Positions 1 to 64,000 of a stretch of 64,000 bases of DNA are shown here, piece by piece. This stretch comes from Chlorops oryzae (taxonomy: Eukaryota; Arthropoda; Insecta; Diptera; Chloropidae), in the NCBI GenBank assembly GCA_020466095.1, contig CM035807.1:49451293-49515292 (forward strand), in the 5' to 3' direction. The notes beneath the pieces are model-generated. The model made no database searches, was not told the DNA's origin, and saw nothing but the letters and a program-made list of their open reading frames with translations. Both the position numbers and the translations under genes were made by a program. Position 1 is the stretch's first letter; every line of letters begins with the position of its first letter.

Positions 1-900
1 TATCCTTAATACTACTATTTGAGTGGCTGTTTTTATACTATTACATTACGTATCCGGGTACTAGGCTTAAAACTTATATTTGGATTTTGCTTTTAATGAC
101 CGATGTGCTTGTAAAGATAAAACCGAAAAGAACAATATAAGAAATTAAATATGACTTTTTAAATAAAACGTAGCTGTCCTACAGCTTGACTCAAAAACGA
201 AAATAATAATGTAAGAAAGTTAAAGGACTTAAAATAAACGTGGCTGTCCTACAGCTTGACTCAACCTACTCTACTTAACTATGACTCTGGGTGAGGTTCC
301 TCACTGCCTGATTTTCCAGTGACATCGCTGTGTTAAAAATAAGGCATTCCGTAAGGAGCTCTTCGCATGTAATTTCTGTAGAAAAATTCAGATTTTTCCC
401 ACTGGGACGTGTGAAATGAGAGACATAAAATTATGTATGGCGTGAACATCACCCCAGCGGGAAGTTATCTCATGCATGACAAAGTCACCAGTGATGACCG
501 ATGATAAATTGACATTTAGAGAGAAAAGAATGGCAACTCTGGTGCGATAGCGAACAGCTGTGCAATTTTAAGCACGCTTTTAATAGTAAACAATTTTGTT
601 AATAAAACAGTTTTTAATACACCTCAAAAGTATTTTATCAATCGCATAAATACAAACCCGCCATTCTCCATAAGGAATAAGTGGATTTCTACTAAAAAAA
701 AAACCTTGAACTGTTGTCAAAAAATATCGAAGTAAACTAAAATAAGCATTGCAAAAACAACAACAGAAGACGAGTTTTGGCGCCTGAATTTTTCCACATC
801 TATTTCACCCAACTCTTGTATGGAACATAACATTAAGCGCTCTTTGGGGCTTACATCTCCCGATTTTTCTGTACGAGGCACTCCGAAAAGATAATACACA
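1..900. other. No gene seen; AT-rich left flank
   Basis: No coding frame with a recognisable domain is present here. The only structure I can support is a 33-bp direct repeat at 161-193 and 231-263 (offset 70 bp), listed separately. The right part may belong to the 5' untranslated region of the non-LTR element that follows, but its 5' boundary cannot be placed without other copies. Confidence 0.5.
161..263. repeat. Two-copy direct repeat, 70-bp offset
   Basis: The segment with core CTGTCCTACAGCTTGACTCA occurs at 161-193 and again at 231-263 with only one or two differences. Nothing shows a function; it may be a remnant of a tandem array or of a retroelement 5' region. Confidence 0.75.
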
Positions 901-924
901 GAAAAATACAGCACTAAGCCAAAA

Positions 925-1731
925 GTGGCTAATGTTACCAATAGCTCGACAAACATGACCTCTATCGACGTTTCATCCAATCAACCTGATGTTTTCTCGT
1001 GGGCTATGTTTGATATGAAACTGAATCAATCTCTGGACTCCAAACTAACATCTATACTCGATGAAAAGCTCATGAATGTTGCAAAAAAGGAAGATCTGAA
1101 ACTGCTGCAGCATGAAATGGAAGTACTTCGAGAGCAAAACATGCAGCTCAAAACCGAATTAGTTCAGATACACGTAAGATTAAACGCTGTGGACAAATTA
1201 TGCCGCAACTCCAATCTGTTGGTCTCAGGCATATCCAGCAAAGATCCATCCGCTGCCATCGTTGAGTTCACTGACATAAACAACAGAATGCTACACACTA
1301 ACATAACTTTAAATAACTGCAAGAAAATCGCATCAGGCAGATTTTTTGTTTTCACTTTGCTGTCGCCCATGCAGGTGGAACTGGTCATGAAGGCCAGAAA
1401 GGCGCTTGAAGGCACTCATATCAATGTACAATACGACTTTACGCAGGAAGATCGCCAAAATCGGTGGAATCTACGTTCGCTAAGCAAACGCCTCAACGAT
1501 CACAATGGTATCAATGTACGTATGGGCACTCGCTCCATCTTTATCCAGGATAAACCGTTCTACTGGGAAAAAGGTAACTTTGTTCCATCATGTACAGCTG
1601 ACAAGAGCATGCTGGAGAATATTTTTAAAACTGTAAACATACATGATAAAATAGTCATTAAGTCAAAAAGATACTTAGTTCTGCAAACGTTTCTAATACG
1701 ACTAAATAACAACTGTCTGAGTGTCAGGTGA
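925..1731 (+). CDS. Non-LTR ORF1 (L1-type RNA-binding protein)
   Basis: This 268-codon open frame encodes a protein whose residues about 30-95 form a heptad-rich coiled coil (KKEDLKLLQHEMEVLREQNM region). A mixed alpha/beta part at about 95-220 looks like the RRM plus C-terminal domain of L1-type ORF1p (Transposase_22-like). In L1-type elements such proteins trimerise through the coiled coil and coat the element RNA with chaperone activity. The frame is uninterrupted, unlike the ORF2 that overlaps its last codons, so ORF1 decayed less. Because no Kozak or 5' boundary can be checked, the first ATG at 925 is taken as the start. Assignment to this ORF1 class rests on the fold pattern and position, not on an alignment. 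Confidence 0.7.
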   Translation: MANVTNSSTNMTSIDVSSNQPDVFSWAMFDMKLNQSLDSKLTSILDEKLMNVAKKEDLKLLQHEMEVLREQNMQLKTELVQIHVRLNAVDKLCRNSNLLVSGISSKDPSAAIVEFTDINNRMLHTNITLNNCKKIASGRFFVFTLLSPMQVELVMKARKALEGTHINVQYDFTQEDRQNRWNLRSLSKRLNDHNGINVRMGTRSIFIQDKPFYWEKGNFVPSCTADKSMLENIFKTVNIHDKIVIKSKRYLVLQTFLIRLNNNCLSVR

Positions 1732-4700
1732 TCTCTTATAATGTATTAAATCTTACAAGCAAACTAAAAGTCCCTACTTTTTTCACATACGTAAACAAAT
1801 TTGACATTTCCTTTTTATTTGAAACACATACAGAAACAGAAAAGCAACAAAATTTTACTCGTTTTTTCGAAGATTATAATCTGTGTTGGATGAGTGCAAC
1901 CAGAACATCTAATTCGGGCAGAGCATGTGGGGGATGTCTATATGGGTATAGAAAAAGTCTGAGGCGTAAACTCAAAATTGATTTTAAGTACATTAATCAA
2001 AATATAATTCTCGAAATTAAATTTAAATCTTAAACTAAAATTTTCGTGCCACGTAATCTAAACTGCATGAAATGGCACCAAGAATTTTCCTGTTTCAGGG
2101 ATTTCCTGCAAGATCTAAAGCCCGCCTCTTTCGTTATACTAGGAGACCTAAACGCTCGAATTGCTAACGAACAAACTCTAGATAAGAATTTGATTGCTAG
2201 TTACACTAGTCTCAAGCTCATTCGGGAATCAAAAGATAGGTTCTAGGATACTAAGGGTAGGAAACTGCTTGAGTTGGCTGAACTCTTAGGTGGTGTTGTA
2301 CTAAACGGCAGACACATAAACGATTCTCACAGAGAGTTTACATATCTTGGCCCTACAGGAAGTTCAGTAATTGATTACTGCATCTGCTCCTTCAATGTAC
2401 TCAACCGCATAACGGACTTCACAATTGCCACGAAAGCATACTCCGATCATATGCCTTTAACTTTTAATTTTTAAATTGAAGAAGATGAAGAATCATCGAA
2501 AATACCTTTGCTCCCTTCTAAACTGCACTGGAAACAAAACATGATAGACAAATATACAAACCGACTCCAGGGTAGAGATTTTTCTTTTACTAACCTAGAC
2601 ATAGATAAAAAAATCGAAATGCTAATAAAAATATCGAGATCTCAGCTAAATGTATGCAAGGTAAAAAATTTTTTGTTGCCAAAAAGCCTTGGTTCGATTG
2701 TACTTGCAATAACGCGCGAAAAAAATGATGTTGCTATTAAATAAAGTTAGGAAGTATAACCTGGATATTTTTAGAACAGAATACAAAAAATCGAGAAAAA
2801 AATTTGCTGAAATCTGCGAACGAAAAAAGATGGAATGGAAAATCAGGAATATCCAGAAACTGAATACAGTTCGAAACTCTTCTGATTGGTGGAAAATAGC
2901 GAATTCACTAAAATAGCACGAAAAAAATAGTAACAGCCAACTGTTAGTAAATGACTTTTTTCCACACTTCAAAGCACTTTTAACTAGGCCCACGGCAATA
3001 AATATCCCACTCACGTTTGCAGATATAATCGACCCATTTCTGGACTTCCCTTTCCAAATTTACGAGCTGAAAATTGCGCTTGAAAACGCCAAATCAAGGA
3101 AAGCTCCGGATAGAATTTCTAGTGAATTCTATAAAAACGCTCCGATCCACTTCTTGGAAAAATTACTTGCAGTCTTCAATCAAATTTTCTTGCAAAACGA
3201 GATACCCAATAGTTTCAAAAAGCGATTCTTATTCCGCTGCTCAAAAAGGGGGACCCAAACCATGTAGAAAGCTACAGAGGGCTCTCACTTTTAAACGTCT
3301 CCTACAAATTATTTACAGGCTTGCTCCTCAACCGCATAAACGCTTTTATTCACTGTAAAAGCATCCTCTCGAAGTATCAAGCTGGTTTTCGCAAATCCGA
3401 TTCCACGATAGACAATCTTTTTAACCTTACTAGCATAATTAACTTAGCTTTCAATAAAAAACAAAAGTTCTTCGCCTTCCTCGTGGATCTAAAGAGTGCT
3501 TTCGATCTCATCCCTCGTGACCTACTGTTATTCAAACTATCGCTATCAGGTTTATCTAAAAAAAATCCTTCAAATTCTAACGCTGCTATATGCCAATACT
3601 ACTAGTCAAATATGGGACGGCTCCTCATTATCCGAAGAGATTGCAGTGACAGGAGGTGTTAGACAAGGATGCCTGCTTAGCCCAATTAAGTTTTCACTAT
3701 ATGTAAATGACTTACCAGAGTACCTATCAGGGGGAATAAAAATTGCGGAGACATATATCAAAATCCTTATGTATGCAGATGACATGGCCCTGTTATCAGA
3801 CTCAGTCGCTGGTCTACAGTCGATGATCATCTCGCTGCACACATATCTACATACTTGGAAATTGATGCTCAACATCGACAAATCAAAAATCGTTGTTTTC
3901 AGAGAAAGACCAGGCAATTGTATTCACCACCGTTGGCAGTATGGCAATGCAAATATTGAAGTGGTAAATGAATATAAATACCTGAGATTGCTTCTGACTC
4001 GCAACCTCTCGTTTAAAAAGCACATAAATTTAAAACTTCAAACGGCACGATTTTCAATGAACTCTAGCTGGGGCAAATATATTATACATCAGTCGATTTC
4101 CTTTTCAAATAAAGTGCAGATTTTAGCCGCTGCGTCGAGATCTATTTTGTGCTATGGTGCCGAAATTTTTAGCCACAAGCCCTATGATGCATGTGAAAAA
4201 CTGTTGCGTGATTTTGTGAAAAAAGTTTTTAGTCAACCTAGCACAACTCCCAACTACATGGTATATCTTGAAACCGGTATGATCTCGCTGTTTTTGTTTA
4301 CCCTGAAAATCCACTTCGACTATATATATAAAATAGCCACAATGCCTGCTGCCAGACTGCCACTATTACTTGCAAATGAAACATTAAAATATAAGATCTC
4401 TTGGGCCAAAGAATGGTATGAACTGTGTGAAAAATTCGAAATTAACTTTTTTAACAGTTTAAATGATTCCGAGTCTATTAAACGTTGTCACCTGGCACTC
4501 CTCGAAAAAATAGAACTAGAACAAAGACGTGGCTATATGAATCGTGCCACAAATAGGCTGTTTCACGATATGTATCCCTCACTTAGTTTCACTGGACTAA
4601 ACTGTATAACGAACCTCGCAGATTCCAAACATAGCTCTCTGATCATGAAAGCTAGAGGCGGTCTCCTTAATATCAACGCTAGGGCCTTTAAAGCAAACAC

Positions 4701-4901
4701 AACAGGCATTTGTACTTTATGCAATTTAGACGCAGCCAAAAACACTTACCATCTCATTGGCGTATGCCTCATGTACAAAAAAAAAAAACGCGCGAAAGAC
4801 TTTTAGGCCATGAGACACTCTCCACAGCTCAGGTCATAGAAATTTTAAACGGTAAAAACTTCCAAGCTCTTGGACATTTTATAGAGACATCACTTAAATA
4901 A
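1728..4901 (+). pseudogene. Non-LTR ORF2 (endonuclease/reverse transcriptase), broken
   Basis: The open frame starts as ISYNVLNL at 1731, typical of an exonuclease-endonuclease-phosphatase domain. It overlaps the ORF1 stop in another frame (AGGTGATC at 1726-1733). Endonuclease motifs follow in pieces: GDLNARI near 2140 and YSDHMPL near 2450. Reverse transcriptase motifs are AGFRKSDST (about 3380), FLVDLKSAFDLIPRD (about 3490, first catalytic Asp), GVRQGCLLSP (about 3655), YADDMALLS (about 3770, catalytic pair) and LNIDKSK (about 3870). A C-terminal CTLCN...H...C motif sits near 4717-4760. At least six stops or frameshifts break it, one in the A-run near 4780, after which the true C-terminus continues in another frame to a stop at 4901. 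It cannot be active as it stands. Confidence 0.85.
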
Positions 4902-6130
4902 AGAAAAGTTATCATAACCGAATTTTATTAGTTTGGCCTAGCCCTGCGTAGAAACCATATACACACTATAAATACATCTACTATTTCTCGTGCTTACTCT
5001 AACAACGTAGAGAAAAAAAAGTTATTGTAAATAATTAGGTATTAATAATATATTGTATAGAATAAACTTATTGTAAATAGCCATCCTGACACTCACATCC
5101 AAAGTATTGTCAGTTCTTTTATTATGTATAGCACCTAGCTTTTAAGAAGAACTGTTCCAAATGAATTAAAATAAATATTAGTACTACTACTACTACTAGA
5201 GAAAAAAGAGCCATGTGCTGCTCTCATATACTTTTTTCGACATCGCAGCCCCTAGCATGACATAGTCACCGGTGAATTCATTGTACCACTCCTGTTCAAA
5301 TGTCAAACAATGTCTCATATGAATTATCATGCAAACCGGTGCGGGACATTTCCCCCTGAGACTGTACTATACATAGGTTTTACGAGCGTTTGAGCCGTGC
5401 GCAGAAGCCCGCATAGCGACATTCCAGTTGTTCTAAGTAAAGATAAAAGTGTTACCGATATATCTGCTTCCAGATCATCTTCTCAAATTGATATTTTTGA
5501 TACTTGGTAATTTCGCTCATTTATAACTGTTATATCGATATCTGAAAGAGAAGCATTCCATACTCACTATATCGAAAGAGAGAGAAACTGTTACAAGCAG
5601 ATACCAGTGAAAGCAAGAAAACGAAATTGTGTATATGGATAAATCGATGCAGGTCTTTAATATGTACGTTTTGATGTATCATTGATCTTTAAGTCGTTTT
5701 GAGCTCATCCCAGACTGTTTAAATTTTTTACTGTAATAAATTGTATTCTAAAACCACAAAAAAATTTGAAAATTATCAGTTTTACTTTAAACCTTAACGC
5801 TCGTTTTGCTTTGCAATTAAAACTTTTCGTTATATCCTTGCAAAATGTTAAAATTGTCTGTGCAGCTTAGCCATATTGAAGCAAATACACAAGACAAGAG
5901 TTGACATAAGAATTTCAACATATAATTAGTTACAATATTTATCCCCAAATAATATTTAAAAAATTTGCAGCCATAAATACTCGTACTGTCTGGGGATAAA
6001 TGTAAAAGTATTTTTGAACACTTTGTGAATTACTTAATTAAAAGTTTTTATTTAGTTTGCCCTGTTTGTTCGTATTTTGGGATCAATTTTATAATAGGAA
6101 TTTTACCCCCTATTATTGGCGGCAACTCAG
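4902..6130. other. 3' end of non-LTR element, then unassigned repeat DNA
   Basis: To about 5200 this is the 3' tail of the non-LTR element. At 5207-5255 there is a stretch closely similar to 57195-57245 (both contain AATACTTTTTTCG-like sequence beside an inverted CATGTGCTGCTC/GCAGCTCTC pair), so it is a dispersed repeat. From 5260 to 6130 I see no coding frame, TIR or RNA gene. Confidence 0.5.
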
Positions 6131-6660
6131 CACACACCCTAAGTTCTGATTACAATACAATGAAATAAATACTGTTCGATGCTAAATCCAAAATGGCCGT
6201 CGCTAGCTTGCCATTTTCATATATTATATTTCATCAAATCTAGTAACTGAAATTTGACCCTCTTCATGTTGACGAATTCATCTGAAACTTGGTATACACC
6301 TAAAGTTTTGACGACAATACAACTTAATAAGTTCTGTTCGATGCTTAAACCGAGATGGCTACCGCTTGCTTGGCATTTTCATATATTTCATGAAATCTTG
6401 TAACTGAAATTTGTAACCCTCCCTCTTGGCGGATTGATCTGAAACTTAGTACACACTTTTCGTTCTGATGACAATACAATTAAATATATTCTGTTTGATG
6501 CTTACACCAAAATGGCCGCCACTGGCTTGCCATATTTATATATTTAGATCAAACCTAGTGACTTAAATTTAGCCATCACCTTCCTTTTGACTAATTGATT
6601 TGAAATCTTGTACGCACCTTAAGTTCTGCTGAAAATAATTTAAATTAATTTCTATGCCAT
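6131..6660. repeat. Degenerate tandem repeat, unit about 160 bp
   Basis: Three full diverged units and part of a fourth begin near 6133, 6295, 6452 and 6612 (spacing 157-162 bp). Each unit carries in order a CACCTTAAGTTCTG-like start, GACAATACAA, TCTGTTYGATGCTTA, AAATGGCCG, CTTGCCATTTTCATATATT, a GTAACTGAAATTT segment and ATCTGAAACTTGGTA. Fly intergenic DNA often holds such blocks. No coding capacity is evident. Confidence 0.8.
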
Positions 6661-6888
6661 TGATAATCCAAGTTTTGCGCCGCAATAGAATTGCGTTTTA
6701 CAAATTTTGTCACGACTTGCTCAATATATGGGTATCAAAAGAAACAAGCCCAAGCTTATAGAACGGAGTTCGCTATAAACTAAATAAAAATCAAGGATGG
6801 CCGCCAACAAAATGGTCAGTTACATATTTTCTTACAACCCCCTCAATATGAGTATCAAATAAAAGATATTGAGTAGTCGAAACTTTTA

Positions 6889-7045
6889 CACTGTGGTAGT
6901 CGAAAAAAAAGACAAGGCCGGTGACAACGGTTTCCCCCTATATCGGGAACGGGGAATCGAACTGCATCATTAGTTTTTTGGGTTATCTGTAAGCCTTCAT
7001 GCAAACAATTTTTTAAAAGTTTTTTTTGGCCACTTTTTGGCCCAT
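6889..7045 (+). repeat. Dispersed repeat, copy A (partner at 14854-15015)
   Basis: The block beginning ACACTGTGGTAG and ending CCACTTTTTGGCCCATATC is repeated in the same orientation at 14854-15015, with point differences and small indels. The pair lies on either side of the Harbinger element about 8 kb apart. The element family is unknown; neither TIRs nor a coding frame were found. Confidence 0.8.
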
Positions 7046-7499
7046 ATCAATAATTAAGTTGAAGTTGGGTATTCTAAACGATACGCCAAGTAATTCTTCC
7101 AAAAACAATGTAATGATAAAATGGAGCGTAAGGGAGCTATACGCGTTTAAAAGTGCAAAAAATTCAAGTTTCTTGCGAGATAATTTCTTGTATACTCTCA
7201 CCCCTCTTATTCATAATCTAATTTTAAATTTAAAACATTGTTTAAATGTCAAATGTCCATACAAAAATTGAATTTAAATAATGTTTTAAATTTTAAATTT
7301 GACTATGAACAAGGGGGTTAGGATGTGCCTAAAGCATATATTCGTGCCTTAAAATTTCAACCTATTTAATAACTTACTTTTAGGAGTAAAGAAAAATATT
7401 TAAATAAATATTTTTCAACTTACCTCATTTCCTTATTCCTCGCTTATTCTACTGGAGCAAAAACGAAAGCAAAGAGAATAATAGATATTAATTTTTTAA

Positions 7500-8100
7500 A
7501 AAGCAAGTATTTTGACTAACATTGAACCGAGGTCTCTGGGTAAACGGAAAAATTTTTGCCATCAAAATCATTTTTTTAACGGTTGCGCTACGCAACCGGT
7601 ATTTCGTGCTTACTTGCTTCGACTGTGCAGGAACTCGCCCACCTCCTGCATCAGCTCCCGAATCATGGCCATGTCTCTTGGTCTTCGGGCCGGCCAGTCT
7701 TCGCCTCAAGGATGGGCCAAGGGTGATGCTACTATTTGTACCGGCGAGTGTGCCCAGCGAACCCTGCGACGGCCCCCATCGCGTTCCCGACGTCGGCACA
7801 TCGATGGCGAGCGGCGCCTCTGGACGTTGGAGCGGCCACGACAGCAAATTTCATTGTGACCTTCTGGTGGACGGCGGTGGCTCCTCCTTGGAAGGGGTTC
7901 TTCGGAATGGTGGCGTGGTGGCGTCGCCGAGAACGGCATCGACGCCATGGTGCAGTAGGGAGAGATTCTCGGGCCCTTTGGGGTCGCCACAGGCTTGATT
8001 CGTCGGGTGGGCTTTTCTCCACTCAAATGAGGGCAGCTAAGCATCCATGATGACGACCAAATCGTCAACCTTCAAATTGGGCACCTTCCATTTGTCCCTC
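7500..8100 (-). other. GC-rich segment adjoining BEL/Pao fragment
   Basis: Base composition is clearly higher in G+C than in surrounding DNA. On the minus strand it follows directly on the BEL/Pao DUF5641-like sequence (KWKVPNLKVDDLVVIMDA near 8020-8095, then a stop). It then diverges from what that domain should contain after an FEWRK-like motif. A comparable GC-rich block adjoins the second BEL/Pao fragment at 60740-61690. It may be retroelement 3' coding or LTR sequence; the open frames in it look like composition artefacts and are not called. Confidence 0.4.
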
Positions 8101-8478
8101 TTAAGTAAATTTAAAGAGATATTCCATTTTCCACAGTTGAGCGAAGCGATGATGTAGAATTTTTACTTTCTCGCATCGCGAAGTGAGCGGAAAATCAGCA
8201 TGTGAATCTTTGGGCCAAGCGGTGAGTGGAGCTCTTCGGAGGAAGTGCCCGGGTGTCAGTGCTAATAGGTCGGAAGGATCATCCGACATCGGCGTGAGAG
8301 GACGCGAGTTCGAGACTCCTTCAATTCGTGCTAGCAATGTGGCGAAATCTTCAAACGATAATTTTTTCCAACCAGCCACCTTGACGAAGTGGATCCTGAA
8401 GCTTTTGACCGCCGCCTCCCAAAATCCACCCATACATATTATAAAAATTTGCTGATACTTCGGCTTTTCTACATCCAA
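8020..8478 (-). pseudogene. BEL/Pao polyprotein fragment: integrase C-terminal region
   Basis: Read on the minus strand, the protein has MGGFWEAAVKSF, then FEDFATLLARIEGVSNSRP, then DDPSDLLALTPGHFLR. Together these mark the end of the integrase core and the following linker in BEL/Pao retrotransposons. After a stop near 8101 the frame goes on with a KWKVPNLKVDDLVVI motif, the start of the DUF5641 domain at the polyprotein C-terminus. The glutamate of the GG(F/L)WE motif corresponds to the region just after the catalytic DDE core. No protease, RT or LTR is seen next to it, so this is a truncated relic. Confidence 0.85.
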
Positions 8479-8487
8479 ATTTTCACC

Positions 8488-8760
8488 GATTTCTGTAGCC
8501 TCCTAAGCGTTTTATGGGGAAAAAACGTTTTGGGTTGTACGGGGGGTGGGTGGTGGGCGTGTCCAAGTTTAATAAAATTTCGGTGGTGCTTTGGCTTTGC
8601 TATAACTAAACTTTGTGCAAAATTTCGTTGATTTCTGTAGCCGCCAACGTGTTTTACAGGGAAAAAAACTTTTGGGTTGTATGGGGGCTGGGTGGTGGGC
8701 GTGTCGGATTTTAATGAAACCTTACATTTTTCTTAATTATGCAAAAAAAAGACTCGGTGC
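8488..8760. repeat. Two-copy tandem repeat, 142-bp offset
   Basis: The segment starting GATTTCTGTAGCC at 8488 recurs at 8630. Each copy continues with GGGAAAAAA, TTTTGGGTTGTA and GGGTGGTGGGCGTGTC. The two units are diverged. A GGGCGTG-containing sequence of this style is common in fly mobile-element relics, but I cannot assign it to a family. Confidence 0.75.
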
Positions 8761-9023
8761 CAAGTTTCATTATTCTTGGAGCACTCCTTCTACTTTTTGC
8801 CAAGAAATGTATGAAGCCTAACCACTGTGCGTCATGCCGTATGTTTGTGTGAATAGTACTCTAATCACTTGTTACATCGGATTTGCCTTAGCTCTCGTGT
8901 TTATGCACAAACTTTACCGCGAGTTGAATTTTCTACCCAGTTTATGTAAATGTGCATATGGGCATTTTCGCAGGTCCTGAACGTACGTTCGTATGTTTTT
9001 GATGTAAAAAAAAAAAAAACATA

Positions 9024-9052
9024 GGGCCAATATTACCAAGCATATTTAAAAA
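9024..9052 (+). repeat. Harbinger left terminal inverted repeat
   Basis: These 29 bases, beginning GGGCCAATATTACCAAGCAT, are identical to the reverse complement of 14349-14377. ATA lies immediately outside on both sides and is the likely target-site duplication. Confidence 0.95.
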
Positions 9053-9194
9053 CATTTTAAGATTAAAGTAAAGCTTTTTATTTTAAGTTTCATTTTCAAT
9101 ATGCAACTTTTTTAAGTATAGCAAAATGTGGCAGCACGCTCCACTGTAAGGGCTGTCTGTCTAATTAACAGCTGGTTAAAATAATATTTTTAAC

Positions 9195-10154
9195 ATGGAG
9201 TCGTGCTCGCGAAATTTTTCATCGAATGAAATTCAACTTTTGCTAAGCCTTGTAAATAAAAGAAAACATATTTTGGAAAACAAATCGACTGACAAATATC
9301 GCCCAGAACAAAAGGAACGGGTGTGGAAGGAAATAGAGCAGGATTTCAACACTAGCATTGAGCAGGAGTTCCGGTCCTACAAAGTTTTAAGGACAAAATA
9401 CATAAACTTAAAAACAAACTTGAAAAAAAGAGCTGCGGAAAGCAAGCGGTCCTTGTATGCTACTAGAGGAGGACCAGCAATAGCGCATTCCAACAACGAG
9501 TTCGATGCATTACTTAGTGGTATTGTCTCCGATACGAATTTGAATGGAATGCAATCGGTATACGACAATGACAAATTAAGCAACTTCGAAGGTGTTTGCA
9601 AAATGTGAAATCATTTTCATTAATTATAAAGATTTATTTCATAATTAGAGTACTTAGATGATGAATATTTTGAAAATATTTCTCCAAAACATAAGCAAGC
9701 CTGATTGGATCACTCGACTGTCAATGAAGGTGTGTACATTAAAATATATTAAATTTTTTCGATAATGCAACACCTTTTTATTGGAAACAAAAACTCACTT
9801 CATATCTGTATATTTACAGAAATATGGTCTGACACAGAAGCAGCGGCTTGGTCGAAGTACACTCCAAAAGACCTCAAAGGTCAGAAAAATAAAAAGTTGA
9901 GTTCTGGCTTTAAAACTGAAAAATCAACAAGTTGGACCAAACTAGCTGAAACGAAGGCGAAGTGGTCGGAAGAAAAGCTCAGCCAGGAAGTCGCTTCTTC
10001 GAAAACCGAACATGAACTTAAAATTGAACACATGACAAAAATGCAAAATGTAGAGTTGGAACTGCAGGAGCTGAAAAAACAACAAATGGTTGAAAAGCAT
10101 GACTTAGAAATGGAGATCCTTCGGGCGAAACTAAACAGAACCTATAACAGATAA
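9195..10154 (+). pseudogene. Harbinger Myb/SANT-like protein, three exons, one stop
   Basis: Harbinger elements encode a small Myb-like protein that helps the transposase enter the nucleus and bind TIRs. Exon 1 (9195 to about 9589) begins MESCSRNFSSNEIQLLLSLV and holds a helix-turn-helix of the MADF/zeste-like Myb type (Trp in RVWKEIEQDFN, then YKVLRTKYINLK). A GAAG/GTGTTT donor and an ATTAG acceptor near 9647 lead to a short exon 2 (EYLDDEYFENISP), which ends near 9730 at a GTGTGT donor. Exon 3 starts after TTTACAG at about 9820 and encodes a Lys/Glu-rich coiled coil to the stop at 10154. A TGA in exon 2 (near 9703) breaks the frame; the surrounding codons fit a CGA-to-TGA change. The exon model is inferred from splice consensus and frame continuity. 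Confidence 0.75.
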
Positions 10155-10295
10155 AACTATGTTTTTCACTGATTTGGACTACACATTGTAAACGAGGCTG
10201 TGAAAAAGTCGAATCAGCCACTTAAGCTGCGCGTTGTTGGGTACACTTTAACCAATTAAAGCTGTTGGTTTTTTTCTCTGAGTACATATGTATAT

Positions 10296-12207
10296 TAGAC
10301 CGTACCTCAAAAAAAAAAAGTGCGCCGTATACCAGCGAAAATGACGCATTTTTGCAAGAAAATAACGAAAAGAAAAAAAAATTTTTTTAAATCGAACCTA
10401 GAGGTCGCGAATTGGTATATTTCTTCATATCTCTGGTGTTTACAGTCGGATTTTAAAGTTTGATACATCAATGTTTTTGTCGCATAGAGACCAATATAGC
10501 CTCTATAGAAGTCATTGACCTCAGGCGTACCGTTCTAGTACTTACCCCCAAGATCTCAGTGCCTACCACCCTTATGTACCACCCTAATATCAAAAAAATA
10601 AAACCCTTAAAATATCATCAAACTTCTCCTCAGGAAATATATCGATATTTGCAACATAAATATTTTTAACTGTTTTTAATGTTTTTAAACAAGAAGGTGT
10701 TAGAAATGTAATTGTTTTATGGCAACGCGCCGGCATACCAATTATAACCCTAGCGGCGGTTCAGAAACGTATTTATTTACTTGTAAATACCTATTATGCA
10801 ATTTCTAAGAATCGATTGAGATATAACGTGAATACTTGGTGTCCGTTTTCCGCCGTAGCCGCTATGGGGGCAAGCCCTTAATCAAACCGATTTAACGAAA
10901 CCCTTTGCTCTCTCGCGTTCAACAGTTCGACCTCCAGCGACGACGGCACAGTCTATGATCGCAGCCGTTAAGACGCGCCTCGCCGTTACGCATTCAATCG
11001 CAAACACCAAAATTATTCAAGTGCAGTGACAAACAAAAGAAAAAGAAATTGATTTTTTGAACTACAAGCGCCAAGAAGGCCGATTATTTTTTGACTGTAA
11101 AAGCTAAAAAATTTATCATCGCGTCGCGCAAACGCCGACAACCATAATCGAACCAGAAAAAAACCCGAATTTTAATTATAAATGGCGTCGCGCAAACCGC
11201 CGACAAACTTAACACGAGGATAGAAAACTCAAAGACGGCTTCTCCACTCCATCTGCAGAAAACAAAGGTACGTTAGCCCTTAACTGTCCCTGACATTGAC
11301 ACTTGGAATAAATTGTTTAAGATTTCGCGTTGCAAGTGTGGCATTGAAAGCAACAATCGTGTAGTTGTAACACTTCAAATAAAATTCCAGATGGAGCAAA
11401 AATGTTTGTAGGCGTGGCAGTGGGCGGATGTCTCCCATTTTCACTTAGGATCATACTCGGGGCTCGATATACCTGTGTGGCAAATTTCGATGTGACTGGT
11501 CCAGCCGTTTCGAAGGAGATTCGACCACAGACGGACAATTTCAAAATTTTTTGAAATATGAAGTTATTGAAGTATATGAGCGATATATTTATACATTTAA
11601 ATAAAATATTTAATAGCATACTTTCAGGAAGAAGTACTTTTTTTGGAATATTAAACGGATATAGTTCCCTAAAGCGACATTTTAGCACAACAGTGTTTTC
11701 GGAAAAATTCCTTGGCATATCACAAAGTACATTTTGATGTTAATTTGGCACACCAAGCTTAAACTCATTGATAGATAGGGACCAAACAGTGGACAAAAGA
11801 ACTTAAAAAAATTTTCTAAATTTAGTTAAAAATATTTATGTTGGAAATATCGATATACTTCCTGAGGAAAAGCTTGATGATATTTTAAGGGTTTTATTTT
11901 TTTGATATAAGGGTGGTACATAAGGGTGGTAGGCACTGAGATCTTGGGGGTAAGGACTAGATTGGTACGCCTGAGGTCAATGACTTATATAGAGGCCATA
12001 TTGGTATCTTTGCGAAAAAACACATTGATGTATCAAACTTTAAAATCTGACTGTTAACACCAGAGATATGAAGAAATATACCAATTCGCGACCTCTAGGT
12101 TCGATCAAAAAAAAATTTTTTTTCTTATCGTTATTGTCTTGCACAAATGCGTCATTTTCGCTGGTATACGGTGCACTTTTTTTCTCCATATAAGGTGGTA
12201 CGGTCTA
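10296..12207. mobile_element. Long-TIR (foldback-like) DNA element inside Harbinger
   Basis: The ends form inverted repeats of roughly 385 bp (10296 to about 10680 and about 11820 to 12207), starting TAGACCGTACC. They are flanked by an exact 8-bp duplication ATGTATAT (10288-10295 and 12208-12215). Eight-base duplications are typical of hAT and P-type elements; long arms are unusual for both, so I leave the superfamily open. The central 1.1 kb has no credible coding frame. It contains a G+C-richer stretch near 10840-11220 in which a GGCGTCGCGCAAA-like motif occurs twice (about 11117 and 11184). It interrupts Harbinger between its two genes, so it inserted later. Confidence 0.85.
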
Positions 12208-12286
12208 ATGTATATAGTAATATTTTCATTATTTTAATTAATACCCATGAAGGTAATATATATAAAAAAAATTTATTTGAATAAAA

Positions 12287-14145
12287 CTATAGTTTTTTAA
12301 GATGACCAAGTATTATTTGCTGCTTGAAGAAATCATAACCTCGGTTAGAAGTTGGAGGAACCGCAACTTCGGTTTCAATAATGCCTCTGATCTCTTCGGT
12401 AACGGGAGGCGGGTTTCGATCACTTTTTAAGTTGCATATGTTATGCAGAACTGCAGTCGCTACAACTATAGCCTCCACTTGTCGATATTTCATCCGAATA
12501 CCTAAAGATAGAACTGGAAATCTTCGCTTCCATACTCCTGTTGTGATTGTAAGCAAATGATATGTTCCCTATGAACCTAATGCCTAAAATCCGTTGTGAA
12601 AATAAAAAGGACACAAGTTTTATACGTTATTATATCTTTTATTTAACCCCTATTTACAACACAATATCGTTTATACTAGCTCCTGTCATAAACTCTAAAC
12701 TACCCTATTTCCCTAAACTCCAAGTCCACGCTCTAATCGCTGTTGCCACTGGTGAGTACATACGAGTCGAGCTGAGACTGTCACAAACTGGTCTTCCGCA
12801 AAGAGTCCCTTTCTCCATCTCGATCTTCGGCTTATATAAAAAGAAACTGCTGATGCCGCATTGCTCATTTTCCAATTGCGGCCCGTTGAATTATTGCGAA
12901 ACTTCTGGAACTGCTGAGCGCGTTCAACGTTGACCTCATTATCGATTTCGCAATCTATGTCTGTCGCAATAGTTGGACTGCTGACCTGTGCTTGTTGCTT
13001 TGATTTAACTAACACTCTTGTCGTGTCCCAACGTTGATCATATTTCCATAACCGTATTTAAGCTTGGTTTGGTTGTTGTTGTTGTTGTTGTTGTTCTTTC
13101 GTTTGTGCTGAATTTGTTTTGTTATATTTCGGTCTGTGCGTACAAAGGTGACCATCGTGCATAATAATTGAATGCTCGTGAGTCGAATGTTGACTCACAA
13201 CACTCCGTACGAGCGTTCGACGCAGTTTCGAGTTCGAATCAATGACTCATTGTAGAGCGCTTAAGCAGGCGTTCTCAAACTTCCTAAAGGAGTCATGATC
13301 CATCGCTTGCATGGATAGCCACTATCACCAATAATGATAGCATTTCCAAATTCATTTCTCTCGAATCTGCTGAATATTCGGGAGTTCGCAAAAATTCTTG
13401 TATCGTGTGTCGACCCAGGCCAGCGACAAACAACGTCTAAAATGTTTAATTTGCTGTCGCAAAGTGTTTGAACATTATACGAGAAAAATCCTTTGCGATT
13501 ACGGAACAGTTCTGCATCTTCGCCAGCTGAAAATGTTAAATTAACATGTTGCTCCAAATTCAACGAAAATATATTGCGCTCACCAGGTGAAACAATTTTA
13601 ATGTGACTACAGTCAATCGCTGCTATAACCCGAGGAAATTTTGCAATGTTGTAAAATTCCGCTTGCAGTCAGCGTTGACCATCGGTTGTTGATGGGAACG
13701 ATATAAAATGATCTCCCAACAAAGCGATATGGTGGCAAACCCTTCGTGTACCGCGAGATGTGGTGCTCACTGATACGCCGCTTAGATCGCCATCACTTCT
13801 TTGCATGCAGCCAGTTGCAAAATAACTCAACGTTAAGAGGAACATATGTTCTGGGGACAAGGCTCTATTCCTGAAATTTTTTGTAATCATATATCAAGAA
13901 TTACGGAAAAATAAACAGTTTCACCTGGAAGTTCTATGCTGGATATTGTGACGAATTAGTTCCAGCACCATCCATGTGGCTTCTTTGCACATTCGGTATC
14001 GGTTCCGAAAGACCACTTCATCATAAAATGAGAAAAAATTTCGGCGCTGTCGAAAAATACGAGGCCGGCGACTAATAATCACCCTTACGATGGGTTCAAA
14101 ATCCATATCGCTTTCATCACTCATATAACTGTAGTCCGAAATCAT
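12287..14145 (-). pseudogene. Harbinger transposase (HARBI1 type), split by solo LTR
   Basis: This is a DDE nuclease that cuts at the TIRs. Exon 1 (14145-13925) starts MISDYSYMSDESDMDFEP. A 54-bp intron (13871-13924, GTGAAA...TTTCAG) and a 57-bp intron (13527-13583, GTGAGC...TTTCAG) keep the frame. The catalytic triad is visible: Asp in IAAIDCSHIKI, Asp in IIGDSGYP, and Glu in NCVERSYGV. The C-terminus runs through WKRRFPVLSLGIRMK and TAVLHNICN to the stop at 12287. It is broken by two stops (TGA at 13669, TAA near 13258) and by a 664-bp solo LTR placed between the GV and WKRRF codons. The frame continues exactly across the LTR once the 4-bp duplication is removed. Catalytic residues survive, so decay is fairly recent. 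Confidence 0.92.
12539..13202 (-). mobile_element. Solo LTR in the Harbinger transposase gene
   Basis: The segment has TG...CA ends that form a 7-bp inverted repeat (TGTTGTG/CACAACA) and is flanked by CTCC on both sides (12535-12538 and 13203-13206), a 4-bp duplication typical of Ty3/gypsy elements. On the minus strand it carries TATATAAG (about 12833) followed about 190 bp later by AATAAA, a plausible promoter and polyadenylation signal, so the minus orientation is favoured. A GTT microsatellite lies at about 13068-13096. No internal region remains, meaning the LTRs recombined. It is not the same LTR as that of the gypsy element at 20832-36697. Confidence 0.88.
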
Positions 14146-14348
14146 AACTTTAACGATTTGTTTGTTTTGTATTCCGCAGACTTTTCATAATAATTGTAAT
14201 CAGCTGTTTTTCTAACGCATAATTCAGGGCTGTTATCGTATTTAAAACAAAAAACTTAAACGACCTGCTGAGGTAGTTTAAAATATTTTTAAAAATAATT
14301 TAAAAATTTCATTGGTGAAAATGAATATCAGATTTTATTTTTAAAAAT

Positions 14349-14377
14349 TTTTTAAATATGCTTGGTAATATTGGCCC
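14349..14377 (-). repeat. Harbinger right terminal inverted repeat
   Basis: It ends GGTAATATTGGCCC and is the exact reverse complement of 9024-9052, followed by ATA at 14378-14380. Confidence 0.95.
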
Positions 14378-16320
14378 ATAGAAAACCAACATTTCCCCTC
14401 CATTTTTTTCTGCAATTGGATAAAGTTTTGGTAGACCCTTTATATAGTGCAAAAGATGAGCTTTATCGAGTTTTAGTTCTTGTAATAATACCAAAAAACA
14501 TGAGGTCCCGAACGGACGAGAAATAGAAGTCAAGTTTTATTGAGTCTATTTAAATGTAAAAATCTGCGAAGTGGAACGGAATTTCTGAATGAAGTAAATT
14601 TTTTTTGAAAAAGGATAAACGTAGCTTGCTTTTGGGTAGTTTCACAACAAAATATCTCTATTGCTTTATTTACAATTAGCTTAAGTACCGGTCTCCAACG
14701 TACGTTTTTGTCATGTATCTTTTATTCAGATTATCACCTTATATTGTGTCTTTATAAGCATAAAAAATCGTTTATAACACTAAATTATGTGAGGAAACCA
14801 GAGTAAATTGAATAAACTAGGTTTTAAAATGTTTTATTAAATAATGTCTAATAACACTGTGGTAGTTGAAAAAAAGACTAGACCGAATTCAACGGTTTCC
14901 CTCTATTTCGGGCACGAGGAATCGGACTGCATCATTGTTTTTTTGTGTTATCGGTACGTCTTCATGCAAAACTTTTTTTAAAAGTTTTTTGACCACTTTT
15001 TGGCCCATATCTATATATGATCGGCTGGCGGAAAGGCCCATATTCAACCCGAGTAAATTCTCTTACTCGGTTATGTTACGGAAATCAATATCGTCAAAAA
15101 CTGACGATTTACGATATTTTATGTGCCCCAAAATTCGTTACAACAAATCCTGTATTTCATTATAATAGATCAAAGCGATACATATATTATTCTCTCCGAA
15201 TTTAAAGTTGAAAGCCAGGTCAAAACTTACTCAGCGTGATTTTAGAAGCATTTAAAGTTTTTGACGATTTTAATAGTCATTTCAGTAACATGCCCGAAAG
15301 AGCGTTTAAGCCAGGGGTTGAATTGAATTTTGGGTAAATGAGGGCCTTTACACTTGCAAATTTTTCACATCGATTCAGTGTAAATTCAGCCACAACGGCA
15401 ACGCCGATTTTAATTATCGTTAAGAATACAATCGATGAATATATCGAATTTATCTCACTGCACCCAACCAAAGTGTCAAATTTTTCTGTGTAGGACCGGC
15501 CTAGAGTTAATATTTTCCAAGCGTGGTATCAAGGTGTTTCCGTACTATTGATGTGTTACTTCCAGGATTGTATATTCACTGACACCGGGTAAATGTTTTT
15601 ATTGTGTAATGCATCGTATGTGCACATTAGAGATTTGTGTGTTTATGTACTCTGTAAAGGTCTGGAAAATAAAATTAAAATAGCAAAATATAACAACACA
15701 ATCACAAATATATATATAAGAAGCTCAAAAATTTTTGAATTGCTTTGGAATTTAGAATATGATTACCACGGCCGTCCGATTTTCTAAGGAAACGAAATTT
15801 GTGCGCGATTGATTCTTTGGTTCCATGTCAGTTATGTTTGAACGTTTTCTTCTGACTAGTTAAAAAAAATAATTTATTCGAGCAATTTTATGAGTAATTA
15901 TTAAAAAAACTACAAAAATGTTTTGTATGGAATATATGAGCCAAATATGAACCATAATTGGTGATTAAATTATACACGATTCGATATGTTTAATATAGGG
16001 TAGGCAGATTCGTCACCTTGTTTTCAATTTCCTATATCCCATAAGGTTGTCAATGGATTAAGGACGTTAAAATTCCTCATTGTAATGAAATATATAAAAC
16101 TGGTGGCTTAATAAATGGAAAAGTAACTTTTTTCATAGTATTTATGAACAAACTCATTTTTCTGAATGTGCCCCATGTTAGGTGTAGTTTCGTCTTTTGA
16201 ATGGTCACTTGCTGATGCGTTTTTTGGTCCAAAAAATGCTTAGAAATTGATAAATTATAGTTTTATTATATTTACATTTAAAGAATAAATAAAAAGTAAT
16301 AAATAGCAGAACTTTATGTG
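14378..16320. other. Unassigned AT-rich DNA with one dispersed repeat
   Basis: The only recognisable item is copy B of the dispersed repeat at 14854-15015. A segment at about 15270-15480 includes a run of higher complexity (around CCACAACGGCAACGCC) that may be an old element fragment, but its short open frame has no recognisable motif and is not called. Confidence 0.45.
14854..15015 (+). repeat. Dispersed repeat, copy B (partner at 6889-7045)
   Basis: It is a direct copy of 6889-7045, sharing ACACTGTGGTAGT, AACGGTTTCCC, GAATCGGACTGCATCAT and CCACTTTTTGGCCCATATC, with scattered substitutions. Orientation is the same in both. Confidence 0.8.
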
Positions 16321-18473
16321 AAGGTTGCCAAAGAAAACATTAAAAATAAGTACTTTCAGTTCGCCCTCTGACTGGATGGGTCAGACTGGGGAACTTCAGT
16401 TCAACACTGCGCTAGCTCCGTTCCCATATAAAAACACTGCATACTTCGTTCTTATAGAAAAACTACTAGTGCTACTGAAATATCGTTTTCAGAAAGTCTT
16501 AGGGGTCGGTCACATATTACGTAACACAGGTTTTGATCATTTTAGACACCCCCCTCCCCCCTTGTAACAAGAAATAACAAATTTCAGACATCCTCCCTCC
16601 CCCCGGTAGCAACAGTCACATGTAAAATTTTTGATCTGCCATTATGAAATAAAATTAGAAAGAAGTCTTTTTATAACAAAATTAACATTATTTCCCAATA
16701 GTTGATAAATATTAATATATAAAATATTTCAAATCAATCTAGTAATTTCTTCTTTTTCAAATGAAAAACCAAGTGAATTTTTCATTTCCAACTTGTGTTA
16801 CGTTATGTATACGAATCTCCGAATTGAGTTGCTTTCTATCGTGAAAAAGGTTTGTGCTGCAGTTCTTAGATTTGACACACAATTGATTTGCCTACAATTT
16901 AAGATATCAGTTTTGGAAAGGGGACTGATACCGGGTGATCTATGTTCATGCAAATTCCAAAAAAATAATAAAAATCTTTCATCAATTTTTCAATTTTTCG
17001 ACTTTGAGCATCACTTTGCATCATTCATTTAACAATTTGGAGTGTCTTTTTTACGTAATGTTAAAGAATGATGTTTTAAGAACATTGTTTAGGTCAACAG
17101 ATTGGCAGCCCTTTTTTATCTCATTTCGATAGAGTCTAAGAGAGTTAGAAAGAGAAGCCTTCAAAGACAGAGACCGCTGCTATTTCCCTTTCCAATCAAC
17201 TTTTTAGTCTTTAAGTCTAACTTTGAGACAGCTGAACTTAAACGTTCAGTTCGTATTCGCCATTCATGTAATAAACCGCTCCTTCGCTAAAAAACTTAAA
17301 ATCTTGGCTTTTGTCTAATACACGGTTTTTCGTCTTTCTTTGGTAAATTTGATTGATAATCTGCACAAGTCAAATTCAATTTCGCTATTTCATTACAGTC
17401 CACTTTCCTCCAGAAAAAACAAACAAAAGATTTAAAATATTTTAAACCATATATGAGAAAAATGAGTTTCAAAAAAGCAATGGTCGTAAAATTCTTACCC
17501 GATTTGCTCAAAATTCTGACGTGATGGAATTTTTTTGAAGTTTTTCAAATTTTCAGCAAACAAAAATCTAATAGAAACACCACTGCAACTCAAAAGGGGA
17601 AAATCAAATTTCAATTGTGCAGGCCTGTGCTATTATTCTTATATCAGCGTGTTACGTAACAATCGCAGGGAACCTTCCCTCCCCCTTGTAACATTACGTA
17701 ACAATTTACTGAAACGCGAGTTACCAATACTGTCAGTTTTGGAAAATTGGTTTAAGTTTGACTCAGAAATGCCTTTTTCGGGAGCAGAAAAAATGAAAAG
17801 GGGAAGGGAAAGTAGGAAGAATATAAGGAAGCATGCGTTATACAAAAATTATTAAATATTATTTTATTTGGAGCTATTTTGCAACATCCCACAGAAGAGG
17901 TCCTGTGGATGGTATAGGTTTTCTGACGAGAGTCTGTTGTTTTCCAGACTAAATATTTCAGAAGCGGCTAAAGGGTAAAAAAATGAGAGTATTCATATTT
18001 TAATGGGTAAAAAATGAGAGTTATTCATATTTTAATGGAGGCATAGCGAGGATAAATTCAATTTGTTGGGATAATGGCAAATTAAGAATGGCTAAATATC
18101 TGCAGTTTGAAGTAAAAAGCTTGTAGACCTCAGTTAATACAGAATTGTTCAGCTTTAATAGCGAAAGTGATGACAAATTAAATGCTTCGCAACATAATCT
18201 ACTAAATCTATTTATTTTAATTTTATTTTATTATATTTCCATGCATTGTAGTACTACAATCAACTTTCTTTCTTACGGGCTTATAAAAAATCGCATAAAG
18301 CGCGAGTTACCAATTCCTAGTAACGCGAGTTACCGCATATTATTTATTTATTGATCAACAGCAGCAGTGTTTACGTACAACTTTTTTGTTTTCGAACTCT
18401 TCATTCTATTCTTAATACAAAAAAAATCAAAATTAGCCAATCCACGTATTTAAATTACGGAATTGTTAAAAAA
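16321..18473. other. Unassigned repeat DNA with TTACGTAAC-type motifs
   Basis: No coding frame is supported. Two places carry a similar string combining TTACGTAAC with a C-rich run and CTTGTAACA (16515-16575 and 17645-17705), suggesting the two ends of, or two copies of, a small non-autonomous element. I could not define TIRs or a duplication. Confidence 0.4.
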
Positions 18474-19614
18474 TAGTGTCCGACCGAAGGTGGATTTTTA
18501 GCCGAAGCCGAACAATCGGCAGAGTTGAAGACTTCGGCCGAAGACCGAAGGCCGAAGCCGAATGCAAAAAATTTTACAGTAAGGAAATAAAATCAGTCTT
18601 TATTCATTTGACAAGCACAAAAACAAAACCGCTCAAATTTTCTCTAAATTCTTTCGCTTTAATCGCCCACAAAGTGAGAATTTACGGCAATAATTCACTT
18701 TCGAATTTATTATTATTCTTATTATTATTATTATAATTATAAGTATTATTATTATTATTGTTTGAGTATTGCGCCTTAAAAAAAAGAGAGGCAGTAGCTT
18801 CTGAGTCTATCGGCCCTCGAATTTCTTAAAATAAACCCAAAACGAGAAAAATTAAAAAAAAATTCCGGCCTTAACATGGCCCGTGTACACACATTTAATA
18901 TCAATTATTGTTTTTCTCTATTTAAAATTCCAAATACCTTTTATTTTTAAAATTTTTAATTTCTCGATTTTGATCTCCCTCGTCTTGGGATTTCTCCGGA
19001 ACTCTCGACTGCTAGTCAAATGCTCTTCTTTGACACCGTCTTTGCCCAATTGAAAAGACTGGATTTTTTACGTTTATAAAGTTTTAAAGTCAAATTGAAC
19101 TTTTCATAATTTTTTCAATTTTGGGCTTGATTTGGGCGCGCATTGGGCTCAATTTGGGACCATTTCGATTTTTTTGGGCTTGAGTTGGGCGCGCATTGTG
19201 CTCAATTTAAGCCCATTTTGGTTATGTTTGGGCGCGCATTGGGCTCGGTATGGGCACGTTATTGTTATATTTGTGCTTGGTTTGGACTCGATTTGGGCGC
19301 GATACTGTTAATTATTTGGGCCCAGTTTGAGCGCGCTATGGGCGCGTATTGAATTTGGGCTCGATTTGGGCGCGTGTGGAATTTTGGGCTCAATTTGAGC
19401 TCGATTCGGGAGCGTTTTGATTTTTGGGCGTCATTTGGGCCCGATTTGGTCCTGCATATTTTTACTCGGGGAAGCAATTGAAAATCTATCGAGAGTTTTT
19501 TACTTCCATTAAAATGCAAAAATATTCGGCTAAAATATTCGGCTTTTTCCAGCCGAATATTAAGAATTGGCCGATCATGCCGATTACCGAAGCCGAACCT
19601 TCGGTCGGACACTA
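18474..19614. mobile_element. Non-autonomous hAT-like element, 1.14 kb
   Basis: The ends are inverted repeats beginning TAGTGTCCGACCGAAGGT, flanked by an exact 8-bp duplication TTAAAAAA (18466-18473 and 19615-19622). The subterminal parts are rich in short CCGAAG and GCCGAA repeats in both orientations. An 8-bp duplication and subterminal repeats fit hAT. There is no transposase. Inside lie an ATT-type microsatellite (18706-18757) and a G-rich minisatellite (about 19120-19440). Confidence 0.85.
19120..19440 (+). repeat. Degenerate G-rich minisatellite
   Basis: A unit close to TTGGGCGCGCATTGGGCTCAA recurs about a dozen times with many substitutions and spacers. On the plus strand it gives long open stretches, which explains spurious frames on both strands. 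It is contained in the hAT-like element. Confidence 0.8.
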
Positions 19615-20421
19615 TTAAAAAACCTTTGTCTGAAAACTGTAACGCGAGTTACCGGGACTTTTAAGTCTTCATTTAGTTAACTACTTCAAGAATCATTTCA
19701 TTTTAAGTTTTTATCTAATATAAGTATAAGTTCAAAGTTACAAATAATAAAGATAACATTATATAAATGACCAGAATTTGTTCTGATTGTAACGCGAGTT
19801 ACCATGGGATCGCCCGAAACAAATTATATTTTCAAAATTACCATTTATGTGTTAATGAAGTTTTATTTTTTCATCAGAACATACAAATTATTTTTTAAGT
19901 TTTATTTTCTACTCAGGAGGGGAAAATTATTTGTCGAATTTTTTATTCTACTCAGAAGATTAAAATTAATCTCGAAGTTTTAGTTTTTACTCAGAAAATA
20001 AAACTAGAATTTAGTGCAAAAACTTCTTGATCTTTGGTTAGTGGCAAAAAACGAATAAAAAAGCTTGGTCGAGTTGTTTTTTATTAAATTTTACAAAAAG
20101 GACCTTTTGGCCTGAATTAGTTGACAAAATTGACAGCAAATCTGTTAAAACTAGTTTTAAACAGGCACAGCATGCAAAACTATTGCCAATTCATATAAAT
20201 AGGGAAAAATTAATTTCTTTTCTTCCCAATATTGCATGATATCGATGTCAACATCTATATGCTATGGATTATAATACCCTAAACCGATTACAGCTGAAAT
20301 ACGAAATTAAAAACCGCTAATGCAAATCACAAAAGCAGGTCTCCAGACTGTCAATGCGCATTAGCTTTTTGCAATCAGCTGAAAGCTAGGTTGCCACTTA
20401 CAAAATATAAAGGCAATTGAA

Positions 20422-20831
20422 ACAAGTAAGAGTGTTATAGTCAGGCGAGCCTGACAACTCCCACTTTTCCAATTTTTTGAATTCTAATCGGAAGCTTAAA
20501 TATCAGATTTTGGGGCAGTTTTGAAATTTTTGTGACCTATCAAAGAAGTTTTTGGAGAGGATGTTTATGGCTACAAAGGAACCATAAGTGCTTAATTTCG
20601 TGAGGGGTGGTGAGGCGAAAATAACGGTTGTGGGTTAATGCCGAACTTAGATTCGTTCCTAGCTCACCAAAAAACGTAGGGTATAATACGTCTTTCAATT
20701 TCTTATATATTATAGAAATTTCACCCTTTGTGGGGAGGTTTCTGAAGGGTTATAAGGGTAAACTATGGGTCGTGGGTATATTTTGATCTCAGCTTCGTAT
20801 TAAGCACACCAAAAAACGTGTGGTGGGATAG
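20422..20831 (-). mobile_element. Small dispersed element with terminal hairpin, interrupted part 1
   Basis: The left end AACAAGTAAGAGTGTTATA is followed by the hairpin GTCAGGCGAGCCTGAC. The same terminus recurs in reverse orientation at 25081-25117 and again at 49977-50014. Sequence at 20690-20820 (GGGTGAAAT/ATTCGT...CACCAAAAAACGT pattern) resembles 36896-37015, which is the continuation beyond the gypsy insertion. The hairpin-plus-unpaired-tail end resembles Helitron-derived non-autonomous elements, but this is inference. Confidence 0.5.
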
Positions 20832-21695
20832 TGTTGTGCGGATTTTTCCGAAATCCTGCACTCGCCTATCGGAATATTCTAAAGGAAACGCTCTTTAGTG
20901 TTTATAATTATAGCTGTTTATTAAAGATCAGTTATCGATCATAACTGTTCACAACTGTAACAACTACTTATTACTACTTTCGACTATAAACAACTGTTAG
21001 CAACTCCTTTTTTAGTTTAAAATACAAAGCTTATATACTAATTACTAGCTGGCACCAAGGCTCGCTCCGCGAGCCTTCGCGCCAGCTTCGTATGACCCGC
21101 GCTCGTTTCCTCTCCCGCTACAGGTTCATATTGGGCAAAAGTAGTAAAAGTGGTAAAGTAGTATGTTTTTAAATACTCTAGGTTTTTATTCATTCTTTGT
21201 GTGAAATTTAAACATGCTATAAATTTTTACTTAAACTACTATCGACCAATAATTCCTCCTCTCCCATGGAAACGTGGCATTGTTTTATGTACTTAACTGT
21301 GAATATAATAGACTTAATATTCACTGAAATGCGCTTTCTCCCGATTTAAATAAAAATAAATTTTTTTTTATGATTTGAAAGTTTGTTACATTAAAATTTT
21401 AAATAGCTTGGTGAATTCGTATTTTTTGCCCAAGCCTACTTTGCTGCTTTTTCATTTTGAATAACCTAGATACCGACTGCAGCGGTAAAATTATTCCCCT
21501 ATCTAATTTGGGGAATAGCTGTTATCCATCTATCCATCTAACTATCCACCGCACAAAAAGTAAACAAACGGCTACTTTGACAGCGTGCCATCGGAAGACG
21601 ATCTTCAAATTTTCCGTTCAAAATTGTAGCTTGAAGAACATTGCCCATTATTTTTGTTATGACTAATCGTGTACCGTTGCATAGCTTAGGTGCAT

Positions 21696-22097
21696 TTAAA
21701 TTCCGAAGCAAAATGATAGGTGAACCAGTGTTAATCGTAAGTTATGTGGTGGCATTCCTGGTAAATCCAGCGAATTCAAAAATTCAACAGGATAGTTTAC
21801 TGCTTCGTCAGGATTGGTAACAGCGTCGATTGATTTGAACAATATCTCATTGCCGGGCAATGACTGTTGTATTTTAAAGTTAATAGCGTCAACATCGATA
21901 TTTTTTGCAGCTAAAATAGCTCGTTCACGAAGCCACGCATGATTAAGATAATTAGCTCTTAAATCTGGAAATATGCTTTCAATCAAAGCATTTTTCGCAT
22001 TTACCATGCTGCAGAAATTTCCTGGCAATAGGGTATTTGACTGATTTTCAGAAAGTGTCTCATTTGAATCCTTATAGCTTAATATGATAGAAAGCAA
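21696..22097 (-). pseudogene. Helitron Pif1-like helicase, C-terminal fragment
   Basis: The frame encodes NYLNHAWLRERAILAAKN, then a DVDAINFKIQQ segment, then NPDEAVNYPVEFLNSLD and GMPPHNLRL. These are recognisable parts of the C-terminal half of Helitron RepHel helicases, which unwind the donor strand during rolling-circle transposition. The Walker A and B motifs at the N-terminal side of the helicase and the whole Rep domain are missing. The last residues (LTLVHLSFCFGI) leave the family sequence through a frameshift. The upstream side is cut near the hAT-type MITE at 22140. Confidence 0.88.
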
Positions 22098-22139
22098 AAT
22101 ATTTGCGGAATACGTTTAGTAAACAAAAATCTAGTGAAA

Positions 22140-22419
22140 TAGGGATGGGCATCGGTTATAAAAATATCGACATTCCGATATCAGATATCGAAGATAAAGA
22201 AATTTATAGCTCGCGATAAAAATGGCTTAAAACGGTCTGACGAAGATTTAAGCATTCAAACAGTCTATCATAATTTTCAAAGTTGCTTAAACAAAGTACT
22301 CACGATACTTTTGAAATCAATGAAATTAATTTCAAAAGATTTTTGTCAAAATTGAAAATCTGCAATAGTTATCATATAGATTATTGTTTAACACGGATAT
22401 CGAATATCACCCATCCCTA
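22140..22419. mobile_element. hAT-like MITE in the Helitron, 280 bp
   Basis: The ends are TAGGGATGGG/CCCATCCCTA, flanked by an 8-bp duplication with one mismatch (TAGTGAAA at 22132-22139, TAGTGAAG at 22420-22427). The interior is full of GATATCG-like inverted words and has no coding frame. Confidence 0.85.
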
Positions 22420-22481
22420 TAGTGAAGTGGGTGTATGTATATTTATACATATGTCAACATAACCTCAAATCATGAAGATAC

Positions 22482-22613
22482 TTACTTTACTGTTTTTACG
22501 TTTTTCAGCTCTGCACCAAAGAAATCCGTGTTATTTCTAAAGAAATGTGCTACCATAAAAGCGTCCACTTGAGGAAGGTTGTTGCTATCAGCTCGCACAA
22601 ACTTCTTTTCCAT
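22482..22613 (-). other. Probable captured first exon in the Helitron (43 codons)
   Basis: A minus-strand frame from ATG at 22613 reads MEKKFVRADSNNLPQVDAFM and continues with an FF/AEL-rich amphipathic segment to a TAA at 22482. Codon 43 runs into a consensus splice donor (AAA/GTAAGTATC), so the stop may lie in an intron and this may be exon 1 of a gene fragment captured by the Helitron. I do not recognise the domain with certainty, although the composition looks like true coding sequence. No downstream exon was found before the MITE. Confidence 0.45.
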
Positions 22614-22734
22614 TGTAAGCTGAAGTGCATGCACTCAAAGTAGAACGCTTTTGAATATTGTAAACAAAACACAGCTGTTTTTGTTTACTGGGCAATCTCG
22701 GTAAAATTATTCCCCCATCTAATTTAGGGAATAG

Positions 22735-23265
22735 GTGTTATCTATCTATCCATCTCTCTATTCATCTATCCATCTATCTATCCTTCTATCATCAATCTTT
22801 CAACCTATCAATCTGTCAATCAATCAATATTTCAATACATCTATCCATCAATCTATCAATCTGACATTCTATCAATCTGTCAATATTTCAATATATTTAT
22901 CCATAAATCTATCAATCTGTCATTCTATCAATCTATCAATCTGTCAATTTATCAATTTTTCAATCTATCAACCTATCAATATGTCAATCTATCAATCTAT
23001 CAATCTATCAATATTTCAATCTATCAATCTGTCAATCTATCAATCTGTCAATCAGTCAATCTATCAATTTCTCAATCTATCCATCTTTCAATATATTTAT
23101 CCATCAATCTATCATTCTGTCAATCTGTTAATTTATCAATCTTTCAATCTATCAACCTACCAATCTGTCAATCTTTCAATCTATCAATCTTTTAATATAT
23201 CATTCAATCAATCTATCAATCTGTCAATCAATCAATCTATCAATCTTTCTATCTATCAATTCTTA
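22735..23265. repeat. TATC/CAATC microsatellite, about 530 bp
   Basis: Imperfect runs of CTATCAATCTGTCAATC and CATCTATC make up the whole interval. They form part of the Helitron 5' half. The long plus-strand frame through it (Ile/Ser/Asn/Gln only) is a repeat artefact. Confidence 0.95.
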
Positions 23266-23472
23266 CAACTCACAAAAATGCTGATATCTCACGACACACG
23301 CACCAATGTCGCACGCGCACCAATGTCGCACACGCACCAATGTCGCATATAGCTTAAAACATTCAGGCAGACTTCACCTTTCAAATAAAAAAAACTGCAT
23401 GCAAATCGGTTCAGCCAGTGCCGAGAAAGTTCAACACAAACACATTTCGCAACATTATTTTATATATATAGA

Positions 23473-23785
23473 TTCTAGATATTTTAACCTAAGTCTGCGC
23501 TCTGCAGACGCTGATTTGTTCTTCGGGAACGGTGTCATGGGCCTGCTGACGCATGCTGATCTGTGCAGGTGTGCTTCCGGGTTTGTTGGTCGTTTTGTTC
23601 CCACGAACATTCGATTCTCATATTCGCATAATTCGCATACTCGGCGATTCTGCGTAAGGTCACCTATGATGTAACGTTGCACTTGGCACGCTTGTATGGA
23701 GGTGCGAAACGCCAGCGTGCGTTTTCGGACATCTGTTGTCGCTAGCAGTCACAATATGGGCTGCTTTACTGTTTGACTCAGAACA
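23473..23785 (-). repeat. Gypsy 3' LTR, second part
   Basis: This part continues the LTR after the Helitron and matches 36386-36697 (TCTGCGCTCT, GACGCTGATTTGTTCTTCGG, CACCTATGA, GTTTGACTCA). Confidence 0.92.
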
Positions 23786-23800
23786 TGCCTCCCCCCTTTG
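23786..23800 (-). promoter_or_regulatory. Polypurine tract of the gypsy element
   Basis: On the minus strand AAAGGGGGGAGGCA lies immediately before the 3' LTR. Such a purine run primes plus-strand DNA synthesis in LTR retrotransposons. Its position against the LTR supports the minus orientation. Confidence 0.85.
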
Positions 23801-24225
23801 AAGACGATGCCACGTCTTGGCATTCAAATGAACGGTAGAAGGTAAGGGAGTGTTTGTTATTGCTATTGAAAGGATTGCCTCAAAAGCAATCTTAGTATTT
23901 TGAGCCATCTGTTATAGGAAGATTGGCTGCTGATTGGGATCCGACAGGAAAAACTGTTGATTTGGTCCCAAAATTTAAAGTGGTTTACTGTCATGTTTTT
24001 TGTTGGTGCAACTTGTTTCTGTTCTTGATTCTTGTTTCTGGTTCTGGTAGGTAATGAACTTACGCCCTATTGGTTAATTACGAAGCTTGTGGTCAGCATG
24101 GTCAGCATCCCATCGATGTCCTCTCCTGCGTCATTCTGCTATAGATTCGATTGAGACAGTTGGGGTGTGTTTTTATTATTATTTTTGTTTTTTTTTTATA
24201 ATTATTTTTTTTCATACTTGTTCTT

Positions 24226-24367
24226 TTTTTATACCCGACACACTCTGTGTCGAGGGTATATTGCGTTTGTTGGGTTGTGTGTAACACCCAGAACCAGTCG
24301 AGATAGACTATACAAAATGTATATAGAAATGATCAGCATCACCAGGATATTCGATTTAGCCATGTCC

Positions 24368-24417
<50 letters not shown>

Positions 24418-25117
24418 ATACAGTTATCTTATCGAAGGAGTTGAGCTATCTTGACAAAATTTTGTATGCGTGCTCACAAGGACATGAGTAAGACTAAGTT
24501 CGAGAATGGACCCGATCGGACCATTTTTAGGGGTACCTCCAGTACTAGGGTCTGTTACGAAAATCACAAAAACTGCTCTAAAATCGGAGTTTTTCAAGAT
24601 ATTTTGATGAAATTTGGCATTTGAACATATTTTAGGCCAATTAATGTGATTTACAAAAATCAGAAAAATGGGCGTGGCAGAAGGGCGTTTTTCGAAAATT
24701 GTCTCCTACTCCCGAAACGCCTATGGGACTTGAACGAAAATTGGCACTTATATGTACTTCCTTTGTTACCATAAACATCCTGCCCAAAAATTTTCTGGAT
24801 TGGTTCATTATTAAGGGTACCTCCAGTACTAGGGTCTGTCACAAAAATCCGAAAACTGCCCCAAAATCTGACTTTCCAAATATTTCAATGAAACTTAGAA
24901 TTTGCGCGTATATTTAAGCCTCCGATTAGAATTCCGAAAAATTGGAAAAGTGGGCGTGGCAAAGGGGCGGTTTGCATAAAGAAATTTAAAAAAATGCGGT
25001 ATATGGGGCCCCTATGGCCTTAAACAACTCCTGATATTAAAAATTATTTGAATATGTGTGTCTGTGTCGGGTATTCTATTGTCAGGCTTGCCTGACTATA
25101 ACACCCTTACTTGTTTT
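24226..25117 (+). mobile_element. Small dispersed element with CCCGACAC hairpin start
   Basis: It starts with the hairpin CCCGACACA/TGTGTCGAGGG and the run GGTATATTGCGTTTGTTGGG. A CTGT microsatellite follows (24366-24420), then GGGCGTGGC motifs, and the end is GTCAGGCTTGCCTGAC plus TATAACACCCTTACTTG. Related copies lie at 55242-55702 and 50440-51830 (same orientation), and the tail alone at 49977-50115 and 20422 (reverse). It has no protein-coding capacity. Its ends suggest a Helitron-derived or other hairpin-ended family. It sits between pol and the 3' LTR of the gypsy element. Confidence 0.7.
24366..24420 (+). repeat. (GTCT)n microsatellite
   Basis: About thirteen uninterrupted tetranucleotide units lie inside the small dispersed element. 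Its copy at 55376-55405 has only a few units. Confidence 0.95.
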
Positions 25118-26244
25118 AATTGTGGGTTTCTCATGTTTAATTTTATTTATTATTTTTTTCCGTTCTTTTATTTTTATTATTAAATATTTTCTTTGTTTCA
25201 ACTGTCTCCCACCTGTAATTTACAAAAAATACAAAATACAAAAACTAGTCTAGGGTAGTAATCTGGATAATTATGGAGTCTATTGTTAGTTGTATTTGAG
25301 TTATTCAGTTTTAACCTAGTTTTTTGTTTTTTCTTAAAACTACTATGTTATCGAAATTTGAGTCTTTGATTGCAATTTAAATTTTTAAGTTTAGTATGAT
25401 CTACTTAAATTTCATAAATACGAACATTTTGAATTTTAAATTTTGTATGTTTAAGGTTTACATTTTTCCTCAGAATATCTTTCCATTCAAATATTTTTTT
25501 TTTTTATAATTTTGAATGATTTTAATTTCGCTTTTCTTTTCTTTGAATTTTGAATTGCAGCAAATGGGAAATTACTCCTTTTTTTATGTGAGGTGTAATG
25601 TCAAATTTTGTTTATTTAGATACTTGTTTTGTTTTTTTTTTATTTGTATATCTCCAATTATTCTCTTTTTTAATTTTTTTTCTTTTTTTTCTTACCAATC
25701 ACTCTTCGCCTCTTCTTAGTTTGGAATCTAAATTGAACTTAGGAATTTCAGCACTTTCAATTGAGTTTCCAAATTTAAGAAGAGAAATTTTACGTCTGGT
25801 ATTCATCGCGAAACCCCATCTTGGTCTTCCTGAAAAGAAAAAGAAAACATGAAATTATTCCCTACCTGCGCACCAACTATTCTCGTGTTCATGCCTTTAT
25901 TTCGGCTGTTCAAATTGAACTTGACAATTTTTAATTTTTGCTTAACTACTTTCCAACTTGACCTATTTTCCTTTTGACTGTCTTTTGGTGTTTTGTTCGA
26001 GTTCAATTATTATTTTCTTATTTTTTCCAATATTGTAATGTCAAGTGCACTATATTTAAAAAAAAATTGTGTTTGCTCATCAACATTTACTTCGCGGCTA
26101 GCTTCTACTGTTCAGAATTAAAAAAAAATTATTTTGCTTTTGTTTTGTCCTCGCTCGTTTTGATATGCGAGCACTTTTGTCTTGAACAGAAAAATGTTTA
26201 TAATCTTTTTTTTTTTAAGATATGTAATTGTCGCGTGGTGGAGC
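25118..26244. other. AT-rich, T-run-rich stretch of the gypsy element
   Basis: In the element's own (minus) direction this purine-rich DNA separates the phosphatase pseudogene from the small dispersed element. I find no envelope-like or integrase motif in any frame. Confidence 0.5.
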
Positions 26245-26892
26245 TTAATTTCTGGTAGCGCCAGTTTGAAATAGGATCGCTTCGTTTAGTACTTTAAGGG
26301 TCTGGTAACAAAATATGTATTTTGTGACATTTGGAATTGCTTGCGCCCTTTTTGTTCGTATTTTGTTTACTATTACCCGTACCTTTATGTTCTTTTTATT
26401 TTCTCTCAATTCTAAGGCGATATCTAAAGCTATGAAAACGCCTGTTCTACCTATGCCTGCAGCGCAATGAACTATCATCGGCGGCGGGTTTGTTTTATTA
26501 GTATTTGAATTCTGTTGCTGTTCTCTACTAAACTAATCTTCAAAATTTCCATAACTATTTAGCATTTGGGGTGCCTTGATCGAAACCACACCTAAATTGC
26601 CAATGGTAAATTGTTCTAGAAGTTTCTGATTTTTGATCGTATAGTTCTAACTCCGTGCAAACGAAATTTTTGTTTTCATTTTTACTGAGCGTTTTAACGC
26701 GAAATTGGGAAAATATTTTGGTGCAATTTATGTCAGCTTCCCAGTATCTAGCACACTCTCGACTTCGTGAGCATAACTATGGTATTTAAATTTTGTTCCA
26801 TACCATTTGCTAGAAGTTTTGTATGGAACTTTCGAGAGGTCCCTGCGTAGCTATATATGCCTTCGTCTTTTTGTATCCATCCATTCCAAGGA
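26245..26892 (-). pseudogene. Protein tyrosine phosphatase domain, captured, degenerate
   Basis: The minus strand runs GYKKTKAYIATQGPL, then an MVWN segment, CARYWEADINCTKIF, a TIYHWQF..GFDQGTP segment in the WPD-loop position, and finally MIVHCAAGIGRTGVFIALDI and RTKRAQAIP...YQTLKVLNEAI. These are, in order, the substrate-entry, general-acid, P-loop (HC-x5-R-T) and Q-loop regions of a classical receptor-type tyrosine phosphatase. Such enzymes remove phosphate from tyrosine using the P-loop Cys. The Trp-Pro of the WPD loop is lost and several stops and a frameshift break it, so it is a pseudogene. No intron is evident over about 190 codons, which suggests an mRNA source. It joins directly to the reverse transcriptase at the FLGM codons. 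Confidence 0.85.
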
Positions 26893-28420
26893 AAGCTTGT
26901 AACTCATTTACATTTCGGGGTGATGATATATTTTTTTTACACTTTCTACCTTTAGTGGATCTGGCAGCACACCTGATTCCGAACATTTATGCTCTAAATA
27001 TATAACTTCTTTTTTTTTTAAATTGACATTTTTCTGTTGAAGCTTTAAACTGTTATGTCTTAAGACTTCAAAAACCTTACAAAATCTTTCTTCATGCTCT
27101 TCAAAATTCCTAGCGTAAATAACAATATCATCAAGATAAACAAAAGAATCAATTCCCTGCAAACCAGTGAGAATGCTATTAATTATACGTTGAAATGTTG
27201 CAGGCGCTCCCGGGAGCCCAAAAGGCATTCTGGTAAATTTAAAATGTCCCATTCCCGTTCTAAATGATGTTTTCTCTTTATATTTTTCTTCGATTAGCAC
27301 TTGATGGTATCCGCTAGCTAAATCTAAAGTTGAAAAATACTTACTGCAACCCAACTGATCGAGAATTTCATCTATTCTAGGAATTGGAAAAACTTGTTTA
27401 ATGGTAATATCGTTCAATTTTCAGAAATCTACCACAAGTCGCCATTTCTTTTTCCCATCGGCACCCGTTTTTTTTGGTACTAACAATATTGGAGAATTCC
27501 AGGGTGACTTGCTTGGAGAAATAATGCCATCTTTGAGCATTTTATCAACCTGTTAGGTTATTTCTGTTTAATGCAACTCTGGTAGTCTATATTGCCTAAT
27601 ATTAACTGGTGGCTGCCCTGGCTCTGTTGAAAATTCGTGTTTAAGAACTGTCGTATATGAAAGCTCAAGTGAAAAATATCAGAATATTCTCGGAATATGC
27701 TCTTAATAGATTTTAACTCTTCTTCGTTTAAATTATTATCTAAACGTACTGTTTACATGATCAATTGAAAACGATCATTTATTTTATAATCCTTTTTGAT
27801 AAAATTTATCCCTGTTTTCCCTAACTCTTTATAATCTCTACGTTGAGTGTCATTTACCTCCTTTAGCTGTCCAAATTTTACATTTTTTTTTGCTTGCATT
27901 CAGAATTGGTACAAATCCCTTTTCATTTTTAACTCTTGTTATTACGTTTCCAACGTATACTCCTTGCAAAATTTCTTGCTTATGTACTACTATATCTCCT
28001 GATTCGATATTAACTTTTATGGGAATGACTTTTGAAGTTCTAGCGTTTATAGTAATTGACTCAACTACGCATATCCTTCTAGTCGCTTGCTCTGAACAAA
28101 GTGGTAATCTTGCGATTTCCTTGTAATTTACAAAAAATTAAATCGTCTTATTTACTCTATTCGTAACCGAATCCACAGTTCATCTCTACCCAAAAGTCCG
28201 TCTGCTGGTATTTTGCTACCAAATGGAAGTACGTGCATATTAAAATTTAATGCTTTGTTATCTTGGTGAGATATCCTTACAGCTCCCTCTGTACTAATAT
28301 TACCACAAAATGCTCCCCCTTATTGCTTAACCTCTGACCTGTCAACTTCAACTTTTTCCTTTAAGACATCAGATTTGAGCAAACTAGTGTCTGCCCCTGT
28401 ATCGATAAGCAGAGTTATTT
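26893..28420 (-). pseudogene. Gypsy pol: protease and reverse transcriptase, broken
   Basis: The protease motif LLIDTGADTSLL lies near 28385-28420, followed by a flap-like segment and a GLLGRDE motif. The reverse transcriptase begins near 27560 (SPSKSPWNSPILLVPKK) and has RLVVDF near 27430, FSTLDLASGYHQV (first catalytic Asp), FKFTRMPFGLPGAPATFQR, and the catalytic FVYLDDIVIYA near 27130. It closes with a thumb segment and VNELQAFLGM, where RNase H should soon follow. Instead the sequence becomes tyrosine phosphatase. Stops occur in the protease (at least two), at VVDF*KLND, and a frameshift lies just before VNELQ. RNase H and integrase are absent. Confidence 0.92.
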
Positions 28421-29982
28421 TATCATTTTTAGCTTGTCCACACTGAAATATAATACTATAAATGTATCATCTGATCGACATCCCTCATCTATGGTTAAAG
28501 AATTTGTTGAACTGCCAAAGTTCTTTTCTTTTGGGTCTTTGAGCAGCCTTTTCTTCTTATTTGACTCTGACTTACTAAATTTCCTATTTAAATGTAATTC
28601 TATTTTTTTTCTTTCTAAAACAACCAAACCCTTTGAATACGACTCTTGTAGACTAGTACACAAAATAATCAACATACTTAATAGTATGATCCATCCTTTG
28701 GTGAAAAATTGCTTTACGCATGAATCACTAAAATATGATATTTCATAAACATCTCTTGGATAGGTTACTCAACTGCTTGCTCAGAAAAGGTAACCTTCTT
28801 ATTTTTTTCATTTTGTTTTCTAAAGAAACATATAGGCTTGCTTAGCCAAACGTATGTTTTTTCATTCTCTTTCATTTGCTCACTGCTACAAAGTGGCTGA
28901 CTTTTGTTTATTTTAATAGTCGAGTCTTCGACTTCAATTCTATTTATATCCAGTTCCAATAGCGACTGTGACTGACAAGATTAGTTTGATTTTTCCTCTG
29001 TGCTACTTTTCATATTTTTAAATTCTTTTTCCTTTAGTTCAATTTTCTGCACATTGCCGCCATCGGGTACTGGAATAGGCCTTAATTTTACTAATCTATT
29101 ATCGGTTTTCCGGTCTACTGGCCTTGACCGGACCGCGTATAGTTTCCCTGACTCTGAGGAATTGCTGACGGACAATTTGGTGAAATATGCCCAAACTGCT
29201 GACATTTGTAGCACTGTCTATTATCAACTCAAAGAGCCCCTTGACCACTTTTGGGTACATTTTGACGGTCGTTAAACCTGCCTTGCCCACTATTGTCGTA
29301 CGTTTTAGTGTTTCGGTTTTGTGTTTGATCGCAATTCTCTCTACTAGGATTCGATGCTGGAAAATTGACTTCATACTGCAAAATTTGTTAGCATAGAAAT
29401 GTCCTGATTTTTGGCAAAAACTACAAATGCTATCCTCTTTGAGCAAATCTTCTACTAAATTGATTTCGTTTACTTTGCATCCTATTCTTGACTGGATTCT
29501 TTCGACAAAGTATACTAACTGACCAATGGAATCGTTTTCCCTTCCGGCTAACATTTGCTCTAATGATCGATCTCGCAATCCTTTAATAAATGCATTGACC
29601 CCAAGATCCTTAAAACATACCTCCATGTTATCTAATCCATAGGTTTCGTTTACGAATTCATTTGCTTCTTTTAATAATTCCTCTATTCTGCTACCAAAAA
29701 GGAACACTGGCTCATTTGAGCCTTGCCTAAAGTTGTCTAAATCTGCCCTTATTTGGTCTAAAGTCCTTGCTTTAGCATAATTTTGTTTTATAAGCTCGCA
29801 AAATTCTTCTATTGCCGAAAATTTCTTCTCCCCAACCCGCTTATGCGCCTTTCCAAATAATCTCAGCTTTATGCATTCTATAGCGAGCTCCGTGTCCCCA
29901 GGTGAGACTTCTTTCTTCAACAATTGACGCCCTTGTATAAATTTATCCACTTCTATTTTAAGCTCTGGACACGATGTACATA
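28421..29982 (-). pseudogene. Gypsy gag, C-terminal part (copy 1)
   Basis: The long frame from 29980 reads CTSCPELKIEVDKFIQGRQL, then a helical capsid-like stretch (NDSIGQLV..VERIQSRIG), then CSFCQKSGHFYANKFC. A second, canonical zinc knuckle CYKCQQFGHISPNC lies in another frame near 29190-29235, so a frameshift separates the two. The region after it (to about 28430) is Lys/Glu-rich linker leading to protease. Gag forms the particle and the knuckles bind RNA. The ATG at 30004 is not native: it lies in the inserted element's TIR. Copy 2 (44220-45178) is very similar. Confidence 0.88.
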
Positions 29983-30529
29983 CAAGTGTCTTCAATGAGA
30001 ACATTAGTCAGCGAAATGAAAAAGATAGTGGACAATAGACTGTTTCTTATTTTGAAAAATTTGATCGATTTCAAACCGCCGGGCGGAAAATGTTTCCATT
30101 TGGCATAAAACTGAATGGTTTCAAATTTGGCGCCGATCGGAGGTGGTTTGATGGGCGCGTTAGGGCTCTGAAATATGAAAAAGAAATTTAACAGATCGAA
30201 AAATGGGTATGGTATAAAAAAATTAAATTTTCGATTTAAATGCCGAAGACCACAATGTTTGCCCAAATTTTTAAGACATTAATTATTAAAATCCGTTAAC
30301 GTTATCTATTCTTAATTTTACAATTAAAACGCAAAAAAATTGTACTACCTTATATGCAACAGTTTGTTAAATACGCAGAAAACCGATAAGTGGCAACGCT
30401 GATGAAACCAACAAAACAGCTGTGCGCATTGAAATTAATAACAAAGGCGTGCGCAGGAATTTGATCAGGGTAATGAGAAATTTGCAACTGTGTTAAATCC
30501 TGCATTTAGAGTTTTAAATTTATGTATAT

Positions 30530-31572
30530 GGGGCAAAACACGTCAAGTGTACCACCGGCAAAATTTTTTCTCCCCGATTTGGATGAAACTTGGTACAGTT
30601 GTTAAGATGTAAGAGTACGTTAAATGTGCAAAAAAAAGAGTAAATTTTAATCACAGGCTGCCGAGATACAGGTTGTCAAAGATTAGATTTTTGCTTCGAA
30701 GAACATATTTCATTGAATTACAATGGGGCTAGAATCGCCTCGCTTCAAAAATTTTTCGAATGTTTCTTTAAAAAAAATGTTCTGAACTTTTCGAAAACAA
30801 TACTTAAAAAATTTTTCGATAACGGTAAATGAGAAAATTTTGGCATTTTAGTTTTATTTCTTGATTTTCTAGGAGAGACGTCATATTTTTTATTTTTTAA
30901 TTTTGAAAAAAAGCTTAGTTCTTCCCTTTTAAAATGATGCATAAATCAGAATGGGCGGACCATGATTAGTGGTCCAAATACACCTTTGAAGATGCTTACC
31001 TGGCATATTTCCCTCAATAACCACTAAGCGAGCGCATAATTGTCAAGCGCAATCGTTGCGTTCTGTTTTGATATAGCGCTCGCTTAGTGGTTATTGAGGA
31101 AAATATGCTAGGTAAGCATATTCAAAGGTGTATTTGGACCACTAATCATGGTCCGCCCATTCTGATTTATACAACATTTTAAAGGGGAAGAACTAAGCTT
31201 TATTTCAAAATTAAAAAATTGACGTCTCTCCTAGAAAATCAAGAAATAAAACTAAAATGCCAAATTTTTCTCATTTACCGTTATCGAAAAATTTTTTAAG
31301 TATTGTTTTCGAAAAGTTCAGAACATTTTTTTTAAAGAAACATTCGAAAAATTTTTGAAGCGAGGCGATTCTAGCCCCATTGTAATTCAATGAAATATGT
31401 TCTTCGAAGCAAAAATCTAAACTTTGACACCCTCTATCTCGGCAACCTGTGATTAAAATTTACTCTTTTTTTGCACATTTAACGTACTCTTACATCTTAA
31501 CAACTGTACCAAGTTTCATCCAAATCGGGGAGAAAAAATTTTGCCGGTGGTACACTTGACGTGTTTTGCCCC
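30530..31572. mobile_element. Near-perfect 1.04-kb palindrome (foldback element)
   Basis: The two arms (30530 to about 31025 and about 31077 to 31572) are almost exact reverse complements around a loop of about 50 bp. The ends are GGGGCAAAACACGTCAAGTG and its complement, with ATAT on both sides (30526-30529, 31573-31576). The second gypsy copy lacks it, which confirms it as an insertion. No coding frame is present. Transcripts through it would form a hairpin of about 490 bp. Confidence 0.92.
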
Positions 31573-31784
31573 ATATGTCGAGCACGTGTAAAAATGTGAT
31601 GGAAAAACTAATTTGTGAGACAATACAAAAACTTAAATTTTATCGAAATTTGCACAATCAGTCTTTATTCAGGGGTAGGAAACTGCCCTTAGTGGTCCCT
31701 CTTGCGGACGCCATATCAATCCATATGACGCAATCTGTTTACGTTTTGCTGTCGTCGAGCAAAAGTAAATATAAGTGAGATTAA

Positions 31785-32250
31785 GAGCCAATTTCACCAA
31801 GCATACTTAAGTAAAAATCGTCGTTTAAGTACAGATTTTCATTTTCATCAACCTAAATGGCAAGTCGAACTTAAGTGATCCATATCGGGCACTTAAGTAG
31901 AGTTTATGCAACTCTGTGTTGTTGTAATGGAAACAGCTGATTTAAAAAGAAAACTATTTATGTATATGGAAACTTGTTTTATTTATCATGTCCATAGCTC
32001 TTGCGTTAACTTTATCAGTTTGTTTGCACTCAATTATAGACTTCTTGCTTTGAACGCACGTGCGGGACTCCATGTCTTATTTATTTATATTTTAAATCAG
32101 CTGATTACGACGGTGTTGCACTAAAAATAAAAGTTGCTGCCGTACTTCCGCGTAACTAAATTTTTTATTTGATGAAACGGGCTGAAACTTAAATGCGTAC
32201 TTAAGTGCCAATCGGTACTTAAACTTAAATGCCTTTGGTGAAATTGGCTC
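31785..32250. mobile_element. Harbinger-type MITE, 466 bp
   Basis: The TIRs start GAGCCAATTTCACCAA and the flanks are TAA on both sides (31782-31784, 32251-32253). The second gypsy copy has the uninterrupted target. The terminus resembles that of the Harbinger at 9024-14377 (GGGCCAATATTACCAAGCAT), and subterminal ACTTAAG words recur. No transposase. Confidence 0.9.
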
Positions 32251-33207
32251 TAAACATAAAATAATCATTTTATACAAAGATTCATCTCTTATTTTTATAA
32301 AAAAAAACTTTTTACGAGAAATATTGTATTGAGGAAAATAAGTCTTTTGCCGTGTAACAATGCAATCTAGTCTAGTGAAAAGATGTTGACAGTTTCGTCA
32401 GCGCTGCCACTTGTCTGTTTTATGCGTATTTTACCATTTGTTGCATATAAAGTAATAAGAAATTTTTTTTCGTTTTAATTATAAAATTATGAACAGATAA
32501 CGTTAACGGATTTTAATGATTATAGTCTCCAAAATTTTGGTATACTTTTTGGTCTTCGGCACCAAAATCGAAAATTAAATTTTTTGATACCATACCCATT
32601 TTGCGACCTGTTAAAAGGAGGAATCCAAAATTCAGTTTAACAAAAATGGTAGTAATTTTTACAGATAATTAAAACATAACAAAGAGTTATTAAATATCCT
32701 TCATACAAGACTCGTTTGAAGGCTAATTTTGTATATTTTTCGAAAATACATAGCAAATATGTTAATTCTTTTTCCGGCGGCAGCCAAGGGCTTCCAAGCG
32801 GATGTATCTTTTAAAACCCTCAAAATTTTGACTTTAAGACGTCCCAGGCCGGCCCAATATAAACCGATTTTGTTGTTTTATGTCTTAAAAGAAAGGTGAA
32901 TCTATTCTCTACAAAGTCAAATTTCTAGACCGTTTCCCGCAGAATCCAAATCAAAAAAAAATAATCATAAGCCACGGATGGCCACACTAATTCCCATATA
33001 AATTTTTTTTCATATTTCAGAGCCCTAGCGCGCCCATCAAATCACCTCCGATCGGCGCCAAATTTGAAACCAGTCAGTTTTATGCCAAATGGAAACATTT
33101 TCCGCCCGGCGGTTTGAAATCGATCAAAATCTTCAAATTAAGAAACAGTCGAATGTCCACTATCTTTTTCATTTCGCTGACTAATGTTCTCATTGAAGAC
33201 ACTTGTA

Positions 33208-34226
33208 TGTGGCTCGGACGACTGTATTCTCTGACTGCGATGGACTCATTTACTTTTGGAATGTTACCGAAGTGTGGAACTCTCTCTTGTGGACTGTTAT
33301 CTCTCAAACTATTGTCATTTCTTTGGTTAGCACCAAATTGAAAGAATTGCTCTAAATTAGCTCTCGCGGATGAAAAATTTGAATCTGAGTTGGTATGTTT
33401 GTTCTGCATCATACCAGTTTTTGGTCTTAGCTTATGTGATTGACCTGCTGTGGGTGGAGGCGGGGGTGGCGGTATTAGTGTGGGTGTTGGCTGTGGTGCC
33501 AACGAAGGACTTAATGAATTTTCCTGTGAATATTCTATTTGAATTGGGGTTAGTTTTGAGCTTTCGATACCAGCTTCTGATAGTTCTTTTGATAATGGTG
33601 TTGTGTTACTGTTCGCTTCGTTATTTACTGTTGATTCGTTAATGTTAGACATTTGAGGACGACCAATGTTACTTTTTTCGTGATTGGCACAATGTAATCT
33701 CTCCTTCAACTGTTCTATTTCTGCTTTTTGTTCAGAGATCGTGTGTCTATTTTTTTCAAATAAACGCTAAAATTTTCTTTTAATAAAAGTTCTCTTAGTC
33801 TGTCGTTTTCTATTTTTAGTTCTTCCAAGTGTGGTACACTATGTACCACAGAAAAAAGGCGCGATCGAAAGGACTACCGACAACTTAAGTCGGAAGAAAT
33901 TATATTTTTAGAAAATATCAATTTCGATCTCCATCTTATTTTTGTTAAAATTTACAATAAAGAAAACAATTTTTGAATTTGAAATCGAGCTTCTTAGATG
34001 AATATAAAAATAATAATTCGAAGTGAATCCTCCACACAAGGATGTGTCTGAATACGCTAATTCGTCCTTCAATTTCTTGTTCTGCGATTTCAACAATTCA
34101 TTGCTGTGATTTTTCTAATTCTTTTTCAAAAGCTTTACTCTTTTTATCACTTGCGTTTTCTCTTATATGTTCAAGTACTATGTCGAATTTCTCTTCTTGA
34201 GTGTTACCTTCTATTTCACTGCGAAC
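33208..34226 (-). pseudogene. Gypsy gag, N-terminal part (copy 1)
   Basis: On the minus strand a Lys/Glu/Leu-rich coiled coil (LKSQNKKLKDELAYSDTS near 34090; KAEIEHLKERL-like near 33700) precedes a Pro-rich linker with a run of seven or more prolines (33450-33475). A QN-rich segment (NLEQFFQFGANQRNDNS) then leads to EYSRPSH, where the TA-site element enters. The coiled-coil part is interrupted by a 207-bp solo LTR (33830-34036). The frame beyond RPSH in the right arm of the inserted element is not gag. Gag with an N-terminal coiled coil and polyproline is unusual but present in both copies. Confidence 0.75.
33830..34036. mobile_element. Very short solo LTR or TRIM-like element (207 bp)
   Basis: It starts TGTGGTACAC and ends TCCTCCACA, with CAAG on both sides (33826-33829, 34037-34040). 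The second gypsy copy has the empty site (about 49110). The TG...CA termini, the 4-bp duplication and an AATAAAG signal near 33955 fit an LTR. No internal domain is present. Confidence 0.75.
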
Positions 34227-34228
34227 TA

Positions 34229-35520
34229 ACAGGTTGGCTGATAAGTCCCCGGTCTAACAAAGAAAAACACTTTTTTTTGTCAAAATTCGTTTTTATTATT
34301 CAACATAGTTCCCTTCAAGAGCGATACAACGATTATAACGACCTTCCAATTTTTTGATACCATTTTGGTAGTACTCCTTCGGTTTTGCCTCAAAATAGGC
34401 CTCAGTTTCGGCGATCACCTCCTCATTGCAGCCAAATTTTTTCCCTGCGAGCATCCTTTTGAGGTCTGAGAACAAGAAAAAGTCGCTGGGGGCCAGATCT
34501 GGAGAATACGGTGGGTGGGAAAGCAATTCGAAGCCTAATTCATGAATTTTTGCCATCGTTCTCAATGACTTGTGGCACGGTGCGTTGTCTTGGTGGAACA
34601 ACACTTTTTTCTTCTTCATATGGGGCCGTTTTGCCGCGATTTCGACCTTCAAACGCTCCAATAACGACATATAATAGTCACTGTTGATGGTTTTCCCTTC
34701 TCAAGATAATCGATAAAAATTATTCCATGCCCATCCCAAAAAACAGAGGCCATTACTTTGCCAGCGGACTTTTGAGTCTTTCCACGCTTCGGAGACGGTT
34801 CACCGATCGCTGTCCACTCAGCCGACTGTCGATTGGACTCAGGAGTGTAGTGATAGAGCCATGTTTCATCCATTGTCACATATCGAAACAAAAACTCGGG
34901 TGTATTGCGAGTTAACAGCTGAAAACACCGCTCAGAATCATCAACACGTTGTTGTTTTTGGTCAAATGTGAGCTCGCGCGGCACCCATTTTGCACAGAGC
35001 TTTTTCATATCCAAATATTGATGAATGATATGACCAACACGTTCCTTTGATATCTTTAAGGCCTCTGCTATCTCGATCAACTTCATTTTACGGTCATTCA
35101 GAATCATTTTGTGAATTTTTTTGATGTTTTCGTCGGTAACCACCTCTTTCGGGCGTCCACTGCGTTCACCGTCCTCCGTGCTCATTTCACCACGCTTGAA
35201 TTTTGCTTACCAATCAATTATTGTTGATTTTCCTGGGGCAGAGTCCGGAAACTCATTATCAAGCCAAGTTTTTGCTTCCACTGTATTTTTTCCCTTCAGA
35301 AAACAGTATTTTATCAAAACACGAAATTCCTTTTTTCCATTTTTTTTCACAATAACAAAAGTTGCTTCACAAAAGACGCTCTATCTCACAAACTAATTGA
35401 CTTACAGACGTCAGATTTTGACACGAATCATTTGAAGGTTGCCACTAAATAAAAATAATATGTATTTAATACTAGCGACGCCATCTATGTGTCAGACCGG
35501 GGACTTATCAGCCAACCTGT
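34229..35520 (-). mobile_element. Himar1-like mariner, inactivated copy
   Basis: Inverted repeats starting ACAGGTTGGCTGATAAGTCC are flanked by TA (34227-34228, 35521-35522); the length is 1292 bp. It lies in the leader/gag start of the gypsy element, and the second gypsy copy has the empty site. It differs from the copy at 42233-43525 by few substitutions, so both are young. Confidence 0.95.
34296..35341 (-). pseudogene. Himar1-like mariner transposase, frameshifted
   Basis: This is the same protein as at 42412-43458 and is very close in sequence. It begins near 35341, has a TAT-to-TAA stop in IIDW*AKFKR near 35207, and a one-base deletion in an A run near 34695 (after EKG), after which the frame continues to the stop at 34296. 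The DD34D residues are all present (YVTMDETW, FHQDNAPCH, LAPSDFF). Two lesions make it non-functional as a full protein. Confidence 0.95.
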
Positions 35521-35522
35521 TA

Positions 35523-36140
35523 AATTTAAAAATGATCTTTTCTTATTTACTGATTCTAAGACTTCCCACAGCAGTTAAACGCTCGTAAGTGAATACTTAT
35601 TGCTTTAAATTTTCTATAACTGTGCTATTTCCTTTCATTTGAATTTCATTAAATTAAGATGGCTTTTCAAGTACTTACCATCGTTCTTGTGATCGTTAAA
35701 TTATATATCCGATGCGGCGGCTTTCATTAATAAAAATGTTATTTCGCGGATAATTTTTCGTGGATTATTTTTCGAGGATTATTTTTTCCGTGACGAAAAG
35801 GACGTTTTACTTTATATTGCAATAACAACAAAAATCCATTTAAAGATTAATTTACCAAGGATTCTTTACTCTCCAAACATGGAAAGCCATGCGCTCTACA
35901 AATATAGCAATACCCTCGGTGCCTAAACACAATTCCCGGGCTCTGATAGCAGTGCTTGAACACACATCCAACAGTTAGTAACATTTAATAGAGCAACAAG
36001 GCTTACTCTTGCGGAAGAATTTTATTGAATACCATGGACTATTAGTCTTTTTAATGTCCCTATCAATGCACTACTTCGCGGACGAATTTTTCGCGGATGC
36101 GACGTTGCACACGTAGGACGTCAACTACTTCGAGTAGTTG
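35523..36140 (-). other. Gypsy leader region
   Basis: In the element's direction this lies between the primer binding site and gag. No long frame is seen. Copy 2 has the equivalent at 49320-49710, where a 150-bp part is duplicated in tandem. Confidence 0.6.
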
Positions 36141-36158
36141 TAAAAACCGGCTGCGCCA
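36141..36158 (-). promoter_or_regulatory. Primer binding site of the gypsy element
   Basis: Four bases inside the 5' LTR the minus strand reads TGGCGCAGCCGGTTTTTA. A TGGCGCAG start is complementary to a tRNA 3' CCA end and resembles the serine-tRNA-type site of 17.6/297 elements. The exact tRNA is inferred. Confidence 0.75.
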
Positions 36159-36162
36159 ATAA

Positions 36163-36697
36163 TGTTTTGCGGATTTTTCCGAAATCCTGCACTCGCCTAT
36201 CGGACCGAATATTCTAAAGGACACGCTCTTTAGTGTTTATAATTATAGCTATTTATTAAAGATACGTTATCGATATTAACAACTGTACACAACTGTAACA
36301 ACTACTTATTACTACTTTCGACTATAAGCAACTGTTAGTAACTCCTTTTTTAGTTTAAAATACAAAGCTTATTTACTAATTATTCTAGATATTTTAACCT
36401 AAGTCTGCGCTCTTCAGACGCTGATTTGTTCTTCGGGAACGGTGTCATAGGCCTGCTGACCCATGCTGATCTGTGCAGGTGTGCTTCCGGGTTTGTTGGT
36501 CGTTTTGTTCCCACGAAAATTCGATTCTCATATTCGCATACTCGGCGATTCTGCGTAAGGTCACCTATGAATTAAAGTTGCACTTGGCACGCTTGTATGG
36601 AGGTCCGAAACGCCAGCTTGCGTTTTCGGCCGTCTGCCGTCGCTAGCGGTATTGTGTAAGCCACAATATGAGCTGTTCCGATGTTTGACTCATAACA
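36163..36697 (-). repeat. Gypsy 5' LTR (535 bp)
   Basis: It is the uninterrupted counterpart of the split LTR at 20832-23785. On the plus strand it runs from TGTTTTGCGGATTTTTCCG to GACTCATAACA and is followed by ATAG (36698-36701), the target duplication. Confidence 0.95.
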
Positions 36698-36720
36698 ATA
36701 GGTAATAATTTTTGTATGTA

Positions 36721-36893
36721 CAGTAGAGTACTGATAAATGCAACACGTTTTTTGCTCGAATTCTTGTGCACTTATGAGTTCTTTGCATTAATCGGTGCAT
36801 GTTTTCATGGGAAATCATAAAAAAGGCTTCAAAGCACCTTGCACTTATGAGGTTTTTGCATTTATTCGTGTTGCATTTATCCGTAGTTCACTG
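36721..36893. mobile_element. pogo/Tigger-like MITE, 173 bp
   Basis: The inverted ends start CAGT with ACTGATAAATGCAACACG on the left and a matching GATAAATGCAACACG on the right, flanked by TA (36719-36720, 36894-36895). The CAGT terminus and TA target fit pogo/Tigger or Tc1 elements. No coding frame. Confidence 0.75.
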
Positions 36894-36895
36894 TA

Positions 36896-38658
36896 TTCTA
36901 GAAACTTCATCCTTTTGTGGGTGCTAGGGATTTCTGGGGCAGTATCTGAGGGTTATGGGTGAAATCTGACTTTAGATTCGTGCTCGGCACCCCAAAAAAG
37001 GTCGGTACTTCATCTTTCTGTATCAGGACCTTTATTTTTTTAGTTGACTGTGTAATCAGTACTTTTGGTAAAATTAAGTTTTGAGTACTTTTACTTAACT
37101 CCTAACTTACTTCACTCTTCCTAAAATATCATTCTTTGATGTCAAAAGAAGAAAAAAATTTATCATGGTGTAATTAAGATTAAAAATGATTTTTTAAAAG
37201 AAATTTTGTTAAAAATAAACTATAGTGGATTTTAGGCTTTATACTATAAAATAAAAAGTTATATTTTATTAAATTTGTAATATAAGAAACTATATTACAT
37301 TAATAAATTTAAAGTGGTTTTGAACCACTGTGAAGAGATGTGAAAAAAACCTTTGTGGGTTTTTTGCAAGAAATTTTGAAATTTACACGCTTTCAGTGAA
37401 CGGCATAATATTATATTAAACATCAATTTTGTTGATATTGTTTTAAAACCGGTGATAGCCGAGTATATTATGTTTAAGGTCATCTTGTAACACCACAAAT
37501 CATGCCCATCGATCACTCGGTGATGAACTTTTTGTAGAATAATTTAATATGCTGTTGATTTATTTTTCTTCTTTTGTGTGAGTTGGCTGTATTATAGCCG
37601 GGCTAGACCGCCCATAGAGCTCTGACTTATATATATTAAAGAAAAAGAAAAAAAAACGAATAAGTGCTAAAAAACAAACAGTTTCATTCTACCAACAATA
37701 ATACTCACATACATACCTAATTTCAGCTAATTTGTTTACATTTTATACAACAATTTTTTCCCACAAAAATTGAAAATTTTTCTTTGAATAGAAAAAACTG
37801 TTACTTGAAGATATTCTTCGTTATTAGAAATTTTTGATATAAAACAATTAATAACAAAATTTTTTATATAAAGAGAAAAGATTGAAACATTTTCGACGCG
37901 CAATTTTCTTGATATATCATGTTCAACTTTAGAATTCAATTTCTCAACAAATGTTTTTTTTTTTTGTGATATACGAGGAGTTATCTCCGGGACGACGATT
38001 TGTCGACTAATTGTAATAACCATTTTTATATTGTTTTCCGATGAGTGATGAACGTTGAGCTCTAACACACCAAGATTGCAAGTTTCATAGCTGAAATTCC
38101 GAACTTAATGGCATGTCATTCCTAAATAGCTCTGGGTAGTCAGCGTTTCTGTCCAAATATCCGCAGTTAACGATGCTGTTATGATATCGTTAGATACAAA
38201 TATATTAATTTAGTAGTATTTAGTTTAGTACGTAAAAGTGCAACCCTGTAACATATGAAATAATAAAAAAGGCAGTCGTACGCCAGACACAGCCAATGAC
38301 ACAACAGATGCGTATTTTATTTGTGAAAGCTTATTTCTTATAACATTTGAAAGAACTTCGTATTTTTCTTCCATAAGCTTCGTGACCTTGTTTCGATTAG
38401 GTACCTTGTATAGAGGAACAGCACATTTGACAAAAGCATTCAAACCTTTTTTGTTAACGATGTCAAATGGCATGCATAAACAGAAATTTTTGAGTGAGCT
38501 CGATGTGTTTCTTTCCACCATCTACAACAAAAAATTAAGCGAAAATATTTGTATGATTGAAGAAAGGCGTATTAAATTTTCTGGCCGATACGCCTTGTTT
38601 TAAACTTTGAGGATAGAAATCAATAAAAAGAAAAAATACAGTATTAAGTATTATATAT
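36896..38658. other. Unassigned AT-rich DNA
   Basis: The first 120 bp resemble 20690-20820 and continue the small element interrupted by the gypsy insertion. From 37020 to 38658 no domain, TIR pair or RNA gene was recognised. The short frames here have no recognisable motifs. Confidence 0.45.
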
Positions 38659-38660
38659 TA

Positions 38661-39941
38661 GGTGTAGTAAAAAGAAATCCATTATTTTTCCAATAGATGG
38701 CGTTATTTATCTGCATCTCGCGTTGTATAAGTCCGATCGTGTTCCGCTAGGGGGCATTAGAAAGATGACAGTTCCTACTAAAAAAGCTTTTTTGACACTT
38801 TTTTGATTGATTGATTCAGTTTTGTTTGAGAGCTTGTCAAAGATGGACATCAGCAAAGAGAAAATTCGCTACATTTTACAGTTTTTCTTCGATAAGGGAG
38901 AAAACGCAAGCCAGGCGGCTGAAAATGTGAATAGCGTTTATGGACCTGATACTGTAACAGCCAATCATGCGCAATTTGGGTTTCGTCGATTCCGTTCCGG
39001 TAACTTCGATGTCAAGGATGCACCACGCACTGGAAGGCCAATTGTCGAAAATGTCGATAAAATCATGGAAATTATCGAGTCCGACCGTCATGTTAGCACT
39101 GTTTCGATTGCAAAAGAGCTAAAGATTGCACAAAAAACCGTTTGGAACCATTTGAATAAGGCTGGCTACACAAAGAAGCTCGATGTATGGGTGTCACACG
39201 AGTTAACGCAAAAAAACCTCATAGACCGAATTTCCATATGCGAATCGCTGCTGAACCGCAACAAAATCGACCCATTTCTGAAGCGGTTGGTGACTGGTGA
39301 TAAAAAGTGGGTCACTTACGACAACGTCAAGCGAAAACGGTCGTGGTCGAAACACGGTGAACCGGCGGAAACGGTGGCCAAGCCAGGATTGACGGCCAGG
39401 AAGGTTTTGCTGTGTGTTTGGTGGGATTGGCAGGGAATTATCTACTATGAGCTGCTCCCATACGGCAAAACTGTTAACTCGGAACTCTACTGTCAACAAT
39501 TGGACCGTCTGAAGGAAGCAATCGCCCATAAGCGGCCAGCTTTGGCCAATAGGAGAGGAATTGTGTTCCATCAGGACAACGCCAGGCCACACACATCGAT
39601 AGTGACTCGCCAGAAGCTCCGGAGTTTGGTTGGGAGGTTCTTCTGCATCCACCTTATAGTCCGGACCTGGCACCAAGTGATTACCATCTGTTCCTGTCCA
39701 TGGCGAACAATTTTGCTGGTGAAACATTCGCTTCAAGAGAGGCTTCTGAAATTCGACTGTCTCAATTTTTTGCTAATAGGAACGAGGGCTTCTATGAGAG
39801 AGGCATAATGAAATTACCCTTAAAATGGCAACAAGTTATCGAACAAAACGGCGCATATTTGACCTAAATCGGGTCATTCTAACTATCTTAAATAAAGCCC
39901 TCAATTTAATGCAAAAATAATGGATTTCTTTTTACTACACC
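38661..39941 (+). mobile_element. Mariner element, second family
   Basis: The ends are inverted repeats starting GGTGTAGTAAAAAGAAATCC, flanked by TA (38659-38660, 39942-39943); the length is 1281 bp. The family differs from the Himar-like mariners in this window. A second, partial copy in reverse orientation lies at 59960-60228 beside the assembly gap. Confidence 0.93.
38843..39867 (+). pseudogene. Mariner transposase (second family), one frameshift
   Basis: Start taken at MDISKEKIRY because the upstream in-frame ATG lies in the 5' untranslated part. The N-terminal paired-type HTH domains span about residues 1-110 (TGRPIVENVDKI, IAKELKIAQKTVWNHL). The linker motif is WVSHELTQKN. Catalytic residues: Asp in LVTGDKKWV and Asp in VFHQDNARPH are in frame. 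A one-base deletion near 39622 (after KLR) shifts the frame, after which the third Asp (DLAPSDYH) and C-terminus read in another frame to a TAA at 39865. That single lesion is the only one seen. The length without it would be about 340 residues, normal for mariner. Confidence 0.93.
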
Positions 39942-39943
39942 TA

Positions 39944-42230
39944 ATTGAAAAGACTTTTGCTGAATAAAAGATTCGTCAATTGGAGTTTGTTTTTGAGCAA
40001 TTAGGTTTTGATTCGTTCGCAGAAAGTTCAATGTGATTTTGGTCAGTTTTTTATTTTCCTTTTCATCACGTTGTTTATTTGCAGATGAGTTTGATTCCAA
40101 GCTAGTTTTGCTCTAAATATATATTTAGTCAGATTAGTCTTTTTGAAAAACGAAACTGTTCCGATGCGTTTCACAGACTCACATTTCTCACTGAATCCCA
40201 TTCTACGTCTTTATGCTTCGAAAATAAGTGGCTTCGTAAATTTGTTGTTTTCCCAGAACTTCGCACAATGTTGCCGCAAAGAAGACACGTGGCCCCTTCT
40301 GGGTTTTCTTAAAGAAGATCCAAACAGAACTCTTTGGAGGCACTTTGAAATAAGATCATCGAGTTTATTCCTAATCAATAAAATTGAATAGAATAAAAAT
40401 CTTACTACTTCTACAGATAAAAAGCGTCACGATGCATCACCAATAAATTTTCGCGCGATTCAATTGTTGACCGTCAATTCTCATTTTCAGTACAAAACGA
40501 TAACATATCGTTATCGGAAAGTTGAGCGTTTTCTGGTTGTACGTACTCGCTCAATCCGTCTTTGCTCTCTTTTGTTTATCGAACTTATCGATCGCTTGGA
40601 GCAAATTTCTGACATCTATTTTATTCGTCTTTGTTGTTCGTGGAGACAGCATCGCATGCAATTATATGATATTTATTTTTCTTGATCCATATTTTAGGGT
40701 CTTACATTCTTGTATGTACCGAAAACTATAAATTGAAGACTAATTTTTATGTTATAAGATATGAAAAAAGTGTGATGAATATAATTTAAATTTAAGGTGC
40801 CTCAGAGGTAACCGAAATATTAAGGCAACGGAACTAGAAATTGTGATTACGGATGGCAACTTATTTTGGTTGACTAGTGCATCGCGTTGCCAACTGAAAA
40901 TCTGGCATTTTCGACAACTAAAAACATATGTTTCAAGAGAGAATCAATATTTTTTGAAATTAGTTGATTTAAAACAGTTTTTTTGAAAAGTTTATGCATT
41001 AGGTTCACAAATTACGCGATAAAAAGGAGAACATGGAGATTACTTCGGAGATTTTTTTACTCACTGAAAAATAGAGACCAGGACTAGCAGGAGGATTCGT
41101 AATGCGTTGAAGCAATTGCAACAGCCAAGCAGCCGGTACGTTTAAAAATGCATTTGAATTAATGAAATTTGATTCGACTAAGCATTGAGACATCGCGCTA
41201 TTTACTCGATTAATAAAACGCGACGTGGATAGAAGTGGAAATGTCTTTAATATGGTTTTGGTACAAATACCAATATGTATAGTGCTAAAAGAAGAGCAAA
41301 ATGTACTTGAGCGACGAATATGTGGAACATAATAGAGGCTTAAAGATTTCTTCGAAACTGGATCTTTAAAGAAAATCTGGATTTCAAGGCATTCTGGCTT
41401 ATATGAATGGAATCAGGATTATTTGATTAAACTTAAGTTAGTCCTTAACGATTCAGCTATTCGGGAAAAGTATTGCATGTTTTAGTTGCCATACTTAATC
41501 GCTATTTAGTTGTCTTGCGCGAAAGGCATCCAAACTGAAAAAAAGTTGCCATACATAATCAGCACCTAAGGCTAACTCCATAAACGACGGAAAGCACGGT
41601 TCTTGCGGTATTCGCGGCAAAGGTGAAAATATTTGTGCTGCTTCCATTGAATCAATGTATTGAAATGTATTTAAATGGAAGCAGCTACATTTCTTCCGCC
41701 TAAAACTCCTGAAATGTTCCGTCGTTTCTGGAGTTTCGCCTTTATTCTTTTAACAATATGAAAAGCGCCTAGAGTTTACTCCTACAAATTGTATATAGAA
41801 TACATTTTCAAACAAAACAATTTTATAGCTACTCACTAAAAATTGCCTTTTTCAAAAAGCATTTTTAATTCAAGCATTTTGAAATACTCCTTAGCATCAA
41901 TAACACTAGTTTACAAAAAAAGAGAGCAGAGACGAAATGATGGTTTTTAGACTAAATTGGGGTCGCTAATCACGAAAATTGCATCCGTTTATTTTTCCAA
42001 GGAATAGTTTTTGAGATATAAAAAAAACGTGTTTTTGGTTGTTTTTTGGGATTTTGCCAAATAACTCCAAATCAGCTCGCCTAAATAAAGTAAAATTTTA
42101 TCAGTATGAAGCAGAAAACTTTCCCCTTTGCAACTATATATTATTTGTTACAATCGGTGTTAGTTTTTGAGCTATAGGCATTTGAACTTGCAAAAAGTTG
42201 ACTTTTTTGGTTTGTTTATTTTAATTTTCA
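39944..42230. other. Unassigned DNA with one MITE-like structure
   Basis: No recognisable protein motif in any frame. The MITE-like inverted repeat at 41570-41740 is listed separately. From about 41900 the sequence has the look of the dispersed element in which the Himar copy sits (its far end at 43526-43803), but the left boundary is unclear. Confidence 0.45.
41570..41740. mobile_element. MITE-like inverted repeat, 171 bp
   Basis: The ends GGCTAACTCCATAAACGACGG and GTCGTTTCTGGAGTTTCGCC pair as imperfect inverted repeats. A second inner inverted pair (GCTGCTTCCATT/AATGGAAGCAGC) surrounds the centre. No clear target duplication, so the call is by structure only. Confidence 0.55.
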
Positions 42231-42232
42231 TA

Positions 42233-43525
42233 ACAGGTTGGCTTATAAGTCCCCGGTCTGACACATAGATGGCGTCGCTAGTATTAAATGCATATAATTT
42301 TTATATAGTGGCAACCTTCAAATGATTCGTGTCAAAATTTGACGTCTGTAAGTCAATTAGTTTGTGAGATAGAGCGTCTTTTGTGAAGCAACTTTTGTTA
42401 TTGTGAAAAAAATGGAAAAAAAGGAATTTCGTGTTTTGATAAAATACTGTTTTCTGAAGGGAAAAAATACAGTGGAAGCAAAAACTTGGCTTGATAATGA
42501 GTTTCCGGACTCTGCCCCAGGAAAATCAACAATAATTGATTGGTATGCAAAATTCAAGCGTGGTGAAATGAGCACGGAGAACGGTGAACGCAGTGGACGC
42601 CCGAAAGAGGTGGTTACCGACGAAAACATCAAAAAAATTCACAAAATGATTTTGAATGACCGTAAAATGAAGTTGATCGAGATAGCAGAGGCCTTAAAGA
42701 TATCAAAGGAACGTGTTGGTCATATCATTCATCAATATTTGGATATGAAAAAGCTCTGTGCAAAATGGGTGCCGCGCGAGCTCACATTTGACCAAAAACA
42801 ACAACGTGTTGATGATTCTGAGCGGTGTTTGCAGCTGTTAACTCGCAATACACCCGAGTTTTTGCGTCGATATGTGACAATGGATAAAACATGGCTCTAT
42901 CACTACACTCCTGAGTCCAATCGACAGTCGGCTGAGTGGACAGCAATCGGTGAACCGTCTCCGAAGCGTGGAAAGACTCAAAAGTCCGCTGGCAAAGTAA
43001 TGGCCTCTGTTTTTTGGGATGGGCATGGAATAATTTTTATCGATTATCTTGAGAAGGGAAAAACCATCAACAGTGATTATTATATGTCGTTATTGGAGCG
43101 TTTGAAGGTCGAAATCGCGGCAAAACGGCCCCATATGAAGAAGAAAAAAGTGTTGTTCCACCAAGACAACGCACCGTGCCACAAGTCATTGAGAACGATG
43201 GCAAAAATTCATGAATTAGGCTTCGAATTGCTTCCCCACCCACCGTATTCTCCAGATCTGGCCCCCAGCGACTTTTTCTTGTTCTCAGACCTCAAAAGGA
43301 TGCTCGCAGGGAAAAAATTTGGCTGCAATGAAGAGGTGATCGCCGAAACTGAGGCCTATTTTGAGGCAAAACCGAAGGAGTACTACCAAAATGGTATCAA
43401 AAAATTGGAAGGTCGTTATAATCGTTGTATCGCTCTTGAAGGGAACTATGTTGAATAATAAAAACGAATTTTGACAAAAAAATGTGTTTTTCTTTGTTAG
43501 ACCGGGGACTTATCAGCCAACCTGT
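42233..43525 (+). mobile_element. Himar1-like mariner with intact transposase
   Basis: Inverted repeats starting ACAGGTTGGCT are flanked by TA (42231-42232, 43526-43527). The left TIR has TTATAAG where the right has TGATAAG, one mismatch. Length 1293 bp. It lies in a small dispersed element whose end is at about 43803, just left of the second gypsy fragment. Confidence 0.96.
42412..43458 (+). CDS. Mariner transposase, Himar1-like (irritans type), intact
   Basis: It is a cut-and-paste DDE transposase that binds the TIRs and inserts at TA. The protein has 348 residues, the usual Himar1 length, starting at ATG 42412 (MEKKEFRVLIKYCFLKGKNT). HTH regions lie at about 1-110, WVPRELTFDQK at 119, and the catalytic DD34D residues at Asp158 (YVTMDKTW), Asp252 (FHQDNAPCH) and Asp287 (LAPSDFF), with 34 residues between the last two. 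The residue after the first catalytic Asp is Lys, while the other copy in this window has Glu there; this may reduce activity. No stop or frameshift. Sequence similarity to Himar1 of horn fly is by recognition, not alignment. Confidence 0.96.
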   Translation: MEKKEFRVLIKYCFLKGKNTVEAKTWLDNEFPDSAPGKSTIIDWYAKFKRGEMSTENGERSGRPKEVVTDENIKKIHKMILNDRKMKLIEIAEALKISKERVGHIIHQYLDMKKLCAKWVPRELTFDQKQQRVDDSERCLQLLTRNTPEFLRRYVTMDKTWLYHYTPESNRQSAEWTAIGEPSPKRGKTQKSAGKVMASVFWDGHGIIFIDYLEKGKTINSDYYMSLLERLKVEIAAKRPHMKKKKVLFHQDNAPCHKSLRTMAKIHELGFELLPHPPYSPDLAPSDFFLFSDLKRMLAGKKFGCNEEVIAETEAYFEAKPKEYYQNGIKKLEGRYNRCIALEGNYVE

Positions 43526-43803
43526 TATACATCCCAGCTTATTGAAATTTGGTGTGTGTATAGCTACTATGTAGACTTAAGCTTTCGCTGAAAAAAAATT
43601 GCGACATCGCTATATTTATGGCGTAGAAGCTTCAAATTCGCAACATAGGTTGACCAAGGCGAATGAAAGGTGTAGGAAAAAAATTTATATGGCCCTCCCA
43701 CTGCCACGCCCATAAATAGAGAAGCAAAACATAGTGCGCTCATAACGTCGGGACGCTGGGTATTTCAAAGTCGGGCTTGACCGACTTTAGCTTTCTTACT
43801 TGT
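43526..43803 (+). mobile_element. End of small dispersed element with hairpin
   Basis: After the Himar copy the host sequence runs to AAAGTCGGGCTTGACCGACTTT, a hairpin, followed by AGCTTTCTTACTTGTTTTT. The layout (hairpin then a short tail ending ACTTG) parallels the other small dispersed family but with different hairpin sequence. Helitron-derived identity is inferred. Confidence 0.55.
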
Positions 43804-44219
43804 TTTTCTTTCTAAAACAACCAAACACGTTGAAAACGACTCTTGTAGACTAGTACACAAAATAATCAACATACTTAATAGTATGATCCATCCTTTGGTG
43901 AAAAATTGCTTTACGCATGAATCACTAAAATATGATATTTCATAAACATTTCTTGGATAGGTAACTCAACTGCTTGCTCAGATAAGGTAACCTTCTTATT
44001 TTTTTCATTTTTGTTTTCTAAAGGAACATATAGGCTTGTTTAGCCAAACGTATGTTTTTTCATTCTCTTTCATTTGCTCACTGCTACAAAGTGGCTGACT
44101 TTTGTTTATTTTAATAGTCGAGTCTTCGACTTTAATTCTATTTATATCCAGTTCCAATAGCGACTGTGACTGACAAGATTAGTTTGATTTTTCCTCTGTG
44201 CTACTTTTCATATTTTTAA

Positions 44220-45177
44220 ATTCTTTTTCCTTTAGTTCAATTTTCTGCACATTGCCGCCATCGGGTACTGGAATAGGCCTTAATTTTACTAATCTATTAT
44301 CGGTTTTCCGGTCTACTGGCCTTGACCGGACCGCGTATAGTTTCCCTGACTGAGGAATTGCTGACGGACAATTTGGTGAAATATGCCCAAACTGCTTACA
44401 TTTGTAGCACTGTCTATTATCAACTCAAAGAGCCCCTTGACCACTTTTGGGTACATTTTGACGGTCGTTAAACCTGCCTTGCCCACTATTGTCGTACGTT
44501 TTAGTGTTTCGGTTTTGTGTTTGATCGCAATTCTCTCTACTAGGATTCGATGCTGGAAAATTGACTTCATACTGCAAAATTTGTTAGCATAGAAATGTCC
44601 TGATTTTTGGCAAAAACTACAAATGCTATCCTCTTTGAGCAAATCTTCTACTAAATTGATTTCGTTTACTTTGCATCCTATTCTTGACTGGATTCTTTCG
44701 ACAAAGTCTACTAACTGACCAATGGAATCGTTTTCCCTTCCGGCTAACATTTGCTCTAATGATCGATCTCGCAATCCTTTAATAAATGCATTGACCCCAA
44801 GATCCTTAAAAAATACCTCCATGTTATCTAATCCATAGGTTTCTTTTACGAATTCATTTGCTTCTTTTAATAATTCCTCTATTCTGCTACCAAAAAGGGA
44901 ACACTGGCTCATTTGAGCCTTGCCTAATGTTGTCTAAATCTGCCTTTATTTGGTCTAAAGTCCTTGCTTTAGCATAATTTTGTTTTATAAGCTCGCAAAA
45001 TTCGTCTATTGACGAAAATTTCTTCTCCCCAACTCGCTTATGCGACTTTCCGAATAATCTAAGCTTTATGCATTCTATAGCGAGCTCCGTGTCCCCAGGT
45101 GAGGCTTCTCTCTTCAACAATTGACGCCCTTGTATAAATTTATCCACTTCTATTTTAAGCTCTGGACACGATGTACA
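44220..45177 (-). pseudogene. Gypsy gag, C-terminal part (copy 2)
   Basis: Nearly the same protein as 28990-29980, with the knuckle CSFCQKSGHFYANKFC and a second knuckle near 44385-44425 where one Cys-region base differs (CYKCKQFGH). A one-base insertion in a G run near 44897 frameshifts it relative to copy 1. The two copies differ at only a small share of positions, so they separated recently or were duplicated together. Confidence 0.85.
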
Positions 45178-45179
45178 TA

Positions 45180-47605
45180 CAAGTGTCTTCAATGAGAACA
45201 TTAGTCAGCGAAATGAAAAAGATAGTGGACATTCGACTGTTTCTTATTTTGAAAAATTTGATCGATTTCAAACCGCCGGGCGGAAAATGTTTCCATTTGG
45301 CATAAAACTGACTGGTTTCAAATTTGGCGCCGATCGGAGGTGGTTTGATGGGCGCGCTAGGGCTCTGAAATATGAAAAAAAATTTTAACAGATCGAAAAA
45401 TGGGTATGGTATAAAAAAATTAAATTTTCGATTTAAATGCCGAAGACCACAATGTTTGACCAAATTTTTAAGACATTAATTATTAAAATCCGTTAACGTT
45501 ATCTATTCTCAATTTTACAATTAAAACGCAAAAAAATTGTACTACCTTATATGCAACAATTTGTTAAATACGCAGAAAACCGATAAGTGGCAACGCTGAT
45601 GAAACCAACAAAACAGCTGTGTGCATTGAAATTAATAACAAAGGCGTTCGCAGGAATTTGATCAGGGTAATGAGAAATTTGCAACTGTGTTAAATCCTGC
45701 ATTTAGAGTTTTAAAGGGTCTGACGGGTTGTGCCACCCTGAAAGGAATTTTTAAATTTTGTTGATTTTTCGATAGGTTTCATCTAAAAATACTGTGGAGA
45801 CCACTTTTTAGATTTTAATTTTGAATAGTCCTTGAGATATCCTTGAAAGTCCTTTTTTATTAAGGCTTTTTTCAAAATTTTATATCTCAACAACCAATTA
45901 AGATAGAGAGACGATCTAAACAGATTCTGTTAGACAATAAAACAAGGAAGCTAAAAAAAATTTGTTTTAATTTTACACTGAGAAATTTTTTTTCACAAAA
46001 CTAAAAAGAAAAGTTTAAGTATTTATTTCAGTGTATTCCAATTTTGACGCAACTTTTATATTTTTTTGAAAAATAGCTCCTAGTATTTACTTTAATTTAA
46101 AATAAACAAGTATTCCAATCGGATGGCGGAACAGTGTCATATTTACAAAAATGCAAGGGTACATTAATACTCTCAGTGTTGATCCCATACAAAAGGCATC
46201 ACTCATACGACATGTATGCGGATTATCGAATATATAATTAACGTCCTACATGTTTTTTGAAAATTGAAATTGAAAAAAGCCTTAATAAAAAAGGACTTTC
46301 AAGGATATCTCAAGGACTATTCAAAATTAAAATCTAAAAAGTGGTCTCCACAGTATTTTTAGATTAAACCTATCGAAAAATCAACAAAATTTAAAAATTC
46401 CTTTCAGGGTGGCACATGCCTTTGCTCAACCGGGAAGACCCTTTATGTATATGTCGAGCACGGGTAAAAATGTGATGGAAAAACTAATTTGTGAGACAAT
46501 ACAAAAACTTAAATTTTATCGAAATTTGCACAATCAGTCTTTATTCAGAGGTAGGAAACTGCCCTTAGTGGTCCCTCTTGTGGACGCCATATCAATCCAT
46601 ATGACGCAATCTGTTTACGTTTTGCTGTCGTCGTAAATATGAGTGAGATTAAACATAAAATAATCATTTTATACAAAGATTCATCTCTTATTTTTATAAA
46701 AAAAAACTTTTTACGAGAAATATTGTATTGAGGAAAATAAGTCTTTTGCCGTGTAACAATGCAATCTAGTCTAGTGAAAAGATGTTGACAGTTTCGTCAG
46801 CGCTGCCACTTGTCTGTTTTATGCGTATTTTACCATTTGTTGCATATAAAGTAATAAGAAATTTTTTTTCGTTTTAATTATAAAATTATGAACAGATAAC
46901 GTTAACGGATTTTAATGATTATAGTCTCAAAAATTTCGGTATACTTTGTGGTCTTCGGCACCAAAATCGAAAATTTAATTTTTTTGATACCATACCCATT
47001 TTTCGACCTGTTAAAAGGAGGAATCCAAAATTCAGTTTTATAAAAATGGTAGTAATTTTTACAGATAATTAAAACATAACAAAGAGTTATTAAATATCCT
47101 TCATACTGGACTCTTTTGAAGGCTAATTTTGTATATTTTTCGAAAATGCATAGCAAATATGTTAATTCTTTTTCCGGCGGCAGCCAAGGGCTTCCAAGCG
47201 GATGTATCTTTTAAAACCCTCAAAATTTTGACTTTAAGACGTCCCAGGCCGGCCCAATATAAACCGATTTTGTTGTTTTATGTCTTAAAAGAAAGGTGAA
47301 TCTATTCTCTACAAAGTCAAATTTCTAGACCGTTTCCCGCAGAATCCAAATCAAAAAAAAATAATCATAAGCCACGGATGGCCACACTAATTCCCATATA
47401 AATTTTTTTTCATATTTCAGAGCCCTAGCGCGCCCATCAAATCACCTCCGATCGGCTCCAAATTTGAAACCAGTCAGTTTTATGCCAAATGGAAACATTT
47501 TCCGCCCGGCGGCTTGAAATCGATCAAAATTTTCAAAATAAGAAACAGTCGAATGTCCACTATCTTTTTCATTTCGCTGACTAATGTTCTCATTGAAGAC
47601 ACTTG
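45180..47605. mobile_element. TA-site long-TIR element in gag (copy 2)
   Basis: Same termini (CAAGTGTCTTCAATG), same TA flanks (45178-45179, 47606-47607) and same gag codon as in copy 1. Without its foldback insertion it is about 1.70 kb, equal to the copy-1 core. The arms are therefore part of the gypsy lineage that made both copies, or both lie in one duplicated segment. Confidence 0.85.
45716..46441. mobile_element. Foldback element, 726 bp
   Basis: Inverted arms of about 165-180 bp (GGGTCTGACGGGTT... at the left, ...GGGAAGACCC at the right) enclose about 380 bp. Comparison with copy 1 gives the empty site. No clear duplication; the target is TTTAAATTTA-like. A related, diverged sequence lies at about 60290-60740. 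No coding frame. Confidence 0.8.
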
Positions 47606-47866
47606 TATGTGGCTCGGACGACTGTATTCTCTGACTGCGATGGACTCATTTACTTTTGGAATGTTACCGAAGTGTGGAACTCTCACTTGTGGACTGTTAT
47701 CTCTCAAACTATTGTCATTTCTTTGGTTAGCACCAAATTGAAAGAAATGTTCTAAATTAGCTCTGGCGGCTGAAAAATTTGAATCTGAGTTGGTATGTTT
47801 GTTCTGCATCATATCAGTTTTCGGTCTTAACTGATGTGATTGACCTGCTGAGGGTGGAGGCGGGGG

Positions 47867-48733
47867 TTTTTTTTTTTTTTTATGTGGGAGGGGGAATCTT
47901 CTAAAAGATACTATCAAAGTTGTTACCTTGATAGTATGCTCGATTTGTTTTCCCTGCTACCACCCCCTTTTGGGTTTACGCCCGTTTCATGCATCAGCAT
48001 TTTTCGGACTGGCAAGAAAATACACCTACGTACTAAACCTTAACCTCCCTTAGTGTCGCTTCCCACATCGTGCTCTACGGTACCGTCAGATTGAGGCATT
48101 ACTTCGTAGAGCTGGGATTAGAGCATTGGCTCTTAATTAGCTATCATTCTATATATTGTCTCTTCTTTCATCACGCCGTAGCTGCAACATTATTGCAGTG
48201 ATGACGAAGCCAATTTTATTCCACCTTTCTTCAGAGCTCACCATCCTTCTGACAATGGCCTCGCATGTTACTGGCTCGTTTAATGCCATTATCAGTTCTT
48301 GTCGTGCTTCCATAAACCGCCCGCACTCCACAAACACATGCTCCACGCTTTCGACCGCGTTTTCACAGTATAAACAATACTGATGCTCCACTATTCTGTA
48401 CTTGTAGAGGTACTCCCTACAAGGCCCATGTCCTGTGAGGAACTGTGAGACGTAGAAGTTTGGTTCGCCATATTTCCTCTTAAGCCAGCTATTGATGTCT
48501 GGGATCAGCAGGTGTGTCCAACGACCTTTTGTTCCAGTATCCCATCTAAACTGCAACTGCTCAATCAAACTCCTTTCGACCTCAGCCAAGCTTCTCATGT
48601 CGAAACTACTTTGTTGCTTCAACCTATATACTGCTGCCAATCTTTTTTCCCTCAGGTCAACTGGAAGCCTTCCCGCTATAACGTCGGCCGACAAGTCCGA
48701 TACCGTTCGATATGCACAGCACACTCTCAGTGA
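47867..48733 (-). mobile_element. 5'-truncated R1-like non-LTR retrotransposon
   Basis: A run of T at 47867-47880 (poly-A on the minus strand) marks the 3' end; the other end stops inside the coding region. An 11-bp duplication GGAGGCGGGGG flanks it (47856-47866, 48734-48744). These are the marks of target-primed reverse transcription with 5' truncation. A near-identical copy lies at about 59172-59859. Confidence 0.93.
48149..48724 (-). pseudogene. R1-like ORF2, C-terminal end
   Basis: The frame reads YRTVSDLSADVIAGRLP, then an Arg/Lys-rich helix, LIPDINSWLKRKYG, FYVSQFLTGHGPCREYLYKY and the Cys/His motif CLYCENAVESVEHVFVEC. This post-RT layout, with LTGHG...YL and CxxC...H...C, is that of R1-clade and related non-LTR polyproteins. 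It is the last 190 residues or so; the RT and endonuclease were lost through 5' truncation. The frame is free of stops, so the insertion is recent. Confidence 0.88.
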
Positions 48734-49280
48734 GGAGGCGGGGGTGGTGGTATTTGTGTGGGTGTTGGCTGTGGAGTCAACGAAGGACTTAAGGAATGTT
48801 CCCGTGAATATTATATTTGACTTGGAGTCAGTTTTGAGATTTCGATACCAGCTTCTGATAATTCTTTTGATAGTGGTGTTACGTTACCGGTCGCTTCGTT
48901 ATGTACTGTTAATTCGTTATTGTTAGACATTTGAGGACGACCAACGTTACTATTTTCGTGGTTGGCACAACGTAATCTCTCCTTCAAATGTTCTATTTCT
49001 GCTTTTTGTTCAACGATCGTTTGTCAATTTTTTTCAAATAGGTTCAACTGTCCTGCGCTAAATTTTGTTTTCAATAAAAGTTCCCTTAGTCTGTCGTTTT
49101 CCAATTTTTGTTCTTCCAAGGATGTATCTGAACACGCTAATGCGTCCTTCAATTTTTTGTTCTGTGATTTCAACAATTTATTGCTTAGCTGTAATTTTTC
49201 TAATTATTTTTCAAAAGCTTTACTCTTTTTACCATGTGCATTTTCTCTTATATGTTCAAGAACTATGTCGAATTTCTTTT

Positions 49281-49580
49281 CTTGAATTTTACCTTCTATA
49301 TCACTACGAACTGAATTTAAAAATTATCTTTTCGTATTTACTGACTCTAGACTTGCCACAATTGCCTAAAATAACTAGCAGTTAAACGCTCATAAGTTAA
49401 TACTTCTTGCTTAAAATTTTCTATAATTGTCTTGAATTTTACCTTCTATTTCACTACGAACTGAATTTAAAAATGATATTTTCTTATTTACTGGCTCTAG
49501 ACTTCCCACAATTGCCTAAAATAACTAGCAGTTAAACGCTCATAACTTAATACTTCTTGCTTAAAATTTTCTATAATTGT
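49281..49580 (-). repeat. 150-bp tandem duplication in the gypsy leader
   Basis: 49281-49430 and 49431-49580 are near-identical (CTTGAATTTTACCTTCTAT to TTTTCTATAATTGT). Copy 1 has a single unit there. Confidence 0.9.
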
Positions 49581-49725
49581 GCTATATATTTCCTTCCATT
49601 TTAATTTTTAATTTTTAATGTCTCTATCTCTGCAATACTCCGCGGACGAGTTTTTCGCGGACGCAATGTTGTACACGTAGGATGCAACTACTTCGAGTAG
49701 TTGTTAAAACCAGCTGCGCCTCTAA

Positions 49726-49917
49726 TGTTGTGAGGATTTTACCGAAATCCGCCACTCGCCTATTGGACGGAATATTTTAACGAATACTTTAACGGAAAAG
49801 CTCTTTTGTGTTTTTATTAATTAAGAGCTGTTTATTAAAGGTGGTACTATCAACTGCTAGTTTCAAATAAAAAGCTTATATACTAATTATATTTAACCTA
49901 CGTCTGCGTTCTGGAGA
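49726..49917 (-). repeat. Gypsy LTR fragment (copy 2)
   Basis: The fragment beginning TGTTGTGAGGATTTTACCG matches the start of the 36163-36697 LTR and breaks off near TTTAACCTACGTCTGCG. It has more changes than the gag region and an internal deletion. Confidence 0.8.
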
Positions 49918-49976
49918 TTATTTTTAAAATATGCATGTGTTTTTAAACCAAAAAATAAAAAGCCTTGCCAAAGGGA

Positions 49977-50115
49977 ACAAGTAAGGGTGTTATAGTCAGG
50001 CGAGCCTGGCAATAGAATACCCGACACAGACACACATGTTCAAATAATTTTTAATATCAAGAGTTTTTTAAGGCCATAAGGAGCCCCATATACCGACTTT
50101 TGTTACATAAAATGC
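49977..50115 (-). mobile_element. Tail fragment of the small dispersed element
   Basis: It starts AACAAGTAAGGGTGTTATA with hairpin GTCAGGCGAGCCTGGC and runs through ATACCCGACACAGACAC, the reverse complement of 24970-25117. Confidence 0.8.
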
Positions 50116-50873
50116 TCCGCATTTGCGGAGAAGTTATTTCAACTGATGGACAAGATCAATGGCTTTTTGTTTTATTTAAATAAATAATATTAGCCTTATC
50201 GATGAAGTATTCAAAAATTTATAGATCATTGAATTTTGATTAAATATGAATCATTTTTAAACTCACAGATTCCCTACTTTCGATACAGAACTTTGAGAGG
50301 CCATATAACTAAAAGTTGTTCGAGTTAAAATAAAATATTTTGGGATTTTTTAATATAGGGTATTGACTTATAAATGTCATAAAAAGTTTTGTTTATTTTG
50401 ACATTTGCATTTTTTTATTTTTCTCGCCGCTCGTTACACTGTGCGACAAACTCTGTGTCGAGGGTATATAAAGTTTGTGTGGTTTGTGTAACACCATCAA
50501 CTAATCGAGGTAGACCATACAAAATGTGTAAAGAAATTATCATCGTCACCAGGAGATTCGATTTAGCCCTCTCTATCTGTCCGTCTATCTGTATAAGAAA
50601 ACTTATAGAAAGAGTTCAGCTGTTTTAACGAAATTTGGTGTGCGTGTGCACGGGGGGTCTGTTATGAAAATCACAAAAACTGCTCTAGTCCCTGAATTTT
50701 ACGAGATATTGTGATGATATTTAATATTTGAACATACTTAAAGGCAATCGATGTAGTTTCAAAAAAAACTTTTAAAGTGGGCGTGGCCCAAGGGGGGGAG
50801 GGGTTTTCAAAAACTTTCTGTGACACTTGAAATTGGGCTCGAACGAAAGTTGGCATATATGCTTCCTCTATAG

Positions 50874-51658
50874 CAGAGATTGTCAGGCCTATTAAACGTC
50901 CATAAGGGACATTCAAAAGCTATTTTATAGCTTTCACAACGACAGCGTGTACATGTGAGTTCTTTTTTTCGTATGCTTGTTGTTTTTGTGCTCGTGCACG
51001 CTAAAATATGAGCATGGCCACTGGCGAATTATTTCCTTCGATAGTACTCAAGCGAAACGGACGTTTTTTTCAAAATACTTGTTGCATAGCAGAATGGAAA
51101 TGCGACGCTACTTAATATGATATTCCACTACAAAATGAAATTTTAATGATGGAATCAGATTTGACAGTTATAATTCACATAGGAATTAATTTTTGGAAAA
51201 ATATTGACTAAGGAAGGTATGGTCAAACGAAGGAAGGTATGGTCAAACGAAGGAAGCTATGCACAGGTTACTGTCGATGTTTAACACCACTTACTTATGT
51301 GAAAGTTCCTTCTACTTCCTCAAACTAATTCAAACACGTCATGGAAGTAAACTGACAAATAAACACCTTCAGGATTTACTTCGCATCAAATGCTACCAGA
51401 ATGATATAGATTTCAATTACTTTGTTTAACCTACTCCTTCGCAGCATTAAATGACTTGATATATTTTCATATTTTATTAAATTTCTTTTCATTACTTTTC
51501 TTATACCTATATATTTTTTTAGTCAGAAAAATTTTCACAAAATATCATTGAAAATTGGACTTTCAATTTGACGTACAAGTTTTTTTTTCACTGTAAGCTT
51601 TTAAAAGCTTTCAACACATAGACACTTATGTGTATGTATCGTACCCTGACAACCTCTG
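50874..51658 (+). mobile_element. hAT element, internally deleted, 785 bp
   Basis: The ends CAGAGATTGTCAGG and CCTGACAACCTCTG are inverted repeats flanked by an exact 8-bp duplication CTCTATAG (50866-50873, 51659-51666). It keeps only the end of its transposase. Confidence 0.93.
51259..51429 (+). pseudogene. hAT transposase C-terminal dimerisation region (56 codons)
   Basis: The frame reads MHRLLSMFNTTYLCESSFYF, then LKLIQTRHGSKLTNKHLQDL and LRIKC to a stop at 51429. The TYLCES-F and RLT-HL-DLLRI pattern is the hAT C-terminal region, as in ZBED/GTF2IRD2-like hAT transposases. All upstream catalytic parts are deleted. Just before it lies a 20-bp direct repeat containing AAGGAAGGTATGGTCAAACG (51210-51252). 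Confidence 0.85.
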
Positions 51659-51830
51659 CTCTATAGCCATGAACATCCCGTTCAGAGGAAGTGAATGTCG
51701 TTTAAATTTCGTTACAGCAAATTTCTTCGAAAGCATTTGATCGCCACCGAATTTCTCAAAATCCAAGCACAACATCTTGTAATATTCGAATATGCCCGAA
51801 AAATATCGGGCAAAAATTAACTTTTATAAT

Positions 51831-52412
51831 TTGTCCAAAAAAATAAAATTGAAATTTTAACTTTTTATGTTTTGTTCAATATATAATGGACAACAAATAA
51901 CTTACCCTGCAAGCCGGATACGCGTATTAAACAAAACACTGTCGCAGAAATAACTGTCCTTTTGTTTTTTTTTATTGCAAAAAAACAATGATGCTTTTTT
52001 TAAAATTCTTTCAGTTTATTATTAAGTGAACATTACAAAATAAATAAAAAGTTTAATTACACTGAAAAAAATACACTTAAAAAAAATTATACACTTTTTG
52101 ATTAAGGTCCTTCATTAGGTTTTTTACCGACCTTTCGTTCACCTTAGTGTATGCCCGACGCCATTTATGTCAAAATACTTCGATGTTATTCGCAGTTTGT
52201 TTGGTTTTCTTAAGGTTCCTTTTCATTAAAGCCCAATATTTTTCGATTGGACAAAGTTCGGGGCAATTCGGAGGATTTGCTTCTCTTGGTACCACAGTGA
52301 CATTATTGGCTTGGTACCAATCCATCGTTTTTTGGGCGTAGTGAGATGTTGCTAGGTCAGGCCATAATAGTACTGAACCTTGGTGTTCACGTATAAAAGG
52401 CAGCAAACGCCG
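51831..52412 (-). pseudogene. Tc1-like transposase, C-terminal part (left of Transib)
   Basis: On the minus strand the frame from the Transib border reads RLLPFIREHQGSVLLWPDLA, then HYAQKTMDWYQANNV, and ANPPNCPELCPIEKYWALMK to a stop at 52170. WPDLA holds the second catalytic Asp and PIEKYW the third residue, Glu, with 37 residues between (DD37E-like). Together with 56047-56698 it is one gene. Beyond the stop, TA at about 52053 followed by CACTGAAAAAAATACAC may be the element end. The part from 51831 to 52050 has no recognisable coding. Confidence 0.88.
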
Positions 52413-52450
52413 CACAGTGGTTCAGAATTTCAGTGGGTCGGCCAAAAATG
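52413..52450 (+). repeat. Transib left end: heptamer, 22-bp spacer, nonamer-like
   Basis: CACAGTG (52413-52419) is identical to the consensus heptamer of V(D)J recombination signals. After 22 bp comes CCAAAAATG (52442-52450), matching ACAAAAACC at 6 of 9 positions. Confidence 0.9.
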
Positions 52451-53225
52451 CCCAATGTTGATGTCCAAATATGTAAAATCGTGTTATGCTAGTTGATTAA
52501 GAATAGTTCCAAAGTAAGATTCCCAAAATATTAGTTTGATTGAACAATAATTGTGGGCGTGGTTGATAAACAAACAATGCACTTTTTGATTTCCTTAAAA
52601 CTGTGTTCAAAATGTAATATTTGGACTATTTTAGTACCTCACATCTTACACAAAAATGGCTGTAGAAACTCGTTGTTTTTTTTAAATAAATATATGACTC
52701 ATGTCGTTTGATAATATTTATTAAAAAATATTATCCAGTAAATAAAAATATTTTTATAATATTTTTTTTGAAGCTCCAATTTTACACGATTTTTTTATTT
52801 TGCAAGAGTATAACTTTTTTTCTACAAAAAGCGTCAAAACAAAACTACATGTATTTGAAAGCTAAAACAATTTTCTTTTCAAAAATGTATTCTTTATTGC
52901 CAACAACTGCCAACATCATTGTAAATCTTTCCATTATACAAAAAAAGAGGTGGCATTCCGCATGCACGAATATAAAAATTTGACAGTGACATATAACGTT
53001 GGCATATGTGCTAGCGAATATTATGTCAAATTGGCATATTTTTTGTCATATTTCTGGTTGCCCTTAAAATTTTCTGTAAATTTTTTTGTTAAACTGCAAT
53101 ATAGGGTTTTCTTCAATTCTCAACAAGTTTATATTGTTTAGTATTATATATTAGTTTTCAAAAAATTAAACAGTAAGTCTTTTTCTGTGCTTGGTTCTTC
53201 TTCTTTCGCTGCGAAATATTTAAAA

Positions 53226-55183
53226 ATGGACGTTTTGAGCTATGAAAACTTGTCGAAGATATTCTTTAATAGGAAAAATGATGAGGACGTATTCGATTTC
53301 GTAAAATCTAAAGCTGTTTATAAAGATATTTCAAAAGAACTAATTATCAGCAAGACGAAAAGTTTTTTAATAAACCTTAAAAGAAGATACAAAAAAGTTG
53401 GATGCAGTAAGTCATTATTTTTTCGAAATAACTCCGTTTGGATTAAAGGTTGTTTAAAATTTGAAAAAATTGAGAAACGGGAAATTGAAACAGTAACAAG
53501 AGGCAGACCTTTGAAACAATTAAATGACTGTAGTCAAAGATCCCAAAGGCGAAAACTGCAAGCTATTAATGATACAGTAGGCAAATCAAATGTGCAGAGT
53601 GCATTTTTACACCAACTGAGATCAAAAAAGTCATTTCTTAAAGCTAAGCTTGTTGAAGATGTTGTGGTGACTGATAACACAGAAATGGACTCCTCTGAAA
53701 CTCTACCATTTTCAGGTCAAAAATATAGTCCCGAAGAAGCACTTGCACTTTTTTTAGATTTAAAACTTACAAAGCACCAATATATGCTATTAAGACTTTC
53801 TGCTTTAAATAAAGGATTGAATATATAATATATCCCCCCTATGCGGAAGTACTACAAGCCAAAAAAGCGTGCTATCCTGAGAAGATTCACATAACACAAA
53901 AATCCGCTGAAATAAATTTGCAATCGCTTTTAGACCATACTGTCGAAAGACTCATTTTGAGTTTCGAAAATGACATTTTGCAAAATATGACCAACAGTAG
54001 TGAAGTTGTACTAATTGGCAAATGGGGATGTGATGGGTCGTCTGGGCAGCGAGAATATAAACAAGCTTTTAAAGAAGAAGTAAGCGATTCAAATCTTTTC
54101 ATGACTTCTTTCGTTCCACTACGCTTTCGAGTTTTTAAAGAAAATACTTTTGTCGATATCTGGAAAAATGTTACTCCGTCTTCATCCAAATACTGCAGAC
54201 CAATAAAATTTGAATTTCACAAGGAGAGTTCTGAATTTGTGCAAAATGAAGTTTCAGATATTACAGCTCAAATTTCCAATCTTAGTCCAATGAAGTATAA
54301 CCGAAATAGTTATTGTTTTGATGTTAAATATGAACTTTTGTTGACGATGGTTGATGGAAAAGTTTGTCAGGCCATAACTAAAACAAAATCAACTTCAACA
54401 TGCATCGTTTGCCAGCAACCCATTAGCCAGCTAAATAAACTTCCCGCTCCAGAAAGAGTTGATAAAACTGCCTTCGAATTCGGTCTTGCTCCTCTTCATG
54501 CTAGAATTCGGTTGATGGAATTTGTATTGAAAATTGCATATGATTTAGATTTTGGCGAAAACGCAACCGTAAGAAACAAACCCGAAAATAAGCAAAAAAG
54601 AGCAGAGGCGAAAGAACGAATTCAAAAAGGGTTTAAAAAAATCGGTTTAATTATTGATAAACCCAAACAAGGTGATGGGAACTCAAACGATGGAAATACG
54701 GCCCGAAGATTTTTTTCCAATCCCGAACTTGCTGCCAGTATAACTGGTGTAAATGTCGACTTGATTCAAAAATTTAAAACACTCACAGAAGTTCTTTGTT
54801 GCAACCAAATGATTGATGTTAATAAGTATGAAATCTTTGCCAAAGAAACAATAGACGTATACAATATAAATTATTACTGGAGGAAAATCACTCCAACAGT
54901 TCACAAAATTTTATACCATGGTGCAGACATAATTAAGTACTTCGAACAAATCTATATACCCATTGGAGATTTATCGGAAGAAGCCCAAGAAAAAAGGAAT
55001 AAGGACTACAAATACTACAGGGAGCATAATACTAGAAAGATGACCAGAGAGAGTACCAACGAAGATTTACTTCATATTATGCTATGCTCTTCTGATCCCT
55101 TCTTATCACATATGAGGTACAAGTGGAAAGCACCCGATAATGAATTAAGCGAAGAAGTTAAAGATTTACTAATTGCTACTTAG
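53226..55183 (+). pseudogene. Transib/RAG1-like transposase, one frameshift
   Basis: It is a DDE transposase expected to nick and hairpin at the CACAGTG ends. The first part (from ATG 53226, MDVLSYENLSKIFF) has a basic segment with RGRPLKQLND near residue 90. A two-base slip in the TATATAATATAT run at 53821-53832 shifts the frame; the second part then runs without a stop to 55183. Motifs: KWGCDGSSGQREYKQ (RAG1 has NCDGSSD, catalytic Asp), KVCQAIT then TCIVC, APLHARIRLMEF, DGNTARRFF (RAG1 GNYARRLM), and IGDLSEEAQEKRNKDYKYYR (RAG1 ASEGNESGNKLFRRFR, catalytic Glu). Where RAG1 has LHCDIGNA the sequence is LHARIRLM, so the second Asp is not at the expected place. Total near 650 codons, usual for Transib. 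Superfamily supported independently by the ends. Confidence 0.85.
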
Positions 55184-55241
55184 TTTCCGTTTCATCCGAT
55201 TTCATATTGAAAACATAAAAACCGTTGTAAATTATACATTT

Positions 55242-55702
55242 TTATACCCGACACATTCTGTGTCGAGGGTATATTGCGTTTGTTGGGTTGTGTGTAACAC
55301 CCAGAACCAGTCGAGATGGACCATAAAAATGTATATAAAAATGATCAGCGTCACCAGGAGATTCGATTTAGCCATGTCCGTCCGTATGTCTGTCCGTCTG
55401 TCTGTATACAGTTTTCTTATCGAAGGAGTTGAGCTATCTTGACAATTTGGTATGCGTGCTCACGGGGACATGAGTAAGAACAAGTTCGAGAATGGACCTG
55501 ATCGGACCATTTTTAGGGGTACCTCAGTTACTAGGGTCTGTTACGAAAATCACAAAACTGCTTTAAAATCGAATTTCTTCAAAAGTGGGCGTAGCAAATG
55601 GGCGGTTTTCATAAAGAAAATTAACAAAAGTCGATATATGGGGCCCCTTATGTCCTTAAACGCCTCTTGATATTAAAAATTATTTCATGTGTGTCTGAGT
55701 TT
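55242..55702 (+). mobile_element. Small dispersed element inside Transib
   Basis: It begins with the hairpin CCCGACACATTCTGTGTCGAGGG and follows 24230-25060 closely, with an internal deletion and a shorter GTCT run. It ends near TGTGTGTCTGAG without the GTCAGGC hairpin. It lies after the transposase stop. Confidence 0.8.
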
Positions 55703-56008
55703 TTCAGTTTTAAATTACCAGTATCCCAAAACAATAAAATAAGTGCAGAATATTCTGATTAAATTATTTAGTGCGAATTTTATTTGAATTTGGTAGTTCA
55801 AACTCTAAAACAGAACATAATGTGAGAAGAAAATATTTTATAAAACATGAAAATTCCCTTGAAAACAACATTTTTCAAGTTTACCGCTAAATTAAACTAC
55901 TTTTTAATTTTTCAATCAAAAAAAAATTTCGTTCCGTTACTCTATATTCTTTTGTCTCTCAAATGGCGAAAAAATTATATGATTGTCTCTATTGGTTCAA
56001 AAGTTACA

Positions 56009-56046
56009 GATTTTTGACCGACCTAACCTCAGTCTGAACCACTGTG
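56009..56046 (-). repeat. Transib right end: heptamer, 22-bp spacer, nonamer-like
   Basis: On the minus strand CACAGTG (56046-56040) is followed by a 22-bp spacer and TCAAAAATC (56017-56009), matching ACAAAAACC at 7 of 9. Spacer length equals that of the left end. Confidence 0.9.
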
Positions 56047-56698
56047 CGCCGGTCCAGACACTCTCTGATGTAAATTTCGGTGTTGATTGTGCGATCCGTC
56101 ACAAATTCCTTACTTCGAAGGCCACATTTGCAAATGGCCTGTCACACCATGTATTTCTTTGGAAATTTGGTATGTTTTTCGGTGGTAAATTTAGAGGATG
56201 CTCCACCCCTTCTAACTGCAGTATAATATCCGTATCCAGGTAACTGCTTGAAATCCGCAGGTAATCGCGATACAGTTTTCGAGCCCTCCTCTTCGCTTCG
56301 GCGTCCATTTTTTCTGACCTATCAGGTACTTTTTGTACTTTATAGCTCCTTAGGTTGTAAAATTTTTTAATCCGTTGAACACTTGATTTCGATGTTCCCG
56401 CTTTTGCTGCCATATCACGAACCGAAGTGCCTGGATTCTGAGTAAACAGTCGCTTAACGTTCTGGGCCACCGCTTGGTTCGCTGGACCACTTTTTCTCCC
56501 TGATCCTGGTGTTTTTGATAAACGGGTAAGCTGTCTGTATCGTTCTATGGTCCTACCGACAGTTTGTTCGCACACGCCAACTTCCTTAGCGATCTTTTTG
56601 TACGTGGTGTTTGGATTTTCCAGGTGTTTGTAAATAATTGCATTCCGCTTTTCCGACATAATATTCTGCTGGGTACTTGTTTCCACTATCACACTCAC
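56047..56698 (-). pseudogene. Tc1-like transposase, N-terminal part (right of Transib)
   Basis: The frame starts MSVIVETSTQQNIMSEKRNA; the second Met (MSEKRN, about 56659) is the likelier start. A paired-type HTH follows (TYKKIAKEVGVCEQTVGRTI), then a GRKSGP hook, a second HTH (TSVRDMAAKAGTSKSSVQRI) and KVPDRSEKMDAEAKRRARKL. The MDDETY region with the first catalytic Asp is missing. After it, MV*QAICKCGLRSKEFVTDR continues in another frame to IYIRECLDR at the Transib border. The gene has an internal deletion, a frameshift and a TGG-to-TGA stop, so it was probably already dead or died later; the order cannot be told. Confidence 0.88.
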
Positions 56699-56726
56699 GA
56701 AATATCCCAGCAGAATATTATGTCGG
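56653..56726. repeat. Perfect 21-bp inverted repeat around the Tc1-like start
   Basis: CCGACATAATATTCTGCTGG (56653-56672, plus one G) is mirrored exactly at 56706-56726 with a loop of 32 bp. The right-hand arm in the minus direction covers the MSEKR start codon region. It may be a partial inverted duplication rather than the element TIR. Confidence 0.85.
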
Positions 56727-56912
56727 CGGTGAACAAGTCCGCGCGTCTTTCAGAGCGGACGCTTCGGTGAAATGCTCCGCATGACAGTGTCAGCGAGGTA
56801 GAGCGAAAAAGTCATGCCCGATTGCCATTTCCATTTTGAACTCGTCTTGATTGAATCGCATTAGCCGCTTAAATTTAAATAGGGTTTTAGCGTCAGGAGA
56901 TCACTTGGGAGA

Positions 56913-56979
56913 TCTAGGGTATGGCATGGATACTGGCCTCATAATCCGAAGATCGCTGGTTCGATCCCTGCCCGAGCCA
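56913..56979 (+). other. tRNA-like sequence (Met-type), SINE head or tRNA relic
   Basis: CTGGCCTCATAATCCGAAGA resembles the anticodon arm of an elongator Met tRNA (CAT anticodon), and GGTTCGATCCC is a good B box, followed by a CCGAGCCA end. The 5' acceptor strand does not pair with it, so it is not a functional tRNA gene. A tRNA-derived SINE head is possible. Confidence 0.5.
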
Positions 56980-57084
56980 AACAATAGTTGTAGAAGAAAA
57001 AAAGATTTTTAGAAAAATTCGAAATACACGAAAAAACGCGATGAGAGAATCCTCTCTCGAAACTCGAGTTTCCTTCCTGAACTC

Positions 57085-57086
<2 letters not shown>

Positions 57087-57161
<75 letters not shown>
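57087..57161 (+). repeat. (GA)n microsatellite
   Basis: About 37 uninterrupted GA units. It produces long Arg/Glu and Leu/Ser frames that are not genes. Confidence 0.97.
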
Positions 57162-57163
<2 letters not shown>

Positions 57164-57772
57164 GTCAAACGGGTTCTAAAAATAGACAACGAGAGAGAAA
57201 AAAGAGCACATGCAGCTCTCAAATACTTTTTTCGCTGCAGCGGACTTTCTCAAGCCGCCCCGATGAACTCGTCCGAGGTGAAGCGTAATGACATTCGTGT
57301 AGAAATATCACCGCGCGCAACCTCCAGGAAGGCAGGTGGTGCGACTCCCATTTTCACGAGGACATCCCCGCGGATGTCCGCGGAACATTTTCTACTGGGG
57401 TATCGTGCTTTACAGGGTTATATTTTTTGCCTTTTTTCATAAAAGGAATAACAGTTACGGTCCCTGATTTACTCACTTTGTAGGAAATCAACCTCAAAAA
57501 TGTAGGGGGGAATTTTTTATGGTCTTTTTTAAACAAAGACAACTGAGCAAACCCCAACTTTTTTATATGGTTATGTTGCTCAATTTTGAGAAATCATATA
57601 ATTTGTTTGGTTAATGCTTGAGACAAGCCTGCTGATTAATTTTATATATAATTTATATGTTACGGACTTCAACTTCGGCCGATATAGTTCGGACAGGAAG
57701 ACAGCTTTTTTAAACAGCCTCGTGAGATGCCTCGTGATGATATGTCCGCCATTCAAAATAAAATTTTTTCAT

Positions 57773-58168
57773 TTTAATTTGGTTTGAATTCTTCGGGCTT
57801 AAGGCCCAAACAATTCTGTTATGAAATGTAAATATTTTGGAAATTGAAAAAAAAATATTTCTAATTGCCGAAAGTGGAAAGTTGAAAGCTGATGCGATCG
57901 ATTTCGAACCCAGCTACGAGTTCATCAATCTTTACAACATCTTAGCCACTTCGACCACGTCGACGTGGTGACGTAGGTCGACTTAAATCGCTTCACATAG
58001 GAAGTTAATCGGTTTTTGTTTGTTTGTACACATTACTGTATACACGGATCATGCCCACCGTGTTAATTGTTGTTGTTTATACTTCTTATTCGACCCTTGA
58101 AATAATTCAATTTAATTTGGTTTGAATTCTTCGGGCTTAGGGTCCAAACATTTCTGTTATGAAATGTC
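57773..58168 (+). repeat. Two-copy direct repeat, 338-bp offset
   Basis: 57773-57830 and 58111-58168 share TTTAATTTGGTTTGAATTCT and the following CGGGCTTA, CCAAACA and TCTGTTATGAAATGT words. The second copy continues as a hairpin (ACATTTCTGTT/AACAGAAATGT, to 58190). Confidence 0.8.
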
Positions 58169-58253
58169 AATTTTTTGGCAACAGAAATGTTTAGGGTCCA
58201 AATTATTTTTCGTTAGAGGTAGCACTGATGAAACTTTTTCACCTTAAAGCTAA

Positions 58254-58970
58254 GTGTCCACTTCAATCAAAATTTTCGTTTCTATAAGCAACACACGTAT
58301 AAAAAACGAAGCGGAATGCATTCGGAAATTTCATTCGATAAATTTTCGTTTGCCTGATTCCACTCAAAACGAAACGCAAAAAAGTACTTTGGAGACTTCA
58401 AAACGCATTATTTTTCGTTAAAGGTAACACTGACGAAACGAAATAAAGGAGCTGACATTTATTTCGTTTGAAATTTGTTGAGCGCGTCGAAAGCATTTGG
58501 GTAGTTTATATGTTTTTATAATTCTTGCACTGAAATTCACTGTAATTCAACGACAATCGACTGGAAATCTTATTTCCAGAAGAAATGACCGACGCATGAA
58601 TCCATTTTCAAAAATGTTGCTTGTTATTTATGGTTGCTGAAAAACTATCGATGGTACGACCGATATAATCAACAATTCTTATTTTTCTTAACCATCGATG
58701 GTTCTAATTCCCCATGGGTGATGAGTCAGCATCAGTAAGTCAATATTACTCATCTTTAATTAAAACAAACGCGAATACTTGGCGGTATGGAATATATTCA
58801 AATTATTTAAGAGGGGAAAATTTTTTCAAAGCGTTTCAAAAACCATCGAAACTATCGATGTTCACAGTATCGATAGTCTTGCATCTCTAATTTTTCCGAT
58901 TCTACATTGCGTGACGTCAAAACCAAATAAAGGTACAAGTCTCCAAAAAATTTGTTGATTGAAGTGGACA
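58254..58970. mobile_element. MITE-like element with GTGTCCACTTCAATCAA ends
   Basis: 17-bp perfect inverted ends (58254-58270 and 58954-58970) enclose about 680 bp with no coding frame. The interior has several ATCGATGGT and ACTATCGAT words. No convincing duplication outside. Superfamily unknown. Confidence 0.65.
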
Positions 58971-59171
58971 CCGACCTTTAGCCTTAAATGATCGCATTTT
59001 TCTTGTTTGATTTTTCATCTTTCCATGCCAAAACTTTTGTGCTCATGAGCCAATACAAAAATTTGATGCTCAGGAGCCCCACAAACTGAGAAATATGAGA
59101 ATAATTCCCATAGTTATATGGGAGGTACAACGCCCCCTTGGATTTGGACAAGGTTCTTATCACATTCTTCA

Positions 59172-59859
59172 CAATCTTCTAAAAGATACTATCAAAGTTG
59201 TTACCTTGATAGTATGCACGATTTGTTTTCCCTGCTACCACCCCCTTTTGGGTTTACGCCCGTTTCATGCATCAGCATTTTTCGGACTGGCAAGAAAATA
59301 CACCTACGTACTAAACCTTAACCTCCCTTAGTGTCGCTTCCCACATCGTGCTCTACGGTACCGTCAGATTGAGGCATTACTTCGTAGAGCTGGGATTAGA
59401 GCATTGGCTCTTAATTAGCTATCATTCTATATATTGTCTCTTCTTTCATCACGCCGTAGCTGCAACATTATTGCCGTGATGACGAAGCCAATTTTATTCC
59501 ACCTTTCTTCAGAGCTCACCATCCTTCTGACAATGGCCTCGCATGTTACTGGCTCGTTTAATGCCATTATCAGTTCTTGTCGTGCTTCCATAAACCGCCC
59601 GCACTCCACAAACACATGCTCCACGCTTTCGACCGCGTTTTCACAGTATAAACAATACTGATGCTCCACTATTCTGTACTTGTAGAGGTACTCCCTACAA
59701 GGCCCATGTCCTGTGAGGAACTGTGAGACGTAGAAGTTTGGTTCGCCATATTTCCTCTTAAGCCAGCTATTGATGTCTGGGATCAGCAGGTGTGTCCAAC
59801 GACCTTTTGTTCCAGTATCCCATCTAAACTGCAACTGCTCAATCAAACTCCTTTCGACC
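59172..59859 (-). mobile_element. R1-like non-LTR copy 2, cut by the assembly gap
   Basis: From CTTCTAAAAGATACTATC onward it is almost identical to 47894-48583, differing at only a few bases. The 3' side lacks the T-run seen in the first copy. The other side ends at the gap. Confidence 0.9.
59427..59859 (-). pseudogene. R1-like ORF2 C-terminal end, copy 2
   Basis: It encodes the same FYVSQFLTGHGPCREYLYKY and CLYCENAVESVEHVFVEC segments as the copy at 48149-48724, with an open frame up to the gap. Whether it extends further into RT is hidden by the Ns. Confidence 0.85.
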
Positions 59860-59959
59860 NNNNNNNNNNNNNNNNNNNNNNNNNNNNNNNNNNNNNNNNN
59901 NNNNNNNNNNNNNNNNNNNNNNNNNNNNNNNNNNNNNNNNNNNNNNNNNNNNNNNNNNN
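59860..59959. other. Assembly gap (100 N)
   Basis: Exactly 100 Ns, a usual placeholder for a gap of unknown size. It separates an R1-like copy from a mariner copy, both repeats with near-identical relatives in this window. Confidence 1.
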
Positions 59960-60228
59960 CACATTTTCAGCCGCCTGGCTTGCGTTTTCTCCCTTATCGA
60001 AGAAAAACTGTAAAATGTAGCGAATTTTCTCTTTGCTGATGTCCATCTTTGACAAGCTCTCAAACAAAACTGAATCAATCAATCAAAAAAGTGTCAAAAA
60101 AGCTTTTTTAGTAGGAACTGTCATCTTTTTAATGCCCCCTAGCGGAACACGATCGGACTTATACAACGCGAGATGCAGATAAATAACGCCATCTATTGGA
60201 AAAATAATGGATTTCTTTTTACTACACC
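59960..60228 (-). mobile_element. Mariner (second family), 5' part, minus strand
   Basis: It is the reverse complement of 38661-38928: TIR (ending ...TTTACTACACC at 60228), untranslated part and the first 41 codons (MIDSVLFESLSKMDISKEKI) of the transposase. The rest is lost in the gap. Differences from 38661-38928 are few. Confidence 0.93.
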
Positions 60229-60289
60229 CAATATGTTGGCAAGCGGAATCCTTACTTGCTGTTTTCGAAAAAAATCTTAATCCGCATAA

Positions 60290-60740
60290 TAGTTAATTGC
60301 GAGCCATTTACTCTACAAAATATAAATAAGCCCGCGCAAAAATGAATATTTGAATAACGTCCAACATTCCGTATAAGTGATGCCTCTGCATGCGCACGTC
60401 TAGTGCAGCATATCAGTACTGAGAGTGTCTATATGGGCTTACGTTTTTGTTAATATCTCCTAAAACTACCTTTTGATTTTGATAAAAATTTGTTTAGTTA
60501 AAGGTCATACTCAGAGGTATTTCTTAAAAGTAGCGAGAAAGTGGCGCGAAAACGGGAATACAGAAATTTTTTTTTTTTTAATTTTTATTTTCTTTGTTGT
60601 GAAAGTTTTTTCTCTGTGTAAAATTAAAAAAAAAGTTTGTTAATTTTCCCTTTTATAAGCTATCAGCGACCCTTTGTTTTATCTTTTTATCTTAGTTGGT
60701 TTTTGAGATATTAATTTTTCAAAAAGGGCTTTATAAAAAG
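60290..60740. repeat. Diverged relative of the 45716-46441 foldback
   Basis: Words such as ACTCTCAGT/CTGAGAGTGT, GCATCACT/AGTGATGC and a TTGAGATAT/TTTTTCAAAAAGG stretch recur in the reverse orientation relative to 45880-46260. The arms are not complete. Confidence 0.5.
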
Positions 60741-61600
60741 GGTGTTTGTGCCGGCGAGGATTGAATGGTCTTGCGACCCAAATGGGGCAAAGGAAAATCG
60801 TATGGAAGTCAAATGAACGAGTACTTAGCAATCACGTACTTGGGATTACGGCGGCGTTGGACGAGTCGGGAGATATTGGTTCTGCTGCTGCTGTTGTTTT
60901 TGAATGTGGAATTCTGGTTGTGGTGGGTTTTGAAAGAGTGTCCCGAACGAAAAGTCGCGGACGTGTCGTTTGATCAACAGTTCGATTGGAATGAATTTTT
61001 AGCCCGACCGGTGTTGCCAGTCAAACCCGGCGGGAAAAAGGGCGAGCAGCTGGGCTTGAAGTGCTGCCCTCCTTTTCCCGTTTTTCGCCGCTGGTGGGAT
61101 TTACCTCCGTAGCGACAGCGGCAAAAACGGACGCTGCTCGGGCCTCCACGCACCTTTCGTGGACTTGACGCCTAACTTCCCATGACAAAGGCTGGGAGAG
61201 CTCGCTTGGAGCTTCGGGGATCCGGTGTCTACGTGCGAACTCTTCAAACGTCTCTCAAGCATCCAATGGTGGGTCTGGACGGCGAGCGGGTGCTCGAGTG
61301 GTTCGAAAGCGTGGCGGCGATGACTGCGGACGTAGTGGGAACCGACGGCAGCGTCGCGATGATGACGAGGCGGACAATAGGCTGGACGATGGCCATCCTA
61401 TAGGCACGACCAGCAGCGTTTGTGGAGCCGGATGCAGCTCTTTCTCCCCCTCCACCGAAAGGCGTCGAAAACGGCGGGAGCGGGACAGTCGATGGCTTTG
61501 ATGGTAGAGTGGGCATCGCTCTCGCAGGTCCTCGTTGCACATGATAGGCTGAGACGATTAGAGGCGTAACTTTAAGCAATTGAATATGACAGAAACGAGA
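60741..61600 (-). other. GC-rich segment beside BEL/Pao fragment 2
   Basis: G+C-rich DNA in an AT-rich window. On the minus strand it follows the end of the BEL/Pao polyprotein. Long open frames on both strands show low-complexity Arg/Ser/Pro composition and are probably not genes. It may hold the BEL 3' LTR, but no LTR ends were identified. Confidence 0.4.
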
Positions 61601-62330
61601 AAGGGGAAGGTTGGTTGTAAAAGGGCATTGGCGGCTAGTCATAATGTCTCTGATAAGTCGGTCGGTAGAACGCATAATTTAGTTGTAGGTCAGGTCATGA
61701 TGCCGAACTGAGTTCTGACTTCGACTACACGCACAAGATGATCATGTCCGGGATGCAGTGCGATTATCTGGCCCTTCCTCCATTCAAAATGGGGTGTCTG
61801 TTCATCCATGATTACCACAATGTCGCCAACCTTGAGCTTAGGCTGCGAGGTTTTCCACTTCTCGCGCTTGTGCAGACTCAATAGATATTAAATTTTCCAT
61901 CGTTCGAATCGACGGTGTAGGATTTTCACCTTTTCCCAGCGAGACGTAAGGGGTAGGTCTGATGGCGAGTCCTCCGGCACCACTGTTAGCGGAGCACCTC
62001 TCAGGACGTGAGTGGGTGTTAAGGCGAGCAGGTCTTCCGGATCCTCAGACATGGGTGTCAACAAACGTGAGTTGAGGACTCCTTAGATGCGTGCGAGAGG
62101 TGTCGTAAATTCTTCAAATGAGAAACTATAAGCGCCAGCTGTCTTCACGAAATGGGTCTTGAAACTCCTCACCGCCGCCTACCAGAGCCCGCCCATGTGC
62201 GGAGCATGAGGCGGAGTCAAATGCCAGTCGAAACCTTGAACCGTATAGTGTTGACGAATTTTCGTGGAGGCGTTGGATATAAAGTCTTCGTCGGGATGAG
62301 CGTCTAAGCTGAGCAGGATTGAGAAGTCTT
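61600..62330 (-). pseudogene. BEL/Pao polyprotein fragment 2: integrase end and DUF5641
   Basis: On the minus strand: a DEDFISNASTKIRQ segment, GFDWHLTPPHAPHMGGLW, FEEFTTPLARI, MSEDPEDLLALTPTHVLRGA, then KWKTSQPKLKVGDIVVIMDE, HFEWRKGQIIALHPG and RTQFGIMT, ending with a PTTKLCVLPTD-like segment near 61670. This is the integrase C-terminal part plus the DUF5641 domain that ends BEL/Pao Pol. Stops occur after GGLW, in ARI*GVL, in the KI*YL segment and before PTTKL. It is longer than the fragment at 8020-8478 and clearly the same superfamily, but a different copy. Confidence 0.9.
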
Positions 62331-63800
62331 TTTTTTAAATTTGATTACAACTTTATTTACTTCCACGAAAGTATTACAATGTCCTATTGTAGCTCACTTA
62401 ACTACCCTAATCCCTAGCTACACTCAGAGAAAAAATCCCGTAAAATCAATGGGAATCCCATTGTTCCAATGGTTTTTTACGATTAAAATTAGTCAATGTG
62501 ACTTGGACCATTAACGCAATAGTTTTGAAATAGTTATAATAATAGTACATTTGTACTATTAATATAATAGTCTTAGGCCCGTTTTCTGAGTGTCCGGTTA
62601 AAGTCTAGATTAACTAACCGGCAGTTAAACTAATCGAATGATTAAACGTGTCGGTTAGGCAATTTCGTTTTCTCAATGTCTAAATGATTTGTTCTGGTTA
62701 ATAAGTGAGAAGTTGGCAACGCGTTTACAAAACATCTGTTTCTTAATGTCAAAACGACAGAATTTTGTAGCGTTTTGTACTGAAATTTATGAAAACCAAC
62801 TGTCGTTCAATATGAATTCGGGATATACAAAGAGAATACGCAGCTAAAATTTTTCAAAAGATGTTTTGCGATGTTTTGAAATTAAAGTTTTTAATATTCG
62901 AATTCCAAAATATTCTATAACAAAGCTACTAGATCTAACCGCCAGATGTTTCTTATAAATAAATTTAATCGGCAGATGAGCGTCGGTTAAGGTTTGTGCC
63001 TTAATCGTATTTTGAGAAAACGAAACATGATTTTTTGTTAAAATAACTGCCGGTTACGGTTTAACCGGACATTCAGAAAACGGGCCTTACAGTTTTAATT
63101 TAATAGCCTGTCTTATTAAAAATCAATAGGTTGTACTATTAAACCGCAAAATTAAACCGACATATCCTATTGAAAATCAATATGAAGATCCTATTGATAC
63201 AATAGTGGAATATCATTATTAAACTTCGAATTTCGAATTCGAATTTATGTATATGTATGTGATGTTTAATAGTATAACACTATCGTTTTAATAGTATTTT
63301 GAACGTCATATTAAAATAATGGCGTTGTACTATTACTTTAAAAGTACTATCTTATTATTTATCTAACACTTTTTTTTAAAAAATGATATGCATTGTTTTT
63401 TAAATGTGATATAATTATTAATTTAATAGTAACATTTTTTCTTTTTGTTATTCTTAAATTAAAAATTACCACATTAAAATAATAATATGCACCAATATGT
63501 TGCAAAACTGCAAAGCTGAAACAGTAAATTGTTATAACGCATTTTATCCAAATAATTAAAAAAATATACCTGCTTTGCCTTTTTTTCAGTCGAAGTTGTC
63601 CATAACCTGTTCAATAACAAAAAATTCTCCAAAAACAAAACATACAAATTAAATATTTTTTTTTCTTTTGCATTTTTTTTAAACAAAACAGTGTAATACT
63701 AGCTTAATAAAATAAAAAAAAAAATTCAAGTACAAAAGTATGCTTAATAAGGAATTTAAAGTTGTGTTTTTCTATGGAAAATACTTTTGGGCTCCAAAGA
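62331..63800. other. A/T-rich repeat DNA rich in ACTATT/AATAGT words
   Basis: Apart from the MITE at 62576-63086, the interval 62450-63440 holds many short copies of AATAGT and ACTATT in both orientations. A CACTCAGAGAAAAAAT start near 62413 may be the end of another element whose partner lies outside the window. No coding frame is supported. Confidence 0.5.
62576..63086. mobile_element. Harbinger-type MITE, 511 bp
   Basis: The TIRs begin GGCCCGTTTTCTGA and are flanked by TTA (62573-62575, 63087-63089). The arms share TGTCCGGTTAAA and TAACTGCCGGTTA words. A 3-bp TTA duplication fits PIF/Harbinger. No transposase. Confidence 0.88.
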
Positions 63801-63805
63801 AGGTA

Positions 63806-64000
63806 TTAAATTTTTTTTGACCTAAACGCTTTCAATCCGTTAGGTAAATGATGAATGTGAATTGGCGGGCTGTCGAAATCAGCAACAGAGTGCAACGAAA
63901 ATGGTTTTTGGATTTTGTCTATAACAAAAGCCTGTAAATGTTCATTAAAATATTTAACGTTCCACTCTTCACAAATGAAATAAAATTTAGATTCATGTGT
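63806..64000 (-). CDS. C-terminal end of an unrecognised protein, open at the edge
   Basis: On the minus strand an open frame enters at the window edge and reads THESKFYFICEEWNVKYFNE, then HLQAFVIDKIQKPFSLHSVA, then DFDSPPIHIHHLPNGLKAFR and SKKI before TAA at 63806. It has 64 codons and balanced amino-acid use with many aromatic, His and Pro residues, unlike the spurious frames nearby, and a poly-T stretch follows the stop. I do not recognise the family. It could be the last exon of a host gene or the end of another transposon protein. Confidence 0.5.
   Translation of the reverse strand, partial: THESKFYFICEEWNVKYFNEHLQAFVIDKIQKPFSLHSVADFDSPPIHIHHLPNGLKAFRSKKI

Follow-up and report, generated by a model that had tools for sequence, protein, structure and literature searches.

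The origin of the RAG reading of heptamer and nonamer, and of the 12/23 rule, is an unsettled question. The 23-RSS is cut by RAG1/RAG2 together with a 12-RSS partner, and the locus described here raises the question whether a transposon with a 23-RSS-like signal at both ends stands apart from other Transibs, and whether it can serve as a natural comparison for RAG-type end recognition. The window, i.e. the whole stretch of DNA that was analysed, is 64,000 nucleotides long, and its own genome (442,144,510 bases, 442 Mb) was searched for relatives. The observation of a Transib with RSS-like ends is confirmed. The element represents a family that is new within a known kind of transposon: RSS-identical heptamers, 20–22 bp spacers and NBD-like domains have already been published for Transibs.

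Borders and ends of the element

The Transib spans positions 52413–56046 of the window (3634 bp) and lies between two copies of CGCCG, at 52408–52412 and 56047–56051 (neither assigned to a strand). It was inserted into a minus-strand relic of a Tc1-like transposase, with the 3' part at 52170–52412 and the 5' part at 56052–56749. This relic is itself frame-disrupted, its own frame being broken between the N- and C-terminal parts. When the flanks were rejoined with a single CGCCG, reconstructing the empty site, the Tc1-like reading frame ran unbroken across the site, and the Pfam DDE_3 match, which unjoined covers profile positions 80–140, extended over positions 53–140 and spanned the junction. 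This restored frame and match imply that the borders and the duplication are correct. Among facing CACAGTG pairs 300–8000 bp apart in the window, 52413/56046 is the sole pair with a duplication (0 or 1 mismatch). A second TIR-like site, at 37319–37332, has neither an A-rich block at 22 bp nor a duplication-bearing partner, and was attributed to chance.

The left end (52413–52450, plus strand) consists of the heptamer CACAGTG (52413–52419), a 22-bp spacer (52420–52441) and the nonamer-like block CCAAAAATG (52442–52450). The right end (56009–56046, minus strand) has CACAGTG at 56046–56040, a 22-bp spacer at 56039–56018 and the block TCAAAAATC at 56017–56009. The earlier note had described exactly these heptamers, spacers and A-rich blocks with CGCCG duplicated outside, and its coordinates are exact. 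The ends start with CAC and form inverted terminal repeats, as in the Transib superfamily; both heptamers are the consensus heptamer of the 23-RSS, and the spacer falls inside its range of 23 plus or minus 1 bp.

The two 38-bp ends match at 29 positions, a value reached by none of 200,000 random 38-bp pairs taken from the element (maximum 25). The similarity is distributed unevenly, with 14/14 matches at positions 1–14, 2/8 at 15–22, 6/7 at 23–29 and 7/9 at 30–38, and it ceases beyond the nonamer-like block (8/22 at positions 39–60). At fixed spacing, the blocks agree with ACAAAAACC at 6/9 positions on the left and 7/9 on the right, the respective chances, given the A+T-richness of the element, being 0.022 and 0.0039 for two ends that are not independent of each other. 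By itself the nonamer-like block is weaker evidence than the whole-end match.

A dispersed repeat is nested in the 3' non-coding part of the element (55239–55700, no strand assigned), with similar pieces at 24226–25067 and at about 50024–50687. The repeat is about 0.85 kb long and starts TATACCCGACACA...GTGTCGAGGGTATA.

Copies of the family in the genome

A search with the left end gave 89 candidates, of which 40 were scored and all 40 read (39 and the window copy). The left heptamer is CACAGTG in 39/40 and CACAATG in 1/40. Right ends were found for 22 of these copies (CACAGTG in 20, CACAATG in one, TAGAGTG in one), and the 18 without a right end in the examined stretch were not counted for right ends. 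By pattern, the left spacer is 22 bp in 35/40; the exceptions are three copies with a base change beside the block (for which the pattern says 21), one with a change within the block and one with a 23-bp spacer. Of the 22 right ends, 20 have a 22-bp spacer by pattern, as does one further end whose heptamer is altered; the remaining one (L161) has lost the block. Across the copies, the 22-bp spacer and the A-rich block are nearly as stable as the heptamer. The left flank reads CGNCG in 35/40, compared to a frequency of 0.0015 per base in the window, and 16 of the 22 copies with both ends found have the same duplication on either side.

The first left-end query contained the terminal bases, and the search was repeated with interior bases only. 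In that search (40 of 85 candidates scored) 36 places were already known, and the four new ones all carry CACAGTG, one with a 23-bp spacer. The corresponding right search (40 of 66 candidates scored) returned 18 places read earlier, all with CACAGTG, and 22 others, of which 20 were newly read. One newly read place has no end and one reads N; among the other 18, which are readable, 17 have CACAGTG, including L221, whose right end aligned one base off the search frame, and one has CAAAGTA. The start positions of L158 and L159 were manually moved by 2, and the pairs L156/L157, L158/L159, L211/L215 and L217/L219 share flanks or lie close together and are not independent. These counts bear out the conservation across copies of heptamer, spacer and nonamer-like block, which the earlier note had put forward for checking.

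Many copies are shorter, internal-deletion derivatives. Besides the window copy, both ends were found for 21 copies, 12 of which measure 1.63–1.83 kb; in the one examined closely (L152), 566 bp from the left and 350 bp from the right enclose a middle made up of parts of the dispersed repeat. Among 93 scored of 1307 candidates in a protein search, four transposase matches at 95–100% belong to the window's own family, and no intact own-family transposase was seen among them: the window copy carries the frameshift, each half of L130/L168 contains a stop, C2:37667201 has three stops, and C3:51777330 (L169) is free of stops over residues 6–432 with an N-terminal part that is incomplete in the examined stretch. 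As all four are damaged or incomplete, the derivatives were presumably moved by an unseen intact copy or by a sister transposase with nearly the same ends.

Outside this genome, sequence patterns matched 23 stretches in viral contigs and 13 in one-per-species prokaryote genomes, none of which encodes a relative. A 14-base terminal pattern matched at least 120 stretches in viral contigs; these were read as chance and not used.

The transposase and its sister families

The transposase is encoded on the plus strand in two frames. The N-terminal frame (53226–53825, 200 aa) contains an NBD-like region, with a GRP motif at residues 93–95 followed by three helices, and the start of a DDBD-like region. 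It ends in a frameshift at 53813–53828, and the remainder goes on in another frame (53813–55183, 456 aa) that comprises the DDE core. This catalytic part matches the HzTransib structures 6pqn (1.9e-92) and 6pqx (1.8e-37) with 38–40% identity, its DDE triad is kept in invariant columns, and its predicted fold has a pLDDT of 90.9. HzTransib is its closest solved relative, compared to 0.0031 for RAG1L (6b40), so that the Transib identity claimed earlier holds and the protein does not fall outside Transib/RAG1. The N-terminal part is weakly predicted to fold like the nonamer-binding domain of RAG1; the solved HzTransib chain starts after this region, the profile match beginning at position 171. 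Besides the transposase, the element contains no other frame of more than 100 aa, and among frames of that length no RAG2 partner was seen.

Judged from its reading frames, the window copy is unable to make a full transposase because of the frameshift. The possibility of a programmed frameshift was dismissed, since in 98 of 120 listed relatives one protein comprises both the catalytic core and a long N-terminal part (the others being 20 with short N-termini and 2 without the WGxDG anchor). Of those 98 proteins, 91 have GRP, five GRK or GKK, and two neither.

From 93 scored of the 1307 candidates, the protein search yielded at least 96 matches to Transib transposases, with several pieces of one copy counted separately in some cases. 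They represent many families, and many have long stop-free frames. Ten transposase loci were examined, together with pieces of further copies. One of these (L169) is of the window's own family, ends were found for five other families, and those of L171, L172, L176 and L177 (4/10 loci) were not found in the examined stretches. The GRP motif occurs in seven of the ten frames; L174 has GRK, and L169 and L176 have none.

The nearest sister, L170 (60% protein identity), has CACAGTG ends, 22/22 spacers and the duplication CGACG. Its coding DNA is 67% identical to that of the window element over the matched stretch, and its terminal 40 bp match at 39 and 37 positions, dropping further inside to 50/60 on the left and 37/60 on the right. 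Because so many terminal bases are kept at this level of coding identity, the whole 38-bp end, with heptamer, spacer and block jointly, looks constrained; L170 provides the strongest evidence for this, from one sister family and hence a single comparison. L170 has 654 codons without a stop and no ATG at the homologous start.

A second family, represented by L173 (G000:C1:113092747-113097166) and four more copies (L179–L186), has a transposase about 41% identical to that of the window. All five copies have CACAGTG at both ends, followed on the left by TCATAAATG after a 13-bp spacer and on the right by TCAATAATC after a 23-bp spacer. A second A-rich stretch at 21 bp on the left (7/9) makes the asymmetric 13/23 arrangement the better, not the sole, reading of this sequence. 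The duplications of the five copies are exact yet all different (CTCTG, CATTG, CATAG, CACTG, CAACG), and the family looks recently active. The frame of L173 runs for 715 codons without a stop and has no ATG before codon 440, suggesting that a first exon may lie upstream.

Ends were also read for three further families. L175 (38% protein identity) has CACATTG on the left and CACAGTG on the right, a GCAAAA block at 22 bp (by eye) and 23 bp, respectively, and an exact duplication in one of two copies. L178 (36%, one copy) has CACACTG at both ends, the block at 23/23 bp and the duplication CATGG. L174 (43%), the family with GRK for GRP, has CACACTG on the left, CACAGTG on the right and no A-rich block at its ends; its duplication CGCCG is exact in the second copy and not in the first. 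Beyond L170, the block is thus found at 22–23 bp on at least one end in three of four families and is absent in one. The motif derived from the window's ends is matched at 8/9 by the right end of L173 and both ends of L178, and at 7/9 by the right end of L175, always at 23 bp. In these loci the chance per position of an 8/9 match is 0.0016 and that of a 7/9 match 0.011, and with 21 spacings tried per end a single 8/9 match anywhere is an event of about 3%, so that the weight lies in the positions falling at 22–23.

Among the 12 representative ends of the six families, including the window's, eight have CACAGTG, three CACACTG and one CACATTG. The earlier note was right that both ends of the element carry the RSS consensus heptamer, and overstated how far this sets the family apart, given these counts and the published Transibs. 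It likewise recognised a Transib with RSS-like ends. It overlooked the frameshift and NBD-like region of the transposase, the repeat within the element, the internally deleted copies and the sister family with asymmetric ends.

Proposed two-part reading of the ends, and known systems

In HzTransib and RAG1, the ends are brought together by a dimer, which nicks by the heptamer, makes hairpins on the flanks and inserts the cut ends at a 5-bp target. We propose that the window element is a degenerate Transib cut-and-paste transposon of an insect-like genome, which very probably worked along the same lines. By homology, a transposase dimer would recognise two parts in each 38-bp end: the catalytic core would grip the CACAGTG heptamer and cut beside it via the nick–hairpin route, and the N-terminal GRP/three-helix domain, a likely counterpart of the RAG1 NBD, would grip the A-rich block about two helical turns inward. 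The excised element would insert at 5-bp sites, mostly CGNCG, and duplicate them, and the internal-deletion derivatives would have to be moved in trans. That the NBD-like domain may read the A-rich block is suggested by the presence of both together, by the 22–23 bp spacing in distant families and by the absence of the block in L174 and, reportedly, in HzTransib.

On a plainer explanation, the inverted repeats would be those of any Transib, with roughly the outermost 14 bases being the only ones of importance and the A-rich block a product of shared descent and of coincidence in A+T-rich DNA. The mildly unusual nonamer score taken alone, the lack of the block in L174 and the HzTransib ends, in which one account finds little if any resemblance to a nonamer (PMC8289069), are in line with it. 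It accounts poorly for window ends that have diverged at positions 15–22 (2/8) and are alike at 23–29 (6/7) and 30–38 (7/9), for L170, which retains nearly all 40 terminal bp and less inside, and for a block at 23 bp in families with 36–41% protein identity (right end of L173, both ends of L178, right end of L175), and we regard it as unlikely.

A domesticated RAG-like gene or RAGL transposon would share the RAG1-type core and the NBD-like region. RAGL/ProtoRAG elements are recognised by a RAG1L-type core with an adjoining RAG2-like gene; here the core is by far nearest to HzTransib (1.9e-92 versus 0.0031 for 6b40), no further frame above 100 aa is present in the element, the copy is frame-broken and the family is multi-copy, which leaves this explanation scarcely any probability. 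The reading as an assembly artefact or chance inverted repeat is already refuted, and its probability negligible, by the 40 scored left-end copies, the identical duplications in 16/22 copies with both ends, and the Tc1-like frame across the rejoined site.

With HzTransib (Helicoverpa zea; PDB 6pqn, 6pqx) the window family shares the DDE core, the 5-bp duplication and a single transposase gene; unlike it, the family has a predicted NBD-like region and a nonamer-like block, whereas the solved HzTransib chain is without an NBD-like region. The deduced HzTransib protein is given as 489 aa (PMC1852546). Heptamers and nonamers identical to RAG-recognised RSSs are reported for some Transib ends (PMC6941560), and symmetric spacers of 20–22 bp in a figure legend (PMC8355894, Fig. 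2). With those symmetric Transibs the family shares the heptamer, the spacer of about 22 bp, the A-rich block and the 5-bp duplication; it differs in being new and in having CACAGTG at nearly every end read. The founding paper of Kapitonov and Jurka in 2005 is said to be the original source for such symmetric elements.

Asymmetric 12/23 Transibs are described as well (Drosophila Transib5, Anopheles Transib2 and N1–N3; PMC8355894), and symmetric and asymmetric members of subgroup II, as well as NBD equivalents, are reported (PMC9435367). L173 shares such asymmetry, whereas the window family is symmetric (22/22). CGNCG, for which the flanks of the window family show a preference, has been named as a Transib site (PMC4735498); the duplications of L173 are nearer to CCANTGG, the target motif given for Drosophila hopper and transib2 (PMC3276498). 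ProtoRAG/RAGL transposons are similar in their RAG1-like core, CAC ends and 5-bp duplications, but are described as carrying RAG2L and CACTATG ends with 27/31 bp (PMC8289069). The vertebrate 23-RSS with RAG1/RAG2 is matched in the consensus heptamer, the spacer of 23 plus or minus 1 and the predicted NBD-like domain; here, in contrast, no RAG2 was seen, both ends are of one spacer class, the nonamer agrees at 6–7/9, and the locus is a transposon and not an immune locus.

The window copy alone is an ordinary, broken member of its family. The suggested use as a natural comparison for RAG-type end recognition is well founded, as the ends are RSS-like in sister families too. Within one genome there are several GRP-bearing families whose heptamers are those of a true RSS and whose ends are symmetric in some cases and asymmetric in others. 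They form a matched set with which the use of the nonamer and the preferred spacer could be tested in an enzyme that lacks RAG2, alongside a Transib of solved structure without the NBD-like region and reportedly without a nonamer (PMC8289069). Tentatively, and with somewhat less than even confidence, we suggest that two-part RAG-style reading (core for the heptamer, NBD for the nonamer about two turns off) without RAG2 may be the rule of NBD-bearing Transibs. Symmetric (22/22, 22/23, 23/23) and asymmetric (13/23, L173) forms would coexist in the genome, and families without the nonamer would have an absent or altered NBD (HzTransib; GRK for GRP in L174), a coupling drawn from six families and the HzTransib literature, too few for a test. 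If true, extant relatives would allow a study of the transition from equal ends to a 12/23-like pair.

Other repeats are present in the window. Two mariner (Mos1-like) copies, at 42231–43527 and 34227–35522, are 98.5% identical. The former contains an open 347-aa transposase (42415–43455) that is 98% identical to protein P0121, and its best-ranked named match is 65% identical (Drosophila palustris). Near-identical duplicates (98–99.7%) are found at 28598–30518 and 43793–45715, at 32251–33467 and 46650–47867, and at 47895–48581 and 59173–59859, and these duplicated stretches contain long frames.
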